A model generated the notes under the pieces. It saw only the letters and a program-made list of their open reading frames with translations, was not told the DNA's origin and searched no databases. The translations under genes and the position numbers were made by a program. 64,000 nt of DNA from Rhizobiaceae bacterium (lineage in GTDB: Bacteria; Pseudomonadota; Alphaproteobacteria; Rhizobiales; Rhizobiaceae): contig JAHBYU010000002.1 in NCBI GenBank assembly GCA_019635775.1, forward strand, positions 402,949 through 466,948, given 5' to 3'. This document shows, one piece after another, positions 1 through 64,000 of the stretch. How positions within the stretch are numbered: position 1 is the first letter of the stretch; the number at the start of each line of letters is the position of its first letter.

Positions 1-211
1 GATTGACTTCCATCTCACGCTTTAGCGACACGGCGGCGCTGACGTAGGGCTCCTGCCTGGCCACACTCCAGTATTTGAGCTCGTCGAGCGGGATGGATTC
101 GCCCGTCACCGCACAACGCACGAAGGAACCAGGGCTGGTGACCTGGAAATCTCCGTCGAGATAGCGGATACGGGCTTCCCTGGCGCCGGGGCCTTCGAAA
201 CGGTTCATCAT
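1..211 (-). CDS. DUF2093 domain-containing protein, 3' part outside window
   Basis: The reverse strand reads a small protein starting MMNRFEGPGARE, followed by a YLDGDFQV stretch, a CAVTG turn and the segment LDELKYWSVARQEPYV. This is the pattern I know from the short DUF2093 family of Hyphomicrobiales, whose role is unknown. Two consecutive ATG codons (211 and 208) open the frame and either could be used. About 70 codons are visible and the family is usually about 70-75 residues, so only a few residues are missing beyond position 1. The Cys and the compact aromatic core suggest a small folded, perhaps metal-binding, domain; that is inference. It lies on the same strand as the next two genes, in a neighbourhood that includes mutL. 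Confidence 0.8.
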   Translation of the reverse strand, partial: MMNRFEGPGAREARIRYLDGDFQVTSPGSFVRCAVTGESIPLDELKYWSVARQEPYVSAAVSLKREMEVN

Positions 212-258
212 TTTTTTGTTCCGCCACAAATCCCCGGCAAGGTCAAGCGGGCTACGCC

Positions 259-828
259 TCAGGGCAGGGCCGGCTTCGGAGCGGCGTCGAGACAGCCGGT
301 GAGAATGAAAACACCGCGCTCCATGGCGTCACGCTCGGCGGTTTCGTCTAGCGTGACATCGCGGGGCGAATACCACAGGACCGTGCCAATCTCAGGCGCG
401 AACATCGCATAGGGTGCAGGGTCGCCAGCATTGGGCGGATCCGACATTACCGTCCAATCGCGATCCATCGGGTAGATCCTCAGATGGGCAAGGCTATCAC
501 TATCCGCTTCTATGGCAACGGGGCCGTTGTCCGGATCGCCTCCGGCGGCAATATAAAGATCGCCGACCGGGCTGAGCGAGATGCCGGTGTAGCCCACGCC
601 TGTAGTCAGCGTGAACCAGTATGTGCGCTGCGGTGACCTGACCCAGAAGTAGAGGTTGGAAGCCATGCTTGCGTAGTGCTTAGCCGGAATGAAGCCGGCG
701 GTGAAGGCCGGGTCGCTCTTCAGCGTATAGACCGCCCGTTCGGCCGGGCAGGAGGCTTCGACCTCCGTAGCTGAAGCCGGCCCATTGGCCAAAATCACCA
801 GAATGGAAGCAAGGAGGGTGTTGCGCAT
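259..828 (-). CDS. Hypothetical secreted protein, 189 aa
   Basis: The protein begins with a clear signal peptide (about residues 1-20, MRNTLLASILVILA core, cleavage probably after ASA). The mature part of about 168 residues carries two cysteines, one near the new N terminus and one near the C terminus, which may form a disulfide. Its middle, YWFTLTTGVGYTGISLSP followed by GDLYIAAGGDPDNGP, is beta-rich with Gly/Asp turns and suggests a small beta-sandwich or propeller-like fold. I do not recognise the family. It is on the same strand as mutL, 60 bp downstream of it, so it could be read through from mutL. Codon use matches the core genes around it. Function unknown; export to the periplasm is the only supported statement. 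Confidence 0.6.
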   Translation of the reverse strand: MRNTLLASILVILANGPASATEVEASCPAERAVYTLKSDPAFTAGFIPAKHYASMASNLYFWVRSPQRTYWFTLTTGVGYTGISLSPVGDLYIAAGGDPDNGPVAIEADSDSLAHLRIYPMDRDWTVMSDPPNAGDPAPYAMFAPEIGTVLWYSPRDVTLDETAERDAMERGVFILTGCLDAAPKPALP

Positions 829-888
829 CGAGAGCCTGTTGTTGCCTGCCTGGATAAAGGCGGCGATTGGGGCCGATTTTAGGAAAAG

Positions 889-2727
889 TTATCGCCGCCC
901 GAACAGGCGCTCGATATCGGCGAGCTTTAGCTCGATATAGGTCGGCCGTCCGTGATTGCAGGTGCCAGAGCCCGGCGTGGCCTCCATCTGGCGGAGCAGC
1001 GCATTCATCTCGTCCGGTTTCATGAGACGTCCCGAACGGACCGAGCCGTGGCAAGCCATCGTCGACGCGATGCGGTCCAGCCGCGCGCCGAGTGTCTCGA
1101 CCGTGTCGTTGTCCGCGATTTCGTCTGCGAGATCTCGGACAAGCTGCACGACATCCGTCTGCCCCAGCATGGACGGGGTTTCGCGCACGGCCACCGCGCC
1201 GGGCCCGAAGCGTTCGATACCAAGGCCGAAACGGGCCAGCGTGTCGGCATGCGAGGCGAGCCGCTCGGCATCCTCCTCGGGAAGATCGACGATCTCGGGC
1301 ATGAGCAGCATCTGGGCGGGCAGGGGACGCGCATGGATCGCCTGCTTGAGCGCCTCATAGACCAAGCGCTCATGCGCGGCGTGCTGGTCTACGATGATCA
1401 GGGAATCGCGGGTCTGCGCAACGATATAGTTTTCGTGAACCTGTGCCCGGGCCGCACCCAGAGCCAGCCCAAGCGTGTTGTCTTCGAAGGTTTCCGCGCT
1501 TGCCCGCGCATCGACGCTTACGGATGGCCCGGCATCGAATGTGGCTTGCACAGCCTCTTCGAAGCTTCCTTCGAGCGGCCTGAACGGCGAGTGTCCTCGG
1601 TCGAAGGAAGCAGCTGAAGCGCGAAAGGCCGGATCGTAGCCGCGATGGCCATTCGCAGGGCCGGCATGACCATAACTGCCGCCGGGCCGGAATGCGGTTG
1701 CGAGGCTCGCCGCAGCCGAGGTTGCCGGGCGGATACCGGCACCGGCCAGGGCCTGTCTGATCGCGCCGATGATCAGGCCTCGAACGAGACCCGGATCGCG
1801 AAACCGGACATCGGCCTTTGCGGGATGCACGTTGACGTCAACGAGCGCGGGATCGAGCGCAATGAAAAGAACGGTCACTGGATGCCTGTCGCGCGCAAGG
1901 ACGTCGGCGTAGGCTCCTCGTATGGCACCCGCAAGCAGCTTGTCGCGGACAGGCCGACCGTTGACATAGGCGTATTGCTGAAGCGCGTTCGCTCGGCTGT
2001 AGGAAGGAATGGACACGTGGCCGGAAAGCGCCACGCCTTCCCGGACTGCGTCAACCGCCAATGCATTGTCCGGGAAATCCGTGCCCATGACCTGTGCGAT
2101 GCGGCGCAGATAGCCTGCTTCGGTCGTGTCTGTGGCCGGCAGGTCCAGCGTCGAACGGTCGGTGCCGGACAACGTGAAGCGCACGGCCGGGAATGCGATG
2201 GCCATGCGCTTCACCACATCGGTGATGGCGGAGCTTTCAGCGCGCTCGCCCTTCATGAACTTCAGCCGCGCAGGCGTTGCGTAGAACAGGTCGCGCACCT
2301 CCACGGAGGTGCCGCCGTTGGCCGCGGCCGGCCTGATGGTCGAGACGCGCCCGCCCTCGACCGAGATTTCGGCAGCCGCGTCTGCTTCCCTGGTCCGCGA
2401 GCGGATCACCAGCCGGGACACCGATCCGATCGAGGGAAGGGCCTCGCCGCGAAAGCCGAGCGAACGGATGTCGTGGATGTCTTCGGACAGCTTGGAGGTG
2501 CAGTGGCGGGACACCGCAAGCGCAAGCTCCGCAGCCCCGATGCCGGCTCCGTCGTCCACCACGCGGATAAGGGACAGCCCGCCGCCCGCGGTCGCCACCT
2601 CGATACGCGACGCGCCTGCGTCGAGCGCGTTTTCCACCAGTTCCTTCACCACGCTGGCCGGACGTTCAATGACCTCGCCTGCGGCGATCTGGTTGATCAT
2701 CGTTTCGGAGAGCTGGCGGATGGGCAT
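889..2727 (-). CDS. mutL: DNA mismatch repair protein MutL
   Basis: MutL links MutS mismatch recognition to strand removal. The N-terminal GHKL ATPase is complete: [19 protein letters not shown] in the first 30 residues, the DDGAGI motif, SRHCTSKL and LGFRGEAL. A variable Gly/Ala/Ser-rich linker follows (about residues 330-420). The C-terminal domain has the metal-dependent endonuclease motif DQHA-x2-E-x4-E at residues 447-458, an ACHGSVR segment and a final CNHGRPT. That motif marks a MutL with its own nicking activity, as in bacteria without MutH. The length of 612 residues is normal for alphaproteobacteria. The start [10 protein letters not shown] matches the usual MutL N terminus, so it is secure. 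Confidence 0.97.
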
Positions 2728-2882
2728 GCTGCGACTATACAGGGATTCGGTCTGCCGACAGCACCGACGAATGCCTTGCGCACAGCGTCTTCAGGCAGTT
2801 CGCAAAGATATCACCGCGGCCTAGTGGGCGTCTGAACCGAATTCATGCTATTGGCAAGGCAGGTTTGCTTGGGGAAGCTGCC

Positions 2883-3323
2883 ATGATCATACCGATAGTT
2901 GCCGTGTTACTCCTGACTGTGACCGCGTCCGTGGCCGTCGCTGGTCCGGCCAGTGAAGTTGTTCGTCCGTTCTACCTACAGCCGGGACTTGAACTGGAGC
3001 AGTCCGCGCGCGGGAACTTCATCGACCCTGCGCGCAGGATACTGAACCTCAACGACGAAATAAGGCAGGGCGGCGAGGAAGGCTGTCTCGATCCGGCCTT
3101 GCCGTTCAACGATACGAAATTCGACCCGGCCGAAGTCGAAGCGACCCTGCAACTTGAGGAGCTGATCAGCGGCAACGAGGCAACCGTCATCGCGAAGTTT
3201 ATGGCGGAAGGAAGCCAGCAAGCGGTGCAATGGCGGCTCAAGGATGTCGGCGGTCGCTGGCGTATCAACGACATAGCCTCACTTTCAAAGGACTGGGCGC
3301 TAAGCCGCTTCCAGTGCGAGTAG
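2883..3323 (+). CDS. Hypothetical exported protein, DUF3828-like
   Basis: I chose the ATG at 2883 because a GGGGAAG ribosome-binding site lies just upstream and the protein then begins directly with a signal peptide (MIIPIVAVLLLTVTASVAVA). The mature part is about 126 residues. It has the order helix, acidic segment, then two strands ending in VQWRLKDVGGRWRINDIAS, which resembles NTF2-like/DUF3828 lipid- or ligand-binding domains of the periplasm. One Cys lies mid-protein and one at the C terminus (FQCE). It is divergent from mutL and convergent with the acetyltransferase gene, with only 18 bp between the stops. Family placement is tentative and its ligand is unknown. Confidence 0.6.
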   Translation: MIIPIVAVLLLTVTASVAVAGPASEVVRPFYLQPGLELEQSARGNFIDPARRILNLNDEIRQGGEEGCLDPALPFNDTKFDPAEVEATLQLEELISGNEATVIAKFMAEGSQQAVQWRLKDVGGRWRINDIASLSKDWALSRFQCE

Positions 3324-3341
3324 CGCAGGCTCCGGCCCTGG

Positions 3342-3833
3342 CTAAAGCGTCCGTGCGTAATACCGCACGGACTTCTTTCCGTCATGGATTGCGGCGCTGC
3401 CGACCTCACAGAATCCAAGCGCGGTGTGAAACGCGTCCGACGCGGGGTTGGGCGGATCCGAATTGACCTCGCAGACCACGACATCATGCCCTTCTGCCTT
3501 GGCACGTGAAAACAGGTCGTCGTAAAGGCGCCGCGCATGACCTTTTCCACGCGCGGAAGCAGCTACCACGATGCGGTCCACATACATGAAACGGGGATAG
3601 CGCTGCCTGAACCAGAGGAAATTGGGACTGTCGTAGTCCGCGTCCTGGTCGAACACCAGCAGGAACGCTTCTCCATTGCCGATCCTGCGCGCATGGCAGG
3701 CCTTGCCTACAAGTTCAGCGAGCCTTTCGGGCTCCAGCCAGGAAAGCTCCTGGGCATGCGAGTTGTTCAGGGCAAGGATAGCCGCAAGATCGTCGCGGTC
3801 GACATTTTCTATCGTCATAGACTTGAGCAGCAT
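3342..3833 (-). CDS. GNAT family N-acetyltransferase
   Basis: The protein has the GNAT core for transfer of an acetyl group from acetyl-CoA to an amine. The strand MYVDRIVVAASARGKGHARRLYDDL holds the R-G-K-G-H-A pyrophosphate loop of motif A. It is followed by VVCEVNSDPPNPASDAFHTALGF, the motif B region common to the YjdJ/RimI-like subgroup. A longer reading frame begins at 3872, but the family usually starts close to MTIENVDRDDLAAI, so the ATG at 3833 (MLLKSM) or 3818 (MTIEN) is more likely. Substrate is not predictable. The gene lies just downstream, on the same strand, of the GGDEF-EAL gene (gap about 70 bp). Confidence 0.85.
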   Translation of the reverse strand: MLLKSMTIENVDRDDLAAILALNNSHAQELSWLEPERLAELVGKACHARRIGNGEAFLLVFDQDADYDSPNFLWFRQRYPRFMYVDRIVVAASARGKGHARRLYDDLFSRAKAEGHDVVVCEVNSDPPNPASDAFHTALGFCEVGSAAIHDGKKSVRYYARTL

Positions 3834-3903
3834 GGTGCCGGAGTGAATTGCCGGCTGCCCTACAGCTGGCAACGACCGTCAGTCAACCGGTTCGTCGAGG
3901 GGA

Positions 3904-6003
3904 TCAGGCGCGCTTGCCCTGCACCAAAGAGAGCTGCGGCTTCCTGGGGTTGCGCGCCGCAAGCCATTGCTCGGCCTGCTCGGTCGGCATCGGGAAGGCG
4001 ATGGAATAGCCCTGTACCTGGTCGCAACCGATAGACTTCAGCGAGTTAAGCTCCGCCTCGGTTTCCGCGCCCTCCGCGATGATGGAGATGCCTAGCCCCC
4101 GCGCCAGTTCCGTGATTGCCCGAACGATCTTGGTGTTGTCGCTGTTGGCGTTGATGTTCTGGACGAAACGGCGATCGATCTTGAGACGGTCGATTTCGTT
4201 TGGATTGACGTGGCTCAGCGACGCGTAGCCCGTGCCGAAATCGTCGAGTTCCAGATGGACGCCGGCCGACCGGATGTGCCGCAGCTTGGCCGCGATGCCT
4301 GTCTTCTCGTCGTCAAGGATGACGGATTCCACGATCTCCAGCGAAAGCTTCCGCGCCGGCAGTCCCTCCGCTTCCAGAGTATCGAACAGGAACTTGTCGA
4401 AATCGACCTCGCGCAGTTCGGTACCCGACACGTTGACGGCGAGGCGTCCGAATTCCAGCCCGGCCCGGTGCCATTCGGCCGCTGCCTTTATCGCCTTGGC
4501 CATAACGATACGGCCGATGTCTGCCATCAGCCCGGACTTTTCCGCGATCGGGATGAACTCACCGGGCGAAATCATGCCGCGCGTTTCATGCTTCCAGCGC
4601 ACCAGGGCCTCGATTCCGGCGATCGACCCTGTTGTGAGGGAGACCTGCGGCTGGAAATAGACCTGGAAGGACTTCTTCTCGATGGCCTGGCGCAGATCAT
4701 GCTCGAGCATCTTGCGATGTTCCAGCTCGAGCCTGAGTTCTTCAGAGAAGAACGAAAAGCCGCCGCCGCCCAACTTCTTGGCGTTGTAGAGGGCCAGATC
4801 CGCGTGAACCATCAGATCCTTGGCAGTGTCCGCATCGACGGGATAGACCGCAATACCGGCGCTGGCGCCCGGCAGGATCGTTGCGCCCTGGAAGGTGATG
4901 GGCTCGTTGATGCGCGTGATGATGCGCTTGGCGACCATGTTGATATCTTCAGTGGTGCCCGCGCCCTGCAGGATCATGACGAATTCGTCGCCGCCCAGCC
5001 GCACGCAGATGTCGGACGCGCGGCATGACTCGCGCATACGCTGGGCGGTCGCAACCAGCACGAAATCTCCTGCCGCATGGCCCAGCGTGTCGTTGATCTG
5101 CTTGAATCGGTCGAGATCGATCTGGACGACCGCCATGCGCTCGTTACGCCGTTGCGCGCCCTTGATCAGCGTATCGAAATGATCCGTCAGGAAGGCGCGG
5201 TTGTGCAGGCCGGTCAAGCCATCGTGAACCGCCAGGAAAGCCATCGAATTGCGGGCATCCATCAATTCGTCCGTCTTGCGCAGGATCACGTCGGACATCG
5301 GCCGGAAGATGAAGAGCGCGACAAGCACGATGATGCCGATGGTCATGTAAAAGAGCGTCTTATGGAGCCTCAATGTGCTATCAAGGCGCGCGTTGGTGAG
5401 CCCGTTGATGCGCTGGCTGAGTTCCGTAAAACCCACAAGCGTTGCGTCGGCGACCGTTTCATCAAGAACGGCGGTTTCCTTGCCTGCGCGATAGTCTGCG
5501 CCCGCAACCCCCAATTCGGTTTCCAGAGCCGAAATGAGCCGCCAGCCGTTGGCAGCCAGTTCCGTTGAGAAAAGGTCGAGATGGTGCGGCGGACCGTAGA
5601 GAACGCCTTCGAGCGAGGTCGTATCCATCCGGTAGGAGGAAAGAGAATGGGCAGCCGACCGGACAAGTATGTCCTGATTGGTTTCGAACTCGGAAACCGC
5701 CCTCCGAAGCGAGGCGATGAGTGACAGTTGCTCCTTGTCCGTAGCTTCGGTGACCACGCCAGCCAGGAACACCACACGCTGCGACAGCGCCTTCTGCGTG
5801 CTTACGAGCGATTGTAGCGCGTCGTCACGCTGTTGCGCGGCCATCATCTGCTGCAGCATGACAAAGGACGTCATGGTGATCGCGGCAATGACGAGCAGCG
5901 CAAACCAGTACGCACTCTTGATCAGGCCGATGAGACGCCGTGAGTTGGTTGTCACGACCTGCTGCTGCATGAATGGTTTTCGGGGGCGGTCTGCGGATTC
6001 CAT
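3904..6003 (-). CDS. Membrane-bound GGDEF-EAL protein (c-di-GMP turnover)
   Basis: This is a 699-residue inner-membrane protein with two TM helices flanking a periplasmic helical sensor region of about 180 residues. The GGDEF cyclase domain follows, with GGDEF at residues 337-341 and an RASD inhibitory I-site five residues before it. Then comes an EAL phosphodiesterase domain (E465-A466-L467) that keeps NVS, the LEIVES glutamate, DDFGTGY, the LKID lysine and the AEGAE/Q residues. Both activities could therefore be functional. The true start may be a later Met (MQQQVV, residue 12), because the first residues before it are unusual. The periplasmic part has no obvious named domain; it is predicted helical and could sense a small ligand or envelope state. 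A 210-bp region separates it from the divergent glutaryl-CoA dehydrogenase gene. Confidence 0.93.
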   Translation of the reverse strand: MESADRPRKPFMQQQVVTTNSRRLIGLIKSAYWFALLVIAAITMTSFVMLQQMMAAQQRDDALQSLVSTQKALSQRVVFLAGVVTEATDKEQLSLIASLRRAVSEFETNQDILVRSAAHSLSSYRMDTTSLEGVLYGPPHHLDLFSTELAANGWRLISALETELGVAGADYRAGKETAVLDETVADATLVGFTELSQRINGLTNARLDSTLRLHKTLFYMTIGIIVLVALFIFRPMSDVILRKTDELMDARNSMAFLAVHDGLTGLHNRAFLTDHFDTLIKGAQRRNERMAVVQIDLDRFKQINDTLGHAAGDFVLVATAQRMRESCRASDICVRLGGDEFVMILQGAGTTEDINMVAKRIITRINEPITFQGATILPGASAGIAVYPVDADTAKDLMVHADLALYNAKKLGGGGFSFFSEELRLELEHRKMLEHDLRQAIEKKSFQVYFQPQVSLTTGSIAGIEALVRWKHETRGMISPGEFIPIAEKSGLMADIGRIVMAKAIKAAAEWHRAGLEFGRLAVNVSGTELREVDFDKFLFDTLEAEGLPARKLSLEIVESVILDDEKTGIAAKLRHIRSAGVHLELDDFGTGYASLSHVNPNEIDRLKIDRRFVQNINANSDNTKIVRAITELARGLGISIIAEGAETEAELNSLKSIGCDQVQGYSIAFPMPTEQAEQWLAARNPRKPQLSLVQGKRA

Positions 6004-6171
6004 GCGTCAACCCATTGCGCGATAACGGTTAACGCGCCATCCACATATGACGGGAAGGCGGGCGCGAGGCGGGGCAATTCGACCGGATGGTTATCGGTGT
6101 GTTTTACTTTTCTCCTGCTTTTGTGCGATCTGAACCAATCGAATGCTGCAAGGCCCTTCCGGTCGTAAAAT

Positions 6172-6183
6172 TTTAAGCTTAAA
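6172..6183. promoter_or_regulatory. 12-bp perfect palindrome upstream of gcdH
   Basis: TTTAAGCTTAAA is a perfect palindrome ending 31 bp before the ATG of the acyl-CoA dehydrogenase gene. It is A/T-rich in otherwise GC-rich DNA and could be an operator for a small HTH regulator such as a MarR-type protein. No regulator gene lies next to it, so the partner is unknown. Confidence 0.35.
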
Positions 6184-6214
6184 GGTCTTTTGCGGACAAT
6201 CACGGGAAGCTGAC

Positions 6215-7414
6215 ATGAACGCCAAAATCTCGACCCAATCCACCTTCGTCTGGAACGATCCGTTCCTGCTTGACGATCAACTCACCGAAGATGAGCGGAT
6301 GGTTCGCGATGCCGCGGCGGCCTTTGCGGCCGACAAGCTCGCCCCGAGGATCCAGAAGGCTTATCTGGAAGAGGTGACGGACCCGGCTATCTTCCGCGAG
6401 ATGGGTGATGCTGGCCTGCTCGGGATCACCATTCCGGAGGAATATGGCGGACTCGGCGCAGGTTATGTCACCTATGGCCTTGTAACGCGCGAGGTAGAGC
6501 GGATCGACAGCGGATATCGCTCGATGATGAGCGTGCAGTCCTCGTTGGTGATGTACCCTATTCATGCCTATGGCTCGGAGGAGCAGCGCAAGAAGTATCT
6601 CCCGAAGCTGGCCAGCGGCGAATGGATCGGCTGTTTCGGCTTGACGGAACCGGATGCCGGTTCAGATCCCGGCGGCATGAAGACGCGCGCTGAGAAGACC
6701 GACGGCGGCTATCGACTGCACGGCTCCAAGATGTGGATCTCCAACGCGCCGATCGCCGACGTCTTCGTCGTCTGGGCGAAGTCGGCTGCGCATGACAACC
6801 AGATTCGGGGTTTCGTCCTGGAGAAAGGGATGAAGGGTCTTTCCGCGCCCAAGATCGGCGGCAAGCTCAGTTTGCGGGCATCGATCACCGGCGAAATCGT
6901 CATGGACGGCGTAGAGGTCGGTGAGGAGGCATTGCTACCAAATGTGTCCGGCTTGAAAGGGCCGTTCGGCTGCCTCAACCGTGCGCGCTACGGCATTTCG
7001 TGGGGTGCTATGGGCGCTGCGGAAGATTGCTGGCAGCGCGCCCGAGACTATGGACTGGACCGCAAGCAGTTCGGCAAGCCGCTGGCAGCAACGCAGCTGT
7101 TCCAGAAGAAGCTTGCGGACATGCAGACCGAAATCGCGCTCGGCCTCCAGGGTTCGTTACGCGTGGGCCGCCTTATGGACGAGGGCAAGTTCGCACCCGA
7201 GATGATCTCCATCGTCAAGCGCAACAATTGCGGTAAGGCGCTAGACATCGCACGCCAGGCCCGCGATATGCATGGCGGCAACGGCATCCAGATCGAATAT
7301 CACGTCATGCGCCATGCGCAGAACCTGGAGACAGTTAACACCTACGAAGGCACACACGACGTCCACGCGCTCATCCTCGGTCGCGCGCAGACAGGGTTGC
7401 AGGCGTTCTTCTAG
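6215..7414 (+). CDS. gcdH: Glutaryl-CoA dehydrogenase (acyl-CoA dehydrogenase family)
   Basis: This enzyme oxidises and decarboxylates glutaryl-CoA to crotonyl-CoA in lysine, hydroxylysine and tryptophan breakdown, using FAD and passing electrons to ETF. I set the start at 6215 ([11 protein letters not shown]): it follows a GGGAAG ribosome-binding site and gives 399 residues, the usual length. Landmarks are [20 protein letters not shown], the FAD-contact segment [10 protein letters not shown], the [13 protein letters not shown] helix, and near the C terminus [17 protein letters not shown] with catalytic Glu378. That last motif separates glutaryl-CoA dehydrogenase from other acyl-CoA dehydrogenases. 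No other genes of the glutarate path are adjacent, so it seems to be transcribed alone. Confidence 0.93.
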
Positions 7415-7714
7415 GACCCGCGTCGCCTCTCCAGAACGGAGCGGGCAGGGCTCGAATGAGTTCTCTGCGTGACCTCCACACAGCGTGCCAGCCAAGCCGG
7501 ATACTGGTAGCGGCTCCATAGACGCGCCAGGTCAAACCCGGCGCACAGGCGTCTGTTCCGGATTGGCGGAACAGACGGTCTGCGCTTTTCAGAACGTAAC
7601 AAACCCACACACGACTGTTTCAATCCTGATACGGTCCGTGAACGTGGCCGCATTCGAGCCGTTACAGCGGCTTCATACCTTCGTTTCTGTTGAAACAGGA
7701 CGAGGGAACAACGA
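7415..7714. other. Intergenic region between gcdH and the cupin gene
   Basis: These 300 bases have no convincing reading frame. They contain a strong inverted repeat (7551-7576, listed separately) and a weak AT-richer stretch before the cupin gene that probably holds its promoter. A possible ribosome-binding site (ACGAGGGAAC) precedes 7715. Confidence 0.5.
7551..7576. terminator. Stem-loop downstream of gcdH, possible terminator
   Basis: GTCTGTTCCG and CGGAACAGAC form a perfect 10-bp stem around a 6-base loop. The sequence after it (GGTCTGCGCTTTTC) has only a short T-run, so termination would be inefficient. It may equally protect the gcdH mRNA or act as a protein-binding dyad for the downstream gene. 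Confidence 0.4.
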
Positions 7715-8194
7715 ATGACAATGCACACGACGATCGGCAGATCCGGCGAGATGTTCTGGTTCAAGGGCACGCTGGTCAATGTCCGCGTCTCGTGGAACGC
7801 AGGCGAAGACCGGGTGAGCGTGGTCGAGCACTACATGCCCTACGGAGAGTCGCTGCCCCTGCATGTTCATCGCAACGAGGACGAGGTCTTCCATATCCTG
7901 GAAGGCCGGATGCGCCTTCACATTGATGGCCAGGAAATGATCGCTGGCGCCGGCGAGACGGTGCTGGCCCCAAAGGGTAAACCGCATTCGTTCCGCGTGG
8001 AATCGCCGGAAGGCGCCCGCTGCCTGACCATCACTTCGGGCGGCGATTTCGAGAAGATGATCCGGGAGATGGGCGAGCCCGCCACCAGCAAGGGCCTGCC
8101 GCCGCAGGTCGAGCCCACGCCGGCAATGATCGTTGCGCTTTACGAGGCGTGCGCCAGAAACGGGATCGAGATCACAGGTTCTCCGCTGTCCTAG
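7715..8194 (+). CDS. Cupin domain protein
   Basis: This is a single-domain cupin of 159 residues. The first cupin motif is [19 protein letters not shown], giving the His-x-His-x(4)-Glu metal ligands. The second, around [15 protein letters not shown], supplies the last His. The C-terminal about 45 residues ([13 protein letters not shown]...) form a helical tail seen in many small bacterial cupins annotated only as quercetin-dioxygenase-like. The substrate is not predictable and it may be an isomerase, a dioxygenase or only a binding protein. It is closed off from kbl by a strong terminator, so it is a single-gene unit. Confidence 0.85.
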
Positions 8195-8215
8195 GCTTGG
8201 GGTGGCAGGGAGAGG

Positions 8216-8259
8216 GAATGGGCGAGACGAGGTCCCACGTCTCGCCCATTCTATTTTTC
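8216..8259 (+). terminator. Rho-independent terminator of the cupin gene
   Basis: A perfect 14-bp stem (8216-8229 paired with 8238-8251, sequence GAATGGGCGAGACG and its complement) encloses an 8-base loop and is followed directly by TATTTTT. It lies 22 bp after the cupin stop codon. This is the clearest intrinsic terminator in the window. Confidence 0.9.
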
Positions 8260-8345
8260 GTCCGCTTTTTCGTGGATTTTTGGCTTACATCGCGCGACAG
8301 TCCGGCCAACTGCCAAATCCAGAAGACGACAAGGCCGGAGTATCG

Positions 8346-9533
8346 ATGACCCAAGCGTTTCTCAATCACCTCGCGGGTGAACTGGATGGACTGAAGTCCG
8401 CCGGGCTCTACAAATCCGAGCGTGTCATCGCATCGCCGCAGTCCGCCGAGATCGAGGTCGGTGGCAGGAAACTGCTGAATTTCTGCGCGAATAACTATCT
8501 CGGGCTGGCTGACAGCGAGGAATTGCGTGATGCAGCCAAGACCACGCTGGACCACTACGGCTACGGCATGGCTTCGGTGCGCTTCATCTGCGGCACGCAG
8601 GAGGAGCACAAGCAGCTCGAAGCAAGGATATCGCAGTTCCTCGGCATGGAAGACACCATCCTGTACGGCTCCTGCTTCGACGCCAATGGCGGCCTGTTCG
8701 AGACTTTGCTTGGTGAGGAGGACGCTGTCATTTCCGATGCGTTGAACCATGCGTCGATCATAGACGGTGTGAGGCTCTCCAAGGCAAAGCGCTTCCGCTA
8801 TGCGAACAACGACATGGCAGCGCTCGAGGAGGAGCTGAAAAAGGCGGAAGGCAGCCGTTTCAAGCTGATTGCGACCGACGGTGTGTTCTCTATGGACGGC
8901 ATTATCGCAAACCTGCAGGGCGTCTGTGACCTGGCGGAGAAATACGATGCGATGGTGATGGTCGACGACAGCCACGCGGTCGGCTTCGTTGGGAAACATG
9001 GACGCGGCTCGGCGGAGCATTGCGGCGTCGAAGGTCGCATCGACATCATAACCGGCACCCTCGGCAAGGCGTTGGGCGGCGCGTCCGGTGGATACACGTC
9101 CGGCAAGCGAAAAGTGGTTGACTGGCTGCGCCAGCGATCGAGACCTTATCTTTTCTCAAACACGCTGATGCCGGCAATTGCCGGTGCATCGCTGAAGGTC
9201 TTCGACCTCGTCGAAAATGGCGACGCGTTGCGTCAGCGCCTTTACGGCAACGCGCAGCGCTTCCGTTCGGCCATGACGAAGCTAGGATTCACGCTTGCCG
9301 GTGCAGACCATCCGATCATCCCGGTGATGCTGGGCGAGGCGACGCTCGCACAGCAGATGGCCGAAAAGATGCTGGAAAAGGGCATCTATGTTATCGGGTT
9401 CTCCTTCCCGGTCGTGCCAAAGGGCCAGGCGCGTATCCGTACCCAAATGTCGGCGGCGCATTCCACGGCGGACATTGACCGCGCCATCGAGGCATTCGGC
9501 TCGGTGGGACGAGAACTGGGCATCGTTGCCTGA
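8346..9533 (+). CDS. kbl: Glycine C-acetyltransferase (2-amino-3-ketobutyrate CoA ligase)
   Basis: Kbl cleaves 2-amino-3-oxobutanoate with CoA to glycine and acetyl-CoA, the second step of threonine breakdown. The start at 8346 ([13 protein letters not shown]) gives 395 residues, normal for Kbl; the reading frame is open further upstream, but that part crosses the terminator and is not conserved. It is a PLP-dependent alpha-oxoamine synthase: [12 protein letters not shown] near the N terminus, DDSHAVGF for the PLP-contacting Asp/His, and [10 protein letters not shown] with the Schiff-base lysine K241. [13 protein letters not shown] follows. tdh begins 46 bp downstream on the same strand, and the two enzymes act in sequence, so an operon is very likely. 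Confidence 0.96.
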
Positions 9534-9579
9534 CGGACCGAAAAGAGATTCGGGATCAAATAATTCGCAGGAGGACTGA

Positions 9580-10614
9580 ATGTCCAACATGATGCGTGCG
9601 CTTGTGAAGGCTCGTCCGGAGCCCGGCATCTGGATGGAAGAGGTGCCAGTCCCCGAAATCGGGCCGAATGACGTGCTGATAAAGGTCAGGAAGACGGCGA
9701 TCTGCGGCACGGACGTGCACATCTACAACTGGGACCAGTGGGCGCAGAAGACGGTTCCAGTACCGATGGTTACCGGCCATGAATTCGTTGGCACGGTGGC
9801 TGATTTCGGCGCGGCGGTGACGGAATACAAGGTCGGGCAGCGCGTGTCAGGCGAAGGGCATATCGTTTGCGGGCATTGCCGCAACTGCCGCGCGGGCAGG
9901 GGGCATCTGTGTCGCAACACGCTGGGCGTCGGCGTCAACCGCCCGGGCGCCTTCGGGGAGTACGTGGCGATCCCGCAGCACAACGTCGTGCCGATCCCGG
10001 ACGATGTTCCCGACGAGATCGCCGCCATCTTCGATCCGCTCGGAAACGCCGTACACACGGCGCTCTCGTTCGATCTCGTTGGCGAGGATGTGCTGGTGAC
10101 GGGCGCAGGCCCGATCGGCATCATGGGCGCGCTGGTGGCGCAGGTCGTCGGCGCACGAAAGGTCGTGATCACCGACATCAACCCCGTGCGTCTCGCGCTG
10201 GCAAAGAAACTCGGGGTGCATCACGTGGTCGATGCAGCAAAGGAAAATCTGCGCGACGTCATGCGCGAAGAAGGCATGCAGGAAGGTTTCGACGTGGGGC
10301 TGGAAATGTCCGGCTCGGCGGCGGCCTTCCGCGACATGATCGACACCATGAACAATGGCGGCAAGATCGCCATCCTCGGGATCGCGCCGACGGGTTTCGA
10401 GATCGAATGGAACAAGGTCATCTTCAAGATGCTGCACCTGAAGGGCATCTATGGGCGCGAGATGTTCGAGACTTGGTACAAGATGATCGCGCTGGTGCAG
10501 GGGCCACTCGACGTGTCTGGCCTGATCACGCATCGCATCGGCGTGGACGACTATATCTCCGGCTTCGAGGCGATGAAGTCGGGAAATTCCGGCAAGGTTG
10601 TCATGGACTGGTAG
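9580..10614 (+). CDS. tdh: L-threonine 3-dehydrogenase
   Basis: Tdh oxidises L-threonine with NAD+ to 2-amino-3-oxobutanoate, which Kbl then cleaves. It is a zinc medium-chain dehydrogenase of 344 residues, close to the family's usual length of about 340. Cys42 (AICGTD) and His67-Glu68 (GHEFVG) are catalytic-zinc ligands, the [15 protein letters not shown] block is the structural-zinc site, and [11 protein letters not shown] is the NAD-binding glycine motif. A perfect AGGAGG ribosome-binding site lies at the expected distance before 9580. It follows kbl as in many bacteria. Confidence 0.97.
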
Positions 10615-10743
10615 CGGCACCTTTGCACGAGGTAGCGTGGCGCAACGAATTTTCTCCCTCAGCCGCGGAAAAACGAATTTCTTTCGTTGCGGTGGAGGCC
10701 TCCGAGTTGCTACGGGGGCCGACATTTTTTCGGTCCTTTCACG

Positions 10744-11253
10744 ATGCGTCACCACATTCGGCACTTTACGGCCAGACACGAACCACCCGGCCACATCGCA
10801 GCGCATATAAAGTCGGGTGCCGGGGCCATGATAGGCATCGGTGCGGTCGGCGGGCTGTCGGTGGCGACAAGCCTGCCATTGCTGATCGCGCCGCTGGGTG
10901 CAACGGTCGTCTTGCTCTTCGGTCAGCCGGCAAGCCCATTGGCGCAACCGATGAACATCTTCGGCGGCTATTTTTTGGCGACCGTGTTGGGCGTAGCTGC
11001 GGCCTTTGCATTTCCGGGAGTTTGGTGGATGGCGGCCGTCGCGGTCGGCGCGGCGATAGGCGGCATGGCCTTGTTGCGGATCACACATCCGCCGGCCGGT
11101 GCCGTGCCTCTTGTGGCGTTGGCTTCGCCGATCCAGAGCGCCTGGCTCTTCCCGACGATATTGATAAGTTGCGTCAGCCTTCTTGCGCTGGCACTGTTGC
11201 ACCATCGCCTACCGCCACGCGTCCAGTATCCGAAGCAATTGCCCCAGGACTGA
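10744..11253 (+). CDS. HPP-family membrane protein
   Basis: The HPP family consists of small polytopic inner-membrane proteins, named for a conserved His-Pro-Pro; some have been linked to nitrite transport, but most are uncharacterised. The start at 10744 (MRHHIRHF) gives 169 residues. Four TM segments are visible, and the family signatures GATVVLLFGQPASPLAQPMNI (near residues 55-75) and LRITHPPAGAVPL are both present. There is no attached CBS domain, unlike longer homologues. It lies 129 bp after tdh and is followed closely by a small membrane-protein gene on the same strand. Function here is unknown. Confidence 0.88.
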   Translation: MRHHIRHFTARHEPPGHIAAHIKSGAGAMIGIGAVGGLSVATSLPLLIAPLGATVVLLFGQPASPLAQPMNIFGGYFLATVLGVAAAFAFPGVWWMAAVAVGAAIGGMALLRITHPPAGAVPLVALASPIQSAWLFPTILISCVSLLALALLHHRLPPRVQYPKQLPQD

Positions 11254-11288
11254 TCGGCCGGTTGGCTGTTCGGTTGAGAGGGTTACGT

Positions 11289-11576
11289 TTGCAAACGACG
11301 TTCTACGTGTTGGCCGGCATCTGGGCGCTAGGTATGCTGATCGTGTTCATCCAGGCGATCAGGCTAAGCTACCGGATCGAGAAGCGTTCTCCCGATCTGG
11401 TAAACAAGAATGGGGTGCCGCAGCGCGCGCAAATGTTTCACACGGTAACAAACTGGAAGGTGGCGAAGGACGCGGAGACGCAGGAGTTGCGCAGGCGCAT
11501 GAACGTGTTGCTACTGGTCAATCTCGCAGGCTTTATTTTATTCTGGATAGGCTTCTTGATACTCAAACCGAACTGA
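11289..11576 (+). CDS. Small two-TM membrane protein with a non-ATG start
   Basis: The frame ending at 11576 encodes about 95 residues: a first TM helix (TFYVLAGIWALGMLIVFIQAI), a charged middle of about 45 residues, and a second TM (NVLLLVNLAGFILFWIGFLIL) near the C terminus. No ATG precedes the first TM; TTG codons at 11289 or 11274 are the best starts, and the only internal ATG would cut the first TM in half. The same frame runs back through tdh as an overlapping open frame, which is not coding. The hairpin topology with both termini on the same side suggests a small membrane adaptor. Not a family I recognise. Confidence 0.5.
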   Translation: MQTTFYVLAGIWALGMLIVFIQAIRLSYRIEKRSPDLVNKNGVPQRAQMFHTVTNWKVAKDAETQELRRRMNVLLLVNLAGFILFWIGFLILKPN

Positions 11577-11586
11577 CCAACGACTG

Positions 11587-11769
11587 TCAGGGGAAGAGTT
11601 GTCCGGTCTTCGGGTTGACCTGACGATAATGGGACCTGGACGGCTGCGCCAGCCCTGGCTTCTTTCTCCCGCCACGACGCGTGGCTGCGCGGTAGAATAC
11701 GAATCCGATTATCGAGACAATCGAAAGCATTCCTGCCAGCACTACGAGGTTTATCCAGCCTGCGCTCAT
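11587..11769 (-). CDS. Small single-TM membrane protein, 60 aa
   Basis: The product starts MSAGWINLVVLAGMLSIVSIIGF, a single TM helix (about residues 5-26), followed by a basic stretch (RAATRRGGRKK) and a polar tail ending VNPKTGQLFP. The positive-inside rule puts the tail in the cytoplasm. It is convergent with the preceding small membrane protein, only 10 bp between stops. Base composition and hydrophobic pattern fit a real micro-membrane protein. No known family recognised and no function can be given. Confidence 0.5.
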   Translation of the reverse strand: MSAGWINLVVLAGMLSIVSIIGFVFYRAATRRGGRKKPGLAQPSRSHYRQVNPKTGQLFP

Positions 11770-11868
11770 TGCGTTCTCCGATGTGTCCCAGTGTCGCCTA
11801 GGCGCGCTCCTTGTGCAATACCGTGAGAGAAGCCGCGTCTTGGGAGTGAGCCGAGCCTAGTGCCCAGA

Positions 11869-13137
11869 CTAGTTCTTGACGACCACTTCCAGTTCGATAG
11901 TCGGCGAAGCGGCTGCGGCCCGTTGCATGGTTTCATTCGCGAAGGTGAAAAGCTCCATCTCCTCGGAGACGCCCGCAAGCCTCTGGCGACCGATACTCAC
12001 CCAGCAGTCGGGCTGGAGATCGACGATGTCCTTTGTGACGAGGGCATCCAGTCCCGTCGCCTTGGTCAGGGATTCGATGCGCGAAACCTCGTTTACGGTT
12101 GGCCCTATGACCGAGAACGTCAGGCGCTGTGATACCCCGATGTTGCCAAACATCACGTTGCCTGTGTTCAACCCTATTCCGAAACGAATTGGAAAAAGTC
12201 CCTTTTCGATACGCGAGGCGTTGAGCCTGTCGCGGGCCTCGAGGACATTGGACAGTGCCGTTGTGGCGGCCCTGACCGCGCTCTTCTGCTCGTCAAGGTT
12301 TCCGTAGGGGAAGATGGCTAGCACGCCGTCTCCGACGAAATCCAAAACCTCTCCACCGGCTTCGATGATCGGCGTTGCGGTCACGTCGAAATACTCGTTG
12401 AGCAATTGAATGAAATCCTGCCCGGGCATGGTATCTGCGAGAGCCGTAGAGTTGCGCAGGTCGTTGTACCAGACGACCGCGCGCGTCTCGCTGCCGTCGC
12501 CGCGCCGAATGGAGCCGGCCAGAACCCTGCCGCCGGCTTGCCTGCCCAGATAGGTTTCCGAGATGTTGCGGGCTATGCGCGACTGGATGGCCGTCTTGCA
12601 TGCGACCGCAAAGCGGCGCTGGATTTTCTTCAGCGCCTCAAGTTCATCATTCGTGAAGCCGCCCGGCCGGTCCGCGGCCCAGGTGGCGATGATACCGAGC
12701 GTCTTGGTCTGATCCATCGCCTCGTTGCGAAGCGCAAGCGCGGTGCGGATTACCAGGTAATCCGTCATGTTCTGCTCGACCAGATCGTTCAGGACGGGAA
12801 AATCAAGCAGACGGGCGGGGCCGTCCAGATTGCGCCTGAGCACGGTCAGGTCATTGTCGAACATGTATTTCATAGGGCTTTCGAGCCAAGCGTCGGAGGA
12901 GTTCTCCTGATGCAGGAACTGCTCGAATTCCGTCTCCTTGCCACGGCGCCAGACGATGGTCTCCGCCTTGAACAACGGGTGGAGGGTAGGCCACGTCAGA
13001 CGTGCCCGGGCCAACGGTATGCCGATGCCGTGCATGCGGGCGCAAAGGCCCTCGAACATGACAACTATATCGGGTTCGCCGAGCGCCTGATCTACCAGCC
13101 ATTCGTTGATTCCGGTTACCAGCGTTGCGTCTGTCAT
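11869..13137 (-). CDS. Soluble class III adenylate/guanylate cyclase
   Basis: This 422-residue protein has a C-terminal class III nucleotide cyclase domain (about residues 215-400) that would make cAMP or cGMP. The metal-binding aspartates are D226 (VVWYNDLRNST) and D270 (DFVGDGVLAIF). The transition-state Asn and Arg are present in VNEVSRIE. Residues 1-180 form an alpha/beta-helical region with no TM segment and a GAF-like feel (LGIIATWAADRPGGFTNDELEALKKIQ), probably a cytosolic sensor. I chose the ATG at 13137 over an upstream one at 13284 because the extra residues run into the divergent promoter and are basic and non-conserved in look. It is transcribed away from the DUF3095 gene across a 135-bp shared promoter region and is the leftmost gene of the cyclic-nucleotide/ABC cluster. 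Confidence 0.9.
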   Translation of the reverse strand: MTDATLVTGINEWLVDQALGEPDIVVMFEGLCARMHGIGIPLARARLTWPTLHPLFKAETIVWRRGKETEFEQFLHQENSSDAWLESPMKYMFDNDLTVLRRNLDGPARLLDFPVLNDLVEQNMTDYLVIRTALALRNEAMDQTKTLGIIATWAADRPGGFTNDELEALKKIQRRFAVACKTAIQSRIARNISETYLGRQAGGRVLAGSIRRGDGSETRAVVWYNDLRNSTALADTMPGQDFIQLLNEYFDVTATPIIEAGGEVLDFVGDGVLAIFPYGNLDEQKSAVRAATTALSNVLEARDRLNASRIEKGLFPIRFGIGLNTGNVMFGNIGVSQRLTFSVIGPTVNEVSRIESLTKATGLDALVTKDIVDLQPDCWVSIGRQRLAGVSEEMELFTFANETMQRAAAASPTIELEVVVKN

Positions 13138-13272
13138 GAGATCCTTCGAACGTCGGCGCACTGAGCCAGCACGGCATGTGGCGTCTTGGTCGCGCTTTTT
13201 TAAGTAGATGGCCAAACCTAAAGGGCGTTTTTTGCGTATTATGGTGCGGCCCTGACGGAGATCATAGCCGCC

Positions 13273-14415
13273 ATGACGACCCAAACCGAAGAATTTGCTC
13301 GGTCTCTCAGCGTATCCCAGGAATTTCAGGCGGTTCTCGACGAGGGGCTCTATCGCAGAGTGCCAGACGACTGGCTGATCGTGGTCACCGACGTGGTCAA
13401 TTCACGAAAGGCGATCGCCTCGGGCCGCTACAAGGCCGTGAACATGGCGGGCGTAGGCGTCATAACAGCGCTGATGAACGCCCTGGATACGCAGACTATG
13501 CCCTATATCTTCAGCGGTGACGGATCGGCGTCGATCTGCGCCCCGTCCGACCGGGAGGTAGTCACCGATACGCTGGCGAGAATGGTTGCGTGGGTAAGGG
13601 ACGACCTCTCACTGGACCTGCGCGCCGCCCTCGTTCCCGTTTCCGAAGTGCGGGCTCAAGGTTTCGACCTGCTCGTGCAGGCCACGCGCGTGTCAGATGC
13701 CATCCGAAACTATGCTTTCAGAGGAGGCGGGCTTTCGCGCGCGGAAGCCCTGATGAAGGCTGGAAAGTATGCGGTTCCCGCTGCTCCCGCCGGCAGCCGG
13801 CCCGACCTGACCGGATTGTCGTGCAGATGGTCGCCTATCAGGCCCGCGAACGGGAAGATTGTGTCGATCATCGCGGAGCCGGGGGCAGGGGGAGAAAGCA
13901 GGTTTGCCGCAGCCGCGGAGAAGCTGTTCAACTTGACTGGCATGCAGGGACCGGGCGGGGGGTCTCCCATGCCCAAGGAAGGGCCGAACGGAAAATGGCC
14001 GCCAGACACGCTTGAAATCGAAGCTCGGGCAACCCGCGGCGAACGTCCGCTTTGGCAACATAGGATGCTTCTCTATTTCTGGACACTCTTCGCGTGGTTC
14101 ATACTGTTCACCGGCATGAAGGTTGGTTCCTTCGACAGCCGGCACTACAGGGAATTTACTTCTCTCAACACGGACTATAGAAAATTCCAGGACGGCTTAC
14201 GGGTGACCGTGTCTCTGGGGGACGATGAATTGGACAGGTTGACCAAATTTCTCGAAGGCGAACGATTGGCGAAGAATCTTCGCTACGGGATTTGTGTGCA
14301 AGACAGTGCAATCCTGACCTGTTACGTACCATCAGTGATGTCGGAAACGCATTTTCACTTCCTCGATGGTGCAGGTGGCGGCTATGCGCAGGCAGCGGAG
14401 AACATGAAGTCCTGA
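13273..14415 (+). CDS. DUF3095 protein, cyclase-like
   Basis: The 380-residue protein matches what I know of DUF3095, an uncharacterised family. Its first half reads like a distant class III cyclase or GGDEF fold: IVVTDVVNSRKAI with an Asp at residue 40 where the first metal ligand would be, then IFSGDGSASICAP with Asp83 in a GDG turn at the spacing of the second. No TM is needed before residue 255; a hydrophobic stretch (LLYFWTLFAWFILF, about 257-270) could be a membrane-touching helix. It opens the rightward operon and is divergent from a genuine cyclase, so a role in nucleotide signalling is plausible. That function is inference; the family assignment is firmer. Confidence 0.75.
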   Translation: MTTQTEEFARSLSVSQEFQAVLDEGLYRRVPDDWLIVVTDVVNSRKAIASGRYKAVNMAGVGVITALMNALDTQTMPYIFSGDGSASICAPSDREVVTDTLARMVAWVRDDLSLDLRAALVPVSEVRAQGFDLLVQATRVSDAIRNYAFRGGGLSRAEALMKAGKYAVPAAPAGSRPDLTGLSCRWSPIRPANGKIVSIIAEPGAGGESRFAAAAEKLFNLTGMQGPGGGSPMPKEGPNGKWPPDTLEIEARATRGERPLWQHRMLLYFWTLFAWFILFTGMKVGSFDSRHYREFTSLNTDYRKFQDGLRVTVSLGDDELDRLTKFLEGERLAKNLRYGICVQDSAILTCYVPSVMSETHFHFLDGAGGGYAQAAENMKS

Positions 14416-14539
14416 TCGAAAGACGGGTATTCCAGATCATTCCGGGAGTAGTTGTTGCAGGCGGCGCTGATGTCCGTATGGTCGTCGGTGAAATCCTGAT
14501 GGTGCGAGGGAGCATCTCAAGTGGGGCGGGGAATGCGAG

Positions 14540-16426
14540 TTGGATGAAGGTGAGGTCCTCCGCGTCGACGGGCTGAGGGTGGCGTTCGACGTAAACGGTT
14601 CACCGGTCGAGGTCGTCAAGGGCATTGGTTTTCGCGTTTGCGCCGGGGCCGTAACGGCCGTCGTTGGCGAGTCGGGCTCTGGCAAGTCCGTTACCGCGCA
14701 ATCCATCATGCAGATTCTGCCGAAGAACGGGAAAATCGTCGGCGGTACCATCCAGTTTCGCCCCTCAACCGGCGAAATCGTCGACATGGCTACGCTGGAG
14801 CCCAATGGCCAGAGAGTTCGGTCATTGCGTGGCTCATCGGTCACCATGATCTTTCAGGAACCGATGTCGTCGCTGTCTCCGGTTCATACGGTCGGGGACC
14901 AGGTCGAGGAAAGCCTGCGCATCCACGCGCTCGGCAAGGGGATGAGCCGCAAGGAACTGCGCGCGGCCACCGAAGAAACCCTCGGGCTGGCCGGATTTCC
15001 GGACCCGCACCGCGCCTACGAAATGTACCCCTTTGAGATGTCCGGGGGGCTGCGACAGCGGGCGATGATAGCGATGGCGCTAATCTGCCGACCGTCGCTG
15101 CTGATCGCTGACGAGCCGACGACCGCGCTCGACGTGACCGTTCAGGCACAGATATTGAAGCTTCTCAAGGAACTGCAGGCCAAGATCGGCATGGCCGTGC
15201 TGCTAATCACCCACGATCTCGGAGTGGTGGCGAATGTCGCAGACGAGGTCGTCGTCGTCTATGATGGTCGGGTGGTTGAGGCCGGGCCGGTCGAAGAGAT
15301 TTTCCGCAATCCGCAGCACGAATACCTGAAGGCGCTGCTCAACGCCGCGCCGCATTTCGACATGGCGCCCGACCAGCGGCTGGTTGCGCTGCGCGGGGGT
15401 AATCGCGACGTCATCAAGTTGAACAAGCACGAGGGCCGGCGCGTCCAGCCCGCAGACCGGCCGCTTCTTACGGTTTCCAACCTGAGCAAGGTCTACAATC
15501 TTCGAAAGTCCTCGTTCTTTGGCGGAGAGGCCAAGGTCATCCGCGCGGTGGATGACGTGAGTTTCACCATTCGCCGAGGCGAATGCCTCGGGCTGGTGGG
15601 AGAAAGCGGCAGTGGCAAGACGACCGTCAGCAAGATTTTGACCCGCGCCATCACCGCCGACTCCGGTTCCGTCATCTTCGATGATGGCGAGAAGCAGGTG
15701 GACGTTCTGAATCTCAGCGACAGGGAACTCAAGAATTTCCGGCCGCATCTCCAGATGGTTTTCCAGGATCCGGTCAGCAGCCTTTCGCCGCGCATGACGG
15801 TGGCAGACATCCTTCGCGAACCCATGCAGATACACAATCAGGGCAGTCGCTCTGATCAGATGAGACGGGCCAAGGAACTGCTGACGGCAGTCGAACTCGG
15901 CGCAAACGCGCTGAACCGCTACCCGCACAGCTTCTCCGGTGGGCAGCGCCAGCGTATCGGAATCGCCCGGTCGCTTGCAATGAACCCGGACCTGCTGATC
16001 CTTGACGAGCCGGTTTCGGCCTTGGACGTGTCCGTGCAGGCACAGGTCCTCAACCTGCTGAAAGACCTTCAGGAGGAGCTTGGCCTGACATATCTTTTTA
16101 TCGCGCACAATCTTGCAGTGGTGAACTACATGGCGGAACGTGTAGCGGTTATGGCTGCGGGACGCATCGTCGAGATCGGGCCGAGCCGGGCCATCTTCGA
16201 GGCGCCGACTCACCCCTACACACGCGCGCTCTTGAAGGCGGTTCCCTTTGCCGACCTCGATCGGCCGCTGGTTCTGGATGAGCTAGTTCTTAAAGGATCG
16301 TCGGACCCTCGCAACTGGCCCGACGCGTTCCGCGGCGACATGGAAGAGCTTGCCACAATTGATCTGGGCGGCGGGCACGAGGTGCTTGCGCGCCGGAATA
16401 TCGATTTCAGGGAGTTTCACGCATGA
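14540..16426 (+). CDS. ABC importer ATPase, two fused ATP-binding domains (peptide type)
   Basis: This 628-residue protein carries two complete ABC ATPase domains, as in GsiA/YejF-type peptide importers. Domain 1 has GESGSGKS with K49, MSGGLRQR and [10 protein letters not shown]. Domain 2 has GESGSGKTT with K360, FSGGQRQR and [12 protein letters not shown]. Each domain ends with the oligopeptide-transport C-terminal extension ([24 protein letters not shown]). The start is probably TTG at 14540, since no ATG or GTG gives the expected first strand [12 protein letters not shown]. Its stop overlaps the ATG of the binding-protein gene by 4 bp. Together with the binding protein and two permeases it makes a complete importer, in the unusual order ATPase-binding protein-permease-permease. 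Confidence 0.95.
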
Positions 16427-18303
16427 GAATCTTCGCTGTGTTGCTGGCCTTCACGGCCATGATCTGCGCGCCGGCTATTGCCGACGAGGCACCGCTACTT
16501 GCCCCGTTGGTCAAGGACGGAAAGCTGCCGCCCGAGGCCGAGCGTCTTCCCAAGGAACCGCGCGTCGTCACCATCGATGAATCCACCGGGCGAACCGTCG
16601 GCAAGCGTGGTGGTACAATCAACACATTGATGGCCGAGCAGGGCGACCTGCGATTGATGACGGTCTACGGCTACGCCAGGCTGGTGTCGTACAACAGCTC
16701 GCTGGAAATGCAGCCGGATATTCTGCTGGCCTATGAGAACGACAAGAACCGGGTTTTCACGTTCCACTTGCGCCCCGGCCACAAGTGGTCAGACGGGTCA
16801 CCCTTCACCGCCGAGGATTTCCGCTATCAGTGGGAAGACATCCTGACAGACAAGGATATGGAGCGTGGGGGCCTTGATACTGCGCTACTTGTGAACGGCA
16901 AGGGTCCCAAGTTCGAGGTTATCGACGACCTTACGGTGCGCTACACATGGGATGAGCCGAACCCGCTTTTCCTGCCCGCCCTGGCCGCAACGCGTCCACT
17001 CGATATCTACTCTGCGTCGGCCTACCTGAAGCAATTCCACCAGAAATACGCAGATCCGGAAAAGCTTGCTGCCGAGGTGGCCAAGGAAAGGGTCAAGGAC
17101 TGGACACGGCTGCAAATCCGCAAGGCACGCAGTTATCGCTTCGAAAATCCCGACCTGCCTACCCTGCAGCCTTGGACGAACAGAACCGATCCGCCTTCGA
17201 ACCGCTACGTATTCGAGCGTAACCCCTTCTATCACAAAGTGGACCAGACAGGCGCGCAACTGCCTTATGTCGACCAGGTTGTAATCAACATCGCCGAAAG
17301 CTCGATCATTCCCGCCAAGACCGGCTCGGGTGAAAGCGACCTTCAGGAACGCTATCTGAGCTTCGCCGACTACACCTTCCTGAAGGAAGGGGAGAAGCGC
17401 AACGACTACACTGTCCGGCTTTGGACCGTCGGCAAAGGCTCTGCGGTCGCTCTCTACCCGAACCTGAACGCGACCGACGAGGGATGGCGCACGCTTTTCC
17501 GGGACGTGCGGTTCCGGCGCGCGCTATCGCTCGGCATCGACCGCTCGGAGATAAACCAGGTCCTGTTCGCCGGCCTCGCGACGGAAGGCGCCAGCACCGT
17601 GCTGCCCGGCAGCCCGCTGTTCCGCGACGAACTTGGCAGCGCCTATGCCGAGTTCGATCTCGACAAGGCCAACGCCCTGCTGGATGAGATGGGCTTGCAG
17701 CGCGGCTCCAACGGCATCCGGCAGATGCCGGATGGTCGGCCGCTAGAGCTGGTGGTGGAAAGCACCGGTGAAAGCTCGATGGAAGCGGACGTTCTTGAAC
17801 TGGTGACTTCGGACTGGAAGGAACTTGGCATTAAACTTCTGACCCGAACAAGCCAACGAGACCTTTTCCGCAGTCGCGTCGCAGCCGGCGAGACCAATAT
17901 GTCTGTCTGGGCCGGTGTGGACAACGGTTCTCCAACGGCCGATTTCAGCCCGTCTGAATTCGTACCCACCGATCCCTACCAGCTCCAGTGGCCGATGTGG
18001 GGTACCTATACGAGCTCTCAGGGAACCGCCGGGCAGAAAATCGACTACGAACCGGCCCAGAAACTGATTGAACTCTACAACAAATGGCTGACCGCCGAAG
18101 ACGGAGACGACCGGTTGAAGGCATGGGAAGAGATACTCGACATCAACGCCCAGGAAGTCTTCTCCATAGGCATCGTTACCGCGACGCTCGTTCCCGTGGT
18201 CATCTCGAACAAACTTCATAATGTGCCCGCGGAAGGCATTTCGAGCTTCGATCCATATGGATATTTCGCGGTCTACGAGATGGATGCGTTCTGGATGGAT
18301 TGA
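16423..18303 (+). CDS. ABC transporter substrate-binding protein, family 5
   Basis: This is the periplasmic solute receptor of the importer. It has a signal peptide ([20 protein letters not shown]) and then the SBP family-5 pattern: GGTINTL, MQPDILLAYENDKNRVFTFHLRPGHKWSDGSPFTAEDF, FRDVRFRRALSLGIDRSEIN. At 626 residues it is longer than DppA/OppA (about 540), as in the subgroup that handles larger or unusual peptides and opine-like compounds. The ligand cannot be named. There is no lipobox, so it should be free in the periplasm. It is translationally coupled to the ATPase gene (ATGA overlap), and a GC-rich hairpin follows its stop. Confidence 0.93.
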   Translation: MRIFAVLLAFTAMICAPAIADEAPLLAPLVKDGKLPPEAERLPKEPRVVTIDESTGRTVGKRGGTINTLMAEQGDLRLMTVYGYARLVSYNSSLEMQPDILLAYENDKNRVFTFHLRPGHKWSDGSPFTAEDFRYQWEDILTDKDMERGGLDTALLVNGKGPKFEVIDDLTVRYTWDEPNPLFLPALAATRPLDIYSASAYLKQFHQKYADPEKLAAEVAKERVKDWTRLQIRKARSYRFENPDLPTLQPWTNRTDPPSNRYVFERNPFYHKVDQTGAQLPYVDQVVINIAESSIIPAKTGSGESDLQERYLSFADYTFLKEGEKRNDYTVRLWTVGKGSAVALYPNLNATDEGWRTLFRDVRFRRALSLGIDRSEINQVLFAGLATEGASTVLPGSPLFRDELGSAYAEFDLDKANALLDEMGLQRGSNGIRQMPDGRPLELVVESTGESSMEADVLELVTSDWKELGIKLLTRTSQRDLFRSRVAAGETNMSVWAGVDNGSPTADFSPSEFVPTDPYQLQWPMWGTYTSSQGTAGQKIDYEPAQKLIELYNKWLTAEDGDDRLKAWEEILDINAQEVFSIGIVTATLVPVVISNKLHNVPAEGISSFDPYGYFAVYEMDAFWMD

Positions 18304-18345
18304 GATGATGCTGGGGGGGCCTTTCCGCACGTTTACAAGAAGGGA

Positions 18346-18365
18346 ACCGGCGCTGCGGCGCCGGT
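18346..18365 (+). promoter_or_regulatory. GC-rich intercistronic hairpin after the binding-protein gene
   Basis: ACCGGCGC and GCGCCGGT pair perfectly around a TGCG loop, 42 bp after the binding-protein stop and 47 bp before the first permease start. No T-run follows. Such hairpins often stabilise the upstream message, so that the binding protein is made in excess over the membrane parts; that role is inferred. Confidence 0.5.
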
Positions 18366-18412
18366 CCGCCGAGCATTGTGCTGCCCGGCGTCGCGGCGGG
18401 GCGGTCTAGGCC

Positions 18413-19411
18413 ATGTTCTACTACATCTTCCGTCGCGTACTGATGATGATCCCCACGCTGATCATAACCAGCGCGCTGATCTTCGCCATCATCGAGGCGC
18501 CGCCCGGCGACTACCTGGAAAGCTATATCGCCGAACTGAAAGCGCAGGGCGAGGCGGTGGACAATGCGCGGATAGAGTACCTGCGTGAGGAGTACGGCTT
18601 CAACAAATCTCCCATAGAACGCTATTTCACCTGGGTGAGCGGCATGCTTGTCGGCGATTTCGGCTATTCTTTCGCCTACGAGCTTCCTGTAACTGCCGTT
18701 GTGGGGGATCGATTGTTCCTGACGGTCGTGGTGTCGATCGCCACAATCATCTTCACCTGGCTGATTGCCTTTCCGATCGGCATCTATTCAGCGACACGGC
18801 AGTACAGTTGGGGTGACTACGGGTTCACCTTTCTTGGCCTTCTCGGCATCGCTATCCCGAATTTCCTGCTGGCGCTGGTCCTGATGTATCTGGCGAATGT
18901 GTGGTTCGGGACGTCCATCGGAGGGCTCGTTGATCCCGAGTTCGTCGGTCAACCTATGAGTTGGCCCAAGTTCATGTCGGTGCTGAGCCACCTCTGGGTG
19001 CCGGTGATTGTTATCGGGACTGCGGGTACGGCCGGAATGGTCCGTCGCATCCGGGCCAATCTGCTCGACGAACTGCAGAAGCAATACGTCACCACCGCGC
19101 GCGCCAAAGGCCTTCATCCGTTCCGCGCGCTTGTCAAATATCCGCTGCGCATGTCGCTTAACTTCTTCATCTCAGACATCGGCTCGTTGCTGCCAGCGGT
19201 GATATCGGGCGCCGAAGTGGTGGCGATCGTCCTGTCTCTCGAGACGACCGGACCTCTGCTGATAGCCGCGTTGCAGAAGCAGGACATGTATCTCGCCGGT
19301 TCGTTCCTCATGTTCCTGTCGCTGTTGACGGTGATCGGGGTGCTGATTTCCGACATAGCCCTTGCGTGGCTCGATCCGCGCATCCGCCTGAGCGGGGGAG
19401 TGCGCAAATGA
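18413..19411 (+). CDS. ABC importer permease 1 (DppB/OppB type)
   Basis: This is an inner-membrane permease of 332 residues with six TM helices in the BPD_transp_1 fold. The N terminus MFYYIFRRVLMMIPTLIITSALIF is typical of the DppB side. The EAA coupling loop, which docks on the ATPase, is visible as DELQKQYVTTARAKGLHPFR. It has a longer segment than usual between TM1 and TM2 (about residues 45-70, AELKAQGEAVDNARIEYLREEYG), as in YejB-like permeases. Its stop overlaps the start of permease 2 (ATGA), so the two are co-translated. Confidence 0.94.
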   Translation: MFYYIFRRVLMMIPTLIITSALIFAIIEAPPGDYLESYIAELKAQGEAVDNARIEYLREEYGFNKSPIERYFTWVSGMLVGDFGYSFAYELPVTAVVGDRLFLTVVVSIATIIFTWLIAFPIGIYSATRQYSWGDYGFTFLGLLGIAIPNFLLALVLMYLANVWFGTSIGGLVDPEFVGQPMSWPKFMSVLSHLWVPVIVIGTAGTAGMVRRIRANLLDELQKQYVTTARAKGLHPFRALVKYPLRMSLNFFISDIGSLLPAVISGAEVVAIVLSLETTGPLLIAALQKQDMYLAGSFLMFLSLLTVIGVLISDIALAWLDPRIRLSGGVRK

Positions 19412-20577
19412 CGTTGCCCGCAAACGCAACCCCGCTGCCTCATACGGTTTCTGATCGACCTTTCGACCCGGATGCGATCTACCAGTTTACAGATGCCCAG
19501 AAGGCGCTGTTCGAAGCGTCGCAGTTGCGTCTGATGTGGTGGAAATTCAAGCGTCACAAGCCGGCGCTGATTTCAGGCATCTTTCTCGCCGTACTCTACT
19601 TCTCAATTCTGATCTCGGAGATACTGGCACCCTACAATCTCGAGACGCGGAATTCGAAGTTCATCTACGCGCCTCCCCAATCGGTTCATCTCTTCCACAA
19701 CGGGGAGTTCGTGGGGCCGTTCGTCTATGGCTTTGATTTCAAGCTGAACATGGACAACCTGAAGCGTGAATACGTCCCCAATCCGGACAAGGTCCAGCCT
19801 ATCCGTTTCTTCTGCAGTGGCGAAAAATACAAATTCTGGGGCCTGATCGAGGGAAGTTTCCGACTGATGTGCCCAGCCAAGAACGGGACCTTGTTTCTGA
19901 TGGGCACCGACAGGCTTGGCCGAGATGTGCTCAGCCGGATCATCTATGGCGCGCGCATATCGCTGACGATCGGCTTGCTCGGAGTAGGCGTGAGCCTCGT
20001 CCTTGGTGTCGTTATTGGAGGCCTGGCCGGCTACTACGGAGGACTTTTCGACACGCTCAGCCAGCGCCTGATCGAAGTCATCCAGTCGCTGCCATCCATA
20101 CCGTTGTGGCTGGCACTGGCCGCAATTCTGCCCATCACATGGTCACCGATCGTAGTTTATTTCGGCATCACCGTCATTCTGGGTTTGCTGGACTGGACTG
20201 GCCTTGCGCGAACGGTCCGCTCCAAGCTGCTCTCCCTGCGCGAGGAGGACTATGTCTCCGCGGCGCAGGTAATGGGCGCCAACGACCGCCGGATAGTGTT
20301 TCGCCATCTCGTGCCGGGCTTCGCCTCGCACCTGATCGCCACAGCAACCATAGCCATTCCAACGATGATCCTCGGTGAAACGACGCTGAGCTTCCTCGGC
20401 CTGGGGCTGAGGCCTCCAATCACAAGCTGGGGTGTGCTATTAACGGAAGCGCAAAACATCAATGCCGTGGCCTTGTATCCTTGGCTGCTTTGGCCCGTGG
20501 CCCCGGTCATTCTGGTGGTTCTTGCCTATAATTTCTTCGGGGATGGCTTGCGAGACGCCGCAGACCCATACAAGTGA
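19408..20577 (+). CDS. ABC importer permease 2 (DppC/OppC type)
   Basis: This is the second permease subunit, 389 residues. The start at 19408 overlaps the previous stop. An N-terminal cytosolic tail of about 50 residues precedes TM1 (PALISGIFLAVLYFSILISEIL). A large periplasmic loop of about 120 residues follows, with two cysteines (RFFCSGEKY, FRLMCPAK) that may pair. Five further TMs come next, with the EAA loop REEDYVSAAQVMGANDRRI. The DRLGRDVLSRIIYGARISL signature of DppC/OppC permeases is present. The long first periplasmic loop resembles YejE of the microcin C/peptide importer group. Acts with the two preceding subunits. Confidence 0.94.
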   Translation: MTLPANATPLPHTVSDRPFDPDAIYQFTDAQKALFEASQLRLMWWKFKRHKPALISGIFLAVLYFSILISEILAPYNLETRNSKFIYAPPQSVHLFHNGEFVGPFVYGFDFKLNMDNLKREYVPNPDKVQPIRFFCSGEKYKFWGLIEGSFRLMCPAKNGTLFLMGTDRLGRDVLSRIIYGARISLTIGLLGVGVSLVLGVVIGGLAGYYGGLFDTLSQRLIEVIQSLPSIPLWLALAAILPITWSPIVVYFGITVILGLLDWTGLARTVRSKLLSLREEDYVSAAQVMGANDRRIVFRHLVPGFASHLIATATIAIPTMILGETTLSFLGLGLRPPITSWGVLLTEAQNINAVALYPWLLWPVAPVILVVLAYNFFGDGLRDAADPYK

Positions 20578-20671
20578 CGAGCATGCGCGCATTGCGTGAA
20601 GAACCGACCGTTCCGCCGCATGGGCGGAGGAAAAGTTTGGGCCGCGTGATTTCGAGGCGAACGAACCCGGC

Positions 20672-23350
20672 ATGAACGACAGGATGGAACCAAACCTGTT
20701 TAGGTACATCTGGAAGCATTCCAGACGCCAGCAGATATGGATTCTGATCGTCGTCGCGCTGTCCATGCCGACCTATTTCCTTGCTTTCGACATTCCCAAG
20801 CAGATCGTGAACGGTCCGATTCAGGGCGGCGGTTTCGAAACGCCGGATGCGACCCAGAAAGTCATGCCCGTCGTCATAGGCAACCCGTTCGGCGATCAGT
20901 CCTTCACACTCTTCGAGGGTTTCGAGGTCGGCCGAATGGGCGCGTTGATCGCGCTCTCAATGGCATTCTTAGGCTATGTCATCATCAACGGCTGGTTCAA
21001 GCTTTACATAAATACCTACAAGGGCAGGCTCGGCGAGCGGATGCTCCGCCGACTGCGATACCAACTCGTCGACCGGGTGCTGCGGTTCCCTTTCCCGCAA
21101 TACAAGCGGGTAAGAAGCTCCGAGATCGCAACGATGATCAAGGACGAAGTCGATCCGCTCGGCGGCTTCATCGGCGAAGCCTTCGCGACGCCGGCGTTCC
21201 TGGTGGGGCAGGCGGGCGCCGCCCTGCTGTTCATCATGCTGCAAAGCTGGGCGCTTGGTCTCGTGACACTCGCGATCCTGATGGTGCAGACGATCCTCAT
21301 TCCCAAGCTGAGGGCGCGTCTGCGCGATCTGGCACTGCAACGCCAGCTGACGGCGCGTGACCTGTCGGGCCGGGTCAGCGAGATCGTCGATGGGGCCATC
21401 GACATTCGCCTGAACGACAACACGAACTTCGAGCGCGCCGACATAGCGGACCGTCTGGCGAAGATCTTCTTCATCCGGTTCGACTTCTACCAGTGGAAGT
21501 TCATGGTGAAGTTCATCAACAACTTCCTGGCGCAGTTCACGCCCTTCGTCTTTTACCTGGGCGGCGGCATTCTCGCGATCCGCGGAAGTCTGGACATCGG
21601 CCAGCTCGTGGCGGTCATCGCCGCCTACAAGGACCTGCCGGGACCGATAAAGGAACTGATCGACTGGGATTATCAGCGTCTCGACGTTCAGGTGAAGTAC
21701 ACGCAGGTCGTCAATGCGTTCGACGTATCGCCGCTGGCTCCGCCGGATACACAGGCATTGCAGACGGAGTCGGTGCCACTGCTCGATGGTCCTTTCGTCT
21801 TCCGGCAGGTTTCGGCGATGGACGAGTCGGGAAAGACCCTTCTTGAGGGGCTGGACCTTACGATCGATCTGCACGAGAACGTTGCCGCGGTCGGAACGGC
21901 AGGCGACGGCGCTGAGGTCCTTGGGGAACTGATCGCAAGATTGATAATGCCGTCGGCCGGCACACTGAATGCAGGGTCGCAATCGCTTACATCTCTTCCC
22001 GAATGGGAAACCGGGCGGCGCATAGGCTATGTCAGCGCCGAGCCATTCTTCGCGCATGGAACGGCTCGCGAGGCACTGCTGAGCGGGCTGCGTCACGCAC
22101 CGTTCCGGCCGCCGCCCGAAGGCTCGGGCCTGACGCCGCTTTTCCTCAAGGAGGCGACCGCTTCCGGCAATCCGCAGTTCGACCGCAGGGCGGACTGGGT
22201 GGACTACAACGCGGTGGGAGCCCAGACGGAAGAGGAGCTCGCGAAACGGATCACGGAAGTGCTTGCGCTGGTCAACCTCCAGGAGGACTTTTACGCCTTC
22301 GGCCTTCGCACCAAGCTTTCGGATGCGACCGAGGGGGCAGGGGAGGAGATGTTCCTCAACGCGCGCCGAATATTCCTGGAGCGCCTGACGGAAGGAGACA
22401 ATGCGGCAGACGTCGAACCGTTTGTGCTCACCCAATTCAATTCCCAGCTGACGCTGTTCCAGAACATTTCCTTTGGCGCGACGTCCACACGGATCACCGT
22501 GCCGAGCGAGTTCCCGGCCGACTCCCCGCTTTGGGCCTTCCTGACGGAAGATGAGCTTGACAGAAAACTCTATCAGCTTGGGAGAGAAGCATCGGCCGTT
22601 ATCGTCGACCTGTTCGGCGAGGTATCGGACAACATGAAGATCCTCGAACGCCTGGACCTGATCGATCCGGTCAAGCTGCCGGATTACAGCGCCTTGCTTG
22701 GACGCACCGAAGGCGTCGACTTTGCTTCTGTCTCGACCGACGACCGGCGAAAGTTCATCGGGGTTGCATTGAACTACAACGAGCCTCGGCACCGCCTCGA
22801 CCTGCTGAGCGACGATCTGCGGGACGCGATCGTCAGGGCGCGAATGAGCTTCAGGGAGAGGCTTCCTCCCGAACTGGCGGCTGAGTTCTCATTCCATGAT
22901 CCCGATGAGATAAACCCATACGCGTCGCTGCAGGACAACATCCTGTTTGGCCGCATAGTGGATGGCCGCGCCGGGGCCGTTGATCGGGTCGGGACGCTGC
23001 TTCGCCAGATACTGGAGGAACTAGGCCTTTCCTACGCCGTTCTTGAGCGTGGCCTGAAATACGAGATAGGGTCTGGCGGACGTCGGTTGTCCCTCTCGCA
23101 GCGCCAGCAACTAGGACTGGCGCGTGTACTTTTGCGCCGGCCGCAGTTTCTGGTCGTCAATCGTGGGCTTAACGCTCTCGATAATCGAACGGTCGAAAGG
23201 GTTGTCCGAGGCATTCTTGACATGGCAAAATCCAGTTCGCCGGGATTTGGTGTGCTGTGGATCACATCTGCCGAATCCCAGGCGCAGCTTTTTGGCAGGA
23301 CGCTGAAATTTGCGCGCGGGGCGCTGATTTCCGACGAGACGACACAATGA
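20672..23350 (+). CDS. ABC-exporter-like protein with degenerate ATPase domain and large insertion
   Basis: An exporter-type TM domain fills about residues 1-325: hydrophobic helices near 22-45, 90-112, 176-215 and 285-312, and the typical segment RLRYQLVDRVLRFPFPQYKRV. The nucleotide-binding domain that follows is broken at every key position. The P-loop reads GTAGDGAEV (408-416), with Ala414 and Glu415 in place of Lys and Ser/Thr. The signature is LSLSQ (806-810) instead of LSGGQ. Walker B ends Asn830-Arg831 instead of Asp-Glu. The H-loop is ITS (Ser866) instead of ITH. Between the first Q-loop-like segment and the signature lie about 290 extra residues, mostly helical and acidic. The frame is intact over 892 codons, so the losses look selected rather than decayed. 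It probably does not hydrolyse ATP and may be a sensor or scaffold. It lies 94 bp after the importer permeases and 40 bp before the cNMP-binding gene. Confidence 0.85.
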   Translation: MNDRMEPNLFRYIWKHSRRQQIWILIVVALSMPTYFLAFDIPKQIVNGPIQGGGFETPDATQKVMPVVIGNPFGDQSFTLFEGFEVGRMGALIALSMAFLGYVIINGWFKLYINTYKGRLGERMLRRLRYQLVDRVLRFPFPQYKRVRSSEIATMIKDEVDPLGGFIGEAFATPAFLVGQAGAALLFIMLQSWALGLVTLAILMVQTILIPKLRARLRDLALQRQLTARDLSGRVSEIVDGAIDIRLNDNTNFERADIADRLAKIFFIRFDFYQWKFMVKFINNFLAQFTPFVFYLGGGILAIRGSLDIGQLVAVIAAYKDLPGPIKELIDWDYQRLDVQVKYTQVVNAFDVSPLAPPDTQALQTESVPLLDGPFVFRQVSAMDESGKTLLEGLDLTIDLHENVAAVGTAGDGAEVLGELIARLIMPSAGTLNAGSQSLTSLPEWETGRRIGYVSAEPFFAHGTAREALLSGLRHAPFRPPPEGSGLTPLFLKEATASGNPQFDRRADWVDYNAVGAQTEEELAKRITEVLALVNLQEDFYAFGLRTKLSDATEGAGEEMFLNARRIFLERLTEGDNAADVEPFVLTQFNSQLTLFQNISFGATSTRITVPSEFPADSPLWAFLTEDELDRKLYQLGREASAVIVDLFGEVSDNMKILERLDLIDPVKLPDYSALLGRTEGVDFASVSTDDRRKFIGVALNYNEPRHRLDLLSDDLRDAIVRARMSFRERLPPELAAEFSFHDPDEINPYASLQDNILFGRIVDGRAGAVDRVGTLLRQILEELGLSYAVLERGLKYEIGSGGRRLSLSQRQQLGLARVLLRRPQFLVVNRGLNALDNRTVERVVRGILDMAKSSSPGFGVLWITSAESQAQLFGRTLKFARGALISDETTQ

Positions 23351-23390
23351 GGGCGTTCATGAGTTTTCCCGCCGATCCCAGGAGGATCGT

Positions 23391-23846
23391 ATGAGCCTTG
23401 AAGAAGATGCCTTGCTGCTCGCCAAGGTGGAGCTTTTCGCCAATGTGGCGCCGCGCAGGCTTAAGCTGCTTGCCCTTGCGTCCAGCCGTGTCCTCTTCGC
23501 CGCCGGCCAGGATTTGTGCGTCGAGGGCGATGAGGGTTACGAGGCGTTCATTCTGGTGTCCGGTGAAGCCGACGTGAAGATCAAGACCCTCACGGGCGTC
23601 GCGACGGTCGCAAGGCTGAAACGCAACGACATCGTAGGGGAAATGGCCATCCTTCGCGACATGCCGAGAACCGCAACCGTCACCGCCGTGTCGGACGTCT
23701 CGACACTTCGTATCGGAAAGCAGGACTTCCTTAATCTGCTCAAGGAATTCCCTGAGGTCACCGTCGAGGTCATGCGCTCATTGGCTGAACGCCTGGCCCG
23801 CACCACCAGCGAACTGGCGAATTTGCGTTCCGCCGCAAAGGCGTAG
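23391..23846 (+). CDS. Stand-alone cyclic-nucleotide-binding protein
   Basis: A single cNMP-binding domain of 151 residues, without a DNA-binding HTH, kinase or channel attached. The phosphate-binding cassette is intact: Gly83-Glu84 (VGEMAIL) contact the ribose and Arg93 in PRTATV the cyclic phosphate. A helical tail (VTVEVMRSLAERLARTTSELA) could mediate dimer or partner contact. A strong AGGAGG site precedes the ATG. It follows the degenerate ABC protein and precedes the hydrolase by 3 bp, so it is firmly in the operon. It probably transmits the level of the cyclic nucleotide made by the flanking cyclases to a protein partner, perhaps the transporter; that is inference. Confidence 0.92.
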   Translation: MSLEEDALLLAKVELFANVAPRRLKLLALASSRVLFAAGQDLCVEGDEGYEAFILVSGEADVKIKTLTGVATVARLKRNDIVGEMAILRDMPRTATVTAVSDVSTLRIGKQDFLNLLKEFPEVTVEVMRSLAERLARTTSELANLRSAAKA

Positions 23847-23849
23847 GGA

Positions 23850-24710
23850 ATGTCGCCTGCAACCGCAATCGATGTACGGGTTTGGGGAGCGCGGGGAACG
23901 TTCCCCATGGTCGGCGCGGAAGCACTGGAGTTTGGCGGACAGACCTCCTGCGTCGAAGTTCGCGCCGGCGGCGGTGTGATAATCCTGGACGCCGGGAGTG
24001 GAATCATCCCGCTTGGAAAGTCGTTGCTGGAGGAAGGCGTAACGGAGATCGACCTCTTCTTCAGCCACGTGCATTACGACCACATCATCGGTCTTCCCTA
24101 TTTCCTGCCGGCCTTCTGGAACAAGGCGAAGCTGCGTATCTGGGCAGGGCACATGCTGGACGACGCCACGACCGAACAACTGGTCGACGGTATTTTTCGC
24201 CCGCCATACTTTCCTATCACTAAGGAGTATATGCGCGCAGACGTCGAGTACCACAGGTTCTCGCCCGGCGATGTCCTTGAGCCGTCTCCTGGAGTTCGTC
24301 TCGTCACTGGACGGCTGAACCATCCGAACGGGGCGGTTGGGTACCGGATGGAAAGAGAAGGGGCGGTTTTCTCCTACCTTACGGATTTCGAGCATGACGA
24401 GGGCCGGGGCGACGATGAGGTGAGGAGGCTTGCCGCAGACGCGGACCTTGCCCTGCTCGACACGACCTACACGCCCGAAGAATATCCCCGGTATGTCAAT
24501 TTCGGCCATTCCACGTGGGATCACGTAGGCAGGATGTGTGCGCAAGCCCGCGTGCATCGCTGGGGCATGTTCCATCACATGCACATGCGCGAGGATATTG
24601 ATCAGGCGGCAATCGAGAGCGCCGCGCAAAAGATCTACCCCAACTCCTTTGCGGTGAGGCAGGGACAGCACTTCCAGCTCTTTGGCCGAACGGAGCGCGA
24701 TCGCAAGTGA
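23850..24710 (+). CDS. Metallo-beta-lactamase-fold hydrolase, possible cNMP phosphodiesterase
   Basis: This MBL-fold enzyme of 286 residues has the dinuclear metal site H73-x-H75-x-D77-H78 (FSHVHYDHI), a later His in LNHPNG, an Asp in YLTDFEHD and a terminal His in NFGHSTWDH. The opening WGARGTFPMVG and LDAGSGIIPLG are shared with MBL phosphodiesterases (PhnP/RNase Z-like and class II cAMP phosphodiesterases). Members of this fold hydrolyse phosphodiesters as well as thioesters, so the true substrate is open. Because it sits between a cNMP-binding gene and a cyclase gene (4-bp GTGA overlap with the latter), cyclic-nucleotide hydrolysis is the simplest guess. Confidence 0.85.
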   Translation: MSPATAIDVRVWGARGTFPMVGAEALEFGGQTSCVEVRAGGGVIILDAGSGIIPLGKSLLEEGVTEIDLFFSHVHYDHIIGLPYFLPAFWNKAKLRIWAGHMLDDATTEQLVDGIFRPPYFPITKEYMRADVEYHRFSPGDVLEPSPGVRLVTGRLNHPNGAVGYRMEREGAVFSYLTDFEHDEGRGDDEVRRLAADADLALLDTTYTPEEYPRYVNFGHSTWDHVGRMCAQARVHRWGMFHHMHMREDIDQAAIESAAQKIYPNSFAVRQGQHFQLFGRTERDRK

Positions 24711-26068
24711 ACTCCTCGCCGCCGCGGTACAAGCGCTGGCTGATACCGATACTGGGCCCGCGCACCTCCAAGGTGATGCCCACGCAGGTAGAGGTTGCGA
24801 TCCGCGAGCAGGAGAACCAGGGCGAGGTTCTGGCAAAGATCGTTCAGATGGTCATCGCTACGGTCTGGGGTGCGCTATACTTGGTGTCGCCACAGGTGCG
24901 CAGCGAGCACCTTCTGCTTATCCCTGTGGCCGTTGGCACATACATGCTGGTAAACGGGTTGCTGTTGCTATGGGCATGGCGCCGGCGCTTGCCGAACTGG
25001 GCGGTCTATACGTCGATCATATTCGACATGTTCGTGCTCTATTTTGTCATATGGCGGTTCCATATGCTGCTCGATCAGCCGCCGGCCTATTATCTGAAGG
25101 CGCCCACGATGACATTCGTGTTTGTTTTCATAGTGTTGCGGGCGCTACGCTACGATCCGCGCTTCGTACTCGTAGCAGGCGCCGCTGCCGTCGTCGGCTG
25201 GCTTGTGCTGGTAATTTATGCAATCGCGAATGATCCGTTTGGCCTGGGGACGTCCTTCAACATGAAGGACTACGCGATTAGTGCCGCCGTCTTTCCAGGC
25301 GCCGAGACAGAGAAAATTCTCGCCATTGTCCTGGTGACCGCCATTATCGGGTTGTCGATCTATCGCGGCAGAGAACTTCTGGTACGGGCGACAACGGAAA
25401 CGATGGCGGCCCGGCGACTTTCTCGGTTCTTCGACAGCAGCGTTGTCGAAGACATTCGGTCAGGCGAAAACGGTATTCTGCCGGGGGAGGGACGGGCGCG
25501 TGACGCGGCAATCCTCAATGTAGACATCAGGGGATTCTCAGGGCTTATCGAACACCTGTCGCCCTCGGAATCCATTGCGCTCCTTACGGATTATCAGGCT
25601 CGCGTGGTGCCGATCATACAGGCGAATGGTGGCGTGATCGACAAGTTCATGGGTGATGGGATCATGGCCACGTTCGGCGCGGTGCGCGACACGGACACCT
25701 ATGCGGCGGATGCAATGCGGACCATGGAAGCCATCATGTACGACTTTCGGGATTGGAGCAAAGATGCCCGGCTGGCGGAAATCGCCAGGTGCGGGATCGG
25801 CCTGTCTGTTTCCGCCGGTCCCATCGTTTTTGGTGCAGTGGGCGACAGCGAGCGCATGGAGGTCACGGTCATCGGCGCGACGGTGAATATCGGCGCGAAG
25901 CTCGAAAAGGCCAACAAGTTCTTTCAGAGTATGGCCGTGGCGACGCGACGCGCCTTCGATATGGCTGTCGGGCAGGGCTATCAGCCAAAGCGGGTGCCCG
26001 AGTTCATCGCAGCCGATGTGGAAGGGCTTGCGCCCCAATCTCAGCTGGCGATCTGGAGGAGCATTTAG
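24707..26068 (+). CDS. Six-TM class III adenylate/guanylate cyclase
   Basis: This is a membrane cyclase of 453 residues. Six hydrophobic segments (about 42-62, 68-90, 98-118, 133-148, 157-175, 203-219) form the membrane domain, and the catalytic domain occupies about residues 262-430. The metal ligands are D273 (NVDIRGFSG) and D317 (FMGDGIMATFG). In the transition-state motif VNIGAKLE the Asn394 is present, but the Arg is replaced by Lys398, a change also seen in other VNxxxKLE cyclases. The GTG start overlaps the hydrolase stop. Its stop abuts the stop of the convergent deacetylase gene. It ends the operon and may receive an envelope or quinone-like signal through its TM part. Confidence 0.92.
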   Translation: MNSSPPRYKRWLIPILGPRTSKVMPTQVEVAIREQENQGEVLAKIVQMVIATVWGALYLVSPQVRSEHLLLIPVAVGTYMLVNGLLLLWAWRRRLPNWAVYTSIIFDMFVLYFVIWRFHMLLDQPPAYYLKAPTMTFVFVFIVLRALRYDPRFVLVAGAAAVVGWLVLVIYAIANDPFGLGTSFNMKDYAISAAVFPGAETEKILAIVLVTAIIGLSIYRGRELLVRATTETMAARRLSRFFDSSVVEDIRSGENGILPGEGRARDAAILNVDIRGFSGLIEHLSPSESIALLTDYQARVVPIIQANGGVIDKFMGDGIMATFGAVRDTDTYAADAMRTMEAIMYDFRDWSKDARLAEIARCGIGLSVSAGPIVFGAVGDSERMEVTVIGATVNIGAKLEKANKFFQSMAVATRRAFDMAVGQGYQPKRVPEFIAADVEGLAPQSQLAIWRSI

Positions 26069-26830
26069 CTAGACGATTTCTTTCTGCAGCGGCGTCCAGC
26101 GTGCAGTGCCACTTTCGGCGAAGGTTTCGAGCAGGACTTCCGTGAAGTCCCACGTGGCATCGTCATGGACCAGATGGTGCGTAAGGATTCCGTATGGTTC
26201 GGCATTGTCGGCTACGCCTGTCCTGCGAGCCGCCAGTTCCCGCGCCAGTTGCGTGTCGAGCATCTGCGGGTCCAGCAAACCGCCTCCGGATTTCCACGCA
26301 ACCGGGTCGAGATGGGTGTTTATCTGCAGAACGCCCTTCGCCGCGAAAGGCGCGCCACGCGGCGTGAAGGCGGAAAGCGCGCGAAATCCGGCCGTGCCGA
26401 GCCGGTCGGTCACTGCGGGTGCAATCCGGTTCCAAGGCGGGACGAAGGCGGGAAGCGCGATTTCGCCGAACATGGCGGCAAGCCGCTCCCGGCCAGAGGC
26501 CATTTCATCCAGCATGACTGGCAACGGCCGGTGTGACCCGAACTCGGCCTTCTTCTGGTCGGCTGGTGCGTGATTTGCGTGTTTCCATCCATGCGTAAGG
26601 ACGAAGACGCCCCGAGTTAAACGAAGTCGCTCCGACAGGTCGGACGTTGCAGGTTCGGCCACGACCGCGAGATGAATCGGCGCTTCGAATCTGCCGGCGA
26701 TCGACAACAGGCGTTCCAGCGCCGGGGTTGGCTCCACAGCGTCGTCATCGCGCCACCAGAGCGGCAGCACCAGGTTTTGGTCACGCCAGCGCTCAAGTTC
26801 CGCACGGGTCAAGGCAAGCTTGGCCTTCAT
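26069..26830 (-). CDS. Polysaccharide-deacetylase-like protein
   Basis: The 253-residue protein has a NodB-like layout: LPLWWRDDDAVEPTPALERLL near the N terminus (catalytic Asp pair), a His in LTHGWKHANH that would bind the metal, and PAFVPPWNRIAP in place of the usual catalytic RxPxG segment. A final ILTHHLVHDD supplies the last conserved His. The subgroup is the short polysaccharide deacetylase type found beside glycosyltransferases. It would remove N- or O-acetyl groups from a growing glycan. Its ATG overlaps the stop of the glycosyltransferase gene before it (4 bp), so it is the last gene of the leftward operon. Confidence 0.75.
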   Translation of the reverse strand: MKAKLALTRAELERWRDQNLVLPLWWRDDDAVEPTPALERLLSIAGRFEAPIHLAVVAEPATSDLSERLRLTRGVFVLTHGWKHANHAPADQKKAEFGSHRPLPVMLDEMASGRERLAAMFGEIALPAFVPPWNRIAPAVTDRLGTAGFRALSAFTPRGAPFAAKGVLQINTHLDPVAWKSGGGLLDPQMLDTQLARELAARRTGVADNAEPYGILTHHLVHDDATWDFTEVLLETFAESGTARWTPLQKEIV

Positions 26831-27972
26831 CCGCGTGCTTCCAGCATCTGGATCAGCGTGCGAGCGGTCTCGGCAGCACCGTCAAAGTTGGGTTTTTCAT
26901 TGGTAATGCGGGGACGCCAAACGGCGGCGTTCACTTCATCAGCCAGATTTTGTGCCGTGAGTTCATGCTCTGCAATCAAGCCGTAACCGTACCGCTGCCG
27001 GAGCGATTCTGCACGCAACGTCTGCTCTGTCTCGCCGGCTTCTGAGAACGGCACGAAGACTCCGGGTACCCCGGACTGGAGCCAGTCGATTGCAGTGTTG
27101 TAACCGCACTGGCCGACTGCGGCAGCGCAGCGCGTGAGCATTGCGCGGTAGTCGGCGCGAAGCGGTTCGGCCACCAGCGGAGCACCCTGCGCCGACTGGT
27201 TCAGCTTTTCACAGAGATATTGCGCGTCGCTTCCGCCAACAAGAAGACGCCATCGGTGATCGGCGAGCCGGGAGGCTTCGATTGCCGTGTCGAACAGCTT
27301 GCGTCCGACCGAACCGCCGCCAGCTGTCACAATGACTTCTCCAGCGCCATGGACATCGCCAGGTAAGACAACGGGCATGGGTGGCGCGATAAAGCCTGTG
27401 TAGCGAAGCATTCGTCTGATGCCAGGCGTGACCGGCCAACTCGCCTCAAGGGGCGCGACATCGGCGTCCGAATGCACCAGCACCCCATCATAATATTCCG
27501 CCAACCATTCTTCCGTTTGTCGCGCCTTTTTCTCGTTGGACGGAGGAGCGAGAATGTCGCGGATGGATGAAAGAACCATCGGCGGTCTATCCAGCCCTCT
27601 TACGGCCGCGAGCGCGGTCAGAAACTCGTCACGAAGGACCCGCCGCCCGAAAGGGAACAGTTCGGTGATAAGCACGTCTGGAGGAGACTGGCGCAACGTC
27701 TGCCCGATCAGATCTATACGCTCCTGCATCAGCTCAAGTGAGACCGGATTGTCGCATTTATCCAGAAGCCGGGTGAAAGTAGCGCCGTCGGACCGGATGG
27801 GTGGAAGCTGCACCAAGTCGATACCCGCAAGATCGAAGTGGCCAGCCGGCATGCCGCCTGATACGACCTGAGGTGTCAGGCCGGCCCCGGCGAGGGCCCT
27901 TGCGATCGTCAGCGATCGGCTGAGATGCCCCGTACCGAGAAGATGCGTGACAACGATCGTGACGCGTTTCAA
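26827..27972 (-). CDS. GT-B glycosyltransferase, GT28/MurG-like
   Basis: A 381-residue GT-B enzyme. It opens with VTIVVTHLLGTGHLSRSLTIARAL, where Gly-x-Gly-His matches the acceptor-side loop of MurG-like transferases. The C-terminal half has VTAGGGSVG, QCGYNTAIDWLQSGVPGVFVP and the ETEQ segment of GT28-type donor-binding sites. A shared segment (SSIRDILAPP) recurs in the 30897-32102 protein as LGIRDILDSP, so the two look like paralogues within one operon. The sugar donor cannot be named. It starts 3 bp after the phosphatase stop and overlaps the deacetylase start. Confidence 0.85.
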   Translation of the reverse strand: MKRVTIVVTHLLGTGHLSRSLTIARALAGAGLTPQVVSGGMPAGHFDLAGIDLVQLPPIRSDGATFTRLLDKCDNPVSLELMQERIDLIGQTLRQSPPDVLITELFPFGRRVLRDEFLTALAAVRGLDRPPMVLSSIRDILAPPSNEKKARQTEEWLAEYYDGVLVHSDADVAPLEASWPVTPGIRRMLRYTGFIAPPMPVVLPGDVHGAGEVIVTAGGGSVGRKLFDTAIEASRLADHRWRLLVGGSDAQYLCEKLNQSAQGAPLVAEPLRADYRAMLTRCAAAVGQCGYNTAIDWLQSGVPGVFVPFSEAGETEQTLRAESLRQRYGYGLIAEHELTAQNLADEVNAAVWRPRITNEKPNFDGAAETARTLIQMLEARG

Positions 27973-27974
27973 TG

Positions 27975-28541
27975 TCAGGCCTTTGCAATCAGGCGCATTG
28001 GCGCACCATCATGCGCAAGCGTGCCGTTGTCATGCACGTCAACCATGAACAGCCGGTCGCGTTTGATCTTGAAAGGTGGTGCACCCACGAAATTCCACCC
28101 CGTGGCGCGCGCCAAAATGGCCCGCATCACCCCGATATGAGAGACGACAATGGCCGTGCCCTTGACGCTTGATATCCAAGGACGCAGCCGCTGCCAGACA
28201 AGCTGCGGCGTCTCGCCGCCCGGCGGTTGAAAATTCCATCCCCATTCCTCGATGTGGCGATAGCCTGAACCGGGCTGTGCGAGCAAGTCCACGCCACGCT
28301 GCCCTTCCCAGTCGCCCCAATCCATTTCGACCAGTTCGGGTGCGATGACTGGATCGCGTTGACCCAGAAGCCGCGCCGTTTCGATCGCACGGATCAGCGG
28401 GCTCGACAAAAGGGCAGCATTAACAAGGTCTGGAGGAAGCTGAAGCTGCGAAAGGTGATTGCGCGCCTGATCGTCCAGCGGTTCGTCTGTCCGACCCTGT
28501 ATGCGGCCAGCACGGTTCCACGCGGTGTGGCCGTGGCGCAA
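27975..28541 (-). CDS. Histidine phosphatase family protein
   Basis: A phosphoglycerate-mutase-like phosphatase with the catalytic RHG motif at the extreme N terminus (LRHGHTAWN). Other family elements are SPLIRAIETARLLG, WGDWEG and VVSHIGVMRAILA, which contains the second catalytic His. The first codon that initiates conventionally is TTG at 28541, which removes most of the first strand. The in-frame residues upstream (ITARLALL) look like that strand, so translation may begin at a rarer codon (ATT 28562 or CTG 28565). In a glycosyltransferase operon it may act on a sugar phosphate; the related alpha-ribazole phosphatase role is an alternative. Confidence 0.82.
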   Translation of the reverse strand: MRHGHTAWNRAGRIQGRTDEPLDDQARNHLSQLQLPPDLVNAALLSSPLIRAIETARLLGQRDPVIAPELVEMDWGDWEGQRGVDLLAQPGSGYRHIEEWGWNFQPPGGETPQLVWQRLRPWISSVKGTAIVVSHIGVMRAILARATGWNFVGAPPFKIKRDRLFMVDVHDNGTLAHDGAPMRLIAKA

Positions 28542-28561
28542 GAGCGCGAGGCGGGCGGTAA

Positions 28562-29653
28562 TCAGAGGGCCGTTCCCTGCATCAGCGGAGAAAGTCCGGC
28601 TGCGAGGGTTACGCGGGCTGCCGAAAGAAGATGGTCCGCCGCCACCTGCGCGCGCCCGTTTCGCGCGAGCGCAGAACGTGCTCCTGCATCGCCGATCAGC
28701 TCGTCTATCGCTTGGGCATATGCTGCCGGATCGCCTGGAGGCACAAGTCTGCCACCGCTGCGCACGACATCCCTGACCCCAGTCCTGTCTTCAGCCAGAA
28801 CAGGGCAGCCTTCCGCCTGCGCCTCAAGATAGATCATGCCGAAAGCTTCGCCGATGCCTGGCCAAACGAGCAGGTCCGAATGGCGCAAGGCTGCTGCCAC
28901 ACCATCCTGATCGCGGGCGCCGTCGAACGACACCTGGTCCCCGAACCTTAAGAACAACCGCTCTACCTCCGCCCGCGCAGCACCGTCACCGATAATGGTC
29001 AGCGACCAGTTTTTCGATCTCACAAAGGCCAATGCTGAAGCAAGCGCCTTGTAGCTGGCAAGTTTATCGCCCGCGCGAAACATAGCACAGGCAAGTAACC
29101 GAATGGTATCAGAAGACGAACGGGAGGGCACGGGCGGCAAGGTGTCCATTTGCAGGAAAGGCCGCAGGCGCATGATCTGCTGGCCTGCAACCCGGTCGCG
29201 CTCCAGCGCTTCGCGATCGTATTCGGTCAGGTAGAAGATGACGGCCGCCGTATCGCAGGCAATCTCCGCCGCCTTCGCAAAACTGGCATAGGGTCCGATG
29301 AGGCGGCTGGATGCACGGGTTCCTTCCACGAGGGCGTAGGGAATACCCCAATGCCGCGCAAGGCGGGGGCCAAGGAGGTCGGGCGCCTTGTAATAACTGT
29401 GGTAAGTCAGCCAGAGGCTCGGGCTTGGGCCAGACGCCAGACGCTGAAATTCTTCCTCGGCCGCGGTGAAGATGCGGTTCTGCACAAGCATGTCGCCAAT
29501 GCCGTCGCGGCTGCGCAGCCTGCTTGCGACATAAACCTCTCCAAGGCCTGCTTCATCCAGTGCGGCTATCAACCCGCGCGCCATCGTGCGGTCACCCGAT
29601 GGAACCGGATCGTCCGGTGGTTTCATCGGTGCATAGAAGGCAACACTGTTCAT
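28562..29653 (-). CDS. Glycosyltransferase family 4 (a)
   Basis: A 363-residue GT-B enzyme with a GT4-type C-terminal donor site: DGARDQDGVAAALRHSDLLVWPGIGEAFGMIYLEAQAEGCPVLA, with the EAFGMIYLEA motif in place of the common E-x7-E. The N-terminal part (KPPDDPVPSGDRTMARGLIAALDEA) has the acceptor-binding GDR loop. It would use an activated hexose. The start ATG overlaps the stop of the next upstream gene (ATGA), showing tight coupling in the operon. The exact sugar and acceptor are not deducible. Confidence 0.88.
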   Translation of the reverse strand: MNSVAFYAPMKPPDDPVPSGDRTMARGLIAALDEAGLGEVYVASRLRSRDGIGDMLVQNRIFTAAEEEFQRLASGPSPSLWLTYHSYYKAPDLLGPRLARHWGIPYALVEGTRASSRLIGPYASFAKAAEIACDTAAVIFYLTEYDREALERDRVAGQQIMRLRPFLQMDTLPPVPSRSSSDTIRLLACAMFRAGDKLASYKALASALAFVRSKNWSLTIIGDGAARAEVERLFLRFGDQVSFDGARDQDGVAAALRHSDLLVWPGIGEAFGMIYLEAQAEGCPVLAEDRTGVRDVVRSGGRLVPPGDPAAYAQAIDELIGDAGARSALARNGRAQVAADHLLSAARVTLAAGLSPLMQGTAL

Positions 29654-30900
29654 CGGTCGTTCAAGGCAGCGTTCAGGCGGGCGGAAAGGATATCAAGTCC
29701 GTTGTCCATTCCGAACTTTTCCACCAGCCGTTCGCGGGCAGCAACTGCCATTCGAGCACGGCCGCCTGGATCGCCGATCATGCCTGCCAGCGCGGCAGCA
29801 AGCGCTTCAGGGTCGTCGGGCGGAACAAGCACGCCCTGCGTGCCATCCTCGATGAATTCTGGAATGGAGGACACGTTGGTGGAAAGGATCGGCAGTTCCT
29901 GGCTTGCAGCTTCCATCAGCACGTTCGGCAAGCCGTCCCGGTCGCCGTCGCTGGCTATGCGTGAAGGCAGCACGAATATGTCCGCCTCGCGCAATGCGGC
30001 GATGACCTCGTCCTGCGCGCGCGAGCCACGGCATTCGACGCGCTCTGCCAATCCGAGGCTCTTTGCGCGCGCTCTGAGTTTCTGCGAGAGATCACCCCCG
30101 CCGATATGGATGAAGCGCCAGTTCATCTCGGCGGGCAACTTCGCCAGGGCATCCAGCAGGAGATCGTAGCCCTTCTTCTCCACGAGACGTCCGACAGAAA
30201 CGATCCTTACTGGTTCTGCCGAACCATCACGGGCATGCCTTGCCGGTGGTGGAGGAGGGAAACGCGACAGATCGAGCCCGTGATAAACCAGATCCAGCCT
30301 GTCTGGATGCGCCGACAGGCTGCGCAGATGCTCTGCCCCCAGCGCGGTGCAGGTGACTCCGAAATCGGCGCGCGCGAGCTTGTCGCGTTTTTCCCATTCG
30401 GGCGATTTCCAGATGTCCTTGGCGTGGGCGGAAAATCCCCACGGCACACCACGCATGACGCTTGCATAGAGCGCCACCGACGACGGCGTATGCATGAAAT
30501 GGGCGTAGACAAACCGCAGGTCGGGCGAGGCTTCGCGGGCAAGCACGGCTGCCTGTCCAAAGCGCCTGATCCGGTTTGGCGTGGGATCGCGAAGCAGATG
30601 CTTCAGCCATAGTTTCAGGGCGGCGGAAAAACCTCCAAGCCGCACGGCGTGTAATAGACCTTTCAGAACACGCACGGGCTCCTGATAGAGATATTCGGGC
30701 AGGTAGTTCACCCGGGCCTTCAGCGCATCGTGGAGAGCATGGCGCTTTCTGTCCGTCGGATGGCGCATTGACCAGACCTCGAAAGCTTGTCCCCGGCCTT
30801 CGAGCGCGACGAGTTCCTGTGCGATAAATGTCTCGGAAAGCCGTGGCCAGCCCTTCAGGACGACCGCCAGCCGTCCGGCGGGCGACTGGCTTCGGGTCAT
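29650..30900 (-). CDS. Glycosyltransferase family 4 (b)
   Basis: A 416-residue GT4 enzyme. The donor-binding half shows VRIVSVGRLVEKKGYDLLLDAL, a frequent GT4 signature, then FVLPSRIASDGDRDGLPNVLMEAASQELPILSTN with the catalytic E-x7-E region, and a final REEKFG-like helix (REERLVEKFGM region). The N-terminal part resembles colanic-acid-type transferases (SETFIAQELVALEGRGQAFEVWSMR), which suggests an exopolysaccharide acceptor. Overlaps by 4 bp at both ends with its operon neighbours. Confidence 0.9.
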   Translation of the reverse strand: MTRSQSPAGRLAVVLKGWPRLSETFIAQELVALEGRGQAFEVWSMRHPTDRKRHALHDALKARVNYLPEYLYQEPVRVLKGLLHAVRLGGFSAALKLWLKHLLRDPTPNRIRRFGQAAVLAREASPDLRFVYAHFMHTPSSVALYASVMRGVPWGFSAHAKDIWKSPEWEKRDKLARADFGVTCTALGAEHLRSLSAHPDRLDLVYHGLDLSRFPPPPPARHARDGSAEPVRIVSVGRLVEKKGYDLLLDALAKLPAEMNWRFIHIGGGDLSQKLRARAKSLGLAERVECRGSRAQDEVIAALREADIFVLPSRIASDGDRDGLPNVLMEAASQELPILSTNVSSIPEFIEDGTQGVLVPPDDPEALAAALAGMIGDPGGRARMAVAARERLVEKFGMDNGLDILSARLNAALNDR

Positions 30901-32102
30901 GTTTTTGCAGGTACGTTGATAAGCGATCTCGTCAGCGCGATGATCTTGTCCAGCCCGTCCATGAACCCTGCGGGCGCTTTCCCCGATGGCGGATTTTGCA
31001 AGGGAAGCTCCCGGATGGCTCTTGCCATGACTTCCGGTCCTTCGCCATCGCGCTTGCGGTCCAGCATGCGGATCAGCCCGAGTTCCTCGGCAACGGAGGC
31101 TCTGATATGCTGCTCCATCCTCGGGACCGTGCGCGGAGCGATAACGGCGCGGCAGTCGAAGGAGAGAATCTCGCAGAAAGTGTTGTAGCCGCCCATGGCG
31201 ACGACCCCGAGAGCATTCTGCATCAGTCCTTCGATGCGCGAGTCGAAGCCGACAGCAGTGACGCGCGGCGCCAGAGCTTCGACGCGCTGGTCGAAGGCGG
31301 CGCGGCGTTCGCCGTTGAGGAACGGGCCGTAGACGATGAGCGCATCAGGCTGCAGCGTCGGATCGTTCTCGTAAGCGCGCAGCGTCCAGTCCACCAGCGC
31401 CTCGCCATCGCCGCCGCCGCCGGGCGTCACAAGGACATACGGTTTGTCGGGCAGGGCGGCTGGGGTGTCATGCGGTACGACACGGCGCAGATAGCCGGTG
31501 TAGTGCATCCGACTCTTGAAGTCGTCGGAAAGTCCAAGACTCTGAAGCGGATTATAGATGCTCTGGTCGCCATAGACCCAGAACTGGTCGTAGAATTTGT
31601 CTGCCACTTCGAGCGCACCCTTGCGTTCCCACTCCTGGGTGAGAGCTTCCGGGGAGTCGAGGATATCGCGTATGCCCAGAACGATTTTTGCGCGCCCCAT
31701 TTCCTTCAGGATTTCGAGCGTCGTTGTCAGTTCTCCACGAAAGCCAGCCGGCTCCTTGTCGACGATGACAAGATCCGGATTGAACGTGACGGCAGCCGCG
31801 AGGATGACGCTGGCGCGCAACGCAGTCGTCTGCTCGATGTCCATGTTGAGCGATTCCGAGACGTAGTCCGCCTCGACCGTCTTGACGACGCCCGGCATTC
31901 GAATGTGATCGACGCCTGGCGGAAACGTGAAACGCCCAGCAACCGGAGATCCTGTCAGGATCAGCGCGGAAGACCCTTCCAGTGAGGTGACGAGCGCCTC
32001 TGCAATGGCGCGCGAGCGTCGCAAATGCCCCAGCCCGAACGTATCATGACTGTAAAGCAAAATGTGCGGTGCGCGATTAACCTGCTGGACTCCGTCACGC
32101 AT
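30897..32102 (-). CDS. GT-B glycosyltransferase, GT28/MurG-like, first gene of leftward operon
   Basis: A GT-B enzyme of about 401 residues. It begins MRDGVQQVNRAPHILLYSHDTFGLGHLRRSRAIAEAL, where FGLGHLRRS is the acceptor loop shared with MurG-like proteins. The second half has VTPGGGGDGEALVDW and a VVAMGGYNTFCEILSFDCRAVIAPR donor-site segment. I chose the ATG at 32102; an upstream start at 32168 would add an untypical basic segment. It is paralogous in layout to the 26827-27972 protein. It leads a six-gene operon whose members overlap or nearly touch. Confidence 0.82.
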   Translation of the reverse strand: MRDGVQQVNRAPHILLYSHDTFGLGHLRRSRAIAEALVTSLEGSSALILTGSPVAGRFTFPPGVDHIRMPGVVKTVEADYVSESLNMDIEQTTALRASVILAAAVTFNPDLVIVDKEPAGFRGELTTTLEILKEMGRAKIVLGIRDILDSPEALTQEWERKGALEVADKFYDQFWVYGDQSIYNPLQSLGLSDDFKSRMHYTGYLRRVVPHDTPAALPDKPYVLVTPGGGGDGEALVDWTLRAYENDPTLQPDALIVYGPFLNGERRAAFDQRVEALAPRVTAVGFDSRIEGLMQNALGVVAMGGYNTFCEILSFDCRAVIAPRTVPRMEQHIRASVAEELGLIRMLDRKRDGEGPEVMARAIRELPLQNPPSGKAPAGFMDGLDKIIALTRSLINVPAKT

Positions 32103-32327
32103 GCATTGGGTTCCGTCTCGTATCGACTTGCCGCGCAACCAGAATGGAGCTCCCCGGGCCGTGTACAATTAGACGCCAAGAGGCATTTTGTGAATAGCTT
32201 CGGGCGAATTGCAGCGTCCAAACGGCGCGCTCGATAGGTCTTTCACTAAGGCGGCCAAGGCCTTAAATGACGTTGCGGTTCGTTTGGGTCAATTGAATCC
32301 AGAATTTTTCGTTGCAGGCAGGCACCT

Positions 32328-33137
32328 ATGGCCAAAGTCGATACCCGGCGTGTCGAGATGTCGGGGCGAACCCCTCAGGAGCATCAGGATATCGTTCGTG
32401 CCCTCGAGACAGACCCCAGAGGCACCGGAACTGTCCGGCTGGACTTCGAGCGCGGCGGTTTTGATGGCTGGAGCGTACGGCGGCTTGCACGGGAATATTC
32501 GGCCATTATCCAGGGCGATATCGTGCGAACGGGACAGAAGGCCTGCCGGTTCGAAATCAGACCTGGGGACTATGTGTCGCAGGGGCTTCGGGCTGAATTG
32601 CGCGACTGGTACAACGCGCCTTTCGATGCCGATACCTGGTACGGGTTCTCAACTTTCCTGCCGGAGGATTTCTCGCCTCCGGCCGGGGTTGGCGTCGTTC
32701 TCGCGCAATGGCATGACCAGGCCGAACTGGGCGACCCGGCCGGCAAGCCGCCTCTTGCAATACGCTATCTCGACGGAACCCTGCGATTCACCGGCGCGTT
32801 CGCCGAAGTCGCGTCACACGATCCCGACCGTCGCTACACATTCCACGAGATACCCGATGTTGCCCTTGGACGATGGCTTGATTTTGTCTTTCGCATTTAT
32901 TGGTCGAGATCGGGCGCGTCGAGCATCGACGCATTTCTCGACGGCAGGAGCATTTTCCAGTTCAGGGGTCCGCTGGGCTACCGCAACCAGATAAAGGGCC
33001 CTTATTTCAAGCTTGGGGTCTATGCGAGCGGCGATATTGACGGGCCGTTGGTCGTCTATCACGACAATTACAGCCGTGCCGGGAGTTTCGGTGAGGTTGA
33101 TCCATCTGTTGAACACAGACCGGTCGAGCCGAGATGA
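32328..33137 (+). CDS. Polysaccharide lyase-like protein (heparin-lyase fold)
   Basis: The 269-residue protein matches the Polysacc_lyase (heparin lyase I-like) pattern: LDFERGGFDGW at the first strand, a RFEIRPGDYV segment, WYGFSTFLPEDF, VVLAQWHDQ and FKLGVYASGDIDGPLVVYHDNY. This is a beta-jelly-roll that cleaves acidic polysaccharides by beta-elimination, or only binds them. There is no signal peptide, which is unusual for a lyase, so it may act in the cytoplasm or leave by another route. Its stop overlaps the FkbM-type gene by 4 bp. It is divergent from the glycosyltransferase operon across about 225 bp. Confidence 0.8.
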   Translation: MAKVDTRRVEMSGRTPQEHQDIVRALETDPRGTGTVRLDFERGGFDGWSVRRLAREYSAIIQGDIVRTGQKACRFEIRPGDYVSQGLRAELRDWYNAPFDADTWYGFSTFLPEDFSPPAGVGVVLAQWHDQAELGDPAGKPPLAIRYLDGTLRFTGAFAEVASHDPDRRYTFHEIPDVALGRWLDFVFRIYWSRSGASSIDAFLDGRSIFQFRGPLGYRNQIKGPYFKLGVYASGDIDGPLVVYHDNYSRAGSFGEVDPSVEHRPVEPR

Positions 33138-34387
33138 GCAGGACGCTCGCCATCATATCGCCGCGAGGCGGCAAAGGCGTAATCCCCGCAGCGAAGGGCG
33201 GTTTCGAGGCAGTTCATGTGCTCGCGCTGGATATCGACGCCGCCAGCGCCGAATTGGCATGGAGGAGGGCGGTGGAACTGGCCGGGGAGGCTCACTGCGA
33301 GTGGGTCGTCATGCCTGGGCCGGGAGAACTGCTTGCACAGGATGCGCTTGAGCTTGTCGAACCTGCGCTCGGGGCATACGACGCGATTTTCGGCGCCGGA
33401 CATGTCGCGGGTAGCGACGATGCTGTGTCGCGGCTAACGCGCCTTGCTTTCGATGAGGCACACAGCTTGCCGCACGCGCTCCTCAACTGGTGGATGCCGA
33501 AGACGCATATCATTCGAACGGAAACAGCCGCGGGAATTCTGGCAGGGATGGCCGGTGTGACCGAACGAAACTGGCCGCTCGATTATCTTTTTGAGATTTG
33601 GCAAGGCGCCCGATGCCTCAAATCGGCGCAGCCCTTCCTGGAACTCGACGCTGATCCCATTCCACTGGATGTCGAGGGCAGGGAGCATGTCCTGGGTCGG
33701 CTGATGGACCAGCCGGTGTTCCTGCCAATCGTGCACGGCGATTCCGTCTACCATCTGCCCTATACCGGCCGGAATGCTGGCATCGAGCGCGAGCAATCAC
33801 GCGGCTTGTTCTTCGAGGCGATGGAACTGGAGGAATTGCGCAAGGTCGTGAGGCCGGGTGCACATGTCGTGGATGTCGGGGCGAATACAGGAAACCATAC
33901 GGTCTTTTTCGCGGGACCTATGAAGGCGTCTTCGGTCACCCCCTTTGAGCCCCTGCCGGCAGCCGCGCAGGCGCTGCGAAGCGCAGTGGAACGTAACGGG
34001 CTCGCCAATGTGGACCTGTCGTTCATCGGCGTTGGCGTGTCCGACGTGGACGGCCGGGCGAAACTGGTGTTTTCGGGGCGAGGCGGGCTGGGTGCGACAA
34101 GCCTTGTGCCCGACCCTTCGGGCGAAATCAGTGTTGCCTCGCTCGATTCGATGGTATCGGGGCACGTGGACCTGCTCAAGATCGATGTCGAAGGGATGGA
34201 AATGAGCGTTCTGGCAGGCTCTAGGCTGCTGATTGAGCGTTGTAGTCCCCTGATATTCATCGAGGTTGCCAATCGCAACACACCCTTCCTGAGCCGGTGG
34301 TTGAAGGATGCCGGCTACCGCGTGATGCGCATCTTCACAGACAAGGGCCATGCCAACTATCTTCTGGCACCGGGGTCGACAGGCTGA
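33134..34387 (+). CDS. FkbM family methyltransferase with N-terminal extension
   Basis: The C-terminal half (about residues 230-410) is an FkbM SAM-dependent O-methyltransferase: [22 protein letters not shown] for SAM binding, [11 protein letters not shown], and [17 protein letters not shown], the family hallmark. FkbM enzymes often methylate sugars of glycans or glycolipids. The first 220 residues are not FkbM. They contain [22 protein letters not shown] and an [13 protein letters not shown] segment that recalls a degraded GT-A (GT2-like) fold; that is a guess. The gene overlaps the lyase before it and, by one base, the epimerase after it. Confidence 0.85.
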
Positions 34388-35409
34388 TGCGTTTCCTTGT
34401 TACAGGCACGGCCGGCTTCATCGGCTTTCATCTCGCGCGGCGATTGCTTGAAGACGGTCACGACGTGGTCGGCTATGATGGCATGACCCCATATTACGAC
34501 GTGCAGTTGAAGCGTCGCCGTCATGAACTGCTTGGGTCATATCCGGGTTTCGCTGCCGTTGAAGCGATGCTTGAAGACGTTTCGGCGCTAACCAGGGCTG
34601 CCGGGCATGCGAGGCCGGATGTGATCGTCCATCTCGCGGCTCAGGCTGGGGTGCGCTACAGTCTGGAGCAGCCGCATTCCTATTCGAATTCCAATCTGCT
34701 GGGCATGCTGAATGTGCTCGAACTCTGTCGGGCCGTGAAGCCCGCTCATTTCCTGTTTGCGTCGACAAGCTCGGTCTACGGTATGTCGGATAAGCCGGAA
34801 TTCGTGGAGACCGATACGACCGACCGGCCGGTTTCACTGTATGCGGCGTCCAAGAAGTCGGGAGAGGTGATGGCGCATTCCTACGCGCATCTCTTCGGCA
34901 TACCGACGACGGTCTGCCGTTTCTTCACTGTCTACGGACCCTACGGCCGGCCGGACATGTCGCTCTACAAGTTTGTGCGCGCGATAGTCGAAGGCAGGCC
35001 AATCGATGTCTTCGGCAACGGCGTCCACGAACGCGATTTTACCTATGTGGGCGATCTGGTTGAGGGGGTGACTCGGCTGGTTGCCTGCGTTCCGCAGACA
35101 GGTTCGCCTGTTCGAGCGTCGGATGTGACGGATACGCTGTCGGCTGTAGCACCCTATCGCGAGGTCAACATCGCGGGTGGCCGGACAGTCGGACTGATGC
35201 GATACATCGAGACGATCGAGGAAATTCTCGGCAAGAAGGCGATCCTCAACATGCTGCCTATGCAGCAGGGCGACGTCCTTCGGACCGCAGGCTCGCCCGC
35301 CCTGCTTCACGCATTGACCGGATATCGACCCGACACCGACATCGCGACGGGCCTGAGGCGGTTCATCGACTGGTATCTCGACGAAGCCCAAGCTACGGAC
35401 AAGGGATGA
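34387..35409 (+). CDS. NAD-dependent UDP-uronate 4-epimerase
   Basis: An extended SDR epimerase of 340 residues. The start at 34387 overlaps the previous stop (TGATG) and gives the expected [21 protein letters not shown] Rossmann start. Other signatures are [31 protein letters not shown], the catalytic Ser in STSSVYG, Tyr-x3-Lys in [21 protein letters not shown] and [13 protein letters not shown]. These are closest to UDP-glucuronate 4-epimerases (LpsL/CapI type), which make UDP-galacturonate. The adjoining dehydrogenase is of the type that oxidises UDP-HexNAc, so a UDP-HexNAcA substrate is also possible. Confidence 0.88.
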
Positions 35410-36683
35410 ACCTCGACGACAAGAAGATCGCCGTAATCGGGCTTGGCTATGTCGGCCTGCCACTGGCTATGGAATTTGCCAAAAGCAGGCCCGTGGTCGG
35501 CTTCGATATCCGGCGCGCAAGAATTGACGAATTGCTCTCCGGCAGGGATTCGACTCTGGAAGTAGACGAGAATGCTCTGAAGGACGGCAGGCAGATCGAA
35601 TTCACGGATGATCCGGCTGCGCTGGCGCAATGCGGCATATTCCTGGTTACCGTGCCGACACCGATAGACAGGGCTAATCGGCCTGATCTGGGACCTTTGA
35701 TCCGGGCGACGGAAACGGTCGGCAAGGCGCTTGGTAAGGGAGACGTCGTCATCTACGAGTCGACGGTCTATCCGGGCTGTACGCGCGACGTGTGCGTCCC
35801 CATCCTTGAACGTCTTTCCGGATTGAAGCTCAACGGGGACTTCCATGTAGGCTACAGCCCGGAACGGGCGAACCCAGGCGACCGCCAGCACAGGCTCGCG
35901 ACTACCGTGAAGGTGACGAGCGGTTCAACGCCCGAGGCTGCTGAAGCGATCGACGCTCTTTACCGCAATATCGTCCACGCGGGCACGCACAAAGCGAGCT
36001 CGATTGAGGTGGCGGAGGCAGCCAAGGTCATCGAGAACACCCAGCGTGACCTGAACATCGCGCTGATGAACGAGTTGGCGATCATCTTCAGGCGCTTGGA
36101 GATCGATACGCTGGAAGTTCTGGAAGCGGCACAGACGAAATGGAACTTCCTGCCCTTCCGACCGGGGTTGGTCGGCGGGCACTGCATTGGAGTCGATCCA
36201 TACTATCTGACGCATCGCGCTCAGGAAGCAGGGTACCATCCGGAGGTCATACTCGCCGGCCGTCGGATCAACGACGGGATGGGGCGCTACGTCGCCGATC
36301 AGGTCGCGCGCATGATGATGACGCGCGGCTTTCCGGTTGTTGGCAGCCGTATTCTTGTCATGGGGCTGGCTTTCAAGGAAAACTGTCCCGATATGCGCAA
36401 CTCCAAGGCCATCGACATCGTCCAGGAACTGATCCAGTTCAATGCGACGGTGGACGTGTGGGACCCCTGGGTATCGGCGGAAGCCTGCCGCGAACAGACT
36501 GGCATGGACTGTCTGCGGAGTGTTCCCGCGCACGACACCTACGATGCCGTGGTGATTGCCGTCGGTCATCGCGAGTTTGCCGACATCGGCTCTGCTGGCG
36601 TTCGCGCCTTCGGCAGGAAAGATGCCGTTCTGTACGACGTGAAAGGGATTTTCGGGAAGGACGAGTCGGACGGACGCTTGTAG
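35406..36683 (+). CDS. Nucleotide sugar dehydrogenase, TviB/WbpO-like
   Basis: This 425-residue enzyme oxidises a UDP-sugar twice, from the C6 alcohol to the acid, using NAD+. Features are [17 protein letters not shown] (NAD site), [35 protein letters not shown], the helix with [20 protein letters not shown], and the catalytic Cys260 in [12 protein letters not shown]. The combination YSPERxNPGD with GVDPYYL is typical of the UDP-HexNAc 6-dehydrogenase group (TviB, WbpO) rather than UDP-glucose dehydrogenase. With the epimerase it would supply a uronic-acid sugar nucleotide to the glycosyltransferases. 4-bp overlap with the epimerase. Confidence 0.93.
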
Positions 36684-36930
36684 TCGACCTGCGGGAAGAT
36701 CATAATTCGATCGGCGTACGACAGTTAACCGGGCCGTGATGCCGCGGTTATTCCCGCGAGTCTGTCCTAAATTCACTCATGGACGGAGGGGTTTAACCCA
36801 GCTTGGATAACCCTCTCTATCCAGCTGTCAATTTAACAGTGCCTGAGTGGCAGGCAGTACGCACGCAGACGCCTGCCGCCATGATGCTGTTAGTCCATGC
36901 GCCACGTGCATCGGGTCCGCCGTTTCCGGC

Positions 36931-38469
36931 TCACATGGTCGCGCCGATTTGCCAGGGAACGAACTCGTTGTCGCCGTAGCCAAGCTGCTCCGACTTGGAC
37001 TTCTTGCCTGACGCAACCGCGAGAATCTCCTTGAAGATTTCCTCGCCCTTCTCCTGCAGGGTCACCCCGTCAAGGACGTCGCCACAGTTGATGTCCATGT
37101 CGTCGACCATGCGCTCGTACATCGGAGTGTTGGTCGCGAGCTTGATCGACGGCGTCGGCTTGCAGCCATAGGCTGACCCGCGTCCGGTCGTGAAGGCGAG
37201 GATGTTGGCGCCGCCGGCAACCTGACCGGTCGCGGCTACGGGGTCGTAGCCGGGCGTGTCCATGAAGACGAAGCCCTTTTCCGTTACGGGGTCGGCATAA
37301 TGATAGACGGCGTTCATTGTTGTGGAACCGCCCTTGGCGGCCGCACCAAGCGATTTTTCCAGAATTGTTGTCAGCCCCCCAAGCTTGTTGCCGGGAGAGG
37401 GGTTGTTGTTCATCTCCATATTGTTGCGGGCGGCGTAGTCTTCCCACCAATGGATGATCTCGATCAGCTTCTCGCCGACTTCCTTGTCGCGGGCGCGGCG
37501 CGTCAGAAGATGCTCGGCACCGTAGATTTCTGGCGTTTCTGACAGGATTGCGGTGCCACCATTGCGCACAAGCATGTCGGCTGCCAGGCCAAGCGCAGGG
37601 TTGGCCGTAATGCCCGAATATCCATCCGAACCGCCGCATTGCAACGCCAGCACCAGTTCCGACGCGGGCAACGTCTCGCGTTTGACCGCATTGACTGCCG
37701 GAAGCATGGCCTTGACCGCCTCGACGCCGGCGTCGACGGTCTTACGCGTGCCACCGACTTCCTGGATCGTCATCGTTCGGAAGGTGTCGCTCTCCTGCAC
37801 GCCGTAGGCTTCCTTGAAGCGGGGAATCTGGAAGCCCTCGCAGCCGAGGCCTACCATCACTACGCCGCCCATGTTCGGATTCGTCGCATAGCCCCAGGTG
37901 GTCTTCTTCAGCGTGTCGAAGATGACCCCGCGATAGTCGATCACACAGCCGTTTGCCTGCTTCAGGGCAACGATGCCGTCGATGTTGGGATAGTCGTTCA
38001 GTATGCCAGAGCGCTCTATCTCCTTGGCAATGAAGCCTGCCACCGTCGTCGAGCAGTTCACGCTGGTCAGGATGCCGACATAGTTGCGCGTTCCGGCCTT
38101 TCCGTTAGCGCGGCGAAAACCCTGGAAGGTTGCCTGTTCCTCGATCGGAAGGATGTTCTCCGGCCGCGCGCCCTGGGCTATCTGATAGTCGCGCGAGAAG
38201 GCGCCGTGCTCCGGACCCATGTCGCAATTGTGGACATGCACCCAGTCACCGGGCTCGATAGGTTGGCTGGCGAAGCCGATGATCTGGCCGAACTTGCGGA
38301 CCGGTTCGCCCTGCGCGATCGGAACGACGGCTACCTTGTGGCCGAAGGGAATGCGCTGCTTTGCCGTTACGCCTGCGGCAACGGATGCCCCTGGATCGGC
38401 CTTCTCGGTGGCAACGACGATGTTGTCCTCGTCGTGCAGCCGTAGCATCCTCGCTGGTTTGTCTAGCAT
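36931..38469 (-). CDS. UxaA-type altronate/sugar-acid dehydratase
   Basis: UxaA-family dehydratases remove water from altronate, galactarate or related aldonates to give 2-keto-3-deoxy acids. I chose the ATG at 38469 (MLDKPARMLRLHDEDN), giving 512 residues, the full-length form with an N-terminal SAF domain and the large catalytic domain together. Family marks are HVHNCDM, GFRRANGKAGTRNYVGI, SVNCSTTVAG, GLGCEGFQ and LALQCGGSDGYSGITANPALG. The many conserved cysteines fit an iron-dependent enzyme. It follows the aldo/keto reductase by 65 bp on the same strand, so both probably act on one sugar. Which aldonate is used cannot be read from sequence. Confidence 0.9.
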   Translation of the reverse strand: MLDKPARMLRLHDEDNIVVATEKADPGASVAAGVTAKQRIPFGHKVAVVPIAQGEPVRKFGQIIGFASQPIEPGDWVHVHNCDMGPEHGAFSRDYQIAQGARPENILPIEEQATFQGFRRANGKAGTRNYVGILTSVNCSTTVAGFIAKEIERSGILNDYPNIDGIVALKQANGCVIDYRGVIFDTLKKTTWGYATNPNMGGVVMVGLGCEGFQIPRFKEAYGVQESDTFRTMTIQEVGGTRKTVDAGVEAVKAMLPAVNAVKRETLPASELVLALQCGGSDGYSGITANPALGLAADMLVRNGGTAILSETPEIYGAEHLLTRRARDKEVGEKLIEIIHWWEDYAARNNMEMNNNPSPGNKLGGLTTILEKSLGAAAKGGSTTMNAVYHYADPVTEKGFVFMDTPGYDPVAATGQVAGGANILAFTTGRGSAYGCKPTPSIKLATNTPMYERMVDDMDINCGDVLDGVTLQEKGEEIFKEILAVASGKKSKSEQLGYGDNEFVPWQIGATM

Positions 38470-38534
38470 GTCGAATTTTTCCAAATGAGGTCGATCAATA
38501 CAACAGAGCCGATGGGAGCGCCATGAGTTCCCAA

Positions 38535-39557
38535 TCAGGTGGTGAGGGCATCCTCGCGCATCAAGCCCTCTGACTTGAGGTCCCGCCACAACTCGGCTGG
38601 AATGTGGGCGGCGAGAATCTTGTGATTGCTCTCGACCTCGGACGGCTTCTGGCCGCCGGGGATCAGAGAAACGACCGACGGATGCAGCGACGGAAAGCGC
38701 AGCGCAGCCTCTATCAAGCTAACACCATGGTGTTTGCAGACGGCCTCAATGCGGGCCACACGGTCAAGGATGTCCTGAGGGGCGGGCGAGTAGTTGTAGA
38801 AGCTGCCGGGCTTGGGTCCCGTTGCAAGAATGCCTGAATTATATGGTCCGCCGAGCACGATGCCGATGCCACGCTTCTCGCAAAGCGGCAAGAAGGATTG
38901 GAGCGCTTCCTGTTCCAGCAACGTATAGCGCCCGGCAAGCAGGAACAGATCGAAATCGCCTCGCTCGGCAAGGGCCTGGGCGACCTGCCACTCGTTTATG
39001 CCGCCGCCGAAGGCCTTGATTGCGCCCTGGTCGCGCAAAGCAAGCATCGCGTAGTAGCCGGAGCGCATGAACTGATTGATACGCGCGTCAGACGCCTCCT
39101 TCGAACCGTGTGTGAACACGTCAACGTCATGGACAAAGAGGATGTCGATTCTGTCTACGCCTAGGCGTTCGAACGAAGCCTCGAACGAACGCATGACACC
39201 GTCGTAGCTGTAGTCGAACACCTCGCGTCGCGAAGGCGTATCGAAGAACTTGCCAATGCCGGTGCGCTGCTCGGGCGGACAGACCTGCATGAGACGACCG
39301 GCCTTTGTGGAAAGCACATACTCATCCCTCTTCTTGCCGCGCAGGAACTGATTGAGGCGTGTCTCCGACAGACCCAGCCCATAGAGTGGCGCCGTATCAT
39401 AATAACGAATACCGGCGTCCCATGCGGCGTCGAGGGTCGCCTGAGCATCCTCATCGGTCAGCGCCCGGTACAGGTTCCCAAGCGGAGCGGTTCCAAAACC
39501 GAGTTCGGTGAAGGTCAGACCGCCATTTCCGATGCGATCCCAATGCTTTGTTTTCAT
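38535..39557 (-). CDS. Aldo/keto reductase, aldose 1-dehydrogenase-like
   Basis: An AKR-fold NAD(P)-dependent oxidoreductase of 340 residues. The ATG at 39557 (MKTKHWDRIGN) gives the normal N terminus; a longer frame upstream lies in the promoter. LGFGTAPLGNLY, DTAPLYGLGLSETRL (catalytic Asp and Tyr), VLSTKAGRL (Lys) and DILFVHDVD (His) form the active site. The segment order and the FYNYSPAP stretch are like L-fucose/D-threo-aldose dehydrogenase and the pyridoxal 4-dehydrogenase of Mesorhizobium, both of this AKR group. Next to a sugar-acid dehydratase, aldose oxidation is the likelier role. Confidence 0.88.
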   Translation of the reverse strand: MKTKHWDRIGNGGLTFTELGFGTAPLGNLYRALTDEDAQATLDAAWDAGIRYYDTAPLYGLGLSETRLNQFLRGKKRDEYVLSTKAGRLMQVCPPEQRTGIGKFFDTPSRREVFDYSYDGVMRSFEASFERLGVDRIDILFVHDVDVFTHGSKEASDARINQFMRSGYYAMLALRDQGAIKAFGGGINEWQVAQALAERGDFDLFLLAGRYTLLEQEALQSFLPLCEKRGIGIVLGGPYNSGILATGPKPGSFYNYSPAPQDILDRVARIEAVCKHHGVSLIEAALRFPSLHPSVVSLIPGGQKPSEVESNHKILAAHIPAELWRDLKSEGLMREDALTT

Positions 39558-39717
39558 AGACGTTCCTCGCATTTGTCCGACATTTTCGTCGTTGGCGCGG
39601 ATCATGCAAATTCGGCCGGTGACGTCCAGCGAAATCGCACGATCCGGCGCCGGGCCGATGTTCGATGATTTTGAGATGCACTTGACCTGCCCCTTGCGCC
39701 AAGAGACAACAAGATGG

Positions 39718-39727
39718 GTTACGTAAC
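39718..39727. promoter_or_regulatory. Palindrome GTTACGTAAC in a divergent promoter region
   Basis: This 10-bp perfect palindrome lies between the divergently read aldo/keto reductase gene and the small exported-protein gene, just before the latter. It could be an operator for a local sugar-responsive regulator, but no regulator gene is adjacent and a 10-bp palindrome is weak evidence. Confidence 0.25.
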
Positions 39728-39748
39728 GCAATGGGAGCACGGATACGC

Positions 39749-40033
39749 ATGCTTAGTCACAGCCTTATTCGTCACACCATAGTACCGATGGTTTTCATGC
39801 TTGCTCTGGCAGGCAGCTACAACGGCCTTTCAGTTCCTCAATCGCTTGTTGGCAGAGCCGAGGCCGCGATGGTCATCCAACGCACCACGATCTACATCAA
39901 TACCCTGCCGAAGGGGTGTGTGAAGAACGAATACAAATACCAGGGTGGCACGGTGGTGGTCTGGAAATGCGGGAGCCTCTACTATCAGCCATACAATGGG
40001 CGCTACGTGAGGGTAACCATACGCTACACCTGA
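39749..40033 (+). CDS. Small exported protein, 94 aa
   Basis: The protein has an N-terminal hydrophobic segment (IVPMVFMLALAGSYNGLS) and a probable cleavage after GRAEA, leaving a mature domain of about 50 residues: TIYINTLPKGCVKNEYKYQGG, VVVWKCGSLYYQPYNGRYVRV. Two cysteines separated by about 17 residues could form a disulfide within a small beta-sheet. An alternative ATG lies at 39731. It resembles short secreted proteins of rhizobia with a C-x-n-C-GxxYY pattern that I cannot name. It is 107 bp upstream of the OmpA-type gene, so both are envelope genes. Confidence 0.6.
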   Translation: MLSHSLIRHTIVPMVFMLALAGSYNGLSVPQSLVGRAEAAMVIQRTTIYINTLPKGCVKNEYKYQGGTVVVWKCGSLYYQPYNGRYVRVTIRYT

Positions 40034-40140
40034 AATCGCATGGGTTCACTCTTCAATGACGGTACGTTTACTGCGCGGTTGCGACCAATCGGCGAGTCGA
40101 TAATATGCGCGGATCTGGAATCTGTCGGAGAGTCGATGCC

Positions 40141-41118
40141 ATGAAACCGCTTCGCGCGGCGCTGTTGGTCCTGTGCGTTACCGGCGCATCTCAGGCTCTG
40201 GCCGAGGACATTCCAGGTTCGTCCGATCATCCTGCGATTGGCCGCTACGAAGGTGCATCGATAAGCTATTTCCAGACCAAGGCCTACGATGAGATCAGGC
40301 TCCCTTCCGGGCCGCTCCAGCGTGGCGACAGAGACAATCCCTCGGCATGGCAGATTGAATTGGCAGGCAAGGTGACGTCGATCGGCTATGAAGGGCCGGC
40401 GGGGCGTTCGATACTGGAAGTCATGCGCAACTATGAGGAGACGCTGAAAGCCAGCGGCTTTAAGGTCAATTTCTTGTGTCGGGGCGAGGAGCAGTGTTCT
40501 CCCGGCCGCATGATTCCGACTTTCTGGGAGGCGGCACGGTCGGGAATCCGCATCCCTCAGCAGTGGGATTCCACCGTTTACCTTTTGGCGGAACGCCACG
40601 ATTCTTCGGGTCCGGTCACTGTTGCCATGATTGGAGTCGAGACGAAAGCGCGTGGTGACAGGCGGTTGATGCCGCATGTTGCGGTCACCGTTGTGGAAGG
40701 TCAACCGATGGAGACCGACAAGATCACAGTGGTGCCGGCCGACGAGATCGAACAGGCGCTGGTGCGCGATGGGCGCATAGCGATCTACGGCATCTATTTC
40801 GACTTTGACCAGTCTGAAGTGAAGCCTGAATCACGTCCACAGATTGAGCAACTGGCCGCGCTGTTGAAGAAACGTCCGGATCTGACAGTGTTGGTTGTGG
40901 GTCACACGGACGGGCAAGGCGAGTTCGACTACAATCTTTCCCTGTCACAGAAGCGGGCACAGGCCGTTGCCGACCTCCTTGTTTCGGAATTCGAAATAGG
41001 GGCGTCGCGCGTCACTCCCGCTGGGGCTGGCATGATGGCTCCAGTAACCACCAACCGCACAGAGGAAGGACGCGCGAAAAATCGTCGCGTCGAGATCGTC
41101 GAACTCAGCGGCGGCTAA
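40141..41118 (+). CDS. OmpA-family protein with DUF4892-like N-terminal domain
   Basis: A secreted 325-residue protein (signal peptide MKPLRAALLVLCVTGASQALA) with two parts. Residues about 25-200 resemble DUF4892 (SISYFQTKAYDEIRLPSGPL, LEVMRNYEETLKASGFKV). Residues about 205-320 form an OmpA C-terminal peptidoglycan-binding domain: YFDFDQSEVKPES, VVGHTDGQGEFDYNLSLSQKRAQAV and NRRVEIVEL. The peptidoglycan contacts Asp and Arg are present. It is not a beta-barrel, so it should be periplasmic and tied to the cell wall. The start at 40141 places the signal peptide at the N terminus. Confidence 0.9.
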   Translation: MKPLRAALLVLCVTGASQALAEDIPGSSDHPAIGRYEGASISYFQTKAYDEIRLPSGPLQRGDRDNPSAWQIELAGKVTSIGYEGPAGRSILEVMRNYEETLKASGFKVNFLCRGEEQCSPGRMIPTFWEAARSGIRIPQQWDSTVYLLAERHDSSGPVTVAMIGVETKARGDRRLMPHVAVTVVEGQPMETDKITVVPADEIEQALVRDGRIAIYGIYFDFDQSEVKPESRPQIEQLAALLKKRPDLTVLVVGHTDGQGEFDYNLSLSQKRAQAVADLLVSEFEIGASRVTPAGAGMMAPVTTNRTEEGRAKNRRVEIVELSGG

Positions 41119-41148
41119 CGGCCGCCGATAAAGGCAAAATATCGTCGG

Positions 41149-41430
41149 TCAGCGATAGCGGTCGTACCAACGTTGCGGTTGCTGGTTGATTGCCTGTCCC
41201 AACGCAATTCCCATGATCATGCCGATGATCCCACCGAACAACAGGCCGGCCGTGCCGGGATTATTCTTGATTGGTTGGGTCACCACCTCCGCGGCGCGCG
41301 ACGCACCGTGCGCGATGTCTTCAGCGCGCTCCGCCAATGCGGACTTCAAATTGGCAACTTCAGTTTTTAGCCGCGCGATTTCCTGAGCAAGTTCGTTATC
41401 GCCAGCAGACGCGATTGGGTTTTCCGCCAT
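41149..41430 (-). CDS. Small coiled-coil/TM protein, ElaB/YqjD (DUF883)-like
   Basis: The 93-residue protein has a heptad-like helix (NELAQEIARLKTEVANLKSALAERAEDI) and then a glycine-rich TM segment (GTAGLLFGGIIGMIMGIALGQAI) with a basic C terminus (QRWYDRYR). This layout matches the ElaB/YqjD/DUF883 group of inner-membrane proteins, some of which bind ribosomes in stationary phase. The homology is by architecture, not by strong motif. It is convergent with the OmpA-type gene, 30 bp between stops. Confidence 0.7.
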   Translation of the reverse strand: MAENPIASAGDNELAQEIARLKTEVANLKSALAERAEDIAHGASRAAEVVTQPIKNNPGTAGLLFGGIIGMIMGIALGQAINQQPQRWYDRYR

Positions 41431-41543
41431 CAGATTTTCTCCGGTTTAGATGAGAAAACGCGCGAATGACGCAACTGTTCCCCATGACGCGGTGGTCCGC
41501 AATGGATGCCCCCGCATCATCGTCGGTATCGCAAATTCCGCAG

Positions 41544-42248
41544 TCAGCCAGCCGGTATGCAGACGCCGTCGTAGCCGCGGCCGGTTACCGACAGCATTCG
41601 AGATGGTCGCGCGGGCGGGAGGCACGCGACGACGGTCAGTCCGTTTGGATTGCTTGGCAGGGATGAGAGGTGCGCTTCGCCTGGATCGAAACGCACGGTC
41701 TGGCCGGGATCGACGTTGGAACTCTGCGAGCATGGCTTGGGATTTACTTCCCCCGGCAGGCAAAGGCCCACGACGATCGGTTCGTCACAGATATTGACAA
41801 CTTCCCGCGGTTGGACCTGACCGAGCATGCCTCGCGTGCAATGGTTCACGTCGGCGCGGAGCGAAGGGCGCTGGTAGCTGCCGGTCAGCCGGTCGAGAAG
41901 CGGCGGCAGGAGGATCGCAGTTGCAAGGCCAATCAACGCCCCGGCCCAAAGGGGGACACGTCGTGGCTTGGCTTTCGTATTGCCGACGAAGAGAACTGCG
42001 AAGCCCGCCCAGGCACCAAGGAATACCGCCGCAGGCGTCACGATTGGCAGCGTAGGCAGCCAGTCCTGGTTGCGCCACGTGTTTGCCAGGAAGGTGACAG
42101 CAGCAGGAACGAGATAGGCACCAGCCATACCCACAAGGAGGAGCCTGGTGAACGAAAGCCGCGGCATAAGAGCTTGTGTTCGCCACACCATTACGCCCAG
42201 GATCGAGATAATCCCCGCGAGAAGTGCTCCCGGAAGAAGCTCTGGCAT
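41544..42248 (-). CDS. Hypothetical membrane protein, 234 aa
   Basis: The chosen start at 42248 (MPELLPGALLAGI) gives four TM helices in the first 130 residues (LLAGIISILGVMVW; LLLVGMAGAYLVPAAVTFLA; VTPAAVFLGAWAGFAVLFVG; AGALIGLATAILLPPLL). A soluble domain of about 100 residues follows, with five cysteines (NHCTRG, NICDEP, LCLPG, KPCSQ, VACLPP, GVCIP region), likely periplasmic and disulfide-bonded. The cysteine count and the proline-rich end argue for an exported, stable domain. I do not recognise a family. It is the last chromosomal gene before the tRNA fragment. Confidence 0.6.
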   Translation of the reverse strand: MPELLPGALLAGIISILGVMVWRTQALMPRLSFTRLLLVGMAGAYLVPAAVTFLANTWRNQDWLPTLPIVTPAAVFLGAWAGFAVLFVGNTKAKPRRVPLWAGALIGLATAILLPPLLDRLTGSYQRPSLRADVNHCTRGMLGQVQPREVVNICDEPIVVGLCLPGEVNPKPCSQSSNVDPGQTVRFDPGEAHLSSLPSNPNGLTVVACLPPARPSRMLSVTGRGYDGVCIPAG

Positions 42249-42486
42249 AGCACGCCCCCTTGTCGCCTGTGCATCAGAAGCACACGGGCGACCTGCCACA
42301 GATACCCTTTTGGCTCAAGCAGACCACCCTCGGTCAGGAGACTTGGTCTCCCGGTACCGCTTCGATCTTCAGCGCGAGGCCATTTATCGGATTTCTCCAT
42401 CTGGCCAAATTATTTCACCAAATTTTTGGGGCCAGCACTTGCAAAACTATGAACACGCAGAGGCGAAAAAAACCAGGATTGAAGGG

Positions 42487-42533
42487 TGGCTGGGGAACCT
42501 GGATTCGAACCAGGACTAACGGAGTCAGAGTCC
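42487..42533 (-). repeat. 3' fragment of a tRNA-Gln(CTG) gene, probable attachment site
   Basis: Read on the minus strand, the sequence runs from the anticodon loop (CTCTGAC, anticodon CTG) through TCCGT, a short variable loop, a perfect T-arm (CCTGG-TTCGAAT-CCAGG) to the acceptor strand and encoded CCA. The bases before it (AAAATTGAG) do not form the D-arm or the 5' acceptor strand, so the gene is incomplete. Tyrosine-recombinase elements commonly duplicate this part of a tRNA gene. From the orientation, chromosome lies to the left, element to the right, and the intact tRNA gene should be at the far right end, beyond the window. Confidence 0.75.
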
Positions 42534-43121
42534 TCAATTTTCGTTTCGCTCTGTAGTATGCAGCTTTGGAAATTTCATCATAAAACCAATTCGTTAAGTC
42601 GATGATCCGCAGCAACTTTTTGCTGTTGGCGTCCTAAATCGTGTTGCACGCACATACCTTGCAATTCTTGGGTTTTCCTTGAAGGTCCGGCGGCTCCGTG
42701 CGACATAGATGCGACATGAAATGGTGGCGTCCGATTTCGTAATAGTCAGATCGGCTCGGCGCACATTGGTATTGCCACTGTCCGGTTTTGGGGCCGACAC
42801 CAGACAGTCCGGTTCTGGAATTTGCCCAGGGGTGAGCTGCCGTTCAGGGTCCGACCCCATCGCGGTCGTTCCGCATTGTTCGCCCGCCGCCCGAAACCAG
42901 CCATTCAAAAAAGCCGTCCGGGTAAAGGACACGGTCTCGAACTGTCGTACTTCAGCAGTTCGGCACCTAGAAACCGGCAGTGATCCATCCCCCGATGATC
43001 CAAGCAACCCAGCATCCCGCCCGACGAGAACAGCTCTCCGCGCTGAGTCGGATGAGCGCGCCTACGCAAACCTAGCCACTGCGGGCAAATTGCAGCTCAG
43101 TTGCGGTCGCCCGCCATCCCA
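42534..43121. other. Non-coding start of the accessory region
   Basis: I see no convincing gene in these 590 bases. Open frames exist on both strands, but they have no recognisable start, domain or normal composition. This is the stretch just inside the tRNA fragment, where an integrase or excision gene would often lie; none is present. Confidence 0.5.
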
Positions 43122-43823
43122 TCAACCCACGCTCACGCCGAACAGCGCGCCGACCGCAGCGGTGACACCCATGGCGAGTGCGCCCCAGAAAGTGACTCGA
43201 AGCGAGCCGCGAAGGATGCTGGCTCCGCCTGCATTCGCCCCAAGGCCGCCAAGTATCGCCAGAGCCACGATGGTCGACGCCGCTACGACAATGCTTGTCT
43301 GGTCCGCTGGCGTCGCCATCGCCACCAGGACGGGAACGACGGCACCTGCCGCGAAGGTCAACGCTGACACCACCGCTGCCTGAACCGGCCGCGCGGCCAC
43401 GGTTTCAGAGATGCCAAGCTCGTCGCGGGCATGGGCGGCCAGCGCGTCACCGGCCGTTAGCTGGGCGGCAACCTGGCCCGCGAGATCGCGAGTGAGGCCG
43501 CGCTTGATATAGATCTGGGTCAGCTCTTCCAGTTCGGCATCCGGCGTCTCCGCCAGTTCCCGCCGTTCGCGAGCGAGGTCCGCATTCTCGGCATCAGTCT
43601 GCGAACTCACCGACACGTATTCACCGGCTGCCATGGACATTGCGCCCGCAACGAGGCCGGCGAAGCCCGCAATCAGGATTTCCGCCGAACCTGACCCCGC
43701 TGCCGCTACGCCCACTACAAGGCTCGACGTGGAAACGAGGCCGTCATTGGCCCCTAGCACAGCGGCGCGCAGCCACCCGATGCGATGGACCATGTGAACT
43801 TCGGAATGCGAGAGGCGGCTCAT
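43122..43823 (-). CDS. VIT1/CCC1-family transporter
   Basis: VIT1/CCC1 proteins move Fe2+ or Mn2+ across membranes, in eukaryotes into the vacuole; bacterial members are thought to export metal. The 233-residue protein has the family's WLRAAVLGANDGLVSTSSLVVGVAAA first TM, the AGAMSMAAGEYVSVSSQTD segment of TM2, a cytosolic helical stretch rich in Glu (AETPDAELEELTQIYIKRGL) that serves as metal-binding region, and three C-terminal TMs. Its start lies 2 bp before the P-type ATPase stop, so it is the last gene of the leftward metal/redox operon. Confidence 0.93.
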   Translation of the reverse strand: MSRLSHSEVHMVHRIGWLRAAVLGANDGLVSTSSLVVGVAAAGSGSAEILIAGFAGLVAGAMSMAAGEYVSVSSQTDAENADLARERRELAETPDAELEELTQIYIKRGLTRDLAGQVAAQLTAGDALAAHARDELGISETVAARPVQAAVVSALTFAAGAVVPVLVAMATPADQTSIVVAASTIVALAILGGLGANAGGASILRGSLRVTFWGALAMGVTAAVGALFGVSVG

Positions 43824-43825
43824 GT

Positions 43826-45720
43826 CTAAATTCCCTTCTGGGCTATAACCGCCCCATGCCCCGTATAAATCGGCTGAGGCTCTGCGGATCGGATTCGAAG
43901 CGCGCGTAGCGCGTTGAGGATGACTGCGACGTCGATGACTTCCTGAATCAATGCGCCCTGCACAGGCGTAAGGTAGCCGAGGGCGGCAGCGACCATGCCC
44001 ATCACGGAAAGTCCTATGCCCGCCACCACGCTTTCGAGAGCGATTCGCCGGGCTCCGCGAGCAACCTCGACGCCAGGTCCGAGCCTGTCCACTCTATCTA
44101 CCAGCAGGACGACATCAGCGGCCTCCGCGGAAGCTGCTGCCCTCGCGCCCCCATGGCCACGCCGATGTCGGCAGCGGCGAGGGCGGGAGCGTCATTCACC
44201 CCGTCGCCGACCATCATCACCGGCCCGCGCTTGCGCTCCGAAAGGACGAGAAGAACCTTCTGATCGGGCGTGAGTCCGGCGCGTATGCCGTCAAGCCCGA
44301 GGCCGGCTGTCACCCGCTCCGCAACCTCCTGGCGGTCTCCGGTAGCAAGGATAATGCGCTTGACCCCCTGCCGGCGCAGTCCCGACAGCATGTCATGCGT
44401 GCCATCGCGCAGTGGATCGGCCATGACCATGTGGCCCGCAAGCTTCCCGTCGATCCCGACCGCCACCAGCACTGAGCCAGCTGACAGCGCCGGATGGTCG
44501 GCGGCCCTGGCATCGACCCGTCCCACCACGAAGCCATGTCCGCCAACGATCACTCTGCGGCCCTCGACGATACCGGTCAGCCCTTCACCAGGCGTCTCCC
44601 TGACCTCCTGGGGGATGGGCAGCGTCAATCCGCGCTCGCGGGCGCAGTCAACAATTGCCTGCGCCACGGGATGTTTTGTAGCTTGGGCGAGAGCGGCAGC
44701 AAGCCCCAACAGCTCATCCGCCTCGATACCGTCATGAGTGTCGATCGAAACGATCTGCGGTCGGCCGTCGGTCAGCGTGCCCGTCTTGTCGAGGATAAGC
44801 GTGCGCGCGCGGGCCATGGCCTCAAGCGGCCCGGCGCCCTTGATGAGCACCCCGTAGTGGGCGGCGCGTGAGAGGCCCGCCACCAGCGCCACGGGCACCG
44901 CCAGGATCAGCGGACATGGCGTCGCGACTACGAGGACAGCAACTGCCCGGATCGGGTCGTTCGTGAACCACCAGGCGGCGAATGCGATCGCGACGGTGAC
45001 GACAAGGAAACCCAGCGACCAGCGATCCGCAAGGCGAGACATTGGGGCCTTGGAAGATTGAGCCTGTTCGACCAGGCGCATGATTCCCGCATAGGTGCTG
45101 TCGCGCGCCTCGCGCGTGGCAATGAGATCGAAGGCTTCCCCCGCGTTGGTCGAGCCGCTCATAGCCTCCGCGCCAGCGGCGAGCTTGACCGGCAGGGATT
45201 CACCGGTCAGCGCGGAGGTGTCGAGGAATGCGGCCGGAGCCGCGATGGTGCCGTCCACAGGAACAATGTCGCCCTGCCGGATCAGCAGCCGGTCTCCGGG
45301 TGCGATCTCGTCGAGAGGCACGTCCTCGAGTCGCCCGTCCCGGTGTCGGGTCGCAGTGCGCGGCACGCGCGAAAGGAGATCGCGCATTTCCCTGCGCGCG
45401 CGGCCTTCGGCAAAGCTTTCGAGGAATGTGCCGCCCGAGTACATGACGGCAACGACCGCGGCGGCCAGCGTCTCGCCGAACAGGAGGGCCGCCGTCATCG
45501 AGAGCGCCGCGACGATATCCAGCCCGACCTCGCCGCGCGCGAGGCTGCGCAGGATCTCGATCAACAGCGCTGCGAGGACAGGGACGACACCGATCATCCA
45601 TGTGATCGAAGCTAGGTCGGTCCTATCCATCATGTAGGCCAGGACGAGACCTGCCAGAAGGCCGGCCGCGGCTACCACCAGAAGCGCTGTCTTCATCCTG
45701 TCGCCTGCAGAATGCTCCAT
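43826..45720 (-). pseudogene. Heavy-metal P1B-type ATPase with a frameshift near its C terminus
   Basis: The first frame (45720-44098) encodes 540 residues with TGES (172-175), a TPC metal motif in TM (267-269), DKTGTLT with phospho-Asp311, and GDGVNDAPALAAAD. It has no N-terminal HMA domain. After GARG the frame runs into nonsense (QQLPRRP...) and stops. The continuing frame (down to 43826) encodes the last two TM helices, DRLGPGVEVARGARRIALESVVAGIGLSVMG and QEVIDVAVILNALRALRI, exactly what is missing. One base lost in the GGG run at 44140-44142 restores everything. Either the gene is recently inactivated or this is a sequencing error in a homopolymer. The metal is probably Zn, Co or Cu; the TPC motif does not decide. 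Confidence 0.85.
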
Positions 45721-45759
45721 CCCAAAGTCGCTCCTAGGCGGCGTGCTCGAATGAATTGC

Positions 45760-46686
45760 CTACGCCCGTCCACGAACCGTATCGCGTTCGTCGCGCAGCA
45801 GGAACAAGGCTTCGAGGCCGACGGTTCGCGCCAAGCTACTTCCGTCGTCGGGTCCGAGAACCATGAGCGCGGTGGCCCAGGCGTCTGCCAGTGCGCATGA
45901 AGGCGCGATCACGGTAACTGATGCAGGTGGCTCGAGCAGCGGCGCACCGCGCTTCGGGTCCATCGTGTGCGAGAGCCGCCGTCCCCGAACGCTGATAAAG
46001 TGGCGATAGTCGCCGGAAGTGGCTACCGCGCAGTCGGTCAACGCGAGCACCGAGTGGGGCGCGCGTCGATCCGGATCAGGCTTCTCCACTGCGACCGTCC
46101 ATGGTTTCCCGTCCGGTCGATGGCCCATCGCACGCATCTCCCCGTCGATCCCCACCAGACCGTCCCGCACGCCGAGTGCCAACAGCTTTTCGGCAAGGCG
46201 ATCAACGCCGAACCCCTTCGCGATAGCATTGAGATCAAGCGCGATCGCGGTTCGCTTCGCCACTGTCCCCTGGCCGAACTCGAGCGCTTCCGCTGCCGAC
46301 ACGCGGCGCGCCGACATCGCTGCGCGGATTGAATCCTGGGAAGCGCTGCCCGGCCCGAACCCCCAGGCCGACACGGCGTCGCCCACGCCCATGTCGAATG
46401 CGCCGCCGGATGCCTTGCCAATGGCCACGCCGAGTCGCAGGACCTGTTCAAGCATCGCGGGTATCGGCACTGCCTCACCGACCGGGGCGCGGTTCAGCCG
46501 CATCAGAGCGCTGTCGGTCTTCCAGATCGACATCTGCGCATCGACTTCATCGACGGCAGCCTGCAAGCCGGAGCGGATTTGGGCTACATCGAACCTGGGC
46601 TTCGCCCAGAACAGCGCCGACCAGCGCGTGCCCATGGTCGGGCCGCTTAGCGCGTGTCGCACCAGATCAGTAGACATCTTCGACAT
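45760..46686 (-). CDS. apbE: FAD:protein FMN transferase (ApbE)
   Basis: ApbE attaches FMN covalently to a Ser/Thr of exported target proteins. Family motifs: SGPTMGTRWS at the start, SGGAFDMGVGDAVSAWGFG, IALDLNAIAKGFGVDRLAE, GIDGEMRAMG, TSGDYRHF and SHTMDPKRGAPL with the metal-binding Asp/Thr region downstream. The frame is open much further upstream, but it runs through the reductase gene; the ATG at 46686 (or 46677) gives a normal 300-residue enzyme that overlaps the reductase stop by 20 bp. No signal peptide is visible, which is unusual, as ApbE is normally exported or lipid-anchored. Confidence 0.93.
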   Translation of the reverse strand: MSKMSTDLVRHALSGPTMGTRWSALFWAKPRFDVAQIRSGLQAAVDEVDAQMSIWKTDSALMRLNRAPVGEAVPIPAMLEQVLRLGVAIGKASGGAFDMGVGDAVSAWGFGPGSASQDSIRAAMSARRVSAAEALEFGQGTVAKRTAIALDLNAIAKGFGVDRLAEKLLALGVRDGLVGIDGEMRAMGHRPDGKPWTVAVEKPDPDRRAPHSVLALTDCAVATSGDYRHFISVRGRRLSHTMDPKRGAPLLEPPASVTVIAPSCALADAWATALMVLGPDDGSSLARTVGLEALFLLRDERDTVRGRA

Positions 46687-48871
46687 AGCGTCCCTCCGCC
46701 TTGAGCCGCGCCGGCGAGAGGCCCATGGGCTCCAGGATCGCCGCAAGAGTTTCTGCCACGCCCGAAGCCATCTCGCGCCCACCGCAGACCATGACGTGCG
46801 CTCCAGCTCCGATTGCCGCCGCCAGGGCCGCGCTTTCCCGCGCAATGACCTGCTGCACGTAGCGCGGATGCTCTCCCCGCGAGCAGGCAGTTGCCAGGCT
46901 CGCCAGTCGACCTTCGGAAGCCCAGTGAGCCAGTTCTGCCCCATAGAGGAAGTCGCTATCGCGATGCCGCATCCCGAAGAACAGGTGCATGGGCCGCAAC
47001 CGATCGTTGGCGCGGACGAGGCCCGCAAGCGGCCCGATCCCGGTGCCGGCTCCGATCAGGATCAGCGGCTTGCGACCGCGCGGCGGATGGAAAGTCGGAT
47101 TGCGCCGCAGGAAGGCTTCGACAGGCTGTCCCGGCTGAAGCCCGGTCAGCATCCCGGAGCAAACGCCGCCGGCATGTTTGCGGACCACAATTTCGACGAA
47201 CCCGTCGCGACTGCCGGATGCCAGAGAATAGAACCGCGGCACCGTGGAGCCTTGCGGGAGAATGCCGATGAGATCCCCCGCCTCGAAACGGGCGAAGCCG
47301 CGGCCCATTAGGCGTTGCAGAAATCCGAGGCGCGGCAGGGCGAAGCGCAGGATCGCCGTCGAAGCCTGCACCTCCTGCCCGTAGTCGCGGCGCGAGACCA
47401 GCGTCAATCCGGTAGTCCGGGGCGCGACGGGCTGATGGTCCAGCTCCAGGGGGATGCCTAGAGCCTGCCCAAGTGTGCGGCCCCACCGCGCGAACTCCTG
47501 CGGCGACTGACGATCGATGGTGTCGAAGGGCAGAAGGGTATTCCATCCCTTTGTGCGTGCGGCGGTATCGACTGCCTCGGCGTAGGCGCAGAAGCGCGGG
47601 AAGTTCCGGTCGCCGAAGCCGAGCACTGCCACCGGTGCCGAGGGTGCCGCCCGAAGTGCGCTCAGACGGTCGAGAAAGCCCTTGGCGGAAGCCGGCGCGT
47701 CACCGTCCCCATAGGTGGCAGCGAGCACGATGTAGTGTGTCGCAGCCCGGGTTCGTCCGGGCGCAAAGGCTGACATCGGCGCGACATGAACGCGCCTGCC
47801 GGCCTTGGTCAGCGCCGCCTGAAGCGTGGCCGCAAAGCCCCAGGTGCTGCCGCCCTCGCTGCCGACGAGCACGACGACATCCGCACCCGAAGGCGAGGCG
47901 TTGCCCTTGATCGAAGGCCGGCCGCGCCGCGCGGCAGCCCAGACGACAAGGCCCGTGATGCCCATCGCTGGCACCGCGAGCGCCATCACGCCCAGCAGCA
48001 GCCCCAGCAGAGACGCGCCGCGACCCGTGTGAAGCATGTAGACGGTTTCCGTAGCGCGCTCCCATGCGGTCAGGTCGACCCAGCCGAGCGTCTGCCCGGT
48101 GCCCTGGTCGATGGCACCCGTTCCGCTGTCGGTTTTGAGCGTGAAGACGTCGGTTGCATCGTCGGGGTACGGGAAGGTGAGTTCGCGCAGGTCATCGATC
48201 GGCGTAGCCGCGAGCAGCGGCATTGCGGAGAGCGCGGCGCCCTTCTTCCCGCTCGCCGCGGACTGATCCAGCGCTGCTGGCCCGTCAGGAAGAAGGCTGA
48301 AGGTGGAGGCTGTCATCCAGAGCGCGGTCGCCGAAGAAAGGAGCAGGCCCAGAACCGCGGCACGCGCGAGCTCGACATGGATGCGCCCGGCAAGCGGGCC
48401 GCGCAGCGGCGCGAACCAGCGCCGCCAGCCGCCGGTGCGCCGCGCCACCAGCAGGATTCCCGAGATGGACAGCAGGAGCATGGAAGCAGCGCCGGCCGCC
48501 GAAACCAGCCGTCCCGTGTCGTCCAGGAAGAGCGAGCGGTGCAAATTGGTCATCCAGCGCTCGATCTGATTGGGATCGGCCGACCCGATCGCCTGCCCCG
48601 TTGCCGGGTCGATCACCGCCGAGCCCGGCGTGCCATTGTCGAACCAGAAGGCGGTGATACGGCCGGACGGCGAGCGTCTGATCTGCTCGACGCCGGGGAT
48701 CGCCGACTGAATCCTTGAAGCGACCTCCGCTATGCTCGCTGTAGGATCGGTCCGCGGCGAAGACAGACGCTCCGCCGCGGGGAAGATCGAGAGCGCCGCG
48801 CCGCTGACTGCAAGCAGCGCCAGCAAAGCAAGGCCGACGACGCCGGGCCAACGGTGGAGCAGCCGGGTCAT
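46667..48871 (-). CDS. PepSY membrane domain fused to a flavodoxin/CysJ-type reductase
   Basis: A 734-residue fusion. Residues 1-320 form a PepSY-TM domain with four TM helices (MTRLLHRWPGVVGLALLALLAVSGAAL first) and the heme-binding-type His in NLHRSLF and MLHTGRG. Residues about 330-480 are a flavodoxin (VVVLVGSEGGSTWGFAATL, LAATYGDGDAP), followed by a CysJ-like FAD/NADPH reductase: PRFYSLAS, GGVCSGMLT, GAGTGIGPLAGLV and the C-terminal GRYVEDVY typical of sulfite/P450-type reductases. It would carry electrons from NADPH via FAD/FMN to the membrane and on to a periplasmic acceptor. The start 48871 gives the signal-anchor directly. Confidence 0.93.
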   Translation of the reverse strand: MTRLLHRWPGVVGLALLALLAVSGAALSIFPAAERLSSPRTDPTASIAEVASRIQSAIPGVEQIRRSPSGRITAFWFDNGTPGSAVIDPATGQAIGSADPNQIERWMTNLHRSLFLDDTGRLVSAAGAASMLLLSISGILLVARRTGGWRRWFAPLRGPLAGRIHVELARAAVLGLLLSSATALWMTASTFSLLPDGPAALDQSAASGKKGAALSAMPLLAATPIDDLRELTFPYPDDATDVFTLKTDSGTGAIDQGTGQTLGWVDLTAWERATETVYMLHTGRGASLLGLLLGVMALAVPAMGITGLVVWAAARRGRPSIKGNASPSGADVVVLVGSEGGSTWGFAATLQAALTKAGRRVHVAPMSAFAPGRTRAATHYIVLAATYGDGDAPASAKGFLDRLSALRAAPSAPVAVLGFGDRNFPRFCAYAEAVDTAARTKGWNTLLPFDTIDRQSPQEFARWGRTLGQALGIPLELDHQPVAPRTTGLTLVSRRDYGQEVQASTAILRFALPRLGFLQRLMGRGFARFEAGDLIGILPQGSTVPRFYSLASGSRDGFVEIVVRKHAGGVCSGMLTGLQPGQPVEAFLRRNPTFHPPRGRKPLILIGAGTGIGPLAGLVRANDRLRPMHLFFGMRHRDSDFLYGAELAHWASEGRLASLATACSRGEHPRYVQQVIARESAALAAAIGAGAHVMVCGGREMASGVAETLAAILEPMGLSPARLKAEGRYVEDVY

Positions 48872-48878
48872 GACAGAC

Positions 48879-49349
48879 TCACATCGCGTAGGTGAGGCTG
48901 GCGACATAACGGCGGCCCTGGACTGCCTGTCCAGCATTCGTCGACGTCAACGGCACGGATACGTCGTTGGGACTGTCGCGCATATCCTCCACGGCAGCAT
49001 CGACATGCAGTGTGTAACCCGCGTCAAAGAGCGCATCGGCGAGGTCGAGCGTAATCTCCAGGGTGCGCCCGGCCCCGACGCTGGCCCCAGTGATTCCATT
49101 GATCTCCGACGCGTTGCCGCCAGTGGCGCGGTACCAGTCGGCCAGGTGCTCGTAATACTTCGCCTTGCCGCCCGCCATCCACAAGGTGCCGGCATAGGCG
49201 CCCTGGGCGTCGGTTACGTAGATGGCGAGGTAGGCGCCGTCGCCGCCGTAGCTCTTCAGCGTCGTCGTCAGGGTCACCGGACGAGCCAGTGCCACGCCGG
49301 GAAGGGTGAGCGCGGTCGTCAGTGCCAGTGCAGCCAGGATCTTCTTCAT
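48879..49349 (-). CDS. DUF2271 protein, probable flavinylated periplasmic electron carrier
   Basis: The 156-residue protein has a signal peptide (MKKILAALALTTALTLPGVALA) and the DUF2271 pattern YGGDGAYLAIYVTDAQGAYAGTLWM and HLADWYRATGG. It carries NGITGAS with Thr87, which is close to the ApbE acceptor motif D-x-x-(S/T)-G-A-(S/T). Covalent FMN on DUF2271 domains has been proposed from gene context. The gene is immediately upstream of the PepSY reductase and apbE, so it is the natural target. Its role would be to take electrons from the membrane reductase to an extracellular or periplasmic acceptor such as a metal. Confidence 0.9.
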   Translation of the reverse strand: MKKILAALALTTALTLPGVALARPVTLTTTLKSYGGDGAYLAIYVTDAQGAYAGTLWMAGGKAKYYEHLADWYRATGGNASEINGITGASVGAGRTLEITLDLADALFDAGYTLHVDAAVEDMRDSPNDVSVPLTSTNAGQAVQGRRYVASLTYAM

Positions 49350-49382
49350 GGTGATTCTCCGGAGTGCGTTACGATCCCTCGG

Positions 49383-49730
49383 TCAGTTCACCTTGACCTT
49401 GGGGGCGGCGCCGCTCCCGAACAGGCCATTTGCCGGAGGTGCGACGGTGCCCTCAGGCGCGGGGTTCGCCGCTGCGTTCCGGCCGTTTCCGTCGTCGTAT
49501 TCATCGTCATCTTCATCGTCATCGTCGCCATAGCGGTGGTCATCGTCGTCGCTGCGCGCTTTGCGTCCGTGATCCAGATCAAGGCGGTCCTCGCTGGCGA
49601 GCTTGAGAATGCCGTCATCATCGGTCCTCGCCGACGCATGCTCGGCGCGGTGCATGCCGCTCCAGGCGGGAACGCCGGCGCCGATCGCCAGGGCTGTTGA
49701 TGCAACGAGGATTGCGACGGTCTTCTTCAT
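49383..49730 (-). CDS. Asp-rich secreted protein, possibly metal-binding
   Basis: After a signal peptide (MKKTVAILVASTALAIGAGVPAWS) the mature 92-residue protein is dominated by acidic clusters: RSDDDDHRYGDDDDEDDDEYDDG (about residues 63-86 in parts) with His interspersed, then a proline/alanine-rich end. Such low-complexity Asp/His tracts bind divalent metals weakly or act as polyanionic spacers. It is in the same strand run as DUF2271, which starts 34 bp downstream, between the PepSY and DUF2271 genes. No enzymatic motif. Function inferred only from composition and context with metal transporters. Confidence 0.75.
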   Translation of the reverse strand: MKKTVAILVASTALAIGAGVPAWSGMHRAEHASARTDDDGILKLASEDRLDLDHGRKARSDDDDHRYGDDDDEDDDEYDDGNGRNAAANPAPEGTVAPPANGLFGSGAAPKVKVN

Positions 49731-49839
49731 GGCAGGTCTCCTTTTCTCCTGGCCTCTTCTGGGACCTCCATCTGATCGCTCGCTGACGCATCCGGACTTT
49801 CTGCTTCAGCTTCCCGTCAGCAAGCGGCCAGAAAGCAGA

Positions 49840-49864
49840 AGGCCCCGCCGGGGTGGCAGGGCCT
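49840..49864 (-). terminator. Stem-loop after the PepSY gene
   Basis: On the minus strand AGGCCCTGCC and GGCGGGGCCT pair (one G-T wobble) around a 5-base loop, followed by TCTGCTTTC. It lies about 50 bp after the PepSY stop and before the Asp-rich gene. The T content afterwards is modest, so it may attenuate transcription rather than end it. Confidence 0.5.
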
Positions 49865-49914
49865 GGTCAATCCGGTTTCGGCCTAATGAAGCCGCGCTAC
49901 CTGTCTTCTCGTCG

Positions 49915-50214
49915 CTATTCGGGGTGGGTTCCGTCGTTACGGTCGTCATCGTCCGCTTCTATCTTCATTACCTCAAGCGTCGCGGGATTGACCGTCGCTT
50001 CCATCTGCCGGCCCTCGGCGTCGGTTCCGATGATCTCGTAGCAGCCGTCGTCGATCTTGATCCGGCGCACGGTCCAGCCAAGCTCAGCCGCCATCGTGGC
50101 CACCGCCTCACGCGGCTTCCAGTCGGCCATCGGAACGAAGCAGTCGTCATCGGCCCGCGCGCTGCCAATCGGCAGGGCCGCGAGCGACGCGAGAATTGTC
50201 AGGGCGAGGCGCAT
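49915..50214 (-). CDS. PepSY domain protein, periplasmic
   Basis: A 99-residue exported PepSY protein (signal peptide MRLALTILASLAALPIGSARA). The PepSY pattern is clear: MADWKPREAVATMAAELGWTVRRIKIDDGCYEIIGTDAEGRQMEATVNPATLEVMKIE. A pair of Cys (DDDCFVP and DDGCYEI) may form a disulfide. Small PepSY proteins beside OmpR-type two-component systems are common, and may be the sensed or regulated envelope component. It is divergent from the response regulator across 141 bp. Confidence 0.88.
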   Translation of the reverse strand: MRLALTILASLAALPIGSARADDDCFVPMADWKPREAVATMAAELGWTVRRIKIDDGCYEIIGTDAEGRQMEATVNPATLEVMKIEADDDDRNDGTHPE

Positions 50215-50262
50215 GGCGCATGACTCCGGCCGGGGTGACTTTCGTCATATTGAAAGATCAAT

Positions 50263-50311
50263 CTGACGCTTTCCTGAAGCGCGGCCTCATGCTGCTTCAG
50301 CAAGTCGTCAG
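50263..50311. promoter_or_regulatory. Nested dyad in the PepSY/response-regulator promoter region
   Basis: Two inverted pairs share one centre (about 50,287): outer CTGACG (50263-50268) with CGTCAG (50306-50311), inner CTGAAGC (50274-50280) with GCTTCAG (50294-50300). The spacers between outer and inner arms are 5 bases on each side. This symmetry suits a dimeric regulator controlling both directions, or an RNA hairpin in the leader of the regulator gene. Confidence 0.5.
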
Positions 50312-50355
50312 GATCAGCGATGATGATACAGTTCGATTTTCAATGAAGGCATGAG

Positions 50356-51015
50356 ATGCGCACGCTGCTGGTCGAGGACGATGCTGTGCTGGGTGCGGCA
50401 GTGCGCGACCAGCTTTCCAGTGACGGGCATTCGGTCGACTGGGTGACGCGCCTCGACGCCGCTCGCGACGCGATGGCCGGCGCGGCGCACGATCTCGTCC
50501 TTCTCGACCTCATGCTGCCGGACGGTCGCGGCATCGTCTTCCTGAAATCGTTGCGTGTCGCGGGCAACGTTACCCCCGTCATCATCCTGACGGCCCTCGA
50601 CCAAGTCTCCGATCGGATCGAAGGGCTGAAGGCCGGAGCCGACGACTACCTCGTCAAGCCATTTGATCTGGACGAGCTTTCCGCGCGGATCGGTTCGGTC
50701 GCGCGACGCTATTCTGGCAATCCCAACCCGATCATCCGCATCGGTCCGCTGGAAATCGACATCGCACGCCGCAGCGTCCGGCGCGAAGGAAAGGCAGTGC
50801 AGCTGACGGCGCGCGAATGGGCCTTGCTGGACGCATTCCTTACCCGCCCCGGTCAGTTGCTGTCGAAATCCCAGCTGGAGGAGAAGCTCTACGATTTCGA
50901 TTCCGAGATCGAGAGCAACACGATCGAGGTTCATGTGAGCCGCTTGCGCAAGAAACTTGGACCGGATCTCATCGAGACCGTGCGCGGACTCGGTTATCGG
51001 CTGGCAAAGGCATGA
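50356..51015 (+). CDS. OmpR-family response regulator
   Basis: A 219-residue regulator with an N-terminal receiver domain (phospho-acceptor Asp51 in DLVLLDLMLP, acidic pair in VEDDA, conserved Lys in DDYLVKPFDLDEL) and a C-terminal winged helix (LTAREWALLDAFLTRPGQLLSK, EVHVSRLRKKLG, IETVRGLGYRL). It is typical of the QseB/PmrA group responding to metals or envelope stress. The kinase start overlaps its stop (ATGA). Divergent from the PepSY-led metal/redox operon, which is its probable target, through the dyad between them. Confidence 0.95.
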   Translation: MRTLLVEDDAVLGAAVRDQLSSDGHSVDWVTRLDAARDAMAGAAHDLVLLDLMLPDGRGIVFLKSLRVAGNVTPVIILTALDQVSDRIEGLKAGADDYLVKPFDLDELSARIGSVARRYSGNPNPIIRIGPLEIDIARRSVRREGKAVQLTAREWALLDAFLTRPGQLLSKSQLEEKLYDFDSEIESNTIEVHVSRLRKKLGPDLIETVRGLGYRLAKA

Positions 51016-52349
51016 GGCTGCCGCGCAGCTTGCAGGGAAGGCTCCTGCTCACGCTGGGCACCGTCATGCTTGCGATATGGGTCGGCGCCGCATGGGTGAC
51101 CGCCCTGCTGCTTCGCCACGAAATCGAAGAGGTCTTCGATTCGTCGCTTCAGGAGACGGCGCAACGCCTGCTGCCGCTGGCGGTGCTCGACATCGTCAGT
51201 CGAGAGGACGGCGACGCGGCCAGCCAGAGGCTGGCAGCAATCCGCAACCACGAGGAGCTTTTCACCTATGTGGTGCGGAACGAAAGCGGCAAGGTCCTGC
51301 TGCAATCCCATGCGGCAGATCTTACCGCCTTCCCGCCCTATGACGGTACGGGTTTCCGGTACACCGCGCGGCACCGCCTCTACAGCGAGGAGGCATTGCA
51401 GGGCACCATCATCATCACCGTCGCGCAGCCGCTGTTCAACCAGGCTTCCGTCATTCGCGAGATGCAGATGGTTCTGGGGCTCCCGGTGCTCCTCGTCATA
51501 CCGGCTGCCATCGGCGCGATCATCCTTGCGGTGCGACAGGGCACGCTGCCACTGCGCAGGTTTCGCGAACAGCTTGAGACGCGCAACGAGATGGACCTCG
51601 CCGCTGTATCCGCCGAAGGCCTTCCCTACGAAGTCGAGCCGCTGGCCGATACCATGAATGCCTTGCTCGCAAGGCTACGCTCAGCGTTCGATGCCGAACG
51701 GAGCCTTGCGGCCAACACCGCGCACGAGCTACGCAACCCGCTCGCCGGCGCCATCGCCCAGGCGCAGCGCATCCGCAAAGAAACTGCCGAGGCCCACACT
51801 GCGCAGCGCGCCTCTGACATCGAGGCTGCGCTCAAGCGCCTAACCGCGCGCTCCGAACGGCTGATGCAGCTGGCCCGGGCGGAAGGTGGGCGGCTGACGC
51901 TGGACGCCGACAGTGACCTGCGCGATGCGGTGTCCGTAGTCGTGCACGACATGAACCGCACCGGACAGCAGGAACGCATCGTTCTGTCACTTCCGGACAC
52001 GCCGGTCCTGTCGCCGATTGACCCCGATACGGTTGGAATCCTGTGCCGCAACCTCATCGATAACGCACTCCAGCATGGCGGCAAGGATTCCCCGATCGAG
52101 GTTTCGCTATCACCGCGTGCAGAGCTCTCGGTCGCGAACGATGGGCCCCTCGTACCCCCGGAAAGGCTGGAATTGCTCACTAGGCGTTTCGAGCGAAACG
52201 GAAGTATCGGCCGGGGAAGCGGGATAGGACTGTCGATCGTGACCACGATTGCGGAACGAATTGGCTCAAGGCTCGAACTTTCCTCACCGCGCCCCGGCCG
52301 AAACGATGGCTTCGAGGCACGTATAGACTTGAGTACGCCCCCTGGTTGA
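51012..52349 (+). CDS. Sensor histidine kinase
   Basis: A 445-residue membrane kinase. TM1 (LLLTLGTVMLAIWVGAAWVTALLL) and TM2 (about 153-173) enclose a periplasmic domain of about 115 residues with a two-component-kinase N-terminal feature (YVVRNESGKVLLQSH). A HAMP-like linker follows, then phospho-acceptor His238 in ANTAHELRNPLAG. The ATPase shows N-box NLIDNALQHGG, ANDGPLVP in a modified G1 box, and GRGSGIGLSIV. I chose 51012; the frame is open upstream inside the regulator gene. The sensed signal is unknown but may be a metal, from the neighbourhood. Confidence 0.95.
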   Translation: MRLPRSLQGRLLLTLGTVMLAIWVGAAWVTALLLRHEIEEVFDSSLQETAQRLLPLAVLDIVSREDGDAASQRLAAIRNHEELFTYVVRNESGKVLLQSHAADLTAFPPYDGTGFRYTARHRLYSEEALQGTIIITVAQPLFNQASVIREMQMVLGLPVLLVIPAAIGAIILAVRQGTLPLRRFREQLETRNEMDLAAVSAEGLPYEVEPLADTMNALLARLRSAFDAERSLAANTAHELRNPLAGAIAQAQRIRKETAEAHTAQRASDIEAALKRLTARSERLMQLARAEGGRLTLDADSDLRDAVSVVVHDMNRTGQQERIVLSLPDTPVLSPIDPDTVGILCRNLIDNALQHGGKDSPIEVSLSPRAELSVANDGPLVPPERLELLTRRFERNGSIGRGSGIGLSIVTTIAERIGSRLELSSPRPGRNDGFEARIDLSTPPG

Positions 52350-52922
52350 GCCCCCTTCACTCCTAAACGGCATCCTCCAGCTCAACGCCTGCGAAGCTCA
52401 TTAGCGAGTAGGCCAGAGGGTAACGGGCCATTCTATGTCCATACGCATCGCCTCAGCTAGGAGCAGTGCGAGGTGTAATGCCCACGGCAGCTTCGGAGAA
52501 GCGCTGACTCTTCGAGATATATGTCCGCTTTTGGCAGATGAACTAAATCGTAGGAATGACCAATATGGGGGCGCAAAGCGGTCGTTGGGGCGGGTGACAT
52601 TAGTGGGCCGAAGTTCATCTCAGTGTGAAATTGGTAGTTTGCACTTCCAATTAGGACGGTATCGGTCGGTCAGCCTCAGTTGGAGGTGCAACGGAATATC
52701 TAAATTCCGTTTTGAAGGAAATGCGCGCTTAAAGTGACAAATCGTTTGTCGACCTTGAGCAGGTACTCATAGAAAGATTGTCATCCATGTTGAATCCGGT
52801 GTCCCGAGCTCCTCGGGGAAACGAAAACAAATTGCCTTCATGAAAGAACTGTGTTTCTTTGTCAATTGCGGGAGGGCAAACCTGCGCCGAATATGGACTG
52901 TCACTAGTTCCTGCTTGAGTAA
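52350..52922. other. Intergenic region before the lipoprotein/peptidoglycan-hydrolase cassette
   Basis: No supported gene is seen in these 570 bases. The base composition is lower in GC than the DNA to the left. The sequence CTCAGTGTGAAATTGGT at 52619-52635 recurs with one change at 57750-57766. Short open frames here lack ribosome-binding sites and normal composition. Confidence 0.5.
52619..52635 (+). repeat. Direct repeat, left copy (17 bp)
   Basis: CTCAGTGTGAAATTGGT matches 57750-57766 (CTCAGTGTGAAATCGGT) at 16 of 17 positions in the same orientation. The two copies enclose the four-gene cassette. They could mark its borders, be the ends of a lost mobile element, or be regulator sites. 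Confidence 0.5.
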
Positions 52923-53780
52923 GTGTGGGAGCGTGGGTTGTTGTTGTTGTCTTGTTCGCCGAAGCATTGTCATTGTCGCGTCGACTATCACGCTATATTC
53001 GCGTTTTGCCTTCTTTTCCTCGTCGGATGTGCTACTTCGCCCGTCGAAGAAGCGAGGGTTTTCGCGGAAGCTTCCAAGGCCGTTGCCGAGGCAAGCGCAC
53101 TCATGTTCGATAGCTTGGCAGTTGCTGAGCGAAAACGTCACGAAGCGATCTTCGAGGCCAATCCTAGTAACAAGTACACTTTCGTAACAGCAGACGCTGC
53201 CTTTTTCTCGACAATCGGCGAGCCTCCGAACACTGAGGCATTGCGGCGTTCGCTCGCGGTGGTGACCTCATATGCGGACCTGTTGGTCTCGCTAATGGAA
53301 GCCAAGAATGTTGCTTCCACGAAAAGCCAGCTTGTAACCGTTGGCAACAATCTAGCGCAGATAGGGGGCTTTGCGGCAGGCGCGACCGCCGTCGCAGCAC
53401 TCGATCCGCTGATTGAACATGCTTTGCGTGCGGCCAGTCTTGCGGAAGCGCGTCGGCTTACGCTCGAAGGTGCGCCGGCAATCGATGGCCTTATCGATGC
53501 TTTGAAAGATGCCGCTCCAGAAATCTTCAACGCTTTGATTTTCCTCACGCGAAGAAACCCTCTGCCCGCATATGAGCAACTCGCCCAGGTGGCGGCAGCC
53601 AGAACCGTGGTGTCGAACTTCATTGTGTTGCTGGACCGTCTGCAGACTACGTTTGACTTGCTGCAGGCTGCCTATTCGCGACCGGGCGGAAGGTACGTGT
53701 TGAGCGAACTTGCAACAGAAACAGGCCGACTTCGCGCAGACGTTGAAGCGGTCCGCAAGGCATTCGTCGCCTTGCAGTAG
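52923..53780 (+). CDS. Putative lipoprotein, first gene of the cassette
   Basis: The frame opens with GTG at 52923, but no good start is obvious; the signal segment IFAFCLLFLVGC followed by ATSP is a lipobox with Cys at about residue 36. A start nearer the hydrophobic stretch is likely (a TTG in the run before it). The mature part of about 250 residues is almost entirely helical and Ala/Leu-rich (EEARVFAEASKAVAEASALMFDSLAVAERKRHEAIFE; LIEHALRAASLAEARRL), like a helical bundle. No enzyme motif. It precedes the peptidoglycan hydrolase by 26 bp, so both are one transcript. Codon use and GC are lower than in the chromosomal genes to the left. Confidence 0.65.
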   Translation: MWERGLLLLSCSPKHCHCRVDYHAIFAFCLLFLVGCATSPVEEARVFAEASKAVAEASALMFDSLAVAERKRHEAIFEANPSNKYTFVTADAAFFSTIGEPPNTEALRRSLAVVTSYADLLVSLMEAKNVASTKSQLVTVGNNLAQIGGFAAGATAVAALDPLIEHALRAASLAEARRLTLEGAPAIDGLIDALKDAAPEIFNALIFLTRRNPLPAYEQLAQVAAARTVVSNFIVLLDRLQTTFDLLQAAYSRPGGRYVLSELATETGRLRADVEAVRKAFVALQ

Positions 53781-53806
53781 GGCAGTCTGGAAAGAGGGGG
53801 AGCACA

Positions 53807-55513
53807 ATGAGTTCGGCAGCGGAAGCTCGCCATGCAGTCAACGGCGCTATGATTGCGATCGAATTGCGGCTTGCAGCAAAGCCTCCCGCTGACGAAGAAG
53901 CCAAACTCCGGCAGGCTTACTCGCAATTGTGGATCCAGCTTGGCCAAATCGACGAAACGATACTGATCGACAAGGCGGCGAACGTCGCTGCGGCCTCACG
54001 GCGGCTTGAACAAGTCATTGCTTCGGCGGCAACAATGCCGCTGGCTGTCTATTTTGGCGCTCTTAGCAGTGCCTTGGCCAACATCGGTATCGGTGGTGGC
54101 GCATGGTTCACGCCGGCGCCCGTCCCTAACCCAACTCCGCCTCCACCCTCACCGCTACCTCCAGCCGGCGGGACCTTTGCTCCGCCACCGTCGTCGGGTG
54201 GTGGCGTTGCTTTTCAACCGCCACCCCCACCGCCGCCGCCATCGCCACCTCCGCAGTGGGCCGGCGGCGCTGCTCTTCCACCCCAATTGCCGCCGGCCGG
54301 TCTAGGCTCGGGCTTCGTCGCGGAACTCGTGCGCATATGCAATCAGGAATGGGAATATTTCGGTCGGCAGCAATATGACGAGGCCGGCAATGCTGTCTCG
54401 ACCGGCCGCAAGGAGCAGGAGGTTCCCTATTCGACCCGCGTTGGACAATACTGGAACTATGGAACGAACACCCCCGGAATAGATGGAACTCAGACCGGTT
54501 GGCCTTGGTCCGCTGCCTTTGTTTCATGGGCGGCCAAAAGCGCCGGTGCAGGGTCCCGCTTTCGATATTCCACGCAGCACTCGGTGTACGTCTTTCAGGC
54601 CATCCGCGATCGAGTCGCCGGTAGGGCCGAGGCCGGGTACTGGTGTGAACGCCTCAACGAGTATCGGCCGGCAGTGGGTGACATCCTGTGTTGGGGCCGG
54701 GAGGCGGGAGTCGACTATGACTCGCAGAAGGATGGTTGGTACAAAGGACATTGCGACGTCGTCGTGGAAGTCGCAACGGACTACGTCTGGATAATTGGCG
54801 GAAATGTCGGCAACTCTGTTACAAAGCGCCCAGTGAGAAAAAATGCCGCCGGCTATTTATCCCCGGTAGTGATCAATGGCGAAAACCTGTTCGGTATCAT
54901 GCGTTGCCGCATTGATCAGCCAATGCCGGTTAGCGTCCAACCCCTTTCCCCGACCGTACCGGCGCCACCAATTGAACAACCTCCGCCGGCCGGGCCGACG
55001 CTGGGTACGCAGCCCGTGGCTTGGGGCCTGAAAATGGGTGCAGAACTCAAATTCAGGGTAATCCAGCTCGCAGTTACCCTGGGATGCGATCCGAGCCACA
55101 TCAGCGCGTGCATGGCGTTCGAGACGGGAGAAACGTTCGATCCTGCAATACAGAACAAGCATAGCAACGCCACCGGCCTCATTCAATTCATGCCGCAGAC
55201 CGCATCTTCGCTCGGCACGTCAATCGCTAGTTTGAAGGCAATGACGGCTGTCCAACAGATGGACTACGTCGAGAAGTATTTTTCCCCCTACAAGGGACGA
55301 TTACATAGTCTCTCCGATGTCTACATGGCGATCCTGTGGCCGAAGGCAATCGGCTTCGCGGATGCCACGGCCTTATTTGTCAAAGGGACAAAGTATTATG
55401 ACCAGAACGCTCCTCTCGACGTGAATTCAGACGGAGTTGTGACGAAGGGTGAGGCTGCATCCAAGGTCCAGAAAAGGCTCGATAAAGGGCTTGGATTGGG
55501 ATTGATCGGATAG
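53807..55513 (+). CDS. DUF2272 plus lytic-transglycosylase protein with poly-proline linker
   Basis: A 568-residue protein in four parts. Residues 1-100 are helical and lack a signal peptide. Residues 103-165 are a proline linker with an uninterrupted run of eight prolines (138-145). Residues about 168-370 match DUF2272 (WPWSAAFVSWAAKSAG at 232-247, HSVYVFQ, GDILCWG, HCDVVVEV), an NlpC/P60-related fold. After a second proline linker, residues 405-530 form an SLT-type transglycosylase like those of phages: catalytic Glu439 in MAFETGETF, ATGLIQFMPQTA, VEKYFSPYKGRL, YMAILWP. The end has an EF-hand-like loop (DVNSDGVVTKGEA, 538-550). Two wall-cleaving domains in one protein without a secretion signal suggest delivery by another route. 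It is coupled to its neighbours on one strand. Confidence 0.85.
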   Translation: MSSAAEARHAVNGAMIAIELRLAAKPPADEEAKLRQAYSQLWIQLGQIDETILIDKAANVAAASRRLEQVIASAATMPLAVYFGALSSALANIGIGGGAWFTPAPVPNPTPPPPSPLPPAGGTFAPPPSSGGGVAFQPPPPPPPPSPPPQWAGGAALPPQLPPAGLGSGFVAELVRICNQEWEYFGRQQYDEAGNAVSTGRKEQEVPYSTRVGQYWNYGTNTPGIDGTQTGWPWSAAFVSWAAKSAGAGSRFRYSTQHSVYVFQAIRDRVAGRAEAGYWCERLNEYRPAVGDILCWGREAGVDYDSQKDGWYKGHCDVVVEVATDYVWIIGGNVGNSVTKRPVRKNAAGYLSPVVINGENLFGIMRCRIDQPMPVSVQPLSPTVPAPPIEQPPPAGPTLGTQPVAWGLKMGAELKFRVIQLAVTLGCDPSHISACMAFETGETFDPAIQNKHSNATGLIQFMPQTASSLGTSIASLKAMTAVQQMDYVEKYFSPYKGRLHSLSDVYMAILWPKAIGFADATALFVKGTKYYDQNAPLDVNSDGVVTKGEAASKVQKRLDKGLGLGLIG

Positions 55514-55522
55514 GATGGTTCA

Positions 55523-56068
55523 ATGACGCTTCGAGCTCCAGTAGCCGTGTCAGGCGCAATATCTTTGCTGCTTTTTGCAGCCGCAGATGCCGCTTCGGAG
55601 CCATGCCGGCCCAATCGTATATACGGATCCCCTGCGGACAAGCTCACAATCACTGAGTTTGTCGTTACCAGGCGTCCGACCGATTGCCCTAATAGCGACC
55701 AGGATTTGGGAGCGTCGTTCAGAGTGTCCAGGAGCGAACGAGCACACCTCTTCTTCAGATTCGAAGGAGGACTTCCCTATCTCCAAAGTCCCTCCGCAGC
55801 TGGCCAGTTTTCAGCAACCCTAATTAGAAAGGGTGATGGCCAGACACTCAACGACGCTCTCGATATCGACAACAAAGATTTGAGCATATCTGCTGTTAGA
55901 CGAGAAGCAGAAGGCAACACACCGCAAAATTTCGATTGGCGCTTTTACGTCGACTTCAAGCTAATCATTGTCCCCGGCGATTACCGCCTAGTGCTCTTTC
56001 AGGGAAACCGCGCTATCTGCCGGCTCGATTCCAGCGAATGCGAAATCCGTCTTGAGGTGTTGGAATGA
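55523..56068 (+). CDS. Hypothetical secreted protein of the cassette
   Basis: 181 residues with a signal peptide (MTLRAPVAVSGAISLLLFAAADA). The mature part has beta-strand-rich segments (LTITEFVVTRRPTDCP, AHLFFRFEGGLPYL, FDWRFYVDFKLIIVPGDYRLVLFQGNRAICRL) that look like a beta-sandwich, with four cysteines, two of them close to the C terminus (ICRLDSSECEI). No family recognised. The gene begins 9 bp after the hydrolase stop and overlaps the following membrane-protein gene by 4 bp (ATGA), so it belongs to the same transcript. Confidence 0.7.
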   Translation: MTLRAPVAVSGAISLLLFAAADAASEPCRPNRIYGSPADKLTITEFVVTRRPTDCPNSDQDLGASFRVSRSERAHLFFRFEGGLPYLQSPSAAGQFSATLIRKGDGQTLNDALDIDNKDLSISAVRREAEGNTPQNFDWRFYVDFKLIIVPGDYRLVLFQGNRAICRLDSSECEIRLEVLE

Positions 56069-57498
56069 GTACCTATGTCGACATGGATGGGCAGCCCCCT
56101 TGGGATGGAGTTGAGCGAAGACTGGAAATTCCGGCGGAAGGTCGCGCTGTCCTGCTTAGAGCTGCCGGCGATCTCAGGATCCTGATTTCCTACATATCGC
56201 GACGCGAACCAACCAAGGTTCAAGAGATCAAGCAGCAACTGGATACAACGGTTGCCGACAAAGTCATTGCGAATGACTACACGGCGGTCGATGAAGCTGC
56301 GCTGTGGGAGCAGTTGGCGAAGCTCTCTGCGGCTGCAGCGCCGGCGTCGGCGGAATCCATCAGGGAGAGCAAGTACTACAAGATCGTATTCGGCAAAGGG
56401 TCGGACCATGTGGAATCTAAAATTTTAAAGTGGGTCCGATTTAGCGCTGTTGGACTATTCTTTACTGCATTTATTCTTGGTGCCTATGTACAGATAACAA
56501 ATGATGCGCTTTCCAGTCTAACTGCAGCTCGGGCGGAGCGCGATAAAATTATCCGCAATGACTTTGCCGGAACGCGGATATTGGGACCAGGCAACAAAAG
56601 TGATGGTAAGGAGGTTAGCCAGAAAGACGCCCCCGTGGTCGTTCCCGGCGTGACCGCACTTCTGGAGAACGGTAGTCAGACGCCAAGTGTCCCCGCAAAA
56701 GACCCGGACAGCGGCGGCGCAGCTGTCGTTGCCGAGGCGGCTGCTCAAAGCACTTCAGCAGCCACTGCGGAAGCCGCTGCTATCGAATCGGGGGCGAAGC
56801 CGAACGAAAACGTCGGTCAGGATGACAAGAATCAGGACGTTGATAAGTCCTCAACCAACGAAGACATCAATGCCCCCGACGCTCGAAGGCGGCGACCGCC
56901 GACGGACGCATCTGCGACTTCGGCCAGTGACGCTCTCCAATTAGCCAAGCTTGCGGCCCTCCTCGACCTTCAACAAGAGATAAAAGCGAGCTACACGCTT
57001 CTGGGGCCGGCTTTTTGGCTAACGGGCACTTCCGCAACGACGCAAGAGAAAATCTATATTGGCAATGAGGAGTATGTAGTATACAATTCCACGGTAATTT
57101 CTATACAGAAAAGTATGAATAAGTTCATTGTAGACTACTTTATTCCAATGATTGCATCTTTTCTTGGAGTTGCTGTTTACATTATAAGAGAAACCACAAT
57201 AAGATTGGAGAGCGTCTCGCTTTCGCCGATGGCGGAGACCGCTTATTGGCCGCGTATAATACTTGGGCTGATCGCTGGCCTTTCCATCGGCTGGCTGACC
57301 CCATCCTTCGAACAGATCGCTCAGCTAACAACTCCGGACAAGACGTTTATTTTGACAACCGGGGTGGCGACAACGGTGAACACACTGACAAAGACAGCGC
57401 TGGCCTTCGTGGTGGGGTACTCAATCGAGGTATTGTTCAACATCCTAGACGCGATCAAAGCGGCACTCGGCGTCCGCGAAGAGGCCAACCGCCAATAG
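56065..57498 (+). CDS. Hypothetical four-TM membrane protein of the cassette
   Basis: A 477-residue protein. Residues 1-120 are cytosolic and helical. TM1 is about 123-143. A periplasmic stretch (about 145-350) is low-complexity, Ala/Ser/Asp/Asn-rich (VVAEAAAQSTSAATAEAAA, DKNQDVDKSS) with a basic patch RRRRPPTD, then a conserved-looking part (KLAALLDLQQEIKASYTLLGPAFWLTG). TM2 is about 355-374, TM3 396-412 and TM4 440-460. The shape, two folded membrane parts with a flexible external linker, suggests an anchor or conduit for partner proteins. No known family. Last gene of the cassette. Confidence 0.75.
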   Translation: MSTYVDMDGQPPWDGVERRLEIPAEGRAVLLRAAGDLRILISYISRREPTKVQEIKQQLDTTVADKVIANDYTAVDEAALWEQLAKLSAAAAPASAESIRESKYYKIVFGKGSDHVESKILKWVRFSAVGLFFTAFILGAYVQITNDALSSLTAARAERDKIIRNDFAGTRILGPGNKSDGKEVSQKDAPVVVPGVTALLENGSQTPSVPAKDPDSGGAAVVAEAAAQSTSAATAEAAAIESGAKPNENVGQDDKNQDVDKSSTNEDINAPDARRRRPPTDASATSASDALQLAKLAALLDLQQEIKASYTLLGPAFWLTGTSATTQEKIYIGNEEYVVYNSTVISIQKSMNKFIVDYFIPMIASFLGVAVYIIRETTIRLESVSLSPMAETAYWPRIILGLIAGLSIGWLTPSFEQIAQLTTPDKTFILTTGVATTVNTLTKTALAFVVGYSIEVLFNILDAIKAALGVREEANRQ

Positions 57499-58159
57499 CT
57501 GTCTGAGAATTAAAGGCGGTAGCTTGCCAGCCATCGCATACCGGTAGCCGACCGTAAAAGCGGCGGTGGCCGCGGATGGACGAGCACATCGTCGGTCCTT
57601 CCGCGTCCAACTCGGCTTTGATGTAGCCTGCTTCCATTTCGAGGTGTGTGGTGATCAGTAGGAAATTGCGACGCACTTTCTTATCGGGCATGTCACGTCG
57701 AATGTTCTGCAGCAGGCTTGCCTCGATTTCGCTTCGATGCAAAGGCTTCCTCAGTGTGAAATCGGTCTTTCACACTATAACGGACACTTGGTTCCCGGGA
57801 CTGCTTCGCGTTGAATGCGGGCCAATATCTGAGTTTCTCCCTGTTTATGAAGGTACGTCGTTTTCGAGTCGATCTCTCTAACGTCCGTTGTGCGCCGACG
57901 CGCTCGCCTTGGAAGGGAATCTTTGAGAAAGGGCGGCGCCGGTAATGCCGCTAAGGGAGGCGTGTGGCACTCTTGCGCCAATCCAAAACTGTCGACGGCA
58001 TTCCTCTCTTGCTTCGCCCTCGCTACGTTTCACTGAACGGCAGGTCACCTGCTGATTGTAATGGTACCTCCATTGTGGCTCCATTGTAGTCAGCGCGGCA
58101 GAGCAGGTTGCATCTCATGCTGTTCAGTGGTCGGAGATCGTGGGGGAGGGCGCGGAACG
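57499..58159. other. Intergenic region after the cassette
   Basis: About 660 bases without a supported gene. It holds the right copy of the 17-bp repeat and a 9-bp inverted repeat (57753-57776). A minus-strand open frame (57742-57455) has a plausible first half (MHRSEIEASLLQNIRRDMPDK) but an implausible second half and overlaps the preceding gene; it may be a gene remnant. Confidence 0.5.
57750..57776. repeat. Right copy of the 17-bp repeat with an inverted repeat
   Basis: CTCAGTGTGAAATCGGT (57750-57766) repeats 52619-52635. From 57753, AGTGTGAAA and TTTCACACT form perfect 9-bp arms around TCGGTC. The left copy has only a damaged partner arm (TTTGCACTT), as if it were a decayed version of the same site. 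Could be an operator, a short mobile-element end or a terminator without T-run. Confidence 0.5.
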
Positions 58160-58468
58160 ATGCCGGTAGATAGATCGCATTTTCGACGTGCGTTGGAAGA
58201 GGCTTCGACTTTAGGAAGAGAGCGATTCCGGGAATATGTTTCCCGCACCGTAGGAACATCCTATCGCCCATCTACCAAACACTTTGTGCAGTGGTGCGGG
58301 AAAACCTTCGATTCCAAGCCTCTCGTACGATGGGCATACCACCTTGCAGGTGAAGAGCCGAACTACCAACCAGGTTACTATTCAAACGCCCTCGGGCACG
58401 TGAATATTTTGATCAACAATGGGATCAAGGTTTCTGGCATGCCAGACCCCGACGATCCGTTGGCTTAA
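58160..58468 (+). CDS. Small protein resembling the N-terminal head domain of ScoMcrA-like nucleases
   Basis: The ATG at 58160 (MPVDRSHFRRALEEAST) gives 102 residues. The order LEEASTLGRERFREYV, then a strand, WCGKTFDSKPLVRWAYHL, and a final VNILINNGIKV resembles the small alpha/beta head domain at the N terminus of ScoMcrA-type type IV restriction enzymes (LG-x-x-x-F, then GKxYDSKA, then LxxxGF). No HNH nuclease or SRA/SBD domain follows, so it is either a stand-alone domain or the remnant of a larger gene. The match is by eye and moderate. Its neighbour is an XRE regulator, as in many small defence loci. Confidence 0.45.
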   Translation: MPVDRSHFRRALEEASTLGRERFREYVSRTVGTSYRPSTKHFVQWCGKTFDSKPLVRWAYHLAGEEPNYQPGYYSNALGHVNILINNGIKVSGMPDPDDPLA

Positions 58469-58685
58469 GTTGGCACCCGACCTTACGAATCGAGACAATT
58501 GCCAAGCCGTGGAAACAGGCCTCTGCGGTAAACATGGAGGTCTGCGTCGCATCGGATATCGGTGCAAGGTCAATCACACTTACAACTGATGTCTTGATGT
58601 GGGTGAGGTCCGACCCCACGATCGCGATGGCCCTGCCGGGGGTCGTGGAGCCTCCAATCAGAGGGGCGATCATATCCGCCAACGT

Positions 58686-58889
58686 CTAGTCCAATAATCT
58701 TCCTGATTTCACATCAAGAGCCTTGGCCAACTTCTCCACGACCGTGATCGTTGGGTTACGCGCCCCACGTTCAAGGTCCGAGACATAGGTCCTGTGGAGT
58801 TTCGCGTCGAACGCGAACGCCTCCTGCGACAGGCCCTTTTCCTGTCTCAGTTGACGTAGATTCCGACCAAGGCGCTTTCGAATGTCCAC
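58686..58889 (-). CDS. XRE-family regulator, 67 aa
   Basis: A minimal Cro/CI-type HTH protein: LGRNLRQLRQEKGLSQEAFAFDAKLHRTYVSDLERGARNPTI forms helices 1-4, with the recognition helix around HRTYVSDLERG. No ligand or oligomerisation domain is attached. It would repress or activate adjacent genes; the perfect dyad at 59152-59170 upstream of the DUF805 gene is a candidate target, as is its own promoter. Common in integrative elements and restriction or toxin loci. Confidence 0.88.
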   Translation of the reverse strand: MDIRKRLGRNLRQLRQEKGLSQEAFAFDAKLHRTYVSDLERGARNPTITVVEKLAKALDVKSGRLLD

Positions 58890-59206
58890 ACATGAACGGT
58901 CGATGTCTGTCGTCGATCGGTCTACAGACGATCAGTGACAATTGGCTTGACTAAACGTCACCAATCGTCGACAAATTCTATGGGCGTGGAGATGCGGCAG
59001 ATTGGACCCAGTCGATCGTGAAGGTCCTGGAAACACTCTGAAACGCGTTACGTGTGGACCATTGGGATCTCGACATCGGTACCCACCGACCGAGTGACCT
59101 AACATCGTCTGCGCTCCGTTCATCAAAAACAGACCTACCGAATTGCCCACACGTTCCAACTGTTGGAACGGCTTGATCGGTGGGGTGACACAACGGGGTG
59201 AGAACG
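58890..59206. other. Intergenic region between the XRE and DUF805 genes
   Basis: About 315 bases between divergent genes with no supported reading frame. It contains a 19-bp inverted repeat just before the DUF805 gene and must hold the promoters for both directions; no clear consensus -35/-10 pair was found by eye. Confidence 0.5.
59152..59170. promoter_or_regulatory. 19-bp inverted repeat, candidate operator
   Basis: CGTTCCAAC-T-GTTGGAACG has perfect 9-bp arms around one central base and ends 36 bp before the ATG of the DUF805 gene. This size and symmetry fit an HTH dimer such as the adjacent XRE protein, which is divergently read about 260 bp away. Confidence 0.5.
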
Positions 59207-59734
59207 ATGTTTGATGCCTACATAAACGCACTACGCCGCAGCTTTGACTTCCACGGTCGGACAGCTCTCGGCGATTATTGGTCTTTCCAATTGTTTGTCG
59301 CGATTTTTGGTATGTCGGTCTTGTTGTTTGACTGGAGAATTAGCGGCGAATGGAACACCACCGGAATCCTCTTCACCCTCTTTCTGGTCGCCCACATCCC
59401 CGCCGGTTTGTCATCGGGGGCAAGGCGCCTGCACGACGTCAATAAGAGTGGTTGGATGCAGTTGATATACATAGTTCCCGGCGGCGTTCTGTATATGTTG
59501 TTCTTGCTGTTTCAACCGTCGGAAGAGGGAGCAAACAGGTTTGGGCCGCCAATCGATTATGATGGCAGCGCAACGGAAAGGGAGCTGATCGCAGCTCTGG
59601 ATCGTTCGGACGATGTGATGTTTGCTGGCATTGAGAAACTGGAGCAACTGGCGAGGTTGCGATCAGAAGGGGTTGTCGATGAAGCGCAATACCTCCAGAT
59701 GAGAAGCAAAATATTGGAGATCATAGGTCGCTGA
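59207..59734 (+). CDS. DUF805 membrane protein with SHOCT-like tail
   Basis: 175 residues. The DUF805 part has the typical YINALRRSFDFHGRTALGDYWSF start, three to four TM segments (FVAIFGMSVLLFDW; GILFTLFLVAHIPAGLSSGARRLHDVNKSGW, with the conserved ARRLHDxxxSGW motif; LIYIVPGGVLYMLFLLF) and GANRFGPP. The C-terminal end (IEKLEQLARLRSEGVVDEAQYLQMRSKIL) is like a SHOCT short helical motif. I prefer the ATG at 59207 over the GTG at 59198. Function unknown for the family; members often accompany stress or mobile genes. Confidence 0.85.
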   Translation: MFDAYINALRRSFDFHGRTALGDYWSFQLFVAIFGMSVLLFDWRISGEWNTTGILFTLFLVAHIPAGLSSGARRLHDVNKSGWMQLIYIVPGGVLYMLFLLFQPSEEGANRFGPPIDYDGSATERELIAALDRSDDVMFAGIEKLEQLARLRSEGVVDEAQYLQMRSKILEIIGR

Positions 59735-59819
59735 CGTTGCGGAGATCAGGCTGCTTGTGCGGCCTGATCTCTTTCGCCTTCGTTGGCAGACAAGCGGCGG
59801 GCATCTCCGGATGCGGCGA

Positions 59820-60203
59820 TCAGTATTCGTCGGCGCGCATGATGGTCATCACGCGCGATGTCACCGACCGGTCAGAAGGATCGGAAGAGTGAAAACGTCG
59901 GGTCAGATCGTAATAGTCGATCTTCCAGATGATCTTGATTCCGACAACAGCCATGACGGCGCAATCATGCTCTCCGTAGGGATCGTTCTCCGGGCTGAAG
60001 CGGTCGAACGCGGTGACCGCAGCAATGATGTCGCGGACTGCCGATGGGCCAAGTGCGCTGATCCCGGCGGTGATGACAATCGTTCCCCCGAGCCGACGAA
60101 TTCTCAGGTCATCGTTCAACTGTCGGATCTTGGCGACGGTCTCGAGCGACGGCGCGATGTCGATGGCTTCGCCAAAGGTACGGCTTGGATTTTCGTGTGA
60201 CAT
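59820..60203 (-). CDS. DUF3768 domain-containing protein
   Basis: 127 residues from the ATG at 60203 (MSHENPSRTFG). The sequence follows DUF3768 closely: IRQLNDDLRIRRLGGTIVITAGISAL, a FDRFSPENDPYGEHDCAVM segment with YGEHD hallmark, IIWKIDYYDL, then SSDPSDRSVTSRVMTIMRADEY. The family is found almost only on plasmids, integrative elements and their relatives in alphaproteobacteria, and its function is unknown. Its presence supports that this region is mobile DNA. It is the last of a leftward gene run. Confidence 0.88.
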   Translation of the reverse strand: MSHENPSRTFGEAIDIAPSLETVAKIRQLNDDLRIRRLGGTIVITAGISALGPSAVRDIIAAVTAFDRFSPENDPYGEHDCAVMAVVGIKIIWKIDYYDLTRRFHSSDPSDRSVTSRVMTIMRADEY

Positions 60204-60292
60204 GTCTTCCCCTTTCTTTGGACGCAAAAGGTCCTTCTGGCCGGCCCCATGCCGGTCAGTTGTGAAGTCGAGTTTTTGGATTGGGCTAGGAG

Positions 60293-60907
60293 CTAGCCTT
60301 CGTCTGGCACAGGCGGTTCTGCTGAGAAATTACCAGTCGCAAATGCGCCGGCGCGCCACCAGCCCTGTTGGCAGGCTTTCCAGATGACGTAGTCTACGGT
60401 AGCGATGCGATCGCCGCTCGCGGAAGAGAGACGTTCACACATAGCCTGAACATCTTCGCCGCAATCCGCCGCGACCCTTTCGAGCCACACGTCGGGCTTG
60501 GCCACATCGAGTCCTAGATTCTTGGCCAGGTGGAACTTTGTGATTCCCCCAATGTGGGGGAGGGTTTCGCAGTACGCGACCACACTGTCTCGACCTTCGC
60601 CCCAGGCATGCCCAAAGCCTTCAAAGTACGCTTCACGCTCTCTCATCACCTGGTCGATAGACTTCTTCTTGCCGGGATGGCCGAAGGTGTCGGCGACCTC
60701 TCCCGTCTCAACAAGTGACGGCCTCATCCGTTCCCAGATGTCCTTTGCAACACGCCACCGCATGCCGCTGTTCAGGATGACGTAGGATACCCGCAAGGCG
60801 AAGTCTGTCGCATCGAGGGGAGGGATCTTCGACCCTGACTTGCCGAACGCCTCCGGGTCGATTTCGCGTACCCTTTCTCGGTAGTGGACGTATTCCTCCA
60901 ACGTCAT
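60293..60907 (-). CDS. Hypothetical protein with HhH-GPD-like features
   Basis: 204 residues. The second half contains a helix-hairpin-helix-like element, LPHIGGITKFHLAKNLGLDVAKPDVWLERVA, where the Gly-rich hairpin and the Asp of KPDVWL correspond to the HhH and catalytic Asp of DNA glycosylases such as EndoIII/MutY. The first half (ALRVSYVILNSGMRWRVAKDIWERMRPSL) could be the partner helical subdomain. There is no Fe-S cluster motif at the C terminus. A DNA-repair or DNA-modifying role is inferred; it may instead be a nuclease-fold relative. Neighbouring genes are a papain-fold-like protein and an integrase on the same strand. Confidence 0.6.
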   Translation of the reverse strand: MTLEEYVHYRERVREIDPEAFGKSGSKIPPLDATDFALRVSYVILNSGMRWRVAKDIWERMRPSLVETGEVADTFGHPGKKKSIDQVMREREAYFEGFGHAWGEGRDSVVAYCETLPHIGGITKFHLAKNLGLDVAKPDVWLERVAADCGEDVQAMCERLSSASGDRIATVDYVIWKACQQGWWRAGAFATGNFSAEPPVPDEG

Positions 60908-60995
60908 GGCATCTGCTTTCGATTGGGTGCGGTTTCCGTCCGCTCTGGACCTATAGCCTGGCGCAGCAATTGTTTGGCTGATCCTCGGGGTAGGT

Positions 60996-61529
60996 TCAGC
61001 CAGCCTCCCTGCGGAGGAGGAAAATCTCGCCTGGATCGATCTGGTGCGGCGCGCGCGTGCAGCGCAACGAGCACCGTGATCTCTTCAAGGTCGTCATCAG
61101 GTCGGAGTCGAACAGCCTCATGGATTTTGCCGTTGCACGATGGGCGACCGTCCAATGGTTGTGGTGACCGGAAATCCCGATGATCGCGACCCACCCTTCC
61201 TTCAGACGGCTCATCAACGCCTTCCACAAGTAGCCAATCCGTAGGGTCTTTCTGACGCTCCTGAACGGTTCCAGCCTGAGACTGGTATCAAGGACTTCCC
61301 GGACGTAGGTTCGGGCGCTCTGGATGAGAGCCAGGACAGTCGGCATCTCAATTCCCCAGGCGACGGTCTCGAAGGCGGTCACCCTCTTTGCCGTCAGCGT
61401 TTCTGCGAGTTGGCGAAACAGAGAGCGCGATCCTTCGTAGCCGAGTTCGGGGCAGAGCAGGCGGGTCGCGTTCAGGACCGCGTAGAGCCCGCACAGACTG
61501 TCCAAATCTCCTTGCCGGAAGGGTTTCAT
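60996..61529 (-). CDS. Papain-fold-like cysteine peptidase, mobile-element protein
   Basis: 177 residues from the ATG at 61529 (MKPFRQGDLDSLCGLYAVLN); a longer frame starts further upstream. The active-site pattern of papain-like peptidases is visible: Gln and Cys in QGDLDSLCGLYA, His in HHNHWTVAH, and Asp/Asn in LFDSDL, in this order. Such short papain-fold proteins (C39/C1-like) occur in integrative elements and toxin systems. Whether it is an active protease is unknown. It lies between the HhH-like gene and the integrase. Confidence 0.65.
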   Translation of the reverse strand: MKPFRQGDLDSLCGLYAVLNATRLLCPELGYEGSRSLFRQLAETLTAKRVTAFETVAWGIEMPTVLALIQSARTYVREVLDTSLRLEPFRSVRKTLRIGYLWKALMSRLKEGWVAIIGISGHHNHWTVAHRATAKSMRLFDSDLMTTLKRSRCSLRCTRAPHQIDPGEIFLLRREAG

Positions 61530-61629
61530 TTCCGCGATGTCTCGCCCCTGCGATGTTCGAGCCCTTCGATTTCTGTTCCCGCTATTCGGCATGTGATGAA
61601 TCCTCTCGACATTGCGCCGCCATCGATCG

Positions 61630-62205
61630 TCAAATTGACGCGATGATGCGCCGCTGGGCGTTGGTGTCACCGTCGATATAGCCCTGGGTCATGGACAGGG
61701 ATTTGTGGCCGGCGAGGATTTGGACATCGCGCAGGCAACCTCCGGCGCCATAGGCGCGCCGTGCCGCGTTGGTGATGAAGGTCCTTCGGCCGGAGTGCGA
61801 CGAACATCCGTCGAACTCGAGATAGTGGAACAGCGCGACGAACCAGTTGACAATGCTGTTCGGTCGCATCTTGCCGCCGCGACCTGACATGACCACTGGC
61901 CCTTCCGACGACACCTGTCTTTGCAGGCGGATCAGCGCGACTCTCAAGTCTGGGTGCATGGGGATGCGCCGCCCAGATCCTCGTTTCGAGATCCTGTCCT
62001 CGATCATCAACGAATTGCCGACCCGTCCCCGTGCGTCGAGGACCATGGACCACTCAACCCCGGCGATTTCACAGGCCCTCAGGCCGGCCTTGGCGGATAG
62101 GAGGATGATGACCCGGTCACGGTCCGCAGTCGGCCGCGTGCGAACCGTGGACAACATCCGTTTCAACATGGATTCCGTGATGAATTTCGCCTGACGTCCT
62201 GACAT
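61630..62205 (-). CDS. Tyrosine recombinase (catalytic domain only)
   Basis: 191 residues with the full set of catalytic residues: Arg43 (GLRACEIAG), a Lys near residue 74, H137-S-G-R140 (SSHSGRRTF), His167 (LAGHKSLS) and nucleophile Tyr176 (TQGYID). The N-terminal SAM-like core-binding domain of about 100 residues present in most integrases is absent. It might be a truncated or domain-poor recombinase that still cuts DNA, or need a partner. A sigma70-like promoter is seen just upstream. It could act on the attachment site at 42.5 kb, but it is about 20 kb away from it. Confidence 0.9.
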   Translation of the reverse strand: MSGRQAKFITESMLKRMLSTVRTRPTADRDRVIILLSAKAGLRACEIAGVEWSMVLDARGRVGNSLMIEDRISKRGSGRRIPMHPDLRVALIRLQRQVSSEGPVVMSGRGGKMRPNSIVNWFVALFHYLEFDGCSSHSGRRTFITNAARRAYGAGGCLRDVQILAGHKSLSMTQGYIDGDTNAQRRIIASI

Positions 62206-62992
62206 GTTTGATCCCTCCGGTTGGGATCAGGGTACAGGAAAGTATTCCTATTGTCAAGCCGGAAGTTGCCCAATTCTTCGCTCGACCGAGAAAGTTCTTT
62301 TTGGTCTTTCGGGGGGTGGACCAAGGCTTCTTCTGACCGAAACGCGGTGACGCGACCCAGCATGAATTGACATTGATCGGGATCCGCGTGCAGCTGCCCG
62401 CCCTCGGCGGGAATGCGAAAAAGAGAGGATAGGAGGCGCCCAAAGCCTACCCGCTGCTCTTCGCGCCCCGGAGAGGATTACCGGTCCGACTGGAGCCATC
62501 GATCGTCCGCTTGCGGGCGTGACCGTATAGGAGGCGGCTCGATGCCGTGGAGACCGATTGCCAACAGTTCGTGGCCGAGAGCGTCTGCTTGTCTATCTCG
62601 ATCGTTACCATCCTGGCTCGACGTCGCAATCCGTCGTCGGCCGTCACCATCCTCACCCCCAACGCGCGGCGCCTGCAACACGAGCCGCAGGCCGGCTGCG
62701 CTTGCTGCCACGACCCCAGGGCAGCGTTAAACGAGATTATGACGGCCGTATTGCCGTCACCGCGAGCCGCGGCGGGTCATCGGCGTCCTACTGTCGGGAG
62801 AGATCGTAGAGAGTACCATTTCACCGTCGCCAAGCTGCCGCCAGCCAAACCTCTGAACGCCGATCGGATCGTGGCCTTCTTTAAACGCCAATTGAAAGCG
62901 CTTGATACTAAACATGCGACCCACCCTGGAACCCCGGGTAGGTCGCGGACGCCTGTCGCCGATTGTATGCCGCAAGCGGCGCCAGACATGTC
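62206..62992. other. Intergenic region upstream of the recombinase
   Basis: Nearly 790 bases without a gene I can support. It contains the recombinase promoter near 62,229-62,257 and many overlapping GC-rich open frames on both strands with no domain and unnatural composition. It could hold an untranslated RNA, recombination-site DNA or decayed genes. Confidence 0.45.
62229..62257 (-). promoter_or_regulatory. Sigma70-type promoter of the recombinase gene
   Basis: On the minus strand TTGACA (62257-62252) is followed after 17 bases by TACCCT (62234-62229), with the recombinase ATG at 62205. The -35 box is a perfect consensus match and the spacing is ideal; the -10 box is weaker, so the promoter may be tuned or regulated. 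Confidence 0.5.
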
Positions 62993-63940
62993 CTAGGGTC
63001 GTCGCGAACCGATGCCTTGAATGAGATCGGCGACGTTGCAAGCAACATGGCGCCCAAAAACTCTCCTTACGCTTCGTCGGGTGGATCGTTGCAGGTCCCT
63101 TTTGAGGCGCTGGCGAGCATTCCGCACTGCTTCGCTTGCTATCTGACAACCGTCTCCTCCGGACAGCAGAATGTCGGGGATCGTAAACCGTGCCAGCTTG
63201 TTTGCCAGGAGCGCCGCAGTGCCCGGTCTGATCAGCTTTTTAAGCTGTTTCCATCTGCTCGTCTCAGTCCACCCGTCGCCAAGCGTATCGTCCTCCAACT
63301 TGCGTACTAGCTGATACTCTTTGACGGGGAACTTTAGGGTGTAACGAATCCATTCTTTTGGCTGGGTATCTGAACGTGGCCGACAATCACCAGGTCGGAA
63401 ATCGTTCAGAATTGGCTCGGTCTCCCGGTTGAACCTCGAAACAATCCGCCGCATTTTGATCTCGTCGCACCCCCAAACCAGGACATGGGCATGGACGCAG
63501 ATAATGTTTTCGGTCGTGTCGCGCGCAGTCGGGAATTGCCGATAGGGGGCGAGGTCGATTGCTCCAATGTAGTTCAAGCCGGCGAGGGTGCGTAGCACAG
63601 CCGTCTTTACCTGCGAGACTTCAAGCGGCTCCCCACCGTCGAGCTGAACCAGCTTGGTAAAGGGTACAAGTGTGACGGCAAAGTAGGGCACCTCTCGGCG
63701 GTACGCTGTACTCCTGGAGACGGCCTTGATTATCTCCTCGGCGAAGACGATCCGTGCAGTCATGTTGCTGGCAGGAAGCCACGGTTGATTGGCTCTCTTG
63801 AGGCACGCTACGGCTTGTGAAGACAACTTGTCACGACGTCTCCTAGTCGCAGATAGCCTGCGTATCCCACCGTCTACATACTGATGAAGGGTATTGAAGT
63901 GCTTCTTCGTCCATCTAGCTTTGCTCATTGTCTTTCCCAA
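62993..63940 (-). CDS. HUH-motif protein, Rep/relaxase-like
   Basis: 315 residues. CVHAHVLVWG holds H150-A151-H152, which fits the HUH (His-hydrophobic-His) metal motif of rolling-circle replication initiators, relaxases and IS91-type transposases. Tyr200 (EWIRYTLKF) and Tyr209 (VKEYQ) are placed where the DNA-attacking Tyr would be. The N and C termini are rich in Arg/Lys. The second Met (MSKARW, 63928) is an alternative start. It may be the replication or transfer initiator of the element. I give moderate confidence because the whole fold cannot be checked by eye. Confidence 0.55.
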   Translation of the reverse strand: MGKTMSKARWTKKHFNTLHQYVDGGIRRLSATRRRRDKLSSQAVACLKRANQPWLPASNMTARIVFAEEIIKAVSRSTAYRREVPYFAVTLVPFTKLVQLDGGEPLEVSQVKTAVLRTLAGLNYIGAIDLAPYRQFPTARDTTENIICVHAHVLVWGCDEIKMRRIVSRFNRETEPILNDFRPGDCRPRSDTQPKEWIRYTLKFPVKEYQLVRKLEDDTLGDGWTETSRWKQLKKLIRPGTAALLANKLARFTIPDILLSGGDGCQIASEAVRNARQRLKRDLQRSTRRSVRRVFGRHVACNVADLIQGIGSRRP

Positions 63941-64000
63941 TCAAAGATAAAAGTTGTGGAATAAAGTGTATTACAAGGGGTTAGAATCTGGACGGTCTAG

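Follow-up and report, generated by a model that had tools for sequence, protein, structure and literature searches.

Ten genes lie between positions 11869 and 26068 of the window, the 64,000-nucleotide stretch of a Rhizobiaceae genome that was analysed, all at the positions and with the domains assigned to them in a preliminary description, and the overlaps noted there between a start codon and the preceding stop are present at 16423, 19408 and 24707 (Table 1). The conserved unit spans ~11.9 to at least 32.2 kb, continuing beyond 26068 into the minus-strand genes at 26069-32168; the part missed by that description consists of four glycosyltransferase genes and a deacetylase-like gene (PDA), with sugar-nucleotide genes beyond. 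In close relatives (loci L091 and L092), the genes at 32328-36683 are joined to the unit, extending it to 36.7 kb. The polysaccharide lyase gene adjoins the importer in L116 and L170 and adjoins PDA in L057-L059. PDA has no Pfam match, but its S. meliloti counterpart (38% identity) is annotated as a polysaccharide deacetylase. An RNA family search of the 9-38 kb region identified no RNA families, a tRNA gene search found no tRNA genes, and Clr/CRP-like DNA sites occur at chance level (10 matches versus 9.7 expected).

Table 1. Genes of the cluster and adjoining region, with window coordinates, supporting matches and occurrence among loci
Gene product	Position	Strand	Evidence and occurrence
CYC1, soluble class III nucleotide cyclase	11869..13137	-	ATG start 13137; PF00211 5e-09; no TM segment
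DUF3095, predicted tandem cyclase-like fold	13273..14415	+	PF11294 8e-109
Importer fused ATPase (DppD/F type)	14540..16426	+	two ABC_tran domains, oligo_HPY, intact Walker motifs; start codon uncertain
Importer solute-binding protein (SBP_bac_5)	16423..18303	+	PF00496 1e-60
Importer permease B	18413..19411	+	PF00528
Importer permease C	19408..20577	+	PF00528, OppC_N; ATG overlaps permease B stop
dABC, ABC-exporter-type membrane protein, ATPase-dead NBD with duplicated segment	20672..23350	+	domain, motif and fold comparisons
Stand-alone cyclic-nucleotide-binding (cNMP) protein	23391..23846	+	PF00027 5e-19
MBL-fold hydrolase, possible cyclic-nucleotide phosphodiesterase	23850..24710	+	PF12706 1e-15; HxHxDH
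CYC2, membrane class III cyclase	24707..26068	+	PF00211 6e-07
PDA, deacetylase-like	26069..26830	-	no Pfam match; S. meliloti counterpart annotation; 26/61 loci
GT28-type glycosyltransferase	26827..27972	-	PF04101; 35/61 loci
Histidine phosphatase, non-core	27975..28541	-	PF00300; start uncertain; 6/61 loci
GT4 glycosyltransferase a	28562..29653	-	PF13692; 31/61 loci
GT4 glycosyltransferase b	29650..30900	-	PF13692; 41/61 loci
GT28x, MJ1255-like glycosyltransferase	30897..32168	-	TIGR00661 2e-07 (below cut-off); 39/61 loci
Polysaccharide lyase, non-core	32328..33137	+	PF14099 3e-31; no signal peptide seen; 9/140 loci
FkbM methyltransferase, non-core	33134..34387	+	PF05050; 7/140 loci
NDP-sugar epimerase/dehydratase, non-core	34297..35409	+	PF01370; 4/140 loci
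UDP-sugar dehydrogenase (TviB-like)	35406..36683	+	NF011729 583 bits, just under cut-off 592; 24/140 loci, low identity

The gene described as encoding an ABC-like protein with a dead ATPase does so: dABC is an 892-aa, ABC-exporter-like protein with a degenerate NBD. Its exporter-type TM domain is recognized by PF00664 (2e-19), in agreement with Foldseek, and is the best conserved part of the protein: in an alignment of 36 sequences, ~100 of the first 350 positions are invariant. None of 141 distinct dABC sequences, obtained from loci L031-L175 and the window with identical sequences collapsed, has the Walker A Lys, and the Walker B Asp is kept in 20 and replaced by Asn in 116. The residues for ATP hydrolysis are lost. 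Literature on the term 'pseudo-ABC transporter' yielded passages on SufBCD and on a mycobacterial zinc gene, not on the dABC family.

A cNMP gene is located directly downstream of dABC in 131 of 139 loci, these being the loci, from a total of 140, with a parsable dABC ORF. Four of the eight remaining loci have dABC-cNMP fusions and four (L065, L070, L074, L160) have no cNMP orthologue according to the adjacency script, although three of the latter do contain a cNMP domain by profile. With the profile, the domain is found in 59/60 and 80/80 loci of two locus sets. As originally described, the 151-aa protein in the window is a stand-alone cNMP-binding protein; it has a lone cNMP domain, and domain and TM scans detected no TM segment and no TIR or TM effector domain. 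Judged by motif, it is binding-competent, with G83, E84 and R93 of the phosphate-binding cassette conserved in 132, 127 and 129 of 132 sequences, respectively. Nine distinct fusion ORFs, with the cNMP domain C-terminal, are present in 8 genomes and 6 genera; the six loci of one fusion survey were picked for long frames, one repeating L089, and so document the existence of fusions, not their frequency. There are 154 cNMP-domain ORFs in the loci, of which 10 also match dABC (one locus having been read twice) and none matches the importer.

The metal-binding aspartates assigned to CYC1, D226 and D270, are correct when counted from the ATG at 13137, and become D275 and D319 from an upstream TTG. 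In CYC1 orthologues, both metal Asp (35/35), the transition-state Asn (33/35) and the Arg (34/35) are conserved and the ATP-type base Lys is mostly replaced. CYC2, described as having six TM segments, does have a membrane N-terminal part, although a simple hydropathy scan finds five segments rather than six. Its orthologues retain both metal Asp (28/28), the Asn (28/28) and the base Lys (27/28), and have Lys in place of the transition-state Arg in 27/28; the PF00211 score is above the cut-off. Given this Arg to Lys replacement in CYC2 and the general loss of the ATP-type Lys from CYC1, the activity or product of these cyclases may be unusual. The type of cyclase is swapped between loci, and one variant family has a 2Fe-2S motif. 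Of 60 loci, 45 carry cyclase genes, with a total of 53 ORFs where ~3 would be expected for equal length; this roughly 18-fold enrichment is approximate, as the expectation is based on PF00211 counts and the observed number on a purpose-built profile. The examined stretch, which is clipped, contains no cyclase in 15/60 and 38/80 loci.

The divergent gene was correctly assigned to DUF3095, a family for which a literature search found no publications. An AF2 model (pLDDT 90.3) has human soluble adenylyl cyclase as its best Foldseek match (E 2e-4), with a modest TM-score of 0.38; Csm1 (Cas10) is also among the seven matches with E below 0.001. D40 and D83 are invariant in 21 sequences. A sequence search against solved structures gave no significant match and, as profile comparison was also not significant, DUF3095 is not identifiable by sequence as a class III cyclase; it is from the fold comparison that a resemblance to tandem adenylyl cyclase domains is predicted. 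The MBL hydrolase was also correctly recognized, and its HxHxDH motif is conserved. It shares the MBL fold, and a weak similarity, with the Rv1339-type cyclic-nucleotide phosphodiesterase family NF041851, but its score of 38.1 bits against a cut-off of 400 does not place it in that family. RNase Z models score higher, likewise below cut-off, and two solved structures match weakly. A role for this hydrolase in closing the cyclic-nucleotide loop, as initially suggested, is plausible.

The peptide-type importer is complete, as reported, with a fused DppD/F ATPase that has intact Walker motifs, a binding protein carrying a hydrophobic stretch at its N-terminus, and two permeases. To follow the cluster across the order, orthologues were identified with E-value limits of 1e-30 (dABC), 1e-100 (SBP), 1e-60 (GT28x), 1e-40 (MBL) and 1e-20 (DUF3095). 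dABC is present in 99 of 297 genomes, in four of which (G117, G174, G196, G272) the match is confined to residues ~522-868. SBP and GT28x orthologues are each found in 90 genomes, all within these 99, and in none of the other 198. The MBL gene is present in 84 genomes, 79 with dABC, and is absent from 20 of the 99; DUF3095 is absent from 32. The condition that had been named as refuting the original proposal of one system, an importer carried without the other genes, was checked through SBP and dABC and did not arise. Co-occurrence supports that proposal, with the reservation that, because the genomes are related, Fisher p-values overstate independence. The gene set recurs in many genera, more than expected by chance, and is carried by many soil and plant-associated bacteria. 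Neighbourhoods were taken from 60 of 113 dABC places, mostly down the ranking and so non-random; the stretches are clipped and undercount distant genes, and the DppDF family as counted in loci includes fragments and perhaps paralogues.

On an S. meliloti pSymB-type replicon, 15 of 20 window genes have counterparts within ~22 kb; one of these, UGD, is a weak match (37% identity) that could be generic. CYC2 of the window type, the histidine phosphatase, lyase, FkbM and epimerase were not found in this block. By gene counting, the block probably corresponds to the 'phazolicin-protecting polysaccharide' (PPP) cluster, smb21252-smb21271 of pSymB (Travin et al. 2023, PMC10128002), and the GT28x orthologue to SMb21265. 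The 1021 pSymB record consulted carries no gene annotation. With GT28x set as SMb21265, a GT4 gene falls at SMb21252, matching the naming in PMC10128002, and counting from puuE as SMb21284 (PMC2848241) agrees to within one. The MIC of phazolicin is 0.18 ug/mL for insertion mutants in smb21252 and smb21265, versus 1.47 ug/mL, and the proposed product of the cluster is an envelope polysaccharide (PMC10128002). In the portion of that paper available, the cluster is presented as polysaccharide genes, with no mention of the dead ABC protein, its cNMP partner or the cyclases. The original statement that no such system has been described is thus partly right, the S. meliloti counterpart, as matched by counting, being in print as the PPP cluster. 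A literature search combining features of the locus returned, besides the PPP paper, only an Acinetobacter listing with no relation to it. A sugar transferase, an LPS biosynthesis protein and O-antigen-ligase-type genes are located near the S. meliloti cluster. The R. leguminosarum counterpart may include pRL110056, an O-antigen gene that, according to PMC11103875, is required for root colonization.

On balance, we lean towards a system for an envelope glycan, with the state of the exporter-shaped dABC set by a cyclic nucleotide instead of by ATP hydrolysis. The product would be an envelope glycan of the S. meliloti PPP kind, assembled by the cytosolic glycosyltransferases with precursors from the sugar-nucleotide genes. 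dABC would be the membrane component, paired with the cNMP subunit or, in some genera, with its equivalent at the C-terminus of the same polypeptide. The cyclases would generate the presumed ligand, and its binding to the cNMP domain would switch the state of dABC, so that glycan export or assembly, the outward direction being assumed, would track signals sensed by the cyclases. The ligand would probably be removed by the MBL hydrolase, and the Dpp-type importer would belong to the same pathway, most simply by recycling or supplying a building block. Tentatively, dABC might be a cyclic-nucleotide-gated glycan flippase or channel, its ATP engine replaced by a switch, with its own cyclases that include DUF3095 as a hitherto unrecognized single-chain tandem cyclase, an arrangement we consider possible rather than probable.

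We think it unlikely that dABC and the cNMP protein, instead of forming a transporter, act as a scaffold or regulator in the membrane and switch a glycosyltransferase complex upon cyclic-nucleotide binding. SUR1 similarly regulates a channel rather than transporting, the ATPase motifs of dABC are degenerate in all 141 sequences even though its TM part is more conserved than the rest, and dABC may not be needed for export given that the S. meliloti cluster has sugar transferase, LPS biosynthesis and O-antigen-ligase-type genes nearby. However, by sequence and model, the TM part is still ABC-exporter-like, and contact of dABC with the glycosyltransferases is hypothetical. As for the first proposal, in which the cyclic nucleotide would act through the importer on the uptake of a peptide-like solute or on the response to it, we regard it as quite improbable. 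The importer does share the operon in the window and is strictly tied to the dABC system, but ten of the 154 cNMP-domain ORFs match dABC and none an importer gene, the importer is on a separate contig in some genomes (G006, G039), and glycosyltransferases are the other genes most often found nearby; peptide-uptake control as the centre of the system is not supported. We give still less credence to an ordinary polysaccharide locus with incidental signalling genes, in which the cNMP protein acts elsewhere and has no direct role with dABC: cyclases are common (331 in 29 dABC-bearing genomes) and their type changes between loci, but this would leave the dABC-cNMP adjacency, the repeated fusions and the cyclase enrichment unaccounted for. 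A Pycsar-like anti-phage system, with a cyclase beside a cNMP-binding effector, can be dismissed almost entirely, as the similarity of the cyclases and cNMP protein to the PADLOC models PycC and PycTIR is confined to shared domains and, unlike PycTIR or PycTM, the window protein has no TIR or TM effector part and belongs to a recurrent glycosyltransferase setting.

Cyclic-nucleotide control of dABC, if true, would provide a mechanism for a rhizobial locus that mutant screens and expression data have linked to surface polysaccharide. This locus confers protection from an antimicrobial peptide, and the majority of its genes rise during predation. Such control would also extend bacterial cyclic nucleotides beyond transcription switching to acting directly on a membrane protein of the envelope, and dABC, as a widely conserved family of ATPase-dead ABC exporters, opens the question of an ABC fold without ATP hydrolysis to direct testing.

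An association of a cNMP domain with a protein of ABC-exporter type is also a feature of TIGR03896, cNMP proteins tied to bacteriocin-type ABC exporters, but the window protein scores far below the cut-off for this family (40 versus 161 bits), and TIGR03896 systems are not known to have glycan genes and have an ATPase-active partner. dABC itself resembles the type IV ABC exporters P-glycoprotein, TmrAB, MsbA and PCAT1 in its TM part and in the overall shape of its NBD, by both sequence and fold, with a TM-score of 0.55-0.61, by target length, for TmrAB against the dABC model. Unlike these exporters, every dABC has lost the Walker A Lys, most have Asn for the Walker B Asp, and the NBD is enlarged, with a duplicated segment.

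At the centre of the locus is a dead-ATPase membrane protein of the ABC exporter type (dABC), paired with a stand-alone cyclic-nucleotide-binding protein (cNMP), and the core comprises this pair, the glycosyltransferases and the importer. A preliminary description had placed a cyclic-nucleotide system here, built around an ABC importer, and had inferred control of the uptake of, or response to, a peptide-like solute. All of the genes that it listed are present, with the domains assigned to them, and D226 and D270 of the soluble cyclase CYC1 are correct if the ATG in the table is the start. The plus-strand genes fit one operon, as starts and stops overlap at three positions. That the genes form one system is strongly supported by the confinement of the solute-binding protein (SBP) and the glycosyltransferase GT28x to dABC genomes among 297 examined, and the conserved unit exceeds the boundary originally drawn. 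Outside that boundary, the dehydratase and reductase pair possibly serves uronic acid breakdown and the region of reduced G+C is perhaps of foreign origin. A scan for Clr-like sites gave one perfect match outside the cluster and, overall, a number of matches at chance level.

Positions of features in the window and in related sequences
Feature	Sequence	Position	Strand	Remark
Originally described cluster	window	11869-26068		
CYC1 start (ATG)	window	13137		
Start/stop overlaps	window	16423, 19408, 24707	+	
dABC	window	20672-23350	+	892 aa
GGDEF-EAL protein	window	3904-6003		upstream of cluster
Clr-like site	window	7682-7697		
D-galactarate/altronate dehydratase, aldo/keto reductase	window	36931-39740		adjoin glycan genes
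Reduced G+C	window	52001-60000		from ~0.64-0.68 to 0.54-0.57
2Fe-2S membrane cyclase	L063	12967-14634		
DUF3095, S. meliloti RCAM1750	CP050512.1 (L182)	7187-8309		two overlapping frames, unannotated
dABC, S. meliloti 1021 pSymB	NC_003078.1 (L175)	841723-844435		one base longer than in strain 2011

dABC was matched (E ≤ 1e-30) in 99 of the 297 genomes of the order, at 113 places in all, with the match confined to the C-terminal part in four of the 99. SBP (E ≤ 1e-100) and GT28x (E ≤ 1e-60) were each found in 90 of the same genomes, all among the 99, and both are absent from the 198 genomes without dABC. Once the four partial matches are set aside, five dABC genomes lack SBP; four are only 67-92% complete, and in the fifth (G067, 97% complete) dABC is truncated by a contig end. 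The dABC-SBP link is kept in two genomes (G006, G039) despite the importer being on a separate contig. The p-values for co-occurrence are too small because the genomes are kin; by genus, dABC, SBP and GT28x are present in 56, 51 and 53 of 123, respectively. The MBL-fold hydrolase (E ≤ 1e-40) is accompanied by dABC in 79 of 84 genomes and missing from 20 of the 99; for DUF3095 the corresponding values are 67 of 79 and 32 of 99. Nine of the 12 genomes with DUF3095 and no dABC belong to a single family (f35) and give very high DUF3095 scores, and DUF3095 therefore has a second setting. Across the phylum, 15 of 200 genomes, including that of the window, have dABC, all within the same class.

Up to 20 kb was taken around 60 of the 113 places and, with genes clustered into families and the window added, 61 loci were compared. 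All 61 have dABC and 54 cNMP, followed by GT4b (41), GT28x (39), GT28 (35), the importer ATPase DppDF (31), GT4a (31), MBL (27), a deacetylase-like gene (26), the membrane cyclase CYC2 (24), the permeases PermC (22) and PermB (19), SBP (18), an additional cyclase (14), an SDR gene that the window lacks (12), CYC1 (11), DUF3095 (10) and a histidine phosphatase (6). A scan of named-species genomes confirmed at least 487 relatives. The best 80 of these are mostly from Rhizobium, Mesorhizobium, Sinorhizobium/Ensifer, Phyllobacterium, Agrobacterium and Aureimonas, and include one Rhodobacterales-type genus, Cypionkella, and one gammaproteobacterium, Plasticicumulans. The cNMP gene is present in all of these best 80 loci, DppDF in 67, GT28x and GT4b in 58 each, GT28 in 57, SBP in 51 and MBL in 39. 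Genes for a lyase, FkbM and an epimerase (9, 7 and 4 of 140 loci, respectively) belong to the locus in the window and its close relatives without being core genes.

The Walker A lysine is absent from all 141 distinct dABC sequences, its position being held by A (71), G (35), R (24) or others (11). At the position of the Walker B aspartate, 116 sequences have Asn, 20 Asp and 5 Glu. The resemblance to ABC exporters comes from both the structural model (pLDDT 82, two short stretches below 50) and sequence searches. The nucleotide-binding domain is interrupted by an insertion carrying a repeated segment (residues ~554-639 versus ~713-796; probability 98.7, E 2.5e-16).

The cNMP gene directly follows dABC in 131 of 139 loci, with a median gap of 59 bp. 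Four of the eight exceptions are dABC proteins with a fused C-terminal cNMP domain (L066, L071, L073, L089), and six further loci picked for long frames, one of them L089 again, are likewise fusions, giving nine ORFs in eight genomes and six genera. Ten of 154 cNMP-domain ORFs from the loci (L089 entered twice) match dABC and none matches an importer gene, so that control of peptide uptake is not supported as the centre of the system. The binding cassette is conserved (Gly 132/132, Glu 127/132, Arg 129/132). By eye, the fused domain of L089 lacks the Arg. A Thr, which at this position allows or favours cGMP, follows the Arg in 117 of 132 sequences. The S. meliloti protein is annotated as a Crp/Fnr regulator; at ~154 aa it has no space for a DNA-binding part, and Pfam finds the cNMP domain alone in the two members scanned.

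CYC1 keeps its catalytic residues, with Ser (24), Asp (4), Lys (4) or others (3) at the ATP-type lysine position in 35 sequences; this position is Glu in the aligned Cya2 chain, with record titles of guanylyl cyclase and adenylate cyclase, and Lys in a chimera named adenylate cyclase. In CYC2 the lysine is kept in 27 of 28 and the transition-state Arg is Lys in 27 of 28. In 14 loci the cyclase position following cNMP is taken by a third, membrane type; all 14 members have a 2Fe-2S motif, with Pfam Fer2 in the single member scanned, and a redox input is possible. Cyclase ORFs occur in 45 of the first 60 loci and 42 of the best 80 of at least 487; the first 60 contain 53 versus ~3 expected, although cyclases were not detected in the same way for the two values. 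A metal motif is present in the MBL protein, for which no model scored above the cut-off. In Foldseek the DUF3095 model (pLDDT 90) best matches human soluble adenylyl cyclase, over the core formed by its two domains (E 2e-4, probability 0.99, TM 0.38, rmsd 11.7); Csm1 (Cas10) is also among the model's seven matches below 0.001. D40 and G82-D83-G84 show no variation across 21 sequences. Profile comparison of DUF3095 with cyclases gave nothing significant, and the link by fold is a lead, not proof.

The simplest reading would be an envelope-glycan pathway with its membrane step set by a cyclic nucleotide, in which dABC would move the glycan or merely regulate its making. S. meliloti has additional export-type genes near the cluster. 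The lyase lies elsewhere in L057-L059 and adjoins the importer in L116 and L170; this adjacency and the lack of a signal peptide, judged by eye or by hydropathy, would be consistent with glycan fragments being imported and then broken down in the cytosol. The importer substrate could also be a peptide.

Counterparts of 15 of 20 window genes lie within ~22 kb on an S. meliloti pSymB-type replicon. On pRL11 of R. johnstonii 3841 and on two plasmids of R. etli, the genes run in the order DUF3095, a sugar dehydrogenase, a cyclase, the importer, three glycosyltransferases, dABC and cNMP. Travin et al. 2023 (PMC10128002) state that insertions in smb21265 or smb21252 lower the phazolicin MIC from 1.47 to 0.18 ug/mL, that cAMP regulation has been reported for genes that may make the phazolicin-protecting polysaccharide (PPP), and that a pyocyanin screen recovered A. 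tumefaciens orthologues. Under Myxococcus attack, seven of the nine genes are upregulated, according to PMC10315480. The extra base in the 1021 dABC, which matches in two frames, is either a sequencing error or a genuine strain difference, and bears on PPP work in that strain. SMb21284 is named a polysaccharide deacetylase (PMC2848241), its description fitting puuE, and SMb21286-88 are purine genes (PMC5596199). Counting down from this region, GT28x agrees within one with SMb21265 and, with that anchor, a GT4 gene would fall at SMb21252, dABC at ~SMb21269 and cNMP at ~SMb21270. The locus in the window is very probably the same as a polysaccharide cluster already in print, but searches of open-licence PMC papers turned up no description of a dead ABC protein linked in this way to a cyclic nucleotide.
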